Source of the DNA: Chamaelirium japonicum
Taxonomy: Eukaryota; Streptophyta; Magnoliopsida; Liliales; Melanthiaceae
DNA length: 64,000 nt
Assembly (NCBI GenBank): GCA_947650365.1
Contig: CANTAL010000136.1
Location: 434,001 to 498,000 of the forward strand
Reading direction: 5' to 3'
The notes below the pieces were generated by a model, which saw only the letters and a list, made by a program, of their open reading frames with translations, made no database searches and was not told the origin of the DNA. A program made the position numbers and the translations under genes. Each line of letters starts with the position of its first letter. The first letter of the stretch is position 1. Positions 1 to 64,000 of the stretch are shown here, in pieces.

Positions 1-45
1 CTCTATGGCTTTAACGACGAGAGGTCGCAAAGCCGGAGGAGGTCA

Positions 46-666
46 CTGCTCAACTGCCTTCCCCTTCCGGTCTAACACCGCATCTTCAAGCTTGATGTGT
101 TGCTGGACAAGGGCGAAGAGCTCGACCATCGTGCGGGGATCTTTGATCACCAGCACATTATGAAGTTTACTTCTCTCGGGGAGGGTGTTCCGGAAAGCGC
201 TTACCGTCGTGCGATCTTGGCCGACCGCGTCGTCCAGAGCGAGGTAGGTGCTTCGAAAACGCGTTGCGAAGCTTCGAAGGGTTTCGTGGGTTCCCATGGC
301 CAAGGTGAAGAGAGACTCAATCCTCTTAGGAGGTTGCCTGTTGCAGCGGTATTGCTCCAGAAACAATCTGGAGAGAGTAGGGAAGTCTGGAATGGTGCCC
401 GATGGTAATTTGTGGAACCAGTTTAGCGCCGAGCCCATCAAGCTACTCGGGAAAGCCCGGCACAAGACATGGTCTTGGTCCCGGAAAAATAACAGCTTTC
501 GGTAAGCCAAGAGATGGTCGACAGGATCTTGCGATCCATCGAACAGTACAAACTTGGGCAGGGTCCAATGGTGAGGGAAACCTCCTTGGTGCACCTCACT
601 CGTGAAGGGCGAGCTCCCTCCGTAGGCGGCGAGATCCTCCAATAGATCCACCGGTGCACTAGGTCG
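46..666 (-). other. Retrotransposon gag core domain (Retrotrans_gag type)
   Basis: This 207-codon stretch is open between the TAG at 667-669 and the TGA at 43-45. It contains the plant gag signature: FDGSQDP at about bases 543-523, followed by DHLLAYR, then CRAFPSSLMGSALNWF, then a LPSGTI segment, the FPTLSRLFLEQY helix, and LRSFATRFR further on. This order (F-DG-x-DP, a helical stretch with AFP...L-G-A--WF, then F--L---F---Y) is the classic Retrotrans_gag pattern of Ty3/gypsy elements. It ends with a lysine-rich tail (RKGKAVEQ) where a linker to the zinc knuckle would follow. The core itself has no internal stop, so the damage lies around it. Domain identity is high confidence from the motifs. 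Confidence 0.9.
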
Positions 667-669
667 CTA

Positions 670-1344
670 CCAGTGCCCAGGGAGAACTCCCAAAGGCGGC
701 TGCGCAGGTCCTAGGCGGTCGCGTACGCTTCCTTTCGGGAGGTCCGGGCCCGTATCGTGGCGACCTGAACGGGGTTCCTCCTGGCGACCTTCCCGGCGTC
801 CACCGGTGGGCTGCTTTGCTACGAGAGTGGGTTGATGAGAGGCGGTCACCTCTTGGGCAGCACCAGGTATCACCTCCGTGGGCTCCTTCCCTCGTCGGCG
901 ATGGCGCGGGTCACGGTCTCTCTCGAGAGATCTCGCCTCCGACTCGTCGGAGTCGGCGCTCCTGCCTCGGCGGTGGGGAAGGGTTACTCGTGAGGTCGCC
1001 TTGTTGCTAGACCGCTGGGTCACCAGCTTTTGCAACCTTGTAAGCGGGGTTTCGCGCACCCTGCGCACGGCCGTTCTCTCGGCCTGGGGCTCCGGATGGG
1101 AAGTCCGTCGGGCAGGTACGGCCATGTGCAGACGCGACAAGACAGGAGGTCGCACGGGGGATGGAACCCTCGCTAGCCCAGATCGCCGGCTTACCATCGG
1201 GACCTGACGCAGCCGCGTCAGTTCCTCCATCATGGCCCGCCGGGTGGCCAACATCTCCAACTGGAGCTGGTCACTGAGCGGGACAAGAGGATGGGGGGTC
1301 TTAGCAGGAGGTTTGCTGCATATAGACCCCGCACGGGTCCTTGT
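670..1344 (-). other. gag N-terminal low-complexity region (open between two stops)
   Basis: This stretch of 225 codons is open between the TGA at 1345-1347 and the TAG at 667-669, in the same frame as the gag core. It begins with a Pro/Ser/Lys-rich segment, then a short helical stretch (MEELTRLRQ) that could form a coiled coil. A long Arg/Glu/Asp-rich part follows, with ERDRDPRHRRRGKEP. No catalytic motif is present. Charged, poorly conserved N-terminal extensions ahead of the gag core are usual in plant Tat-type elements. I assign it to gag by frame and position, not by a recognisable domain. Confidence 0.72.
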
Positions 1345-1374
1345 TCACCTGCGTCCCCTCTCCGCCGGAGTCAT

Positions 1375-1445
1375 CCTTGGGTTATGAGAGTCCACGGCTT
1401 TTAACCGTGTGGTCATGGGCGTTCCCACAGGAACCAGTCGAAAGA
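1375..1445 (-). other. Untranslated leader between primer-binding site and gag ATG
   Basis: This 71-nt interval separates the primer-binding site from the gag start. It contains a small inverted repeat, CACGG at 1393-1397 and CCGTG at 1405-1409 with a 7-nt loop. It also has a second TCCCACAG (plus strand, 1423-1430), 23 bp from the one in the primer site. In retroelements this interval often holds packaging or dimerisation structure; here that role is inference. Confidence 0.5.
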
Positions 1446-1462
1446 TCCCACAGACAGTGCCA
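1446..1462 (-). promoter_or_regulatory. Degenerate primer-binding site (PBS)
   Basis: On the minus strand the sequence reads TGGCACTGTCTGTGGGA, starting with the TGG that pairs with the CCA tail of a tRNA primer. It begins 2 nt after the CA that ends the LTR, the expected spacing. The form common in plant gypsy elements is TGGCGCCGTCTGTGGGA. The two differences are CG to CA and CG to TG, both expected of methylated CpG decay. The primer tRNA cannot be named with confidence. Confidence 0.82.
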
Positions 1463-1552
1463 AATGTTTGGGGATATTTTTTACTGGTCCGTGCGGTCTA
1501 CCTGCAAGGCAAAGAAAAATATAAGAACGGCTGGCTCCCTTAGGAGCGCAGG

Positions 1553-1571
1553 CCCTCCGACACTCAAGTCA
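1553..1571 (-). promoter_or_regulatory. Conserved plant Tat-type LTR motif (R/U5)
   Basis: The minus strand reads TGACTTGAGTGTCGGAGGG. I recognise ACTTGAGCGTCGGAGGG as a block conserved near R/U5 in many plant Tat/Retand LTRs. The single difference here is C to T at a CpG. It lies about 90 bp from the inner LTR end, downstream of the TATA box, as expected. Its function in these elements is not established. Confidence 0.7.
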
Positions 1572-1656
1572 GTCTCAGGTGATCAATCGAGAGCTGTTGT
1601 AGACGAAAGTGGTAGGGAAAAGGATTTCCAACCTGTACTTCGGAGCCTGGGGGGGT

Positions 1657-1666
1657 GCATTTATAG
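1657..1666 (-). promoter_or_regulatory. Probable LTR TATA box
   Basis: The minus strand reads CTATAAATGC, a good plant TATA box. It is about 195 bp upstream of the inner LTR end. That leaves room for an R-U5 of about 165 bp if transcription starts some 30 nt downstream, near 1630. No other comparable TATA element was seen in this orientation in the LTR. Confidence 0.65.
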
Positions 1667-2195
1667 ACATTGGCGACCTACCGATGCCCAACACGTGGAG
1701 GTTCTTTCCGGTGCCTTCTAGGCCACCCACGTTCTGGCTCACATGGGTCTCTGTCAGTCCTTGGGACTTGGACTCCTGACATTCTTCGTCGTGTAGCTTG
1801 CCTGACGAAGTAGTGGGGGAGAGTATTTTTTTTGTTGCTGCCAGATGGCTATTTCGGGAATGTTCAAGTCCGGGAGGTCCCGAACCGACTCGGGCGGGCT
1901 TTCATGGACTACAATCGTCCACGTAGCTTCAGAGGGGTTTCGACACCTGGCAGCCTTTGTCACGAGTCGGGCTCTTAGGAGGGCGACCCCTTCGACAACG
2001 GGAGCGGCCTGATGATCTCTTTGAGCGCTCTACCGGTGTTTGTCGATGCCCTTCTAAGTTTTCTCTTTGGTCAAAGCTCCCACACGAGCCTTGGGGCGGG
2101 CTCCAGTATGAGAGGGGGGCGAGGGCGTGCTCCCGCGCGAGTTCGTCATCCTTTGGATTCCTGGGGTGTATGAGATCCATAAAAAGGGGCGAACT

Positions 2196-2675
2196 GATGG
2201 CGAGCTCCAGGGGCTGGGGCGAGCTCCGTTGCGAGCTGGGGAGCGAGCTCCTTGCGAGCTAGGAGGCGTGCTCCTCACGAGCGGGGAGCGAGCTCCTTGC
2301 GAGCTAGGAGGTGTGCTCCTCGCGAGCGGGGAGCGAGCTCCTTGTGAGGTGGGGTAGCGAGCTCCTCGCGAGCTGGGGGGGGAGAGCTCCTTACGAGCTG
2401 GGGGGACGAGCTCCTTACGAGCTATGGGGCGAGCTACTCGCGGGCTGTTTGGAGCGAGCTCCTTGCGAGATTAGGCGAGCTCCCGGGTGAGCTGGGTGCG
2501 TGCTCACACAAGTGCCCATACAGCCCAATGTGGATCTCGCTCCCAGTTGAGATGAGTCGGCGAGCTGGTGGCGGGCTCCTCGCGAGCGGGAGGGCAAGCT
2601 GCTCTTGGCGAGCTGGGGGGCGCGAGCCCTTTGGCGAGCTGGGGGGCGAGCTATGGGCGAGCTCCTTGAGATCCT
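2196..2675. repeat. GAGCTC/GCGAGCT-rich minisatellite in LTR U3
   Basis: The stretch is built from short units carrying GCGAGCTCCTTGCGAGCT. Phrases starting GAGCGAGCTC recur at 2241, 2286 and 2331, an exact 45-bp period made of two related half-units of about 22 bp. Downstream the repeat degenerates to units of about 28-30 bp (2350-2450) and then looser copies to about 2675. Each unit holds GAGCTC or AGCTCGC dyads. It sits in U3, upstream of the TATA box, where it could change enhancer strength or local structure; that is inference. It is unrelated to the 23-bp satellite. Confidence 0.8.
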
Positions 2676-2714
2676 CCTGTGTGATGTTCAAAATACGGGG
2701 TTTTCGGCTACCCC

Positions 2715-2724
2715 CAACACGATC
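2715..2724. other. Retrotransposon/satellite junction with predicted target site duplication
   Basis: The LTR ends CCCCAACA on the plus strand at 2719 and the next bases are CGATC, the start of a perfect satellite monomer. No linker separates them, so the element integrated into existing satellite. Ty3/gypsy integrases make 5-bp target duplications, so CGATC (2720-2724) should also flank the 3' LTR left of the window. The partner copy is not visible here. Confidence 0.82.
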
Positions 2725-3628
2725 CATTCTAATTCATTTGCACGATCCATTCTAATTCATTCATATGATCCATTCTAATTCATTCATACAATCCATTCTA
2801 ATTCTTTCGCACGAATGTATCCATTCTAATTCATTCGTACGATACACCCTAATTCCTTCGTATGATCCATTCTAATTCATTCGAACGAATGTATCCATTC
2901 TAATTCATTCGTACGATCCATTCGAATTCATTCATATGATCCATTCTAATTCATTCATACGATCCATTCTAATTCATTCGCACGAATGTATCCATTCTAA
3001 TTCATTCGTACGATCCATTCTAATTCATTCGCACAATCTATTCTAATTCATTCGTACGATCCATTCTAATTCATTCGCACGATCCATTCTAATTCATTTG
3101 CACGATCCATTCTAATTCATTCATACAATCCATTCTAATTCTTTTGCACAAATGTATCCATTCTAATTCATTCGTACGATCCATTCTAATTCCTTCGTAT
3201 GATCCATTATAATTCCTTCGTACGATCCATTCTTATTCCTTCGTATGATCCATTCTATTTCATTCGTATGATCCATTCTAATTCCTTCGTACGATCCATT
3301 CTAATTCATTCCCATGAATGTATCCATTCTAATTCATACGTACGATCCATTCTAATTTATTCATACGATCCAATCTAATTCATTCACAAGATCCATTCTA
3401 ATTCATTCGCAAGAATGTATCTATTCTAATTCATTCCTACGATCCATTCTAATTCATTCGCATAATCTATTCTAATTCATTCGTACGATCCATTCTAATT
3501 CATTAGCACGATCCATTCTAATTCTTTCGTACGATCCATTCTATTTCATTCGTACGATCCATTCTTACTCATTCGTACGATCCATTCTAATTCATTCGCA
3601 CGAATGTATCCTTTCTAATTCATTCGTA

Positions 3629-6600
3629 CGACCCATTCTAATTCATTCGCATGATCCATTCTAATTCATTCATACGATCCATTCTTATTCATTCGTACGA
3701 TCCATTCTAATTCATTCGCACGATCCATTCTAATTCATTCATACGATCCATTCTAATTCATTCACACGAATGTATCCATTCTAATTCATTCGTACGATCC
3801 ATTCTAATTCATTCGCACAATCTATTCAAATTCATTCGTACGATCCATTGTAATTCATTAGCATGATCCATTCTAATTCATTTGTACGATCCATTCTATT
3901 TCAATCATACGATCCATTCTTACTCATTCGTACCATCCATTCTAATTCATTCGCACGAATGTATCCATTCTAATTCATTCGTACGATCCATTCTGATTCA
4001 TTCGCACGATCCATTCTAATTCATTCATACGATACATTCTAATTCATTCGCACAATCTATTCTAATTTATTCATACGATCCATTCTAATTCATTAGCACG
4101 ATCCATTCTAATTCATTCATACGATCCATTCTATTTCATTCGTACGATCCATTCTTACTCATTCATACGATCCATTCTAATTCATTTGCACGAATGTATC
4201 CATTCTAATTCATTCGTACGATCCATTCTAATTCATTCGCACGATCCAGTCTAATTCATTCATACGATCCATTCTAATTCATTCGTACGATCCATTCTAA
4301 TTCATTCGCAAGATCCATTCAAATTCATTCATACGATCCATTCTAATTCATTCATACAATCCATTCTAATTCTTTCGCACGAATGTATCCATTCTAATTC
4401 ATTCGTACAATCCACCCTAATTCCTTCGTATAATCCATTCTAATTCATTCACACGAATGTATCCATTCTAATTCATTCGTATGATCCATTCGAGTTCATT
4501 CATACGATCCATTCTAATTCATTCAAATGATCCATTCTAATTCATTCGCACGAATGTATCCATTCTAATTCATTCGTACGATCCATTCTAATTCATTCGC
4601 ACAATCTATTCTAATTCATTCGTACGATCCATTCTAATTCATTCACACGATCCATTCCAATTCATTTGTACGATCTATTCTAATTCATTCATACAATCCA
4701 TTCTAATTCTTTTGCACGAATGTATCCATTCTAATTTATTCGTACGATCCATTCAAATTCCTTCATACGATCCATTCTAATTCCTTCGTATGATCCATTC
4801 AAATTCCTTCGTTTGATCCATTCTAATTCATTCCCATGAATGTATCCATTCTAATTCATACGTACGATCCATTCTAATTCATTCATACGATCCAATCTAA
4901 TTCATTCATACGATCCATTCTAATTCATTCGCACGAATGTATCCATTCTAATTCATTCTAATTCCTTCGTACGATCCATTCGTACGATACATTCTAATTC
5001 AATCGCACGAATGTATCCATTCTAATTCATTCGTATGATCCATTCGAATTCATTCGCACAATCTATTATAATTCATTCGTACGATCCATTTTAATTCATT
5101 AGCATGATCCATTCTAAGTCATTCGTACGAACCATTCTATTTCATTCGTACGATCCATTCTTACTCATTCGTACGATCCATTCTAATTCATTCGCACGAA
5201 TGTATCCATTCTAATTCATTCGCACGATCCATTCTAATTCATTCATACGAACCATTCTAATTCATTTGTACGATCCATTCTAATTCATACGCATGATCCA
5301 TTCTAATTCATTCATACGATCCATTCGAATTCGTTCATACGATCCATTCTAATTCATTCGCACGAATGTATCCATTCTTATTCATTAGTATGATCCATTC
5401 TAATTCATTCGCACGATCCATTCTAATTCGTTCATACGATCCAGTCTAATTCATTCGTATGATCCATTCTAATTCATTCGTACGAATGTATCCATTCTAA
5501 TTCATTCGTACGATCCATTCTAATTCATTCGTACGATCCATTCTTACTCATTTGTACGATCCATTCAAATTCAATCGTACGATCCATTCTAATTCATTCG
5601 TACGATCCATTCTAATTCGTTCGCACAATCTATTCTAATTCATTCGTACGATCCATTTTAATTCATTAGCACGATCCATTCTAATTCATTCGTACGATCC
5701 ATTCAATTTCATTCGTACGATCCATTCTTACTCATTCGTACGATCCATTCTAATTCATTCGCATGAATGTATCCATTCTAATTCATTCGTACGATCCATT
5801 CTAATTCATTCGCACAATGTATTCTACTTCATTCGTACGATCCATTCTAATTCATTCGCACGATCCATTCTAATTCATTTGCACGATCCATTCTAATTCA
5901 TTCATATGGTCCATTCTAATTCTTTTGCATGAATGTATCCATTCTAATTCCTTCGTACGATCCATTCTAATTCCTTCGTATGATCCATTCTAATTCCTTC
6001 GTATGATCTATTCTAATTAATTCATACGATCCATTCTAATTCATTCATATGATCCATTCAAATTCATTCGTACGATCCATTCTAATTCATTCGCACAATC
6101 TATTCTAATTTATTCGTACGATCCATTCTAATTCATTAGCACGATCCATTCTAATTCATTCCTACGATCCATTCTATTTTATTCATACGATCCAATTGTA
6201 CTCATTCGTACGATCCATTCTAATTCATTCGAATGAATGCATCCATTCTAATTCATTCGTACGATCCATTCTAATTCATTCGCACGATCCATTCTAATTC
6301 ATTCGTACGATCCATTCAAATTCATTCGCACGGTCCATTCTAATTCATTCATACGATCCATTCTAATCCATTCATACAATCCATTCTAATTCTTTCGCAC
6401 GAATGTGTCCATTCTAATTCATTCGTACAATCCACTCTAATTCCTTCGTATGATCCATTCTAATTCATTCACACGAATGTATCCATTCTAATTCATTCGT
6501 ACGATCCATTCGAATTCATTCATACGATCCATTCTAATTCATTCATACGATCCATTCTAATTTATTCGCACGAATGTATCCATTCTAATTCATTCATACG

Positions 6601-9600
6601 ATCCATTCTAATTCATTCGCACAATCTATTCTAATTCATTCGTACGATCCATTCTAATTCATTCACACGATCCATTCTAATTTATTTCTACAATCCATTC
6701 TAATTCATTCATACAATCCATTCTAATTCTTTTGCACGAATATATCCATTCTAATTCATTCGTACGATCCGTTCTTATTCCTTCATACGATCCATTCTAA
6801 TTCCTTCGTATGATCCATTCTAATTCCTTCGTTCGATCATTCTAATTCATTCCCATGAATGTATCCATTCTAATTGATACGTACGATCCATTCTAATTCA
6901 TTCATACGATCCAATCTAATTCATTCATACGATCCATTCTAATTCATTCGCACGAATGTATCCATTCTAATTCATTCTAATTCCTTCGTACGATCCATTC
7001 GTACGATACATTCTAATTCCTTCGCACGAATGTATCCATTCTAATTCAACCGTATGATCCATTCGAATTCATTCGCACAATCTATTCTAATTCATTCGTA
7101 CGATCCATTCTAATTCATTAGCACGATCCATTCTAATTCATTCATACGAACCATTCTATTTCATTCGTATGATCCATTCTAATTCATTCGCACGATCCTT
7201 TCTAATTCATTCATACGATCCATTCTAATTCATTCGTACGATCCATTCTAATTCATTCGCACGATCCATTCTAATTCATTCATACGATCCATTCTAATTT
7301 ATTCATACGATCCATTCTAATTCATTCGCTCGAATGTATCCATTCTAATTCATTCGTACGATCCATTCTAATTCATTCACACGATCCATTCTAATTCATT
7401 CATTCATACGATCCAGTCTAATTCATTCGAACGATCCATTCTTATTCATTCGTATGATCCATTCAATTTCATTCGTACGATCCATTTTAATTCGTTCGCA
7501 CAATCTATTCTAATTCATTCGTACGATCCATTCTAATTCATTAGCACGATTCATTCTAATTCATTCGTACGATCCTTTCTATTTCATTCGTACGATCCAT
7601 TCTTACTCATTCGTACGATCCATTTTAAATCATTCGCACGAATGTATCAATTCTAATTCATTCATACGTTCTATTCTAATTCATTCGCACGATCCACTCT
7701 AATTCATTCATACGATCCATTCTAATTCATTCGTACGATCCATTCGAATTCATTCACACGATCCATTCTAATTCATTCATACGATCCATTCTAATTCATT
7801 CATACGATCCATTCTAATTCATTCGCACAAATGTATCCATTCAAATTCATTCGTACGATCCATTCTAATTCATTCGCACGAATGTATCCATTCTAATTCA
7901 TTTGTACGATCCATTCTAATTCATTCGCACGATCCATTCTAATTCATTCGTACGATCCAGTCTAATTCATTCGTATGATCCATTCTAATTCATTCGTACG
8001 AATGTATCCATTCTAATTCATTCGTGCGATCCATTCTAATTCATTCGCACGATCCAGTCTAATTCATTCGCACGATCAATTCTAATTCATTCGTACGATC
8101 CATTCTAGTTCATTCGTACGATCCATTCTTACTCATTCGTACGATCCATTCTAATTCATTCGCATGAATGTTTTCATTCTAATTCATTCGTACGATCCAT
8201 TCTAATTCATTCGCACGATCTATTCTAATTCATTCAAACGATCCATTCTAATTCATTCGTACGATCCATTCTAATTCATTCGCACGATCTATTCTAATTC
8301 ATTCATACGATCCATTCTAATTTATTCATACAATCCATTCTAATTCTTTCGCACGAATGTATCCATTCTAATTCATTCGTACGATCCACCCTAATTCCTT
8401 CGTATGATCCATTCTAATTTATTCGCATGAATGTATGTATTCTAATTCATTCGTACGATCCATTCGAATTCATTCATACGATCCATTCTAATTCACTCAT
8501 ACGATCCATTCTAATTCATTCGCACGAATGTATCCATTCTAATTCATTCGTACGATCCATTCAAATTTATTCGCACAATCTATTCTAATTCATTCGTACG
8601 ATCCATTCTAATTCATTCGCACGATCCATTCTAATTCATTTGTACGATCCATTCTAATTTATTCATACGATCCATTCTAATTCTTTTGCACGAATGTATC
8701 CATTCTAATTCATTCGTACGATCCATTCTAATTCCTTCATACGATCCATTCTAATTCCTTCGTATGATCCATTCTAATTCCTTCGTTCGATCCATTCTAA
8801 TTCACTCCCGTGAATGTATCCATTCTAATTCATACGTACGATCCATTCTAATTCATTCATACGATCCAGTCTAATTCATTCGTACGATCCATTCTAATTC
8901 ATTCGTACGAATGTATCCATTCTAATTCATTCGTACGATCCATTCTAATTCATTCGCACAATCAAATTTAATTCATTCGCACGATCCATTCTAATTCATT
9001 CGTACGATCCATTCAGTTTCATTCGTACGATCCATTCTTACTCATTCGTACGATCCATTCAAATTCATACGTACGATCCATTCTAATTCATTCGTACGAT
9101 CCATTCTAAATCGTTCGCACAATCTATTCTAATTCATTCGTACGATCCATTCTAATTCATTAGCACGATCTATTCTAATTCATTCGTACGATCCATTCTA
9201 TTTCATTCGTATGATCCATTCTTACTCATTCGTATGATCCATTCAAATTCATTCGCACGAATGTATCCATTCTAATTCATTCATACGTTCCATTCTAATT
9301 CATTCGTACGATCCATTCTAATTCATTCGTACGATCCATTCTAATTCATTCATACGATCCATTCTAATTCATTCATACGATCCATTCTTATTCATTCGCA
9401 CGAATGTATCCATTCTAATTCATTCGTACGATCCATTCTATTTTATTCGCACGATCCATTCTAATTCATTCATACGATCCAGTCTAATTCATTCGTACGA
9501 TCCATTCTAATTCATTCGTACGAATGTATCCATTCTAATTCATTCGTACAATCCATTCTAATTCATTCGCACGATCCAATCTAATACATTCGCATGATCC

Positions 9601-12600
9601 ATTCTAATTCATTCGTACGATCCATTTTATTTCATTCGTACGATCCATTCTTACGCATTCGTTCGATCCATTCTAATTCATTCGCATAAATGTATCCATT
9701 CTACTTCATTCGTACGATCCATTCTAATTCATTCGCACGAATGTATCCATTCTAATTCATTCGTACGATTCATTCTAATTCATTCGCACAATACATTCTA
9801 ATTCATTCATACGATCCATTCTAATTCATTCGCACGATCCATTCTAATTCATTTGCACGATCCATTCTAATTCATTCATACAGTCCATTCTAATTCTTTT
9901 GCACGAATGTATCCATTCTAATTCCTTCGTACGATCCATTCTAATTCCTTCGTACGATCCATTCTATTTCATTCGTATGATCCATTCTAATTCCTTCGTA
10001 CGATCAATTCTAATTCATTCCCATGAATGTATCCATTCTAATTTATACGTACGATCCATTCTAATTCATTCATACGATCCAATCTAATTCATTCATACGA
10101 TCCATTCTAATTCATTCGCACGAATGTGTCCATTCTGATTCATTCGTACGATCCATTCTAATTCATTCGCACTATCTTTTCAAATTTATTAGTACGATCC
10201 ATTCTAATTCATTAGCCTGATCCATTCTAATTCATTCGTACGATCCATTCTATTTCATTCGTACGATCCATTCTAACTCATTCATACGATCCATTCTAAT
10301 TCATTCGCACGAATGTATCCATTCTAATTCATTCGTACGATCCATTCTAATTCATTCGCACGATCCATTCTAATTCATTCATACGATCCATTCTAATTCA
10401 GTTGTACGATCCAATCTAATTCATTCGCACAATCTATTCTAATTCATTCGTACGATCCATTCTAATTCGTTAGCACGATCCATTCTAATTCATTCATACG
10501 ATCCATTCTATTTCATTCGTACGATCCATTATTACTCATTCGTACGATCCATTCTAATTCATTCGCACGAATGTATCCATTCTAATTCATTCGTATGATC
10601 CATTCTAACTCATTTGCACGATCTATTCTAATTCATTCATACGATCCATTCTAATTCATTCTTACGATCCATTCTAATTCATTTGCACGATCCATTCTAA
10701 TTCATTCATATGATCCATTCTAATTCATTCGTACAATCCATTCTAATTCTTTCGCACGAATGTATCCATTCTAATTCATTCGTACGATCCACCCTAATTC
10801 CTTCGTATGATCCATTCTAATTCATTCGAACGAATGTATCCATTCTAATTCATTCGTACGATCCATTATAATTCATTCATACGATCCATTCTAATTCATT
10901 CGCACGAATGTATCCATTCTAATTCATTCGTATGATCCATTCTAATTCATTCGCGCAATCTATTCTAATTCATTCGTACGATCCATTCTAATTCATTTGC
11001 ACGATCCATTCTAATTGATTTGCACGATCCATTCTAATTCATTCATACAATCCATTCTAATTCTTTTGCACAAATGTATCCATTCTTATTCATTCGTACG
11101 ATCCATTCTAATTCCTTCGTACGATCCATTATAATTCCTTCATACGATCCATTATAATTCCTTCGTACGATCCATTCTATTTCATTCGTATGATCCATTC
11201 TAATTCCTTCGTACGATCCATTCTAATTCATTCCCATGAATGTATCCATTCTAATTCATACGTACGATCCATTCTAATTCATTCATACGATCCAATCTAA
11301 TTCATTCATAAGATCCATTCTAATTCATTCGCACGAATGTATCTATTCTAATTAATTCGTACGATCCATTCTAATTCATCCGCACAATCTATTCTAATTC
11401 ATTCGTACGATCCATTCTAATTCATTAGCACGATCCATTCTAATTCTTTCGTACGATCCATTCTATTTCATTCGTACGATCCATTCTTACTCATTCGTAC
11501 GATCCATTCTAATTCATTCGCACGAATGTATCCTTTCTAATTCATTCGTATGACCCATTCTAATTCATTCGCATGATCCATTCTAATTCATTCGTACGAT
11601 CCATTCTAATTCATTCGCACGATCCATTCTAATTCATTCATACGATCCATTCTAATTCATTCATACGATCCATTCTAATTCATTCACACGAATGTATCCA
11701 TTCTAATTCATTCGTACGATCCATTCTTATTCATTCGCACAATCTATTCAAATTCATTCGTACGATCCATTCTAATTCATTAGCACGATCCATTCTAATT
11801 CATTCGTACGATCCATTCTATTTCAATCGTACGACCCATTCTTACTCATTCGTACTATCCATTCTAATTCATTCGCACGAATGTATCCATTCTAATTCAT
11901 TCGTACGATCCATTCTGATTCATTCGCACGATCCATTCTAATTCATTCATACGATACATTCTAATTCATTCGCACAATCTATTCTAATTTATTTGTACGA
12001 TCCATTCTAATTCATTTGCACGATCCATTATATTTCATTCGTACGATCCATTCTTACTCATTCGTATGATCCATTCTAACTCATTCGCACGAATGTATCC
12101 ATTCTAATTCATTCGTACGATCCATTCTAATTCATTCGCACGATCCATTCTAATTCATTCATACGATCCATTCTAATTCATTCATACAATCCATTCTAAT
12201 TCTTTCGCACGAATGTATCCATTCTAATTCATTCGTACAATCCACCCTAATTCCTTCGTATGATCCATTCTAATTCATTCACACGAATGTATCCATTCTA
12301 ATTCATTCGTATGATCCATTCGAATTCATTCATACGATCCATTCTAATTCATTCGCACGAATGTATCTATTCTAATTCATTCGTACGATCCATTCTAATT
12401 CATTCGCACAATCTATTCTAATTCAATCGTACGATCCATTCTAATTCATTCACATGATCCATTCTAATTCATTTGTACGATCCATTCTAATTCATTCATA
12501 CAGTCCATTCTAATTCTTTTGCACGAATGTATCCATTCTAATTTATTCGTACGATCCATTCTAATTCCTTCATACGATCCATTCTAATTCCTTCGTATGA

Positions 12601-15600
12601 TCCATTCTAATTCCTTCGTTTGATCCAATCTAATTCATTCCCATGAATGTATCCATTCTAATTCATACGTACGATCCATTCTAATTCATTCATACGATCC
12701 AATCTAATTCATTCATACGATCCATTCTAATTCATTCGCACGAATGCATACATTCTAATTCATTCTAATTCCTTTGTACGATCCATTCGTACGATACATT
12801 CTAATTCCTTCGCACGAATGTATCCATTCTAATTCATTCGTAAGATCCATTCGAATTCATTCGCACAATCTATTCTAATTCATTCGTACGATCCATTCTA
12901 ATTCATTAGCACGATCCATTCTAATTCATTCGTACGAACAATTCTATTTCATTCGTACGATCCATTCTTCCTCATTCGTACGATCCATTCTATTTCATTC
13001 GTACGATCCATTCTAATTTATTTGCACGATCTATTCTAATTCATTTGCACGATCTATTCTAGTTCATTCATATTCATTCGTACGATCCATTCTAATTCAT
13101 TCGTACGATCCATTCTAATTCATTCGCACGATCCATTCTAATTCATTCATACGATCCATTCTAATTCATTCATACGATCCATTCTAATTCATTCGCACGA
13201 ATGTATCCATTCTAATTCATTCGTACGATCCATTCTAATTCATTCGCACGATCCATTCTAATTCATTAATACGATCCAGTCTAATTCATTCGTACGATCC
13301 ATTCTAATTCATTCGTACGAATGTATCCATTCTAATTCATTCATACGATCCATTCTAATTCCTTCGTACGATCCATTATAATTCCTTCGTACGATCCATT
13401 CTAATTCCTTCGTACGATCCATTCTATTTCATTCGTATAATCCATTCTAATTCATTCCCATGAATGTATCCATTCTAATTCATACATACGTTCCATTCTA
13501 ATTCATTCATATGATCCAATCTAATTCATTCATAAGATCCATTCTAATTCATTCGCACGAATGTATCCATTCTAATTCATTCGTACGATCCATTCTAATT
13601 CATTCGCACAATCTATTCTAATTCATTCGTACGATCCATTCTAATTCATTAGCACGATCCATTCTAATTCTTTCGTACGATCCATTCTATTTCATTCGTA
13701 CGATCCATTCTTACTCATTCGTACGATCCATTCTAATTCATTCGCACGAATGTATCCTTTCTAATTCATTCGTACGACCCATTCTAATTCATTCGCATGA
13801 TCCATTCTAATTCATTCATACGATCCATTCTAATTCATTCGTACGATCTATTCTAATTCATTCGCACAATCCATTCTAATTCATTTATACGATCCATTCT
13901 AATTCATTCATACGATCCATTCTAATTCATTCACACGAATGTATCCATTCTAATTCATTCGTACGATCCATTCTAATTCATTCGCACAATCTATTCAAAT
14001 TCATTCATACGATCCATTCTAATTCATTAGCACGATCCATTCTAATTCATTCGTACGATCCTTTCTATTTCAATCGTACGATCCATTCTTACTCATTCGT
14101 ACGATCCATTCTAATTCATTCGCACGAATGTATCCATTCTAATTCATTCGTTTGATCCATTCTGATTCATTCGCACGATCCATTCTAATTCATTCATACG
14201 ACACATTCTAATTCATTCGCACAATCTATTCTAATTTATTCGTACGATCTATTCTAATTCATTAGCACGATCCATTCTAATTCATTCGTACGATCTATTC
14301 TATTTCATTCGTACGATCTATTCTTACTCATTCGTACGATCTATTCTAATTCATTCGCACGAATGTATCCATTCTAATTCATTCGTACGATCCATTCTAA
14401 TTCATTCGCACGATCCATTCTAATTCATTCCTACGATCCATTCTAATTCATTCGTACGATCCATTCGAATTCATTCGCACGATCCATTCTAATTCATTCA
14501 TACAATCCATTCTAATTCTTTCGCACGAATGTATCCATTCTAATTCATTCGTACAATCCACCCTAATTCCTTCGTATGATCTATTCTAATTCATTCACAC
14601 GAATGTATCCATTCTAATTCATTCGTACGATCCATTCGAATTCATTCATACGATCCATTCTAATTCATTCATACGATCCATTCTAATTCATTCGCACGAA
14701 TGTATCCATTCTAATTCATTCGTACGATCCATTCTAATTCATTCGCACAATCTATTCTAATTCATTCGTACGATCCATTCTAATTCATTCGCACGATCAA
14801 TTCTAATTCATTCATACAATCCATTCTAATTCTTTTGCACGAATGTATCCATTCTAATTTATTCGTACGATCCATTCTAATTCCTTCATACGATCCATTC
14901 TAATTCCTTCGTATGATCCATTCTAATTCCTTCGTTTGATCCATTCTATTTCATTCCCATGAATGTATCCACTCTAATTCATACGTACGATCCATTCTAA
15001 TTCATTCATACGATCCAATCTAATTCATCCATACGATCCATTCTAATTCATTCGCACGAATGTATCCATTCTAATTCATTCTAATCCCTTCGTACGATCC
15101 ATTCGTACGATACATTCTAATTCCTTCACACGAATGTATCCATTCTAATTCATTCATACGATCCATTCTAATTCATTCGCATGATCCATTCTAATTCATT
15201 CATACGATCCATTCTAATTCATTTGTACGATCCATTCTAATTCATTCGCACAATCTATTCTAATTCATTCGTACGATCCATTCTAATTCGTTAGCACGAT
15301 CCATTCTAATTCATTCGTACGATCCATTCTATTTCATTCGTACGATCCATTCTCACTCATTCGGACGATCCATTCTAATTCATTCGCACGAATGTATCCA
15401 TTCTAATTCATTCGTATGATCCATTCTAATTCATTTGCACGATCTATTCTAATTCATTCATACGATCCATTCTAATTCATTCTTATGATCCATTCTAATT
15501 CATTTGCATGATCCATTCTAATTCATTCATATGATACATTCTAATTCATTCGTACAATCCATTCTAATTCTTTCGCACGAATGTATCCATTCTAATTCAT

Positions 15601-18600
15601 TCGTACGATCCACCCTAATTCCTTCGTATGAACCATTCTAATTTATTCGAACGAATGTATCCATTCTAATTCATTCGTACGATCAATTATAATTCATTCA
15701 TACGATCCATTCTAATTCATTCGCACGAATATATCCATTCTAATTCATTCGTATGATCCATTCTAATTCAATCGCACAATATATTATAATTCATTCGTAC
15801 GATCCATTCTAATTCATTCGCACGATCCATTCTAATTCATTTGCACGATCCATTCTAATTCATTCATACAATCCATTCTAATTCTTTTGCACAAATGTAT
15901 CCATTCTTATTCATTCGTACGATCCATTCTAATTCCTTCGTACGATCCATTATAATTCCTTCGTACGATCCATTCTAATTCCTTCGTACGATCCATTCTA
16001 TTTCATTCGTATGATCCATTCTAATTCCTTCGTACGATCTATTCTAATTCATTCCCATGAATGTATCCATTCTAATTTATACATACGATCCATTCTAATT
16101 CATTCATACGATCCAATCTAATTCATTCATAAGATCCATTCTAATTCATTCGCACGAATGTATCCATTCTAATTCATTCGTACGATCCATTCTAATTCAT
16201 TTGCACAATCTATTCTAATTCATTCGTACGATCCATTCTAATTCATTAGCACGATCCATTCTAATTCTTTCGTACGATCCATTCTATTTCATTCGTACGA
16301 TCCATTCTTACTCATTCGTACGATCCATTCTAATTCATTCGCACGAATGTATCCTTTCTAATTCATTCGTACGACCCATTCTAATTCATTCGCATGATCC
16401 ATTCTAATTCATTCATACGATCCATTCTAATTCATTCGTACGATCCATTCTAATTCATTCGCACGATCCATTCTAATTCATTCAAACGATCCATTCGAAT
16501 TCATTCATACGATCCATTCTAATCCATTCAAACGAATGTATCCATTCTAATTCATTCGTATGATCCATTCTAATTCATTCGCACAATCTATTCAAATTCA
16601 TTCCTACGATCCATTCTAATTTATTAGCACGATCCATTATAATTCATTCGTACGATCCATTCTATTTCAATCGTACGATCCATTCTTACTCATTCGTACG
16701 ATCCATTCAAATTTATTCGCACGAATGTATCCATTCTAATTCATTCGTACGATCCATTCTAATTCATTCGCACGATCCATTCTAATTCATTCATACGATC
16801 CATTATAATTCATTCGTACGATCTATTCTAATTCATTCGCACAATCTATTCTAATTTATTCGTACGATCCATTTTAATTCATTAGCATGATCCATTCTAA
16901 TCCATTCGTACGATCCATTCTATTTTATTCATACGATCCATTCGTACTCATTCGTACGATCCATTCTAATTCATTCACACGAATGTATCCATTCTAATTC
17001 ATTCGTACGATTCATTCTAATTCATTCGCACGATCCATTATAATTCATTCATACGATCCATTCTAATTTATTCGTACGATCCATTCTAATTCATTCACAC
17101 GATCCATTCTAATTCAATCATAAGATCCATTCTAATTCATTCATACAATCCATTCTAATTTTTTCGCACTAATGTATCCATTCTAATTCATTTGTACAAT
17201 CCACCCTAATTCCTTCGTACGATCCATTCTAATTCATTAGCACGATCCATTCTAATTCTTTCGTACGAACCACTCTATTTCATTCGTATGATCCATTCTT
17301 ACTCATTCGTACGATCCATTCTAATTCATTCGCATGAATGTATCCATTCTAATTCATTCGTACGATCCATTCTAATTCATTCGCACGATCCATTCTAATT
17401 CATTCATACGTTCCATTCTAATTCATTCGTATGATCCATTCTAATTCATTCGCACGATCCATTCTAATTCATTCATATGATCCATTCTAATTCATTCATA
17501 CGATCCATTCTAATTCATTCGCACGAATGTATCCATTATAATTCATTCGTACAATCCATTCTAATTCATTCGCACAATCTATTCTAATTCATTCGTACAA
17601 TCCATTCTAATTCATTAGCATGATCCATTCTAATTCATTCGTACGATCCATTCTATTTCATTGGTACGATCCATTCTTACTCATTCATACGATCCATTCT
17701 AATTTATTCGCACGAATGTATCCATTCTAATTCATTCGTACGTTCCATTCTAATCCATTTGCACGATCCATTCTAATTCATTCATACGATCCATTCTAAT
17801 TCATTCGTACGATCTATTCTAATTAATTCGTACGATCTATTCTTACTCATTCGTACGATCCATTCTAATTCATTCACACGAGTGTATCCATTCTAATTCA
17901 TTCGTACGATCCATTCTAATTCATTCGCACGATCCATTCTAATTCACTCATACGATCCATTCTAATTCCTTCATACGATCCATTCTAATTTATTCGCACG
18001 ACCCATTCTAATTCATTCATACAATACATTCTAATTCTTTCGCACGAATGTATCCGTTCTAATTCATTCGTACGATCCACCCTTATTCCTTCGTATGATC
18101 CATTCTAATTCATTCGCACGAATGTATCTATTCTAATTCATTCGTACGATCCATTCGAATTCATTCATACGATCCATTCTAATTCATTCATACGATCCAT
18201 TCTAATTCATTCACACGAATGTATCCATTCTAATTCATTCGTACGATCCATTCTAATTCATTCGCACAATCGATTCTAATTCATTTATACGATCCATTCT
18301 AATTCATTCGCACGATCCATTCTAATTCATTTGTACGATCCATTCTAATTCATTCATACAATCTATTCTAATTGTTTTGCACGAATATATCCATTCTAAT
18401 TCATTCGTACAATCCATTCTAATTCCTTCGTACCATCGATTCTAATTTCTTCGTACGATCCATTCTAATTCATTCCCATGAATGTATCCATTCTAATTCA
18501 TACATACGATCCATTCTAATTCATTCATACGATCCAATCAAATTCATTCATACGATCTATTCCAATTCATTCGCACGAATGTATCCATTCTAATTCATTC

Positions 18601-18800
18601 GTACGATCCATTCTAATTCATTCGCACAATCTATTCTAATTCATTCGTACGATCCATTCAAATTTATTAGCACGATCCATTCTAATTTATTCGTACGATC
18701 CATTCTATTTCATTCGTACGATCCATTCTTACTCATTCGTATGATCCATTCTAATTCATTCGCACGAATGTATCCATTCCAATTCATTCGTACGACCCAT
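3629..18800 (+). repeat. Higher-order repeat copies of about 2.2-2.6 kb marked by CGACCCATTC
   Basis: A rare variant pair (TATCCTTTCTAATTC followed by a CGACCC or TGACCC monomer, then GCATGATCC) recurs at about 3629, 11551, 13775 and 16372, and in altered form near 18806. Spacings for the later ones are 2224, 2597 and about 2.4 kb, and the order of flanking variants matches between copies. This is direct evidence of multi-kb HOR amplification. The 7.9-kb gap between the first two marks holds related HORs lacking this variant. Confidence 0.72.
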
Positions 18801-21800
18801 TCTAGTTCATTCGCAAGATCCATTCTAACTCATTTATACGATCCATTCTAATTCATTCGTACGATCCATTCTAATTCATTCGCAAGATCCATTCTAATTC
18901 ATTAATACGATCCATTCTAATTCAATCATACAATCCATTCTAATTCTTTCGCACGAATGTATCCATTCTAATTCATTCGTACGATCCATTCTAATTCATT
19001 CATACGATCTATTCTAATTCATTCGCACGAATGTATGCATTCTAATTCATTCGTACGATCCATTCTAATTCATTCGCACAATCTATTCTAATTCATTCGT
19101 ATGATCCATTCTAATTCATTAGCACGATCCATTCTAATTCATTCGTACGATCCATTCTATTTCATTGGTACGATCCATTCTTACTCATTCGTACGATCCA
19201 TTCTAATTCATTCGCACGAATGTATGCATTCTAATTCATTCGTACGTTCCATTCTTATTCATTCGCACGATCCATTCTAATTCATTCGTACGATCCATTC
19301 TAATTCATTCGTACGATCCATTCTAATTCATTCGCACGATTCATTCTAATTCATTCATACGATCTATTCTAATTCATTCATACGATCCATTCTAATTCAT
19401 TCACACGAATGTATCCATTCTAATTTATTCGTATGATCCATTCTAATACATTCGCACAATCTATTCTAATTCATTCATACGATCCATTCTAATTCATTAG
19501 CACGATCCATTCTAATCCATTCGTACGATCCATCCTATTTCATTTGCACGATCCATTCTAATTCATTCATACAATCCATTCTAATTCTTTTGCACGATCC
19601 ATTCTAATTCATTCATACAATCCATTCTAATTCTTTTGCACTAATGTATCCTTTCTAATTCCTTCGTACGATCCATTCTAATTCCTTCGTACGATCCATT
19701 CTAATTCCTTCGTACGATCCATTCTATTTCATTCGTATGATCCATTCTAATTCCTTCGTACGATCCATTCTAATTCATTCCCATGAATGTATCCATACTA
19801 ATTCATACGTATGATCCATTCTAATTCATTCATACGATCCAATCTAATTTATTCATACGATCCATTCTAATTCATTCGCACGAATGTTTTCATTCTAATT
19901 CATTCGTACGATCTATTCTAATTCATTCGCACAATCTATTCTAATTCATTCGTACGATCCATTCTAATTCATTAGCACAGTCCATTCTAATTCATTCGTA
20001 CGATCCATTCTTACTCATTCGTACGATCCATTCTAATTCATTCGTATGAATGTATCCATTCTAATTCATTCGTACGATCCATTCTAATTCATTTGCACGA
20101 TCTATTCTAATTCATTCATACGATCCATTCTAATTCATTCGTACGATCCATTCTAATTCATTCGTATGATCCATTCTAATTCATTCGCATGATCCATTCT
20201 AATTCATTCATACGATCCATTCTAATTCATTCATACAATCCATTCTAATTCATTCGCACGAATGTATCCATTCTAATTCATTCGTATGATCCACCCTATT
20301 TCCTTCATATGATCCATTCTAATTCATTCACACGAATGTATCAATTCTAATTCATTCGTACGATCCATTCGAATTCATTCATACGATCCATTCTAATTCA
20401 TTCATACGATCCATTCTAATTCATTCGTACGAATATATCCATTCTAATTTATTCGTACGAATGTATCCATTCTAATTCATTCGTATGATCCATTCTAATT
20501 CATTCGCACGATCCAATCTAATTCATTCGCACGATCCAATCTAATTCATTCATTCGATCCATTCTATTTCATTCGTACGATCTATTCTTACTCATTCGTA
20601 CGATCCATTCTAATTCATTCGCACGAATGTATCCATTCTAATTCATTCGTACGATCCATTCTAATTCATTCGCACGATCTATTCTAATTCATTCATACGA
20701 TCCATTCTAATTTATTCGTACGATCCATTCTAATTCATTCGCGCGATCCATTCTAATTCATTCATACGATCCATTCTAATTCATTCATATAATCCATTCT
20801 AATTCTTTCGCACGAATTTATCCATTCTAATTCATTCGTACGATCCACCCTAATTCCTTCGTATGATCCATTCTAATTTATTCGCATGAATGTATCCATT
20901 CTCATTCATTCGTAAGATCCATCCGAATTCTTTCATACGATCCATTTTAATTCATTCATACGATTTATTCTAATTCATTCACACGAATGTATCCATTCTA
21001 ATTCATTCGTACGATCCATTCTAATTCATTCACACAATCTATTCTAATTCATTCATACGATCCATTCTAATTCATTCGTACGATCCATTCTAATTCATTT
21101 GTACGATCCATTCTAAATCATTCATACAATCCATTCTAATTCTTTTACACGGATGTATCCATTCTAATTCATTCGTACGATCCATTCTAATTCCTTCATA
21201 CGATCCATTCTAATTCCTTCGTTCGATCCATTCTAATTCATTCTCATGAATGTATCCATTCTAATTAATACGTACGATCCATTCTAATTCATTCATACGA
21301 TCCAATCTAATTCATTCATACGATCCATTCTAATTCATTCGCACGAATGTATCCATTCTAATTTATTCTAATTCCTTCGTACGATCCATTCGTATGATCC
21401 ATTCTAATTCCATCGCACGAATGTATCCATTCTAATTCATTCATACGATTCATTCTAATTCATTCGCATAACCTTTTCTAATTCATTCGTACGATCCATT
21501 CTAATTCATTAGCACGATCGATTCTAATTCATTCGTACAATCCATTCTATTTCATTCGTACGATCCATTCTTACTCATTCATACGATCCATTCTAATTCA
21601 TTCACACGAATGTATCCATTCTAATTCATTCGTACGATCCATTCTAATTCATTCGCACGATCCATTCTATTTCATTTATACGATATAATCTAATTCATTC
21701 GTACGATCCATTCTAATTCATTCGTACGATCCATTCTAATTCATTCGCATGATCCATTCTAATTCATTCATATGATCCATTCTAATTCATTCATACAATC

Positions 21801-22710
21801 CATTCTAATTCATTCGCACGAATGTATCCATTATAACTCATTCGTATAATCCATTCTAATTCATTCACACAATCTATTCTAATTCATTCATACGATCCAT
21901 TCTAATTCATTAGCACGATCCATTCTAATTCATTCGTACGATCCATTCTATTTCATTGGAACGATCCATTCTTACTAATTCGTACGATCCATTCTAATTC
22001 ATTCGCACGAATGTATCCATTCTAATTCATTCGTACGATCCATTCTAATTCATTTGCACGATCCTTTCTAATTCATTCATACGATCTATTCTAATTCATT
22101 CATACGATCCATTCTAATTCATTCGCACAATCTATTCTAATTCATTCGTACGATCCATTCTAATTCATTAGTACGATCCATTCTAATTCATCCGTACGAT
22201 CCATTCTATTTCATCCGTACGATCCATTCTTACTCATTCGTATGATCCATTCTAGTTTATTTGCACGAATGTATCCATTCGAATTCATTCGTATGATCCA
22301 TTCTAATTCATTCATACGATCCATTCTAATTCATTCATACGATCGATTCTAATTCATTCGAACGATCCATTCTAATTCATTCATACAATCCATTCTAATT
22401 CATTCATACAATCCTTTCTAATTCTTTCGCACGAATGTATCCATTCTAATTCATTCGTACGATCCACCCTAATTCCTTCGTATGATCCATTCTAATTCAT
22501 TCGCACGAATGTATCCATTCTAACTCATTCGTATGATCTATTCTAATTCATTCGCACGATCCATTCTAATTCATTCATACGATCCATTCTAATTCATTCA
22601 TAAAATCTATTCTAATTCTTTCGCACGAATGTATCCATTCTAATTCATTCGTACGATCCACCCTAATTCCTTCGTATGATCCTTTCTAATTCATTCGCAC
22701 CAATGTATCC

Positions 22711-23670
22711 ATTCTAATTCATTCGTACGATCCATTCGAATTCATTCATACGATCCATTCTAATTCATTCATACGATCCATTCTAATTCATTCGCAAGAA
22801 TGTATCCATTCTAATTCATTCGTATGATCCATTCTAATTCATTCGCACAATCTATTCTAATTCATTCGAACGATCCATTCTAATTCATTCGCACGATCCA
22901 TTCTAATTCATTCATACAATCCATTCTAATTCTTTTGCATGAATGTATCCATTCTAATTCCTTCGTACGATCCATTCTAATTCCTTCGTAAGATCCATTC
23001 TAATTCCTTCGTACGATCTATTCTATTTCATTCATATGATCCATTCTAATTCGTTTGTACGATCCATTCTAATTCATTCCCATGAATTTATCTATTCTAA
23101 TTCATACGTACGATCCATTCAGATTCATTCATACGATCCAATCTAATTCATTCATACGATCCATTCTAATTCATTCGCACGAATGTATCCATTCTAATTC
23201 ATTCGTACGATCCATTCGAATTCATTCATACGATCCATTCTAATTCATTCATACGATCCATTCTAATTCATTCGCAAGAATGTATCCATTCTAATTCATT
23301 CGTATGATCCATTCTAATTCATTCGCACAATCTATTCTAATTCATTCGAACGATCCATTCTAATTCATTCGCACGATCCATTCTAATTCATTCATACAAT
23401 CCATTCTAATTCTTTTGCATGAATGTATCCATTCTAATTCCTTCGTACGATCCATTCTAATTCCTTCGTAAGATCCATTCTAATTCCTTCGTACGATCTA
23501 TTCTATTTCATTCGTATGATCCATTCTAATTCGTTTGTACGATCCATTCTAATTCATTCCCATGAATTTATCTATTCTAATTCATACGTACGATCCATTC
23601 AGATTCATTCATACGATCCAATCTAATTCATTCATACGATCCATTCTAATTCATTCGCACGAATGTATCC
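22711..23670 (+). repeat. 480-bp perfect tandem duplication of a satellite HOR segment
   Basis: Bases 22711-23190 and 23191-23670 are aligned at an offset of exactly 480 bp. I found one difference, CATATGATCC versus CGTATGATCC near 23033/23513. Rare private variants such as CGCAAGAATG, TTCGTTTGTACG and CATGAATTTATC are shared by both. The copies must come from a recent duplication, younger than the HOR itself. Confidence 0.9.
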
Positions 23671-26600
23671 ATTCTAATTCATTCGTACGATCCATTCTAA
23701 TTCATTCGCGTAATCTATTCTAATTCATTTGTACGATCTATTCTAATTTATTAGCACGATCCATTCTAATTCATTCATACGATCCATTCTATTTAATTCG
23801 TACGATCCATTCTTACTCATTTGTATGATCCATTCTAATTTATTCGCACGAATGTATCCAATCTAATTCATTCTTATGATCCATTCTAATTCTTTCGCAC
23901 GATCCATTCTAATTCATTCATACGATCCATTCTAATTCATTCATACGATCTATTCTAATTCATTCGCACAATCTATTCTAATTCATTCATAGGATCCATT
24001 CTAATTCATTAGCATGATCCATTCTAATTCATTCGTACGATCCATTCTATTTCATTCATACGATCCATTCTTTCTCATTCGTACGATCCATTCTACTTCA
24101 TTCGCACGAATGTATCCATTCTAATTCATTCCTACGATCTATTCTAATTCATTCGCATGATCCATTCTAATTCATTCATACGATCCATTCTAATTAATTC
24201 GTACGATCCATTCTAATTCATTCGAACGATCCATTCTAATTCATTCATACGATCCATTCTAATTCATTCGTACGATCCATTCTAATTCATTCGCAAAAAT
24301 GTATCTATTCTAATTCATTTGTACAATCCATTCTAATTCATTCGCACAATCTATTCTAATTCATTCGTACGATCCATTCTAATTCATTAGCACGATCCAC
24401 TCTAATTCATTCGTACGATCCATTCTATTTCATTGGTACGATCCATTCTTACTCATTCGTATGATCCATTCTAATTCATTCGCATGAATGTATCCATTCT
24501 AATTAATTCGTACGATCCATTCTAGTTCATTCGCAAGATCCATTCTAACTCATTTATACGATCCATTCTAATTCATTCGTATGATCCATTCTAATTCATT
24601 CGTAAGATCCATTCTAATTCATTCATACGATCCATTCTAATTCAATCATACAATCCATTCTAATTCTTTCGCACGAATGTATCCATTCTAATTCATTCGT
24701 ACGATCCATTCTAATTCATTCATACGATATATTCTAATTCATTCGCACGAATGTATGCATTCTAATTCATTCGTACGATCCATTCTAATTCATTCGCACA
24801 ATCTATTCTAATTCATTCGTACGATCCAATCTAATTCATTAGCACGATCCATTCTAATTCATTCGTACGATCCATTCTATTTCATTGGTACGATCCATTC
24901 TTACTCATTCGTACGATCCATTCTAATTCATTCGCACGAATGTATCCATTCTAATTCATTCGTACGTTCCATTCTTATTCATTCGCACGATCCATTCTAA
25001 TTCATTCATTCGATCCATTCTAATTCATTCGTACGATCCATTCTAATTCATTCGTACGATCCATTCTAATTCATTCGCACGATCCATTCTAATTCATTCA
25101 TACGATATATTCTAATCCATTCATATGATCCATTCTAATTCATTCGCACGAATGTATCCATTCTAATTTATTTGTATGATCCATTCTAATACATTTGCAC
25201 AATCTATTCTAATTCATTCGTACGATCTATTCTAATTCATTAGCACGATCCATTCTAATTCATTCGTACGATCCATCCTATTTCATTTGTACGATCCATT
25301 CTTACTCATTCGTACGATCCATTCTAATTCATTCACACGAATGTATCCATTCTAATTCATTCGTAAGATCCATTCTAATTAATTAGCACGATCCATTCTA
25401 ATTCATTCATACAATCCATTTTATTCATTCATAAGATCCATTCTAATTCATTCGCACAATCTATTCTAATTCATTCGTACGATCCATTCTAATTCATTAG
25501 CACGATCCATTCTAATTCATTCGTACGATCCATTCTATTTCATTCATACGATCCATTCTTACTCATTCGTACGATCCATTCTAATTCATTCGCACGATTG
25601 TATCCATTCTAATTCATTCGTACGGTCCATTCTAATTCATTCGCACGATCCATTCTAATTCATTCGTACGATCCATTCTAATTCATTTGTACGATCTATT
25701 CTAATTTATTCGTACGATCTATTCTAATTCATTCATACGATCCATTCTAATTCATTCATACAATCTATTCCAATTCTTTCGCACGAATGTATCCATTCTA
25801 ATTCATTCGTACGATCCACCCTAATTCTTTCGTATGATCCATTCTAATACATTCACACGAATGTATCCATTCTAATTCATTCGTACGATCCATTCGAATT
25901 CATTCATACGATCTATTCTAATTCATTCATACGATCCATTCTATTTCATTTGCACGAATGTATCCATTCTAATTCATTCGTATGATCCATTCTAATTCAT
26001 TCGCACAATCTATTCTAATTCATTCGTACGATCCATTCTAATTCATTCGCACGATCCATTCTAATTCATTTGCACGATCCATTCTAATTCATTCATACAA
26101 TTCATTATAATTCTTTTGCACGAATGTATCCATTCTAATTCCTTCGTATGATCCATTCTAATTCCTTTGTACGATCCATTCTATTTCATTCGTATGATCC
26201 ATTCTAATTCCTTCGTACGATCCATTCTAATTCATTCCCATGAATTTATCCATTCTAATTCATACGTACGATCCATTCTAAGTCATTCATACGATCCAAT
26301 CTAATTCATTCATACAATCCATTCTAATTCATTCGCACGAATGTATCCATTCTAATTCATTCGTACGATCCATTCTAATTCATTCGCACTATCTTTGCTA
26401 ATTCATTCGTACGATCCATTCTAATTCATTTGCACGATCCATTCTAATTCATTCGTACGATCCATTCTATTTCATTCGTACGATCCATTCTTACTCATTC
26501 ATACGATCCATTCTAATTCAATCGCACGAATGTATCCATTCTAATTCATTCGTACGATCCATTCTAATTCATTCGCACGATCCATTCTAATTCATTCATA

Positions 26601-28186
26601 CGATCCATTCTAATTCATTCGTATGATCCATTCTAATTCATTCACACAATCTATTCTAATTAATTCGTACGATCCATTCTAATTCGTTAGCACGATCCAT
26701 TCTAATTCATTCGTACGATCCATTCTATTTCATTCGTACGATCCATTCTTACTCACCCGTAAGATCCATTCTAATTCATTCGCACGAATGTATCCATTCT
26801 AATTCATTCGTATGATCCATTCTAATTCATTTGCTCGATCTATTCTAATTCATTCATATGATCCTTTCTAATTCATTTGTACGATCCATTCTAATTCATT
26901 CGCACGATCCATTCTAATTCATTCATATGATCCATTCTAATTTATTCATACAATTCATTCTAATTCTTTCGCACGAATGTTTCCATTCTAATTCATTCGT
27001 ACGATCCACCCTAATTCCTTCGTATGATCCATTCTAATTCATTCGAACGAATCTATCAATTCTAATTCATTCGTACGATCCATTCAAATTCATTCATACA
27101 ATCCATTCTAATTCATTCATACGATCCAATCTAATTCATTCGCACGAATGTATCCATTTTAATTCATTCGTACAATCCATTATAATTCATTCGCACAATC
27201 TATTGTAATTCATTCGTACGATCCATTCTAATTTATTTGCACGATCCATTCTAATTCATTTGCACGATCCATTCTAATTCATTCATACAATCCATTCTAA
27301 TTCTTTTGCACAAATATATCCATTCTAATTCATTCGTACGATCCATTATAATTCCTTCGTATGATCCATTATAATTCTATCGTACGATCCATTCTAATTC
27401 CTTTGTACGATCCATTCTATTTCATTCGTATAATCCATTCTAATTCCTTCGTACGATCCATTCTAATTCATTCCCATGAATGTATCCATTCCAATTCATA
27501 CATATGATCCATTCTAACTCATTCATACGATCCAATCTAATTCATTCATAAGATCCATTCTAATTCATTCGCATGAATGTATCCATTCTAATTTATTCGT
27601 ACGATCCATTCTAATTCATTCGCACAATCTATTCTAATTCATTCGCACGATCCATTCTAATTCATTCAAACGATCCATTCTAATTCATTCGTATGATCCA
27701 TTCTAATTCATTCGCACGATCCATTCTAATTCATTCATATGATCCATTCTAATTCATTCACACGAATGTATCCATTCTAATTCATTCGTACGATCTATTC
27801 TAATTCATTCGCACAATCTATTCTAATTCATTCGTATGATACATTCTAATTCATTAGCACGAACCATTCTAATTCATTCGTACGATCCATTCTATTTCAA
27901 TCGTACGATCCATTCTTACTCATTTGTACGATCCATTCTAATTCATTCGCACGAATGTATCGATTCTAATTCATTCGTACGATCTATTCTAATTCATTCA
28001 CACGATCCATTCTAATTCATTCATATGATCCATTCTAATTCATTCGCACAATCTATTCTAATTTATTCGTTCGATCCATTCTAGCTCATTAGCACGATCC
28101 ATTCTAATTCATTCGTACAATCCATTCTATTTCATTCGTACGATCCATTCTAAATCATTCGTACGATCCATTCTAATTCATTCGCA

Positions 28187-30210
28187 CGAATGTATCCATT
28201 CTAATTCATTCGTACGATCCATTCTAATTCATTCGCACGATCTATTCTAATTCATTCATACGATCCATTCTAATTCATTCGTACGATCCATTCTAATTCA
28301 TTCGCACAATCCATTCTAATTCATTCATACGATCCATTCTAATTCATTCATACAATCCATTCTAATTCTTTCGCACGAATGTACCCATTCTAATTCATTC
28401 GTACGACCCACCCAAATTCCTTCGTATGATCCATTCTAATTCATTCGCACACGAATGTATCCATTCTAATTCATTCGTATGATCCATTCGAATTCATTCA
28501 TACGATCTATTCTAATTCATTCATACGATCCATTCTAATTCATTCGCACGAATGTATCCATTCTAATTCATTCGTACAATCCATTTTAATTTATTCGCAC
28601 AATCGATTATAATTCATTCGTATGATCCATTCTAATTCATTCGCACGATCCATTCTAATTCATTTGTACAATCCATTCTAATTCATTCATACAATCCATT
28701 CTAATTCTTTTACACGAATGTATCCATTCTAAGTCATTCGTACGATCCATTCTAATTCCTTCGTACAATCTATTCTAATTCTTTCGTACGATCCATTCTA
28801 ATTTCTTCGTACGATCCATTCTAATTCATTCCCATGAATGTATCCATTCTAATTCATACGTACGATCCATTCTAATTCATTCATACGATCCAATCTAATT
28901 CATTTATACGATCTATTCTAATTCATTCGCACGAATGTATCCATTCTAATTCATTCGTACGATCCATTCTAATTCATTCGCACAATCTATTCTAATTCAT
29001 TCGTACGATCCATTCTAATTCATTTACACGATCCATTCTTATTCATTTGCACGATCCATTCTAATTCATTCATACAATCCATTCTAATTCTTTTGCACGA
29101 ATGTATCCATTCTAATTCATTCGTACGATTCATTCTAATTCCTTCGTACGATCCAGTCTAATTCCTTCATACGATCCATTCTAATTCCTTCATACGATCC
29201 ATTCTATTTTATTCGTCTAATCCATTCTAATTCCTTCATACGATTCATTCTAATTCATTCCCATGAATGTATCCATTCTAATTCATACGTACGATCCATT
29301 CTAATTCATTCATATGATCCAATCTAATTCATTCATACGATCCATTCTAATTCATGCGCACGAATGTATCCATTCTAATTCATTCGTACGATCCATTCTA
29401 ATTCATTCGCACAATCTATTCTAATTAATTCGTACGATCCATTTTAATTCATTAGCATGATCCATTCTAATTCATTCGTACTATCCATTCTATTTCATTC
29501 GTACGATCTATTCTTACTTATTCGTACGATCCATTCTAATTCATTCGCACGAATTTATCCATTCTAATTCATTCGTACGATCCATTCTAATTCATTCGCA
29601 CGATTCATTCTAATTCATTCGTACGATCCATTCTAATTCATTCGTACGATCCATTCTAATTCATTCGCACGATCCATTCTAATTCATTCATACGATCCAT
29701 TCTAATTCATTCATACAATCCATTCTAATTCTTTCGCACGAATGTATCCATTCTAATTCATTCGTACGATCCACCCTAATTCCTTCGTATGATCCATTCT
29801 AATTCATTCACACGAATGTATCTATTCTAATTCATTCGTACGATCCATTCGAATTCATTCATACGATCCATTCTAATTCATTCATACGATCTATTCTAAT
29901 TCATTCGCACGAATATATCTATTCGAATTCATTCGTATGATCCATTCTAATTCATTCGCACAATCTATTCAAATTCATTCATACGATCCATTCTAATTCA
30001 TACGCACGATCCATTCTAATTAATTTGTACGATCCATTCTAATTCATTCATACAATTCATTCTAATTCTTTTGCACGAATGTATCCATTCTAATTCATTC
30101 ATACGATCCATTCTAATTCATTCCCATGAATGTATCTATTCTAATTCATACATACGATCCATTCTAATTCATTCATACGATCCAATCTAATTCATTCATA
30201 CGATCCATTC
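28187..30210 (+). repeat. Example of the ordered HOR blocks
   Basis: Blocks each begin with the 28-bp ATGTA monomer and keep a fixed order. Block A: CAATCTATTC, TTAGCA, CTATTTC, CTTACTC (8 monomers, 189 bp). Block B ends in CTTTCGCA (189 bp). Block C has ACCCTAATTCC (74 bp). Block D has CGAATTC (97 bp). Block E ends in CTTTTGCA (166 bp). Block F has repeated AATTCCTTCGTA and ends in TTCCCA (about 143 bp). Block G starts TGAATGTA with CATACGTA and CCAATC (97 bp). They sum to about 955 bp. From 28187 the order is B-C-D-E-F-G, then E-F-G, then A-B-C-D-E-F-G. Block lengths are counted by eye and vary by single monomers. Confidence 0.78.
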
Positions 30211-30723
30211 TAATTCATTCGCACGAATGTATCCATTCTAATTCATTCGTACGATCCATTCGAATTCATTCATACGATCTATTCCAATTCATTCATACGA
30301 TCCATTCTAATTCATTAGCACGATCCATTCTAATTCATTCGTATGACCAATTCTATTTCATTCGTACGATCCATTCTAATTCATTCGCATAATCCATTCT
30401 AATTCATTCGTACGATCCATTCGAATTCATTCATACGATTTACTTCAATTCATTCATACGATCCCTTCTTACTCATTCGTAAGATCCATTCTAATTCATT
30501 CGCACGAATGTATCCATTCTAATTCATTCGTACGATCCATTCTAATTCATTCGCACGATCCATTCTAATTCATTCGTACGATCCATTTTAATTCATTCGC
30601 ACGATCCATTCTAATTCATTCATACGATCCATTCTAATTCAGTCATACGATCCATTCTAATTCATTCGCACGAATGTATCCATTCTAATTCATTGACACA
30701 ATCTATTCTAATTCTTTCGTACG

Positions 30724-30859
30724 CATGCAAATGAATTAGAATGGATCGTATGAAGGAATTAGAATGGATCATAAGAATGAAATAGAATGGATCGTACGAA
30801 GGAATTAGAATGGATCGTACGAATGAATTAGAATGGATCGTATGAATGAATTAGAATGA
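30724..30859 (-). repeat. Inverted satellite segment 1 (136 bp)
   Basis: Orientation flips just after TTCGTACG (ends 30723) and returns at GAATTAGAATGAATTATAATTCC (30851-30870). It holds about six monomers in reverse. The same 136-bp inverted block with the same breakpoints occurs at 34356, 39646 and 61579, so it is a duplicated landmark and not four independent inversions. Confidence 0.92.
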
Positions 30860-33800
30860 ATTATAATTCCTTCGTACGATCCATTCTAATTCCTTCGTAC
30901 GATCCATTCTATTTCATTCGTATGATCCATTCTAATTCCTTCGTACGATCCATTCAAATTCATTCCCATGAATGTATCCATTCTAATTCATACATACGAT
31001 CCATTCTAATTCATTCATACGATCCAATCAAATTCATTCATAAGATCCATTCTAATTCATTCGCACGAATGTATCCCTTCTAATTCATTCGTACGATCCA
31101 TTCTAATTCATTCGCACAATCTATTCTAATTCATTCGCACGATCCATTCTAATTTATTCGTATGATCCATTCTAATTCATTCGCACGATCCATTCTAATT
31201 CATTCATACGATCCATTGTAATTAATTCATACGATCCATTCTAATTCATTCACACGAATGTATCCATTCTAATTCATTCGTACGATCCATTCTAATTTAT
31301 TCGCACAATCTATTCTAATTCATTCGTACGATCCATTCTAATTCATTAGCATGATCCATTCTAATTCATTCGTACGATCCATTCTATTTCAATCGTACGA
31401 TCCATTCTTACTCATTCGTACGATCCATTCTAATTCATTAGCACGAATGTATCCATTCTAATTCATTCGTACGATCCATTCTAATTCATTCGCACGATCC
31501 ATTCTAATTCATTCGTATGATCCATTCTAATTCATTCGCACGATCCATTCTAATTCATTCATATGATCCATTCTAATTCATTCATACAATTCATTCTAAT
31601 TCTTTCGCACGAATGTTTCCATTCTAATTCATTTGTACGATCCACCCTAATTCCTTCGTATGATCCATTCTAATTCATTCGAACGAATGTATCCATTCTA
31701 ATTCATTCGTACGATCCATTCGAATTCATTCATACGATCCATTCTAATTCATTCATACGATCCATTCTAATTCATTCGCATGAATGTATCCATTCTAATT
31801 CATTCGTACGATCCATTCTAATTCATTCGCACTATCCATTCTAATTCATTTGCATGATCCATTCTAATTCATTCATACAATCCATTCTAATTCTTTTGCA
31901 CAAATGTATCCAATCTAATTCATTCGTACGATCCATTCTAATTCCTTCGTATGATCCATTATAATTCCTTCGTATGATCCATTCTAATTCCTTCGTACGA
32001 TCCATTCTATTTCATTCGTATGATCCATTCTAATTCCTTCGTACAATCCATTCTAATTCATTCCCATGAATGTATCCATTCTAATTCATACGTACGATCC
32101 ATTCTAATTCATTCATACGATCCAACCTAATTCATTCATAAGATCTATTCTAATTCATTCGCACGAATGTATCCATTCTAATTCATTCGTACGATCCATT
32201 CTAATTCATTCTCACAATCTATTCTAATTCTTTCGCACGATCCATTCTAATTCATTCAGGCAATCTATTCTAATTCATTCGTACGATCCATTCTAATTCA
32301 TTCGCACGATCCATTCTAATTCATTCATACGATCCATTCTAATTCATTCATACGATCCATTCTAATTCATTCACACGAATGTATCCATTCTAATTCATTC
32401 GTACGATCCATTCTAATTTATTCGCACAATCTATTCTAATTCATTCGTACGATCCATTCTAATTCATTAGCACGATCCATTTTAATTCATTCGTACGATC
32501 CATTCTATTTCAATCGTACGATCCATTCTTACTCATTCGTACGATCCATTCTAATTTATTTGCGCGAATGTATCCATTCTAATTCATTCGTACGATCCAT
32601 TCTAATTTATTCGCACGATCCATTCTAATTCATTCATACGATCAATTCTAATTCATTCGTACGATCCATTCTAATTCATTCGCACAATCTATTCTAATTT
32701 ATTCGTACGATCCATTCTAATTCATTCGTACGATCCATTCTATTTCATTCGTACGATCCATTCTTACTCATTCGTACGATCCATTCTAATTCATTCGCAC
32801 GAATGTATCCATTGTAATTCATTCGTACGATCCACTCTAATTCATTCGCACGATCCATTCTAATTCATTCATACGATCCATTCTAATTCATTCGTACGAC
32901 CCATTCTAATTCATTCGTATGATCCATTCTTATTCATTCGCACGATCCGTTCTAATTCATTCTATGATCCATTCTAATTCATTAATGCAATCCATTCTAA
33001 TTCTTTCGCACGAATGTATCAATTCTAATTCATTCATACGATCCACTATAATTCCTTCGTATGATCCATTCTAATTCATTCGCACGAATGTATCCATTTT
33101 AATTCATCCGTACGATCCATTCGAATTCATTCATACGATCTATTCTAATTCATTCATACGATCCATTCTAATTCATTCGCACGAATATATCCATTCTAAT
33201 TCATTCGTACGATCTATTCTAATTTATTCGCACAATCAATTCTAATTCATTCGTATGATCCATTCTAATTCATTTGCACGATCCATTCTAATTCATTTGT
33301 ACGATCCATTCTAATTCATTCATACAATCCATTCTAATTCTTTTGCACGAATGTATCCATTCTAATTCATTCGTACGATCCATTCTAATTCCTTCGTACG
33401 ATCCATTCTAATTCCTTCCTACAATCCATTCTAATTTCTTCGTACGATCCATTCTAATTCATTCCCATGAATGTATCCATTCTAATTCATATGTATGATC
33501 CATTCTAATTCATTCATATGATCCAATCTAATTCATTCATACGATCTATTCTAATTCATTCGCACGAATGTATCCATTCTAATTCATTCGTACGATCCAT
33601 TCTAATTCATTCGCACAATCTATTCTAATTCATTCGTACGATCCATTCTAATTCATTTGCATGATCCATTCTAATTCATTTGCACGATCCATTCTAATTC
33701 TTTCATACAATCCGTTATAATTCTTTTGCACGAATGTATCCATCCTAATTCATTCGTACGATCCATTCTAATTCCTTCGTACGATCCATTCTAATTCCTT

Positions 33801-34355
33801 CGTACGATCCATTCTATTTTATTCGTATGATCCATTCTAATTCCTTCGTACGATCCATTCTAATTCATTCCCATGAATGTATCCATTATAATTCATACGT
33901 ACGATCCATTCTAATTCATTCATACGATCCAATCTAATTCATTCATACGATCCATTCTTATTCATTCGCACGAATGTATCCATTCTAATTCATTCGTACG
34001 ATCCATTCGAATTCATTCATATGATCTACTCCAATTCATTCATACGATCCATTCTAATTCATTAGCACGATCCATTCTAATTCATTCGTACGACCAATTC
34101 TATTTCATTCGTACGATCCATTCTTACTCATTCGTACGATCCATTCTAATTCATTCGCACGAATGTATCCATTCTAATTCATTCGTACAATCCATTCTAA
34201 TTCATTCGCACAATCCATTCTAATTCATTCGTACGATCCATTCTAATTCATTCGCACGATCCATTCTAATTCATTCATACGATCCATTCTAATTCATTCG
34301 CACGAATGTATCCATTCTAATTTATTCACACAATCTATTCTAATTCTTTCGTACG
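30860..34355 (+). repeat. Forward satellite array, HOR unit 1 body
   Basis: This is the body of the 3.63-kb unit that begins with the inverted segment at 30724. It aligns with 34492 onward at offsets from 3632 to 3700 bp; the shift reflects three monomers less a 1-base deletion (CCATTTATTTC near 35013). The end of the unit (CCAATTC variants near 34085, then CACACAATC) matches the sequence before the inversions at 30724 and 39646. There is no gene content. Confidence 0.83.
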
Positions 34356-34491
34356 CGTGCAAATGAATTAGAATGGATCGTACGAAGGAATTAGAATGGA
34401 TCATACGAATGAAATAGAATGGATCGTACGAAGGAATTAGAATGGATCGTACGAATGAATTAGAATAGATCATATGAATGAATTAGAATGA
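34356..34491 (-). repeat. Inverted satellite segment 2 (136 bp)
   Basis: This is a counterpart of 30724-30859 with the same length and order of reversed monomers. The junction reads TTCGTACGCGTGCAAATG, where segment 1 has CGCATGCAAATG, a CG to CA difference. It heads the second multi-kb unit. Confidence 0.92.
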
Positions 34492-37400
34492 ATTATAATT
34501 CCTTCGTACGATCCATTCTAATTCCTTCGTACGATCCATTCTATTTCATTCGTATGATCCATTCTAATTCCTTCGTACGATCCATTCTAATTCATTCCCA
34601 TCAATGTATCCATTCTAATTCATACGTACGATCCATTCTAATTCATTCATACGATCCAATCTAATTCATTCATAAGATCCATTCTAATTCATTCGCACGA
34701 ATGTATCCCTTCTAATTCATTCGTACGATCCATTCTAATTCATTCGCACAATCAATTCTAATTCATTCGCACGATCCATTCTAATTCATTCGTACGATCC
34801 ATTCTAATTCATTCGCACGATCCATTCTAATTCATTCATACGATCCATTGTAATTCATTCATACGATCCATTCTAATTCATTCACACGAATGTATCCATT
34901 CTAATTCATTCGTACGATCCATTCTAATTTATTCGCACAATCTATTCTAATTCATTCGTACGATCCATTCTAATTCATTAGCACGATCCATTCTAATTCA
35001 TTCGTACGATCCATTTATTTCAATCGTACGATCCATTCTTACTCATTCGTATGATCCATTCTAATTCATTCGCACGAATGTATCCATTCTAATTCATTCG
35101 TACGATCCATTCTAATTCATTCTCACGATCCATTCTAATTCATTCATACGATCCATTCTAATTCATTCGTACGATCCATTCTAATTCATTCGCACGATCC
35201 ATTCTAATTCATTCATATGATCCATTCTAATTCATTCATACAATTCATTCTAATTCTTTCGTACAAATGTTTCCATTCTAATTCATTCGTACGATCCACC
35301 CTAATTCCTTCGTATGATCCAATCTAATTCATTCGAACGAATGTATCCATTCTAATTCATTCGTACGATCCATTCGAATTCATTCATACGATCCATTCTA
35401 ATTCATTCATACGATCCATTTTAATTCATTCGCACGAATGTATCCATTCTAATTCATTCGTACGATCCATTCTAATTCATTCGCACAATCTATTCTAATT
35501 CATTCATACGATCCATTCTAATTCATTCGCATGATCCATTCTAATTCATTTGCATGATCCATTCTAATTCATTCATACAATCCATTCTAATTCTTTTGCA
35601 CAAATGTATCCATTCTAATTCATTCGTACGATCCATTCTAATTCCTTCGTATGATCCATTATAATTCCTTCGTACGATCCATTCTAATTCCTTCGTACGA
35701 TCCATTCTATTTCATTCGTATGATCCATTCTAATTCCTTCGTACGATCCATCCTAATTCATTCCCATGAATGTATCCATTCTAATTCATACGTACGATCC
35801 ATTCTAATTCATTCATATGATCCAACCTAATTCATTCATAAGATCTATTCTAATTTATTCGCACGAATGTATCCATTCTAATTCATTTGTACGATCCATT
35901 CTAATTCATTCTCATAATCTATTCTAATTCATTCGCACGATCCATTCTAATTCATTCAAGCGATCCATTCTAATTCATTCGTACGATCCATTCTAATTCA
36001 TTCGCACGATCGATTCTAATTCATTCATACGATCCATTCTAATTCATTCATACGATCCATTCTAATTCATTCACACGAATGTATCCATTCTAATTCATTC
36101 GTACGATCCATTCTAATTTATTCACACAATCTATTCTAATTCATTCGTACGATCCATTCTAATTCATTAGCACGATCCATTCTAATTCATTCGTACGATC
36201 CATTCTATTTCAATCGTACGATCCATTCTTACTCATTCGTACGATCCATTCTAATTTATTTGCGCGAATGTATCCATTCTAATTTATTCGTACGATCCAT
36301 TCTAATTCATTCGCACGATCCATTCTAATTCATTCATACGATCCATTCTAATTCATTCGTATGATCCATTCTAATTCATTCGCACAATCTATTCTAATTT
36401 ATTCGTACGATCCATTCTAATTCATTCGTACGATCCATTCTATTTCATTCGTACGATCCATTCTTACTCATTCGTACGATCCATTCTAATTCATTCGCAC
36501 GAATGTATCCATTTTAATTCATTTGTACGAACCACTCTAATTCATTTGCACGATCCATTCTAATTCATTCATACGATCCATTCTAATTCATTCGTACGAT
36601 CCATTCTAATTCATTCGTATGATCCATTCTAATTCATTTGCACGATCCGTTCTAATTCATTCTACGATCCATTCTAATTCATTAATACAATCCATTCTAA
36701 TTCTTTCGCACGAATGTATCAATTCTAATTCATTCGTACGATCCACCCTAATTCCTTCGTATGATCCATTCTAATTCATTCGCACGAATGTATCCATTCT
36801 AATTCATTCGTACGATCCATTCGAATTCATTCATACGATCTATTCTAATTCATTCATACGATCCATTCTAATTCATTCGCACGAATGTATCCATTCTAAT
36901 TCATTCGTACGATCTATTCTAATTTATTCGCACAATCAATTCTAATTCATTCGTATGATCCATTCTAATTCATTTGCACGATCCATTCTAATTCATTTGT
37001 ACGATCCATTCTAATTCATTCATACAATCCATTCTAATTCGTTTGCACGAATGTATCCATTCTAATTGATTCGTACGATCCATTCTAATTCCTTCGTACG
37101 ATCCATTCTAATTCCTTCGTACAATCCATTCTAATTTCTTCGTACGATCCATTCAAATTCATTCCCATCAATGTATCCATTCTAATTCATACGTACGATC
37201 CATTCTAATTCATTCATATGATCTAATCTAATACATTCATACGATCTATTCTAATTCATTCGCACAAATGTATCCATTCTAATTCATTCGTACGATCCAT
37301 TCTAATTCATTCGCACAATCTATTCTAATTTATTCGTACGATCCATTCTAATTCATTTACACGATCCATTCTAATTCATTTGCACGATCCATTCTAATTC

Positions 37401-38792
37401 TTTCATACAATCCATTCTAATTCTTTTGCACGAATGTATCCATTCTAATTCATTCGTACTATCCATTCTAATTCCTTCGTACGATCCATTCTAATTCCTT
37501 CGTACGATCCATTCTATTTTATTCGTATGATCCATTCTAATTCCTTCGTACGATCCATTATAATTCATTCCCAAAATGTATCCATTCTGATTCATACGTA
37601 CGATCCATTCTAATTCATTCATACGATCCAATCTAATTCATTCATACGATCCATTCTAATTCATTCGCACGAATGTATCCATTCTAATTCATTTGTACGA
37701 TCCATTCCAATTCATTCGCACAATCTATTCTAATTTATTCATACGATCCATTCAAATTCATTAGCATGATCCATTCTAATTCATTCGTACGATCCATTCT
37801 ATTTCATTCGTACGATCCATTCTTACTTATTCGTACGATCCATTCTAATTCATTCGCATGAATTTATCATTTCTAATTCATTCATACGATCCATTCTAAT
37901 TCATTCATACGATCCATTCTAATTCATTCGTACGATCCATTCTAATTCATTCATACGATCCATTCTAATTCATTCATACAATCCATTCTAATTCTTTCGC
38001 ACGAATGTATCCATTCTAATTCATTCGTACGATCCACCCTAATTTCTTTGTATGATCCATTCTAATTCATTCGCACGAATGTATCTATTCTAATTCATTC
38101 GTACGATCCATTCGAATTCATTCATACGATCCATTCTAATTCATTCATACGATCCATTCTAATTCATTCGCCCGAATGTATCCATTCTAATTCATTCGTA
38201 TGATCCATTCTAATTCATTCGTACGATCCATTCTAATTCATTCGCACGATCCATTCTAATTAATTTGTACGATCCATTCTAATTCATTCATACAATTCAT
38301 TCTAATTCTTTTGCACGAATGTATCTATTCTAATTCATTCATACGATCCATTCTAATTCCTTCGTACGATCCATTCTAATTTCTTCGTACGACCCATTCT
38401 AATTGATTCATATGATCCAATCTAATTCATTCATACGATCCATTCTAATTCATTTGCACGAATGTATCCTTTCTAATTCATTCGTACGATCCATTCTAAT
38501 TCATTCGCACAATCTATTCTAATTCATTCGTCCGATCCATTCTAATTCATTAGTACGATCCATTCTAATTCATTCGTATGACCCATTCTATTTCATTCGT
38601 ACGATCCATTCTTACTCATTCGCACGATCCATTCTAATTCATTCGTACGATCCATTCTAATTCATTCGCACGATCCATTCTAGTTCATTCATACGATCCA
38701 TTCTAATTCATTAATACGATCCATTCTAATTCATTCGCACGAATGTATCCATTCTAATTCATTCACATAATCTATTCAAATTCTTTCGTACG
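34492..38792 (+). repeat. Forward satellite array, HOR unit 2 body
   Basis: With its inverted head this makes a unit of about 4.44 kb (34356-38792). It extends about 0.8 kb beyond the end of unit 1. Its right part (about 37.7-38.8 kb) matches the right part of unit 3 (about 42.9-44.0 kb), including TCACANAATCTATTCAAATT just before the next orientation switch. There is no gene content. Confidence 0.82.
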
Positions 38793-38912
38793 CGTGCAAA
38801 TGAATTAGAATGGATCGTGCAAATGAATTAGAATGGATCGTACGAATGAATTAGAATAGATTGTATGAATGAATAAGAATGGATCGTACGAATGAATTAG
38901 AATGGATACATT
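38793..38912 (-). repeat. Inverted satellite segment 3 (about 120 bp)
   Basis: The left junction (TTCGTACGCGTGCAAATG) is like those of segments 2 and 4, but the inside differs: it has GATTGTATGAATG and ends in a 29-bp hairpin arm. It resembles the start of the large inverted domain at 44016, not the 136-bp blocks. It looks like a shortened relative of that domain's left edge. Confidence 0.88.
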
Positions 38913-38944
38913 CGTGTATCCATTCTAATTCATTCGTACGATCC
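38881..38944. repeat. Perfect 29-bp inverted repeat with 6-nt loop
   Basis: Bases 38881-38909 and 38916-38944 are exact reverse complements, separated by ATTCGT. The arms are one monomer length plus 6 bp. The structure lies exactly where the array turns from reverse back to forward, as expected of a fold-back event during replication or repair. The pairing was checked base by base. Confidence 0.92.
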
Positions 38945-39645
38945 AATCTAATTCCTTCGTACGATCCATTCTAATTCATTCGTATGATCCACCCTAATTC
39001 CTTCGTATGATCCATTCTAATTCATTCGTACGATCCATTCTAATTCATTAGCACGATCCATTCTAATTCATTCGTACGATCCATTCTATTTCATTCGTAC
39101 GATCCATTCTTACTCATTTGTACGATCCATTCTAATTCATTCGCACGAATGTATCCATTCTAATTCATTCGTACGATCCATTCTAATTCATTCGCACAAT
39201 CCATTCTAATTCTTTCGTACGATCCATTCTAATTCATTCGCACAATCCATTCTAATTCATTCGTACGATCCATTCGAATTCATTCATACGATCTACTCCA
39301 ATTCATTCATACGATCCATTCTAATTCATTAGCACGATCCATTCTAATTCATTCGTACGACCAATTCTATTACATTCGTACGATCCATTCTTACTCATTC
39401 GTATGATCCATTCTAATTCATTCGCACGAATGTATCCATTCTAATTCATTCGTATGATCAATTCTAATTCATTCACACGATCCATTCTAATTCATTCGTA
39501 CGATCCATTCTAATTCATTCGCACGATCCATTCTAATTCATTCATACGATCCATTCTAATTCATTCATACGATCCATTCTAATTCATTCACACGAATGTA
39601 TCTATTCTAATTCATTCACACAATCTATTCTAATTCTTTCGTACG
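38913..39645 (+). repeat. Forward satellite spacer between HOR units 2 and 3
   Basis: This 0.73-kb stretch follows the hairpin. It is a compressed mosaic: an ACCCTAATTCC monomer near 38990, an A-type block, then the CGAATTC and CTACTCC variants and the segment that precedes the 136-bp inversions. Its right half matches the ends of the arrays before 30724 and 34356. Confidence 0.8.
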
Positions 39646-39781
39646 CGTGCAAATGAATTAGAATAGATCGTACGAAGGAATTAGAATGGATCATACGAAT
39701 GAAATAGAATGGATCGTACGAAGTAATTAGAATGGATCGTACGAATGAATTAGAATGGATCGTATGAATGAATTAGAATGA
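39646..39781 (-). repeat. Inverted satellite segment 4 (136 bp)
   Basis: This is the same block as 30724-30859 and 34356-34491, with an AAGTAATTAG variant near 39721. It heads the third multi-kb unit. Confidence 0.92.
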
Positions 39782-42700
39782 ATTATAATTCCTTCGTACG
39801 ATCCATTCTAATTCCTTCATACGATCCATTCTATTTCATTCGTATGTTCCATTCTAATTCCTTTGTACGATCCATTCTAATTCATTCCCATGAATGTATC
39901 CATTCTAATTCATACGTACGATCCATTCTAATTCATTCATACGATCCAATCTAATTCATTCATAAGATCCATTCTAATTCATTCGCACGAATGTATCCCT
40001 TCTAATTCATTCGTCCAATCCATTCTAATTTATTCGCACAATCTATTCTAATTCATTCGCACGATCCATTCTAATTCATTCGTACGATCCATTCTAATTC
40101 ATTCGCACGATCCATTCTAATTCATTCATACGATCCATTGTAATTCATTCATACGATCCATTCTAATTCATTCACACGAATGTATCCATTCAAATTCATT
40201 CGTACGATCCATTCTAATTTATTTGCACAATCTATTCTAATTTATTCGTACGATCCATTCTAATTCATTAGCACGATCCATTCTAATTCATTCGTACGAT
40301 CCATTCTATTTCAATCGTACGATCCATTCTTACTCATTCGTACGATCCATTCTAATTCATTCGCACGAATGTATCCATTCTAATTCATTCGTACGATCCA
40401 TTCTAATTCATTCGTACGATCCATTCTAATTCATTCATACGATCCATTCTAATTCATTCGCACAATCCATTCTAATTCATTCATATAATCCATTCTAATT
40501 CATTCATACAATTCATTCTAATTCTTTCGCACGAATGTTTCCATTCTAATTCATCCGTACGATCCACCCTAATTCCTTCGTATGATCCATTCTAATTCAT
40601 TCGAACGAATGTATCCATTCTAATTCATACGTACGATCCATTCGAATTCATTCATACGATCCATTCTAATTCATTCGCACGAATGTATCCATTCTAATTC
40701 ATTCGTACGATCCATTCTAATTCATTCGCACAATCTATTCTAATTCATTCGTACGATCCATTCTAATTCATTCGCACTATCCATTCTAATTTATTTGCAT
40801 GATCCATTCTAATTCATTCATACAATCCATTCTAATTCTTTTGTACAAATGTATCCATTCTAATTCATTCGTACGATCCATTCTAATTCCTTCGTATGAT
40901 CCATTATAATTCCTTCGTACAATCCATTCTAATTCCTTCGTACGATCCATTCTATCTCATTCGTATGATCCATTCTAATTCCTTCGTACGATCCATTCTA
41001 ATTCATTCCCATGAATGTATCCATTCTAATTCATACGTACTATCCATTCTAATTCATTCATACGATCCAATCTAATTCATTCATAAGATCTATTCTAATT
41101 CATTCGCACGAATGTATCCATTCTAATTCATTCGTACGATCCATTCTAATTCATTCTCATAATCTATTCTAATTCATTCGCACGATCCATTCTAATTCAT
41201 TCAAGCGATCCATTCTAATTCATTCGTACGATCCATTCTAATTCATTCGCGCGATCCATTCTAATTCATTCATACGATCCATTCTAATTCATTCATACGA
41301 TCCATTCTAATTCATTCACACGAATGTATCCATTCTAATTCATTCGTACGATCCATTCTAATTTATTCGCACAATCTATTCTAATTCATTCGTACGATCC
41401 ATTCTAATTCATTAGCACGATCCATTCTAATTCATTCGTACGATCCATTCTATTTCAATCGTACGATCCATTCTTACTCATTTATACGATCCATTCTAAT
41501 TTATTTGCGCGAATATATCCATTTTAATTCATTCGTATGATCCATTTTAATTCATTCCCACGATCCATTCTAATTCATTCAAACGATCCATTCTAATTCA
41601 TTCGTACGATCCATTCTAATTCATTCGCACAATCTATTCTAATTTATTCGTACGATCCATTCTAATTCATTCGTACGATCCATTCTATTTTATTCGTACG
41701 ATCCATTCTTACTCATTCGTACGATCCAGTCTAATTCATTCGCACGAATGTATCCATTGTAATTCATTCGTACGATCCACTCTAATTCATTCGCACGATC
41801 CATTCTAATTCATTCATACGATCCATTCTAATTCATTCGTACGATCCATTCTAATTCATTCGTATGATCCATTCTAATTCATTCGCACGATCCATTCTAA
41901 TTCATTCATACGATCCATTCTAATTCATTAATACAATCCATTCTAATTCTTTCGCACGAATGTATCAAGTCTAATTCATTCGTATGATCCACCTTAATTC
42001 CTTCGTATCATCCATTCTAATTCATTCGCACGAATGTATCCATTCTAATTCATTCGTACGATCCATTCGAATTCATTCATACGATCTATTCTAATTCATT
42101 CATACGATCCATTCTAATTCATTCGCACGAATGTATCCATTCTAATTCATTCGTACGATCTATTCTAATTTATTCGCACAATCAATTCTAATTCATTCGT
42201 ATGATCCATTCTAATTCATTTGCACGATCCATTCTAATTCTTTTGTACGATCCATTCTAATTCATTCATACAATCCATTCTAATTCTTTTGCACGAATGT
42301 ATCCATTCTAATTCATTCGTACGATCCATTCTAATTCCTTCGTATGATCCATTCTAATTCCTTCGTACAATCCATTCTAATTTCTTCGTACGATCCATTC
42401 TAATTCATTCCCATGAATGTATCCATTCTAATTAATACGTACGATCCATTCTAATTCATTCATATGATCAAATCTAATTCATTCATACGATCTATTCTAA
42501 TTCATTCGCACGAATGTATCCATTCTAATTCATTCGTACGATCCATTCTAATTCATTCGCACAATCTATTCTAATTCATTCGTACGATCCATTCTAATTC
42601 ATTTGCACGATCCATTCTAATTCATTTGCACGATCCATTCTAATTCTTTCATACAATCCATTCTAATTCTTTTGCACGAATGTATCCATTCTAATTCATT

Positions 42701-44015
42701 CGTACGATCCAGTCTAATTCCTTCGTACGATCCATTCTAATTCCTTCGTACGATCCATTCTATTTTATTCGTATGATCCATTCTAATTCCTTCGTACGAT
42801 CCATTATAATTCATTCCCAAAATGTATCCATTCTAATTCATACGTACGATTCATTCTAATTCATTCATACGATCCAATCTAATTCATTCATACGATCCAT
42901 TCTAATTCATTCGCACGAATGTATCCATTCTAATTCATTCGTATGATCCATTCTAATTCATTCGCACAATCTATTCTAATTTATTCGTACAATCCATTCT
43001 AATTCATTAGCACGATCCATTCTAATTCATTCGCACGATCCATTCTAATTCATTTGTACGATCCATTCTAATCCATTCGTACAATCCATTCTAATTCATT
43101 CATACGATCCATTCTAATTCATTCATACAATCCATTCTAATTCTTTCGCACGAATATATCCATTCTAATTCATTCGTACGATCCACTGTAATTTCTTCGT
43201 ATGATCCATTCTAATTCATTCGCACGAATGTATCTATTGTAATTCATTCGTACGATCCATTCGAATTCATTCATACGATCCATTCTAATTCATTCATACG
43301 ATCCATTCTAATTCATTCGCCCGAATGTATCCATTCTAATACATTCGTATGATCGATTCTAATTCATTCGCACAATCTATTCTAATTCATTCGTACGATC
43401 CATTCTAATTCATTCGCACGATTCATTCTAATTAATTTGTACGATCCATTCTAATTCATTCATACAATTCACTCTAATTCTTTTGCACGAATGTATCTAT
43501 TCTAATTCATTCTTACGATCCATTCTAATTCCTTCGTACGATCCATTCTAATTCCTTCGTACGATCCATTCTAATTCATTTAAATGAATGTATCCATTCT
43601 AATTCATACGTACGATCCATTCTAATTGATTCATATGATCCAATCTAATTAATTCATACGATCCATTCTAATTCATTTGCACGAATGTATCCTTTCTAAT
43701 TCATTCGTACGATCCATTCTAATTCATTCTCACAATCTATTCTAATTCATTCGTACGATCCATTCTAATTCATTAGCACGATCCATTCTAATTCATTCGT
43801 ACGACCCATTCTATTTCATTCGTACGATCCATTCTTACTCATTCGCACGATCCATTCTAATTCATTCGTACGATCCATTCTAATTCATTCGCACGATCCA
43901 TTCTAGTTCATTCATACGATCCATTCTAATTCATTCATATGATCCATTCTAATTCATTCGCACGAATGTATCCATTCTAATTCATTCACACAATCTATTC
44001 AAATTATTTCGTACT
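39782..44015 (+). repeat. Forward satellite array, HOR unit 3 body
   Basis: With its head this is a unit of about 4.37 kb, parallel to unit 2 (4.44 kb). Shared private variants include CATTCAAGCGATCC near 41205 and 35953, TTTGCGCGAAT near 41505 and 36257, and CATTCCCAAAATG near 42820 and 37568. The unit ends at TTTCGTACTCGTGCAAATG, where the large inverted domain starts. Confidence 0.83.
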
Positions 44016-47000
44016 CGTGCAAATGAATTAGAATGGATCGTGCGAATGAATTAGAATGGTTCGTACGAATGAATTAGAATAGATTGTGCGAATGAATAAA
44101 AATGGATCGTACGAATGAATTAGAATGGATACATTCGTGCAAATGAATTAGAATGGATCGTATGAATGAATTAGAATGGATCGTATGAATGAATTCGAAT
44201 GGATTGTACGAATGAATTAGATTGGATACATTCGTGCGAATTAATTAGAATGGATCATATGAAGGAATTAGGGTGGATCGTACGAATGAATTAGAATGGA
44301 TACATTCGTGCGAAAGAATTAGAATGGATTGTATGAATGAATTAGAATGGATCGTCGAATGAATTACAATGGATCGTACGAATAAATTAGAATGGATACA
44401 TTCGTGCAAAAGAATTAGAATGAATTATATGAATGAATTAGAATAGATCGTGCAAATGAATTAGAATGGATCATGCGAATGAGGATACATTTGTGCGAAT
44501 GAATTAGAATGGATCGTACAAATGAGTAATAATGGATCGTACGAATGAAATAGAATGGATCGTACGAATGAATTAGAATGGATCATGTGAATGAATTAGA
44601 TTGGATCGTGCGAATGAATTAGATTTAATGGATCATACGAATGGATAAGAATAGATCAAGCGAATGAATAAGAATGAATTAGAATGGATTGCATGAATGA
44701 ATTAGAATGGATCGTATGAATGAATTAGAATGGATCGTACGAATGAATTAGAATTGATCGTGCGAATGAATTAGAATGGATCATACGAATGAATTAGAAT
44801 GGATCGTGCTAATGAATTAGAATGGATCGTACGAATGAATTAGAATAGATTGTACGAATGAATTAGAATGGATCGCATGAATGGATTAGAATGGATACAT
44901 TCGTGCGAATGAATTAGAATGGATCGTAAGAATGAATTAGATTGGATCGTATGAATGAATTAGAATGGATCGTACGTATAAATTAGAATGGATACATTCA
45001 AGGGAATGAATTAGAATGGATCGTACGAATGAAATAGAATGGATTGTACGAAGGAATTAGAATGGATCGTACGAAGGAATAAGAATGGATCGTACGAATG
45101 AATTAGAATGGATACATTCGTCCGAAAGAATTAGAATGGATTGTATGAATGAATTAGAATAGATCGTATGAATGAATTAGAATGGATCGTGCGAATGAAT
45201 TAGATTGGATCGTACGAATGAATTAGAATGGATCGTATGAATGAATTAGAATGGATCATTCGAATGAATTAGAATGGATCGTACGAATGAATTAGAATGG
45301 ATCGTGCGAATGAATTAGAATGGTTCGTACGAATGAATTAGAATAGATTGTGCGAATGAATAAGAATGGATCGTACGAATGAATTAGAATGGATACATTC
45401 GTGCGAATGAATTAGAATGAATCGTATGAATGAATTAGAATGGATCGTATGAATGAATTCGAATGGATTGAACGAATGAATTAGATTGGATACATTCGTG
45501 CGAATTAATTAGAATGGATCATATGAAGGAATTAGGGTGGATCGTATGAATGAATTAGAATGGATACATTCGTGCGAAAGAATTAGAATGGATTGTATGA
45601 ATGAATTAGAATAGATCGTCGAATGAATTACAATGGATCGTACGAATAAATTAGAATGGATACATTCGTGCAAAAGAATTAGAATGAATTATATGAATGA
45701 ATTAGAATAGATCGTGCAAATGAATTAGAATGGATCATGCGAATGAGGATACATTTGTGCGAATGAATTAGAATGGATCGTACAAATGAGTAAGAATGGA
45801 TCGTACGAATGAAATAGAATGGATTGTACGAATGAATTAGAATGGATCATGTGAATGAATTAGATTGGATCGTGCGAATGAATTAGATTTAATGGATCAT
45901 ACGAATGGATAAGAATAGATCAAGCGAATGAATAAGAATGAAATAGAATGGATTGCATGAATGAATTAGAATGGATCATATGAATGAATTAGAATGGATC
46001 GTACGAATGAATTAGAATTGATCGTGCGAATGAATTAGAATGGATCGTACGAATGAATTAGAATGGATCGTACGAATGAATTAGAATAGATTGTATGAAT
46101 GAATTAGAATGGATCGTATGAATGGATTAGAATGGATACATTCGTGCGAATGAATTAGAATGGATCGTAAGAATGAATTAGATTGGATCGTATGAATGAA
46201 TTAGAATGGATCGTACGTATAAATTAGAATGGATACATTCAATGGAATGAATTAGAATAGCTCGTACGAATGAAATAGAATGGATCGTACGAAGGAATTA
46301 GAATGGATCGTACGAAGGAATCAGAATGGATCGTACGAATGAATTAGAATGGATGCATTCGTCCGAAAGAATTAGAATGGATTGTATGAATGAATTAGAA
46401 TAGATCGTATGAATGAATTAGAATGGATCGTGCGAATGAATTAGATTGGATCGTACGAATGACTTAGAATGGATCGTATGAATGAATTAGAATGGATCGT
46501 TCGAATGAATTAGAATGGATCGTACGAATGAATTAGAATGGATACATTCGTGCGAATGAATTAGAATGGATCATACGAATGAGTAAGAATGGATCATATG
46601 AATGAAATAGAATGGATCGTACGAATGAATTAGAATAGATTATGCGAATGAATTATAATGGATCGTACGAATGAATTCAAATGGATATATTCGTGCGAAT
46701 GAATTAAAATGGATCGTATGAATGAATTCGATTGGATCATATAAATGAATTTGAATGGATCGTATATATGAATTAGAATGGATACATTCATGGGAATTAA
46801 TTAGAATGGATCGTACGAAGGAATTAGAATGGATCATACGAATGAAATAGAATGGATCATACGAAGGAGTTAGAATGGATCGTAAGAAGGAATTAGAATG
46901 GATCGTACGAAGGAATTAGAATGGATCGTACGAATGAATTAGAATGGATACATTCATGCAAAAGAATTAGAATGGATTGAATGAATAAATTAGAATGGAT

Positions 47001-48333
47001 CGTACGAATGAATTAGAATGGATCATACGAATGAATTAGAATGGATCGTACGAATGAATTAGAATGGATACATTCGTGCGAAAGAATTAGAATGGATCGT
47101 ACGAATTAGAATCAGAATGGATCGTACGAATGAATTAGAATGGATGGTACGAATGAACTAGAATGGATCGTACGAATGAATTAGAATGGATTATACAAAC
47201 GAATTAGAATGGATCATGCAAATGAATTAGAATGGATCGTACGAATGAATTAGAATGGATACATTCGTGCGAATGAATTAGAATGGATCGTACGAATGAG
47301 TAAGAATGGATCGTACAAATGAAATAGAATGGATCGTATGAATGAATTATAATGGATCGTGCGAATGAATTAGAATGGATCGTACGAATGAGTAAGAATG
47401 GATCGTACGAATGAAATAGAATGGATCGTATGAATGAATTAGAATAGATCGTGCTAATGAATTAGAATGGATCGTACAAATGAATTAGAATTGATTGTGC
47501 GAATGTTTTAGAATGGATCGTACGAATAAATTAGAATGGATTATATGAATGAATTAGAATGGATCGTGCGACTGAATTAGAATAGATCGTATGAATGAAT
47601 TAGAATGGATCGTATGAATGAATTAGAATGGATCGTGCGAATGAATTAGAATGGATCGTACGAATGAATTAGATTGGATACATACGAAAGAATGGATCGT
47701 ACGAATGAATTAGAATGAATCGTACGAAGGAATTAGAATGGATACATTCATGGGAATGAATTAGAATGGATCGTACAAAGGAATTAGAATGGATCATACG
47801 AATGTAATGGAATGGATCGTACGAAGGAATTAGAATGGATCGTACGAAGGAATTAGAATGGATCGTACGAATGAATTAGAATGGATCGTACGAATGAATT
47901 TGAATGGATACATTCGTGCAAAAGAATTAGGATGGATTGTATGAATGAATTAGAATGGATCGTGCGAATGAATTAGAATGCATCGTACGAATGAATTAGA
48001 ATAGATTATGCGAATGAATTAGAATGGATTGTACGAATGAATTAGAATAGATACATTTGGGCGAATGAATGATAATGGATCGTACGAATGAATTAGAATG
48101 GATACATTCGTGCGAATGAATTAGAATGTATCGTACAAATGAGTAAGAATCGATCGTACGAATGAAATAGAATGGATAGTACGAATGAATTAGAATGGAT
48201 CGTGCTAATGAATTAGAATGGATCGTACGAATGAATTAGAATAGATTGTGCGAATAAATTAGAATGGATCATACGAATCAATTAGAATGGATCGTATGAA
48301 TGAATTAGAATGGATCGTATGAATCGTACAAAT
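44016..48333 (-). repeat. Large inverted satellite domain (4.3 kb)
   Basis: All monomers read GAATGAATTAGAATGGATCG on the plus strand, the reverse of their surroundings. The left switch is the same type as at 38793. The right switch near 48325-48334 is untidy (GAATCGTACAAATCGTAAGATCC), consistent with end joining. Reversed HOR landmarks are present, such as AATTAGGGTGG (reverse of the ACCCTAATT monomer) near 44270 and 45533. No gene is present. Confidence 0.94.
44030..46560 (-). repeat. Tandem 1.24-1.26 kb duplication inside the inverted domain
   Basis: Two consecutive copies meet near 45300. GATCGTCGAATG is at 44351 and 45615 (offset 1264), and TCCGAAAGAATT at 45121 and 46362 (offset 1241). 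The offset difference is one 23-bp monomer. Shared oddities include the truncated phrase GCGAATGAGGATACATTTG near 44480 and 45740, and AGATTTAATGGATC near 44622 and 45885. Confidence 0.86.
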
Positions 48334-51300
48334 CGTAAGATCCATTCTAATTCATTCATACGATCCATTCTAATTCATTCGCACGAATGTATCCATTCTA
48401 ATTCATTCGTACGATCCATTCTAATTCATTCGCACAATCTATTCTAATCCATTCGTATGATCCATTCTAATTCATTCGCACCATCCATTCTAATTCATTT
48501 GTACAATCTATTCTAATTCATTCATACAATCCATTCTAATTCTTTTGCACGAATGTATCCATTCTAATTCATTCGTACGATCCATTCTAATTCCTTAGTA
48601 CGATCCATTCTAATTACTTCGTACGATCCATTCTAATTCATTCCCATGAATGTATCTATTCTAATTCAAACGTACGATCCATTCTAATTCGTTCATACGA
48701 TCCAATCTAATTCATTCATACGATCCATTCTAATTCATTCGCACGAATGTATCCATTCTAATTCATTCATACGATCCATTCTAATTCATTCGCACAATCT
48801 ATTCTAAATCATTCGTACGATCCATTATAATTCATTAGCATGATCCATTCTAATTCATTCGTACGATCCATTCTATTTCATTCGTACGATCCATTCTAAT
48901 TCCTTCGTACGATCCATTCTAATTCATTCCCATGAATGTATCCATTCTAATTCATACATACGATCCATTCTAATTCATTTATACGATCCAATCTAATTCA
49001 TTCATACGATCCATTCTAATTCATTCGCACGAATGTATCCATTCTAATTCATACATACGATCCATTCTAATTCATTCGCACAATCTATTCTAATTCATTC
49101 GTACGATCCATTCTAATTCATTCGTATAATCCATTCTAATTCATTAAAATTCGAATTCATTCATACGATCCATTCTAATTCATTCGCACGATCCATTCTA
49201 ATTCATTCGCACGATCCAATCTAATTCCTTCGTACATTCTAATTCCTTCGTACGATCCATTCTATTTCATTCGTATGATCCATTCTAATTCATTCGTACG
49301 ATCCATTCTAACTCATTCCCATCAATGTATCCATTCTAATTCATACATACGATCCATTCTAATTCATTTATACGATCAAATATAATTCATTCATACAATC
49401 CATTCTAATTCATTCGCACGAATGTATCCATTCTAATTCATTCGTACGGTCAATTCTAATTCATTCGCACAATCTATTCTAATTCATTCATACGATCCAT
49501 TCTAATTCATTAGCACGATCCATTTTAATTCATTCGTACAATCCATTCTAATTCATTCAAATTCGAATTCATTCATACAATCCATTCTAATTCATTCGTA
49601 CGATCCATTCTAATTCATTCGCACGATCCATTCTAATTCATTCGTACGATCCATTCTAATTCATTCGCACGATCCATTCTAATTCATTCATACGATCCAT
49701 TCTAATTCATTCATACAATCTATTCTAATTCTTTCGCACGAATGTATCCATTCTAATTGATTCGTACGATCCACCCTAATTCCTTCGTATAATCTATTCT
49801 AATTCATTCGCACGAATGTATCCATTCTAATTCATTCGTACGATCCATTCGAATTCATTCATATGATCAATTCTAATTCATTCGCACGATCCATTCTAAT
49901 TCATTCATACGATCCATTCTAATTCATTCGTACGATCCATTCTAATTCATTCGCACGATCCATTCGAATTCATTCATACGATCCATTCTAATTCATTCAT
50001 ACGATCCATTCTAATTCATTCGCACGAATGTATCCATTCTAATTCATTCATACGATCCATTCTATTTCATTCGCACAATTTATTCTAATTCATTCGTACG
50101 ATCCATTCTAATTCATTCGCACGATCCATTCTAATTCATTTGCGCGATCCATTCTAATTCATACATACAATCTATTCTAATTCTTTTGCACGAATGTATC
50201 CATTCTAATTCATTCGTACTATCCATTCTAATTCTTTCATACGATCCATTCTAATTCCTTCATACGATCCATTCTAATTCCTTCGTACGATCTATTCTAT
50301 TTCATTCGTTTGATCCATTCTAAATCCTTCATACGATCAATTCTAATTCATTCCCATGAATGTATCCATTCTAATTCATACGTACGATCCATTCTAATTC
50401 ATTCATATGATCCAATCTGTTTCATTCATACGATCCATTCTAATTCATTCGCATAAATGTATCCATTCTAATTCATTCGTATGATCCATTTTAATTCATT
50501 CGCACAATCTATTCTAATTCATTCATATGATCCATTCTAATTCATTAGCACGATCCATTCTATTTCATTCGAACGATCCATTCTAATTCATTCGCACGAA
50601 TGTATCCATTCTAATTCATTCGTACGATCCATTCTAATTCATTCGCACGATCCGTTCTAATTCATTCAAACGATCCAATCTAATTCATTAATATGATCCA
50701 TTCTAATTCATTCGCACGAATGTATCCATTCTAATTCATTCGTACGATCCATTCTAATTCATTCGCACAATCTATTCTAATTCATTCATGCGATCCATTC
50801 TAATTCATTAGCACGATCCATTCTAATTCAATCGTACGATCCATTCTATTTCATTCGTACGATCCATTCTTACTCATTCGTACGATCTATTCTAATTCAT
50901 TCGCACGAATGTATCCATTCTATTCTAATTCATTCGTATGATCCATTCTAATTCATTCGCACGATCCATTCTAATTCATTCATACGATATATTCTAATTC
51001 ATTCGTATGATCCACTCCAATTCATTCGCACGATCCATTCTAATTCATTCATACGATCCATTCTAATTCATTCATACAATCCATTCTAATTCATTCATAC
51101 GATCCACCCTAATTCCTTCGTATGATCCATTCTAATTCATTCGCTCGAATGTATCCATTCTAATTCATTCATACGATCCATTCGAATTCATTTATACGAT
51201 CCATTCTAATTCATTCATTCGATCCATTCTAATTCAATCGCACGAATGTATTCATTCGCACAATCTATTCTAATTTATTCATACGATCCATTCTAATTCA

Positions 51301-53041
51301 TTAGCATGATCCATTCTAATTCATTCGTACGATCCATTCTATTTCATTCTTACGATCCATTTTTACTCATTCATACAATCTATTCTAGTTCATTAGCATG
51401 AATGTATCCATTCTAATTCATTCGTCCGATCCATTCTTATTCATTCACACGATCCATTCTGATTCATTCATGGGAACCATTCTAATTCATTCGTACGATC
51501 CATTTTAATTCATTCGCATAATCTATTCTAATTCATTCGTACGATCCATTCTAATTCATTAGCACGATCCATTCTAATTCATTCGTATAATCCATTCTAT
51601 TTCATTCGTACGATACATTCTTACTCATTCGTACGATCCATTCTAATTCAATCGCACGAATGTATCCATTCTAATTCATTCGTACGATCCATTCTAATTC
51701 ATTCGCACGATCCATTCTAATTCATTCATATGATCCATTCTAATTCATTCGCACGATCCATTCTAATTCATTCGCACTATCCATTCTAATTCATTCATAT
51801 GATCCATTCTAATTCATTCATACAATCCATTCTAATTTTTTTGCACGAATGTATCCATTCTAATTCAATCGTACGATCCACCCGAATTCCTTCGTATGAT
51901 CCATTCTAATTCATTCGCACGAATGTATCCATTCTAATTCATTCGTACGATCCATTCGAATTCATTCATACGATCCATTCTAATTCATTCGCATGATCCA
52001 TTCTAATTCATTCAGACGATCCATTATAATTGATTCGCATGATCCATTCTAATTCATTCGCATGATCCATTCTAATTCCTTCGTACGATCCATTCTATTT
52101 CATTTACATGATCCATTCTATTTCCTTCGTACGATCCATTCTAATTCATTCCCTTGGATATATCCATTCTAATTCATACGTACGATCCATTCTTACTCAT
52201 TCGTACGATCCATTCTAATTCTTTCGCACGAATGTAACCATTCTAATTCATTCGTACGATCCATTCGAATTCATTCATACGATCCATTCTAATTCATTCA
52301 TACAGTCTGTTCTAATTCATTCGCACGAATGTATCCATTCTAATTCATTCGTACGATCCATTCTAATTCATTCGCACAATCTATTCTAATTCATTCATAC
52401 GATCCATTCTAATTCATTCGCACGATCCAATCTAATTCATTTGTACGATCCATTCTAATTCATTTATACAATTCATTCTAATTCTTTTGCACGAATGTAT
52501 CCATTCTAATTCATTCGTACGATCCAATCTAATTCCTTCGTACGATCCATTCTAATTCATTCGTACGATCCACCCTAATTCCTTCGTATGATCCATTCTA
52601 ATTCATTCGTACGATCCATTCTAATTCATTAGCACGATCCATTCTAATTCATTCGTACGATCCATTCTATTTCATTCGTACGATCCAGTGCGATCCAGTC
52701 TTACTCATTCGTACGATCCATTCTAATTCATTCGCACGAATGTATCCATTCTAATTCATTCATACGATTCATTCTAATTCATTCGCACGATCCATTCTAA
52801 TTCTTTCGTACGATCCATTCTAATTCATTCGCACAATCCATTCTAATTCATTCGTACGATCCATTCTAATTCATTAGCACGATCCATTCTAATTCATTAG
52901 CACGATCCATTCTATTTCATTCATACGATCCATTCTTACTCATTCGTATGATCCATTCTAATTCATTCGCACGAATGTATCCATTCTAATTCATTTGTAC
53001 GATCCATTCTAATTCATTCGCACGATCCATTCTAATTCATT
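48334..53041 (+). repeat. Forward satellite array, irregular mosaic
   Basis: The same monomers occur but with more joins out of register than elsewhere: CATTAAAATTCGAATTC near 49143 and CATTCAAATTCGAATTC near 49555, a CATTCTATTCTAATTC join near 50926, a short link near 51245, and CCAGTGCGATCCAGTC near 52685. HOR block order is broken. This looks like an old or rearranged part of the array. Confidence 0.85.
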
Positions 53042-54012
53042 GAGTAAGAATAGACCGTACGAATGAAATAGAATGGATCATACGAATGAATTAGAATAGA
53101 TTGTGCGAATGAATTAGAATGGATCGTATGAATGAATTAGAATGGATCGTATGAATCAAATAGAATGGATCGTGCGAATTAATTAGAAGCGATCGTACGA
53201 ATGAATTAGAATGGATACATTTGTGCGAATGAATTAGAATGGATCGTACGAATTAGTAAGAATGGATCGTACGAATGAAATAGAATGGATCGTATGAATG
53301 AATTCGAATGGATCGTGCGAATGAATTAGAATGGACCGTATGAATGAATTAGAATGGATCGTATGAATGAATTCGAATGGATCGTACGAATGAATTAGAA
53401 TGGATACATTCGTGCGAATGAATTAGAATGGATCGTACGAATGAAATAGAATGTATCCATTCTAATTCTAATTCATTCATAGAATGGATCATACGAAGGA
53501 ACTAGAATGGATCGTACGAATGTATTAGAATGGATCGTACGAATGAATTATAATGGATACATTCATGCGAATGGATTAGATTGGATAGTACGAATGAGTA
53601 AGAATGGATCGTACGAATGAAATAGAATGGATCGTACAAATGAATTAGAATGGATCGTGCGAATGAATTAGGTTGGATCGTGCAATGAATTAAAATGGAT
53701 CGTACGAATGAATTAGAATGGATACATTCGTACGAATGAATTAGAATGGATCGTGTGAATGAATTAGAATGGATCGTATGAATGAATTCGAATGGATCAT
53801 ACGAATGAATTAGAATGGATCGTGCGAATGAATTAGAATGGATCGTACGAATGAATTAGAATGGATCGTACGAATTAATTAGAATGGATCGTGCGAATGA
53901 ATTAGAATGGATGGTACGAATGAATTAGAATGGATACATTCGTGCGAATGAATTAGAATGGATCGTACGAATGAGTAAGAATGGATCGTACGAATGAAAC
54001 AGAATGGACGTA
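53042..54012 (-). repeat. Inverted satellite cluster with a 29-bp forward island
   Basis: The array flips at CTAATTCATTGAGTAAGAATAG (53032-53053) with no palindrome. It is reverse to about 53451, forward for about 29 bp (53452-53480, ATGTATCCATTC...CATTCATA), reverse again to about 54012, and then forward at GAATGTATCC. Three or four flips within 1 kb point to template switching or stacked inversions. Confidence 0.88.
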
Positions 54013-57000
54013 TGAATGTATCCATTCTATTTCATTCGTATGATCCATTATTACTTATTCGTACGATCCATTCTAATTCATTCGCACGAATGTATCCATT
54101 CTAATTCATTCGTACGATCCATTCTAATTCATTCGCACGATCCATTCTAATTCATTCATACGATCTAATCTAATTCATTCGCACGAATGTATGCATTCTA
54201 ATTCATTCGTACGATCCATTCTAATTCATTCGCACAATCTATTATAATTCATTCGTACGATCCATTCTAATACATTCGCACGATCCATTCTAATTCATTT
54301 GCACGATCCATTCTAATTCATTCATACAATCCATTCTAATTCTTTTGCACGAATGTATGCATTCTAATTCATTCATACGATCCATTCTAATTCCTTCGTA
54401 CGATCCATTCTAATTCCTTCGTACGATCCATTCTATTTCAGTAGTATGATCCATTCTAATTCCTTCGTACGATCCATTCTATTTCAGTAGTATGATCCAT
54501 TCTAATTCCTTCGTACGATCAATTCTAATTCATTCCCATGAATGTATCCATCCTAATTTCTTCGTACGATTCATTCTAATTCATTCGTACAATCCATTCT
54601 GTCGTATGTATCCATTCTAATTCATTCGTATGATCCATTCTAATTCATTCGCACGATCCATTCTAATTCATTTGTACGATCCGTTCTAATTCATTCGTAC
54701 GATTCATTCTAATTCATTCGCACGATCCATTCTAATTCATTCATACGATCCAATCTAATTCTTTCGTACGATCCATTCTAATTCATTCGCACAATCTATT
54801 CTAATTCATTCGTACGATCCATTCTAATTCATTAGCACGATCCATTCTAATTCATTCATACGATCCATTCAATTTCATTCGTACGACCCATTCTTACTCA
54901 TTCGTACGATCCATTCTAATTCATTCGCATGATCCATTCTAATTCGTATGATCCATTCTATTTAGTTCGTACGATCCATTCTTACTCATTCGTAGGATCC
55001 GTTCTAATTCATTCGCACGAATGTATCCATTCTAAATCATTCGTACGATCCATTCTAATTCATTCGCACGATCCATTCTAATTCATTCATACGATCCATT
55101 CTAATTCATTTGTACAATCCATTCTAATTCATTCGCACGATCCGTTCTAATTCATTCATACGATCCATTCTAATTCATTCATACGATCCATTCTAATTCA
55201 TTCGTATGATCCATTATAATTCATTCGCACGATCCACTCTAATTCATTCATACGATCCATTCTTATTCATTCGTACGATCCATTCTAATTTATTCGCACG
55301 ATCTATTCTAATTCATTCATTCGATCCAATCTAATTTATTCATACGATCCATTCTAATTCATTCGCACGAATGTATCCATTCTAATTCATTCTTACGATC
55401 CATTCTAATTCAATCGCACAATCTATTCTAATTCATTCATATGATTCATTCCAATTCATTCGCATGATCCATTCTAATTCATTTGCACGATCTATTCTAA
55501 TTCATTCATACAATCCAATCTAATTCTTTTGAACGAATGTATCCATTCTAATTCATTCGTACGATCCATTCTAATTCATTCATACGATCCATTCTAATTC
55601 ATTCGTACGATCCATTCTAATTCCTTCGTATGATCCATTCTAATTCCTTCATACGATCCACTCTATTCCATTCGTAAGATCCATTCTAATTCATTCATAC
55701 AATCCATCCTAATTCTTTCGCACGAATGTATCCATTCTAATTCATTCGTACTATCCACCCTAATTCCTTCGTATGATCCATTCTAATTCATTCACACGAG
55801 TGTATCTATTCTAATTCATTCGTACGATCCATTCTAATTCATTCGTACGATCCATTCTAGTTCATTCGCACGATCCATTCTAATTCATTCACACGATCCA
55901 ATCTAATTCATTCATACGATCTATTCTAATTCATTCGCACGAATGTATCCATTCTAATTAATCGTACGATCCATTCTAATTCATTCGCATGAATGTATCC
56001 ATTCTAACTCATTCATACGATCCATTCTAATTCATTCGCACGATCCAATCTAATTCATTCGCACGATCCATTCTAATTCATCATTCGCACAATCTATTCT
56101 AATTCATTTGTACGATCCATTCTAATTCATTAGCACGATCCATTCTAATTCATTCGTACGATCCATTCTTTTCATTCATACGATCCATTCTTACGCATTC
56201 TTACGATCCATTCTAATTCATTCGCACGAATGTATCCATTTTAATTCATTCGTACGATCTATTCTAATTCATTCGCACGATCCATTCTAATTCATTCATA
56301 CGATCCATTCTAATTCATTCATAAAATCCATTCTAATTCTTTTGCATGAATGTATCCATTCTAATTCATTCGTACGATCCACCCTAATTCCTTTGTATGA
56401 TCCATTCTAATTCATTCGCACGAATGTATCCATTCTAATTCATTCGTACGATCCATTCGAATTCATTCATACGATCCATTCTAATTCATTCATACGATCC
56501 ATTCTAATTAATTCGCACGAATGTATCCATTCTAATTCATTCGCACGATCCATTCTAATTCATTCGCACAATCTATTCTAATTCATTCGTACGATCTATT
56601 CTAATTCATTAGCACGATCCATTCTAATTTATTCGTACGATCCATTCTATTTCATTCGCACGATCCATTCTAATTCATTCATACGATCCATTCTAATTCA
56701 TTCATACAATCCATTCTAATTCTTTCGCACGAATGTATCCATTCTAATTCATTCGTACGATCCATTCTAATTCCTTCGTACGATCCATTCGAATTCATTC
56801 ATACAATCCATTCTAATTCATTCATACGATCCATTCTAATTCATTCGCACGAATGTATCCATTCTAATTCTCTTATACGATCCATTCTAATTCATTCACA
56901 CGATCCAATCTAATTCATTCGCACGATCCATTCTAATTCATCATTCGCACAATCTATTCTAATTCATTCATACGATCCATTCTATTTCATTAGCACGATC

Positions 57001-57349
57001 TATTCTAATTCATTCGTACGATCCATTCTATTTCATTCGTACGATCCATTCTTACTCATTTGTACAATCCATTCTAATTCATTCGCACAAATGTATCCAT
57101 TATAATTCATTCGTATGATCCATTCTAATTCATTCACACGATCCATTCTAATTCATTCATACGATTTATTCTAATTCATACGTACGATCCATTCTAATTC
57201 ATTCGTATGATCCATTCTAATTCATTCGTACGATCCATTCTAATTCATTCGCACGATCTATTCTAATTCATTCGTACGATCCATTCTTACTCATTTGTAC
57301 GATCCATTCTAATTCATTCGCACGAATGTATCTATTCTAATTCATTCGT
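54013..57349 (+). repeat. Forward satellite array, mosaic
   Basis: Standard monomers with local scrambling: a two-monomer repeat with CAGTAGTATG near 54437 and 54484, a CTGTCGTATG join near 54599, and two CATCATTCGCAC joins near 56083 and 56940 within a shared segment. Landmarks of HOR blocks appear but not in the regular order. There is no gene content. Confidence 0.85.
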
Positions 57350-57431
57350 ACGAATGAAATAGAATGGATCGTACGAATGAATTAGAATGGATCGTACAAA
57401 TGAATTAGAATGGATCGTACGAATGAATTAG
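57350..57431 (-). repeat. Short inverted satellite segment (about 82 bp)
   Basis: The left switch lies in the perfect palindrome TTCATTCGTACGAATGAA (57341-57358). About three and a half monomers run in reverse, then the array returns to forward at GAATTAGTATAATCC near 57431. Confidence 0.9.
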
Positions 57432-60400
57432 TATAATCCATTCTAATTTATTCGTACAATCCATTCTAATTCATTCATACGATCCATTCTAATTCATTCA
57501 TAAAATCCATTCTAATTCGTTCGCACGAATGTATTCATTCGTACGATCCATTCGAATTCATTCATACGATCCACTCTAATTCATTCGCACGATCCATTCT
57601 AAATCATTCATACGATCCATTCTAATCCATTCGTACAATCTATTCTAATTCATTCGCACGATCTATTCGAATTCATTCATACGATCCATTCTAATTCCTT
57701 TGTATGATTCATTCTAAGGAATACAATCCATTCTAATTCATTCGTACGATCCATTCTAATTCATTCGTACGATCCATTCTAATTCATTCATACAATCCAT
57801 TCTAATTCATTCATACAATCCATTCGAATTCATTCATACGATCCATTCTAATTCCTTCGTACGATCCATTCTAATTCATTCGTACGATCCATTCAAATTC
57901 ATTCATACAATCCATTCTAATTCATTCATACGATCCAATCTAATTCATTCGCACGAATGTATCCATTTTAATTCATTCGTACAATCCATTATAATTCATT
58001 CGCACAATCTATTGTAATTCATTCGTACGATCCATTCTAATTTATTTGCACGATCCATTCTAATTCATTTGCACGATCCATTCTAATTCATTCATACAAT
58101 CCATTCTAATTCTTTCGCACAAATATATCCATTCTAATTCATTCGTACGATCCATTATAATTCCTTCGTATGATCCATTATAATTCTATCGTACGATCCA
58201 TTCTAATTTCTTTGTACGATCCATTCTATTTCATTCGTATAATCCATTCTAATTCCTTCGTACGATCCATTCTAATTCATTCCCATGAATGTATCCATTC
58301 CAATTCATACATATGATCCATTCTAACTCATTCATACGATCCAATCTAATTCATTCATAAGATCCATTCTAATTCATTCGCATGAATGTATCCATTCTAA
58401 TTTATTCGTACGATCCATTCTAATTCATTCGCACAATCTATTCTAATTCATTCGCACGATCCATTCTAATTCATTCAAACGATCCATTCTAATTCATTCG
58501 TATGATCCATTCTAATTCATTCGCACGATCCATTCTAATTCATTCATATGATCCATTCTAATTCATTCACACGAATGTATCCATTCTAATTCATTCGTAC
58601 GATCTATTCTAATTCATTCGCACAATCTATTCTAATTCATTCGTATGATACATTCTAATTCATTAGCACGATCCATTCTAATTCATTCGTACGATCCATT
58701 CTATTTCAATCGTACGATCCATTCTTACTCATTTGTACGATCCATTCTAATTCATTCGCACGAATGTATCTATTCTAATTCATTCGTACGATCTATTCTA
58801 ATTCATTCACACGATCCATTCTAATTCATTCATATGATCCATTCTAATTCATTCGCACAATCTATTCTAATTTATTCGTTCGATCCATTCTAGCTCATTA
58901 GCACGATCCATTCTAATTCATTCGTACAATCCATTCTATTTCATTCGTACGATCCATTCTAACTCATTCGTACGATCCATTCTAATTCATTCGCACGAAT
59001 GTATCCATTCTAATTCATTCGTACGATCCATTCTAATTCATTCGCACGATCTATTCTAATTCATTCATACGATCCATTCTAATTCATTCGTACGATCCAT
59101 TCTAATTCATTCGCACAATCCATTCTAATTCATTCATACGATCCATTCTAATTCATTCATACAATCCATTCTAATTCTTTCGCACGAATGTACCCATTCT
59201 AATTCATTCGTACGACCCACCCAAATTCCTTCGTATGATCCATTCTAATTCATTCGCACACGAATGTATCCATTCTAATTCATTCGTATGATCCATTCGA
59301 ATTCATTCATACGATCTATTCTAATTCATTCATACGATCCATTCTAATTCATTCGCACGAATGTATCCATTCTAATTCATTCGTACAATCCATTTTAATT
59401 TATTCGCACAATCGATTATAATTCATTCGTATGATCCATTCTAATTCATTCGCACGATCCATTCTAATTCATTTGTACAATCCATTCTAATTCATTCATA
59501 CAATCCATTCTAATTCTTTTACACGAATGTATCCATTCTAAGTCATTCGTACGATCCATTCTAATTCCTTCGTACAATCTATTCTAATTCTTTCGTACGA
59601 TCCATTCTAATTTCTTCGTACGATCCATTCTAATTCATTCCCATGAATGTATCCATTCTAATTCATACGTACGATCCATTCTAATTCATTCATACGATCC
59701 AATCTATTTCATTTATACGATCTATTCTAATTCATTCGCACGAATGTATCCATTCTAATTCATTCGTACGATCCATTCTAATTCATTCGCACAATCTATT
59801 CTAATTCATTCGTACGATCCATTCTAATTCATTTACACGATCCATTCTTATTCATTTGCACGATCCATTCTAATTCATTCATACAATCCATTCTAATTCT
59901 TTTGCACGAATGTATCCATTCTAATTCATTCGTACGATTCATTCTAATTCCTTCGTACGATCCAGTCTAATTCCTTCATACGATCCATTCTAATTCCTTC
60001 ATACGATCCATTCTATTTTATTCGTATAATCCATTCTAATTCCTTCATACGATTCATTCTAATTCATTCCCATGAATGTATCCATTCTAATTCATACGTA
60101 CGATCCATTCTAATTCATTCATATGATCCAATCTAATTCATTCATACGATCCATTCTAATTCATGCGCACGAATGTATCCATTCTAATTCATTCGTACGA
60201 TCCATTCTAACTCATTCGCACAATCTATTCTAATTAATTCGTACGATCCATTTTAATTCATTAGCATGATCCATTCTAATTCATTCGTACTATCCATTCT
60301 ATTTCATTCGTACGATCCATTCTTACTTATTCGTACGATCCATTCTAATTCATTCGCACGAATTTATCCATTCTAATTCATTCGTACGATCCATTCTAAT

Positions 60401-61578
60401 TCATTCGCACGATTCATTCTAATTCATTCGTACGATCCATTCTAATTCATTCGTACGATCCATTCTAATTCATTCGCACGATCCATTCTAATTCATTCAT
60501 ACGATCCATTCTAATTCATTCATACAATCCATTATAATTCTTTCGCACGAATGTATCCATTCTAATTCATTCGTACGATCCACCCTAATTCCTTCGTATG
60601 ATCCATTCTAATTCATTCACACGAATGTATCTATTCTAATTCATTCGTACGATCCATTCGAATTCATTCATACGATCCATTCTAATTCATTCATACGATC
60701 TATTCTAATTCATTCGCACGAATATATCTATTCGAATTCATTCGTATGATCCATTCTAATTCATTCGCACAATCTATTCAAATTCATTCATACGATCCAT
60801 TCTAATTCATACGCACGATCCATTCTAATTAATTTGTACGATCCATTCTAATTCATTCATACAATTCATTCTAATTCTTTTGCACGAATGTATCCATTCT
60901 AATTCATTCATACGATCCATTCTAATTCCTTCGTACGATCCATTCTAATTCCTTCGTACGATCCATTCTAATTCATTCCCATGAATGTATCTATTCTAAT
61001 TCATACATACGATCCATTCTAATTCATTCATACGATCCAATCTAATTCATTCATACGATCCATTCTAATTCATTCGCACGAATGTATCCATTCTAATTCA
61101 TTCGTACGATCCATTCGAATTCATTCATACGATCTATTCCAATTCATTCATACGATCCATTCTAATTCATTAGCACGATCCATTCTAATTCATTCGTATG
61201 ACCAATTCTATTTCATTCGTACGATCCATTCTAATTCATTCGCATAATCCATTCTAATTCATTCGTACGATCCATTCGAATTCATTCATACGATTTACTT
61301 CAATTCATTCATACGATCCATTCTTACTCATTCGTAAGATCCATTCTAATTCATTCGCACGAATGTATCCATTCTAATTCATTCGTACGATCCATTCTAA
61401 TTCATTCGCACGATCCATTCTAATTCATTCGTACGATCCATTTTAATTCATTCGCACGATCCATTCTAATTCATTCATACGATCCATTCTAATTCAGTCA
61501 TACGATCCATTCTAATTCATTCGCACGAATGTATCCATTCTAATTCATTCACACAATCTATTCTAATTCTTTCGTACG
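57432..61578 (+). repeat. Forward satellite array leading into duplication copy 2
   Basis: The first 440 bp are irregular, with a GATTCATTCTAAGGAATAC join near 57707-57725. From about 57870 the sequence is the copy of 27060 onward and regains regular HOR block order. Confidence 0.86.
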
Positions 61579-61714
61579 CATGCAAATGAATTAGAATGGA
61601 TCGTATGAAGGAATTAGAATGGATCATAAGAATGAAATAGAATGGATCGTACGAAGGAATTAGAATGGATCGTACGAATGAATTAGAATGGATCGTATGA
61701 ATGAATTAGAATGA
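61579..61714 (-). repeat. Inverted satellite segment 5 (136 bp)
   Basis: This is the counterpart of 30724-30859 at an offset of 30855 bp, with the same CGCATGCAAATG junction, so it was copied with the 6.1-kb block. Confidence 0.92.
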
Positions 61715-64000
61715 ATTATAATTCCTTCGTACGATCCATTCTAATTCCTTCGTACGATCCATTCTATTTCATTCGTATGATCCATTCTAATTCCTTCGTA
61801 CGATCCATTCAAATTCATTCCCATGAATGTATCCATTCTAATTCATACATACGATACATTCTAATTCATTCATACGATCCAATCAAATTCATTCATAAGA
61901 TCCATTCTAATTCATTCGCACGAATGTATCCCTTCTAATTCATTCGTACGATCCATTCTAATTCATTCGCACAATCTATTCTAATTCATTCGCACGATCC
62001 ATTCTAATTTATTCGTATGATCCATTCTAATTCATTCGCACGATCCATTCTAATTCATTCATACGATCCATTGTAATTAATTCATACGATCCATTCTAAT
62101 TCATTCACACGAATGTATCCATTCTAATTCATTCGTACGATCCATTCTAATTTATTCGCACAATCTATTCTAATTCATTCGTACGATCCATTCTAATTCA
62201 TTAGCATGATCCATTCTAATTCATTCGTACGATCCATTCTATTTCAATCGTACGATCCATTCTTACTCATTCGTACGATCCATTCTAATTCATTAGCACG
62301 AATGTATCCATTCTAATTCATTCGTACGATCCATTCTAATTCATTCGCACGATCCATTCTAATTCATTCGTATGATCCATTCTAATTCATTCGCACGATC
62401 CATTCTAATTCATTCATATGATCCATTCTAATTCATTCATACAATTCATTCTAATTCTTTCGCACGAATGTTTCCATTCTAATTCATTCGTACGATCCAC
62501 CCTAATTCCTTCGTATGATCCATTCTAATTCATTCGAACGAATGTATCCATTCTAATTCATTTGTACGATCCATTCGAATTCATTCATACGATCCATTCT
62601 AATTCATTCATACGATCCATTCTAATTCATTCGCATGAATGTATCCATTCTAATTCATTCGTACGATCCATTCTAATTCATTCGCACTATCCATTCTAAT
62701 TCATTTGCATGATCCATTCTAATTCATTCATACAATCCATTCTAATTCTTTTGCACAAATGTATCCAATCTAATTCATTCGTACGATCCATTCTAATTCC
62801 TTCGTATGATCCATTATAATTCCTTCGTATGATCCATTCTAATTCCTTCGTACGATCCATTCTATTTCATTCGTATGATCCATTCTAATTCCTTCGTACA
62901 ATCCATTCTAATTCATTCCCATGAATGTATCCATTCTAATTCATACGTACGATCCATTCTAATTCATTCATACGATCCAACCTAATTCATTCATAAGATC
63001 TATTCTAATTCATTCGCACGAATGTATCCATTCTAATTCATTCGTACGATCCATTCTAATTCATTCTCACAATCTATTCTAATTCTTTCGCACGATCCAT
63101 TCTAATTCATTCAGGCAATCTATTCTAATTCATTCGTACGATCCATTCTAATTCATTCGCACGATCCATTCTAATTCATTCATACGATCCATTCTAATTC
63201 ATTCATACGATCCATTCTAATTCATTCACACGAATGTATCCATTCTAATTCATTCGTACGATCCATTCTAATTTATTCGCACAATCTATTCTAATTCATT
63301 CGTACGATCCATTCTAATTCATTAGCACGATCCATTTTAATTCATTCGTACGATCCATTCTATTTCAATCGTACGATCCATTCTTACTCATTCGTACGAT
63401 CCATTCTAATTTATTTGCGCGAATGTATCCATTCTAATTCATTCGTACGATCCATTCTAATTTATTCGCACGATCCATTCTAATTCATTCATACGATCAA
63501 TTCTAATTCATTCGTACGATCCATTCTAATTCATTCGCACAATCTATTCTAATTTATTCGTACGATCCATTCTAATTCATTCGTACGATCCATTCTATTT
63601 CATTCGTACGATCCATTCTTACTCATTCGTACGATCCATTCTAATTCATTCGCACGAATGTATCCATTGTAATTCATTCGTACGATCCACTCTAATTCAT
63701 TCGCACGATCCATTCTAATTCATTCATACGATCCATTCTAATTCATTCGTACGATCCATTCTAATTCATTCGTATGATCCATTCTAATTCATTCGCACGA
63801 TCCGTTCTAATTCATTCTATGATCCATTCTAATTCATTAATACAATCCATTCTAATTCTTTCGCACGAATGTATCAATTCTAATTCATTCATACGATCCA
63901 CTATAATTCCTTCGTATGATCCATTCTAATTCATTCGCACGAATGTATCCATTTTAATTCATCCGTACGATCCATTCGAATTCATTCATACGATCTATTC
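61715..64000 (+). repeat. Forward satellite array to window end
   Basis: This is a copy of 30860-33145. It holds the usual HOR blocks, and the last base is inside a monomer, so the array continues. There is no gene content. Confidence 0.9.

What the first reader, a model, noticed from the sequence alone, without database searches (positions are those of the whole stretch)
30724..44016. Inversion-headed multi-kb units: inverted segments propagated as part of the repeat
The same 136-bp inverted block with identical breakpoints heads units starting at 30724, 34356, 39646 and 61579. Units 2 and 3 also end alike, at switches at 38793 and 44016. So an inversion happened once and was amplified as part of a larger repeat of 3.6-4.4 kb. 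HORs that carry an internal strand switch are rarely described.
Basis: partly seen in the sequence, partly recalled or inferred. Interest (0 to 1): 0.7.

Follow-up and report, generated by a model that had tools for sequence, protein, structure and literature searches.

The report
Copied strand switches in centromere satellite
In a plant's centromere repeat DNA, short stretches that run backwards appear to have been made once and then copied, together with thousands of neighbouring bases, to places on several chromosomes, so they can serve as heritable markers of how the repeats spread.

Summary
The window is a 61-kb array of a 23/28-bp satellite, almost certainly the Chio1/Chio2 holocentromere satellite of Chionographis japonica. 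The 136-bp inverted block lies at 30724, 34356, 39646 and 61579 with the same ends. The copy at 61579 belongs to the second copy of a 30.8-kb tandem duplication (140 mismatches in 30,454 aligned bases); two more lie just outside the window.

That junction occurs at 152 places genome-wide (reversed-pattern control 0). A sister block with the same left end has its right end exactly 97 bases on at 34 of 38 places, on 12 contigs; the 4 exceptions are this locus's 136-bp form. The same left junction also starts a 3.4-4.3 kb inverted arm: 23 of 26 such sites have the short block upstream on the same strand (18 of them at 4.5-5.1 kb), and 18 of 26 have a third switch 6.4-9.4 kb downstream.

So the switches belong to a cassette of at least 14 kb, dispersed over several chromosomes. 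Right ends were remodelled: not everything is one inversion, and one switch is not shared between this locus and the other two read. How it moves is inferred. Tribolium inversion sites are a close precedent.

The parts
2719..64000 (+). 23/28-bp satellite array (Chio1/Chio2 type), mainly plus, with 16 strand switches in the window (single-hit calls and a short interruption near 53.46 kb not counted)
   Evidence: Tandem Repeats Finder; strand maps; monomer spacing peaks 23 and 28
30724..30859 (-). 136-bp inverted block, first copy, heads unit U1
34356..34491 (-). 136-bp inverted block, second copy, heads U2; 93-bp perfect hairpin arms with its right flank
39646..39781 (-). 136-bp inverted block, third copy, heads U3
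61579..61714 (-). 136-bp inverted block, first block of the second copy of the 30.8-kb duplication
30724..34355 (+). unit U1 (3,632 bp)
   Evidence: U1-U2 96.7% over 3,630 aligned
34356..38792 (+). unit U2 (4,437 bp), ends at a long-type left junction
38793..38919 (-). short inverted stretch with the same left junction but a different right end
39646..44015 (+). unit U3 (4,370 bp), ends at the long-type left junction
   Evidence: U2-U3 97.3%
44016..48330 (-). long inverted arm of the cassette (4.3 kb here, 3.4-3.5 kb on C1 and C59); its right end J2 is not shared with C1 and C59
48331..53045 (+). plus arm of the cassette, ends at switch J3 (53033-53060)
   Evidence: J3 pattern
53046..54010 (-). 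second inverted arm of the cassette, ends at switch J5, a mirror-image junction here
57351..57425 (-). another short inverted stretch, repeated in copy 2 of the duplication
27059..57717 (+). copy 1 of the 30.8-kb tandem duplication (matched part)
57867..64000 (+). start of copy 2 (continues on the contig to about window position 102325, split by a retroelement)
1..2718 (-). end of an LTR retroelement beside the array (gag-like frame 43-651 on the minus strand; LTR pair 94.7% alike)

Best explanation
The strand switches are old rearrangement junctions inside a centromeric satellite. The main one (the left junction) was made once and has since been copied as a passenger of multi-kilobase duplications. 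Shown from sequence: a cassette of at least 14 kb, ordered [short inverted block] - about 5 kb plus - [second switch with the same left junction, 3.4-4.3 kb minus arm] - 4.3-4.9 kb plus - [switch J3, 0.9-1.0 kb minus arm, switch J5] - plus, recurs on several chromosomes. In this contig the block-headed part exists as three local units, a 30.8-kb stretch was duplicated in tandem, and an LTR retroelement entered the second copy. Right ends of inverted pieces were remodelled on the way. Inferred: junctions formed by joining differently phased, oppositely oriented pieces of the array (replication template switching or break repair with little homology); local growth by unequal exchange or break-induced replication; dispersal between chromosomes by ectopic recombination, conversion or reintegrated circles.
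For: Left junction at 152 places, reversed control 0. Short-block junction at 38 places; at 34 of 38 the ~105-bp right end is exactly 97 bases on (33 with at most 1 mismatch, one with 2), and the 4 without it are this contig's 136-bp form. Long-type junction at 26 places: 23 of 26 have the short block upstream on the same strand within 12 kb, 18 of these at 4.5-5.1 kb (recount), and none has it in another order or strand within 12 kb; 18 of 26 have a listed J3 6.4-9.4 kb downstream; 16 of 26 have both. Of 66 J3 places with at most 1 mismatch, 41 have a left junction upstream on the same strand within 15 kb, 1 downstream, 0 on the opposite strand, using 100 of the 152 left-junction places. Three loci read through agree in order: window, C1 114.73-114.75 Mb, C59. 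Junction identity over 80 bases between these three: block-type left junction 0.96-0.99, long-type 0.94-0.99, J3 0.95-0.99, J5 0.91-0.99. Nested ages: window against C1 or C59 94.0-96.3% by segment, units 96.2-97.3%, tandem duplicate 140 mismatches in 30,454, retroelement LTRs 2 mismatches and 6 gap positions in 1,023.
Against: J2, the right end of the long arm, is shared by C1 and C59 (0.95) but not by the window (0.78-0.80; unlike switches score 0.70-0.85). The long arm between C1 and window aligns at only 94.0% with 1,650 gap columns, little above the random background; homology there rests on 400-bp pieces at 90-97% and their order (background). Left flanks agree less well than right flanks: 300 bases left of the U2 block differ by 37-40 edits from the other units' blocks, against 13-20 in 600 on the right, and block-type and long-type left flanks agree only for roughly the nearest 75-150 bases before an interruption. 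The mechanism of formation is not fixed: arms at the 136-bp blocks' right ends are no closer to each other than to 50-108 of 400 random windows; perfect 93-base copies exist elsewhere. No clean empty site was seen. Cassette copies are mostly dispersed, so 'higher-order repeat' fits only the C148 locus. By subtraction up to 88 of the 152 left junctions belong to neither searched type (152-38-26; not checked place by place, and the patterns are not strictly nested). 7 of the 20 loci fetched (L021-L025, L029, L039) did not show the simple block pattern and were left out of the alignment. Some contigs may be alternative haplotypes, which would inflate counts. The 30.8-kb duplication could be a haplotype mis-join, since no reads were available.
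Confidence: 0.83

Rival explanations
1. Recurrent independent inversions at a hairpin-prone hotspot produce the same breakpoints again and again.
For: The block with its right flank folds into a very stable hairpin (-118 kcal/mol, z -28.9), and the satellite switches strand often (PMC12722358 passage). Left flanks of different blocks differ more than right flanks.
Against: Both ends are at a fixed offset at 34 of 38 places; different switches keep fixed order and strand; block and right-flank distances agree. Independent events would not keep kilobase order.
Confidence: 0.07
2. The architecture is an assembly artefact: collapsed or mis-joined satellite copies or haplotypes.
For: Satellite arrays assemble poorly; the assembly is larger than the measured genome size (PMC10264360: 1,526 Mb assembled, 1C 1,368 Mb); the two 30.8-kb copies differ by only 0.46%, as two haplotypes might; C147 and C1 118.3 Mb share spacings and variants.
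Against: Three loci that differ by 2-6% share the order of switches; copies at this divergence are not one sequence placed twice. Only the tandem duplication and some of the counts are exposed to this risk.
Confidence: 0.08
3. The switches are kept by selection because mirror-image DNA helps centromere identity, as has been proposed for dyad symmetries.
For: Chio arrays coincide with CENH3 and their monomers carry dyad symmetries (PMC10264360 section 8); very stable hairpins here; conserved inversion sites in Tribolium (PMC13081366 section 7).
Against: The sister genus Chamaelirium has consistently oriented, CENH3-interacting arrays (PMC12722358 passage); 2.7-30.7 kb of this array has no switch; the block is not more conserved than its right flank (4-6 edits in 136 against 13-20 in 600 between units); right ends vary.
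Confidence: 0.1

Closest known systems
Chio1/Chio2 centromeric satellite of Chionographis japonica (PMC10264360; PMC12722358)
   Same: 23- and 28-bp monomers, mixture of forward and reverse arrays, a higher-order cluster (CL73), motif TTCGTACGA, similar assembly size (1,526 Mb in 3,786 contigs in the paper; 1,519 Mb in 3,253 contigs here)
   Different: In the sections and passages I read there is no description of recurring switch junctions or of a dispersed cassette
[quoted passage not shown]
   Same: Specific orientation-switch junctions copied with high identity across a genome; a 'cassette' with defined inversion point and borders; hairpin potential
   Different: Animal, ~110-bp-based satellites, thousands of copies, roughly symmetrical arms; here tens of copies, several unlike switches in fixed order, and no mirror symmetry at the left junction beyond background
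Human alpha-satellite higher-order repeats
   Same: Nested amplification of multi-kb units in a centromeric satellite (recalled)
   Different: Few inversions within HOR units and orientation typically maintained (PMC9859433 passage)

Membership tests
Chio1/Chio2 satellite | 23-bp and 28-bp monomers | tested here: met
   spacing peaks 23 and 28; TRF period 23
Chio1/Chio2 satellite | 9-bp TTCGTACGA within the monomer (PMC12722358) | tested here: met
   614 occurrences on the plus strand of the window
Chio1/Chio2 satellite | forward- and reverse-oriented arrays mixed | tested here: met
   strand maps
Chio1/Chio2 satellite | CENH3 binding | not testable with these tools
   no ChIP data; reported in PMC10264360
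Chio1/Chio2 satellite | identity to the published monomer letters | not tested
   the letters are in a figure and a supplement that I could not see
Higher-order repeat | multi-monomer units repeated head to tail with higher identity than monomers | tested here: inconclusive
   met for U1-U3 and the 30.8-kb pair, but units are unequal and cassettes elsewhere are mostly dispersed
Conserved satellite inversion site (Tribolium-like) | identical switch junction at many genomic places | tested here: met
Conserved satellite inversion site (Tribolium-like) | arms form a macro-dyad (mirror symmetry) around the switch | tested here: not met
   left-junction mirror scores are within background (ranks 184-356 of 400); only J5 is exceptional in the window (0 of 400) and on C1 (1 of 400), not on C59 (97 of 400)

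The most novel reading that the evidence does not exclude
The orientation-mosaic cassette is itself the unit that spreads between centromere units on different chromosomes, so its switch junctions trace how the Chionographis holocentromere was seeded and grew; its hairpins may promote its own copying.
Probability: 0.12. Interest if true: 0.75.

Novelty: new variant of a known kind. Interest (0 to 1): 0.5.

Why it matters
Satellite copies are usually too alike to trace. Base-exact strand switches are rare, unambiguous markers, so here much of the order of events (junction, split of this locus from the others, local units, 30.8-kb duplication, retroelement) can be read, and exchange of centromere DNA between chromosomes of a holocentric plant becomes testable. 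It also gives a plant parallel to the Tribolium inversion cassettes, in a lineage whose sister genus keeps one orientation.

Tried and rejected
Fold-back copy of the adjacent sequence as the origin of the block: attractive because U2 has a 93-base perfect stem, but other array segments match as well or better (switches with an arm under 70 bases dropped), so not claimed. The long arm at 44016 as mirror of its left neighbour: not supported. A strict short HOR period: k-mer distances give no single period. Empty-site search: no clean result. Whole-contig self-BLAST timed out and was replaced by exact k-mer diagonals. A plant-family control (PF02365) was asked once, met a busy machine and was not repeated. 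A phrase search for 23-bp satellites listed 3 papers, none on this satellite by title and abstract. A human review and a Lathyrus paper were seen in passages only.
Full report
WHAT THE WINDOW IS. The window is C148:434001-498000 of a 1.519-Gb assembly in 3,253 contigs. From 2719 to the end it is a 23-bp satellite array with spacing peaks at 23 and 28 bp and 614 copies of TTCGTACGA. Chionographis japonica has a CENH3-associated 23/28-bp satellite, Chio1/Chio2, in mixed orientation, with a higher-order cluster, in a primary assembly of 1,526 Mb in 3,786 contigs scaffolded to 12 chromosomes (PMC10264360: outline, sections 8, 14 and 29, and passages). The shared 9-mer and 'frequently alternating orientation' are in PMC12722358 (12 of 36 passages). 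The organism's name is my inference; the published monomer letters were not available and the contig counts are not identical.

THE OBSERVATION. Strand mapping shows 16 switches in the window, leaving aside single-hit calls and a short interruption near 53.46 kb. The 136-bp inverted blocks at 30724, 34356, 39646 and 61579 share both ends; two more lie at 65211 and 70482 in the flank. The switches at 38793 and 44016 use the same left junction. U1, U2 and U3 are homologous units (96.2-97.3%) against a background of mean 91.3%, maximum 93.5% (27 of 40 random draws kept after dropping close pairs).

THE LARGER DUPLICATION. Positions 27059-57717 recur at 57867-102325, with 140 mismatches in 30,454 aligned bases. 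Copy 2 is split by a retroelement of about 13.8 kb with a 5-bp target duplication TGATC (read by eye from the printed edges) and LTRs with 2 mismatches and 6 gap positions in 1,023 aligned bases. A frame inside it carries reverse transcriptase, RNase H and integrase domains; a second frame matched nothing. The block at 61579 is thus a copy of that at 30724 (0 edits in 136). Without reads, a mis-join of two haplotypes cannot be excluded for this step.

ONE LEFT JUNCTION, SEVERAL RIGHT ENDS. The left junction occurs at 152 places, 80 plus and 72 minus, control 0. Thirteen of the 20 loci fetched (on C1, C7, C59, C73, C106, C147, C330; 15 junctions) share it, but with an earlier right end (~105-bp form); the other seven (L021-L025, L029, L039) did not show the simple block pattern in the strand map and were left out. 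Pattern searches give 38 block-type junctions. The ~105-bp right end has 155 places with at most 2 mismatches, 33 with at most 1. At 34 of the 38 junctions a right end lies at offset exactly 97: the 33, and one 2-mismatch place that I added because it sits beside a listed junction. The remaining 4 are this contig's 136-bp form, whose right end has 6 exact copies, all here (7 further places with 2 mismatches elsewhere). At 38793 and 44016 the same left junction leads to other right ends. By subtraction, up to 88 of the 152 junctions are of neither searched type.

A DISPERSED CASSETTE. Reading on from the long-type junction, the window, C1 and C59 show the same order: minus 3.4-4.3 kb, plus 4.3-4.9 kb, minus 0.9-1.0 kb, plus. 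Segment identities are 96.2-97.9% between C1 and C59 and 94.0-96.3% between either and the window. The lowest, the long arm of C1 against the window (94.0%, 1,650 gap columns), is little above the random background; 400-bp pieces of it match C1 at 90-97% in order, and the window's arm carries a ~1.26-kb internal repeat. Over 80 bases around each switch the three loci agree at 0.94-0.99 for both left junctions, 0.95-0.99 for J3 and 0.91-0.99 for J5; J2, the end of the long arm, is shared by C1 and C59 (0.95) but not by the window (0.78-0.80, within the 0.70-0.85 of unlike switches). Genome-wide, 23 of 26 long-type junctions have the short block upstream on the same strand within 12 kb, 18 of them at 4.5-5.1 kb, and none has it in another order; 18 of 26 have a listed J3 6.4-9.4 kb downstream; 16 of 26 have both. 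From the other side, of 66 J3 places with at most 1 mismatch (330 with at most 2), 41 have a left junction upstream on the same strand within 15 kb, 1 downstream, 0 on the other strand (only 100 of the 152 left junctions were listed, so 41 is a lower bound). C59's J3 was not among the 66 and counts as a miss, though its sequence is there.

RESULTS AGAINST. Left flanks agree less than right flanks: 300 bases left of the U2 block differ by 37-40 edits from those of the other units, and block-type and long-type left flanks agree only for about the nearest 75-150 bases before an interruption. So the junction may also have moved in shorter pieces (conversion), not only in whole units.

HOW IT WORKS. 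Shown: shared junctions inside multi-kb copies, fixed order, nested divergence (window against other loci, then units, then tandem copies, then retroelement). Inferred: formation by joining oppositely oriented array pieces; growth by unequal exchange or break-induced replication; dispersal by ectopic exchange, conversion or circles (the last two are discussed for this species in PMC10264360 section 14). Tested and not supported: that the block is a fold-back copy of its neighbour in particular, or that the left junction is a mirror point. The hairpin potential is strong, but the differently ended stretch at 38793 also folds to -95.7 kcal/mol, so strong hairpins are to be expected where this satellite switches strand.

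WHAT IS KNOWN. Tribolium madens has conserved inversion sites (2,044 INV_1a at 98.9%, 6,428 INV_2 at 98.2%) and a cassette with defined borders (PMC13081366: outline, section 7, passages). Human alpha satellite is said to have few inversions within HOR units (PMC9859433 passage). My eight paper searches listed no paper that by title or abstract treats recurring switch junctions in Chionographis; the library holds only open-licence papers, and the supplements were not seen. Hence: a new variant of a known kind, of moderate interest.

Noticed in passing
G000:C7 29.29-29.50 Mb and 30.35-30.56 Mb: Four left-junction sites repeat with nearly the same spacing about 1.06 Mb apart, suggesting a duplicated segment of about 200 kb.
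   Followed up: no
G000:C5 80.25-80.37 Mb and 85.34-85.44 Mb: The same junction variants occur in opposite orientation about 5 Mb apart, suggesting a large inverted duplication of centromeric DNA.
   Followed up: no
G000:C147 and C1 118.3 Mb: Junction spacing and private variants agree (13,073 and 13,078 bases to the same J3 variant); C147 may be an alternative haplotype of that region.
   Followed up: no
window 1-2718 and flank (window coordinates 74776-88547): Two LTR retroelements, 74-82% alike by stretch, in one array: one older (LTRs 94.7% alike) and one very young (2 mismatches in 1,023); the window's gag frame runs on the minus strand.
   Followed up: partly
window 2218-2652: G+C-rich tandem repeat of GCGAGCTCC-type units inside the retroelement end beside the satellite.
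   Followed up: no
L021-L025 (C131, C52): Arrays in which strand switches often come every few hundred bases, far denser than in the window.
   Followed up: no
window 53991-54031 and the homologous C1 junction: Switch J5 is an exceptional mirror junction (0 of 400 and 1 of 400 random windows score as well), unlike the other switches tested; the C59 homologue is not (97 of 400).
   Followed up: partly
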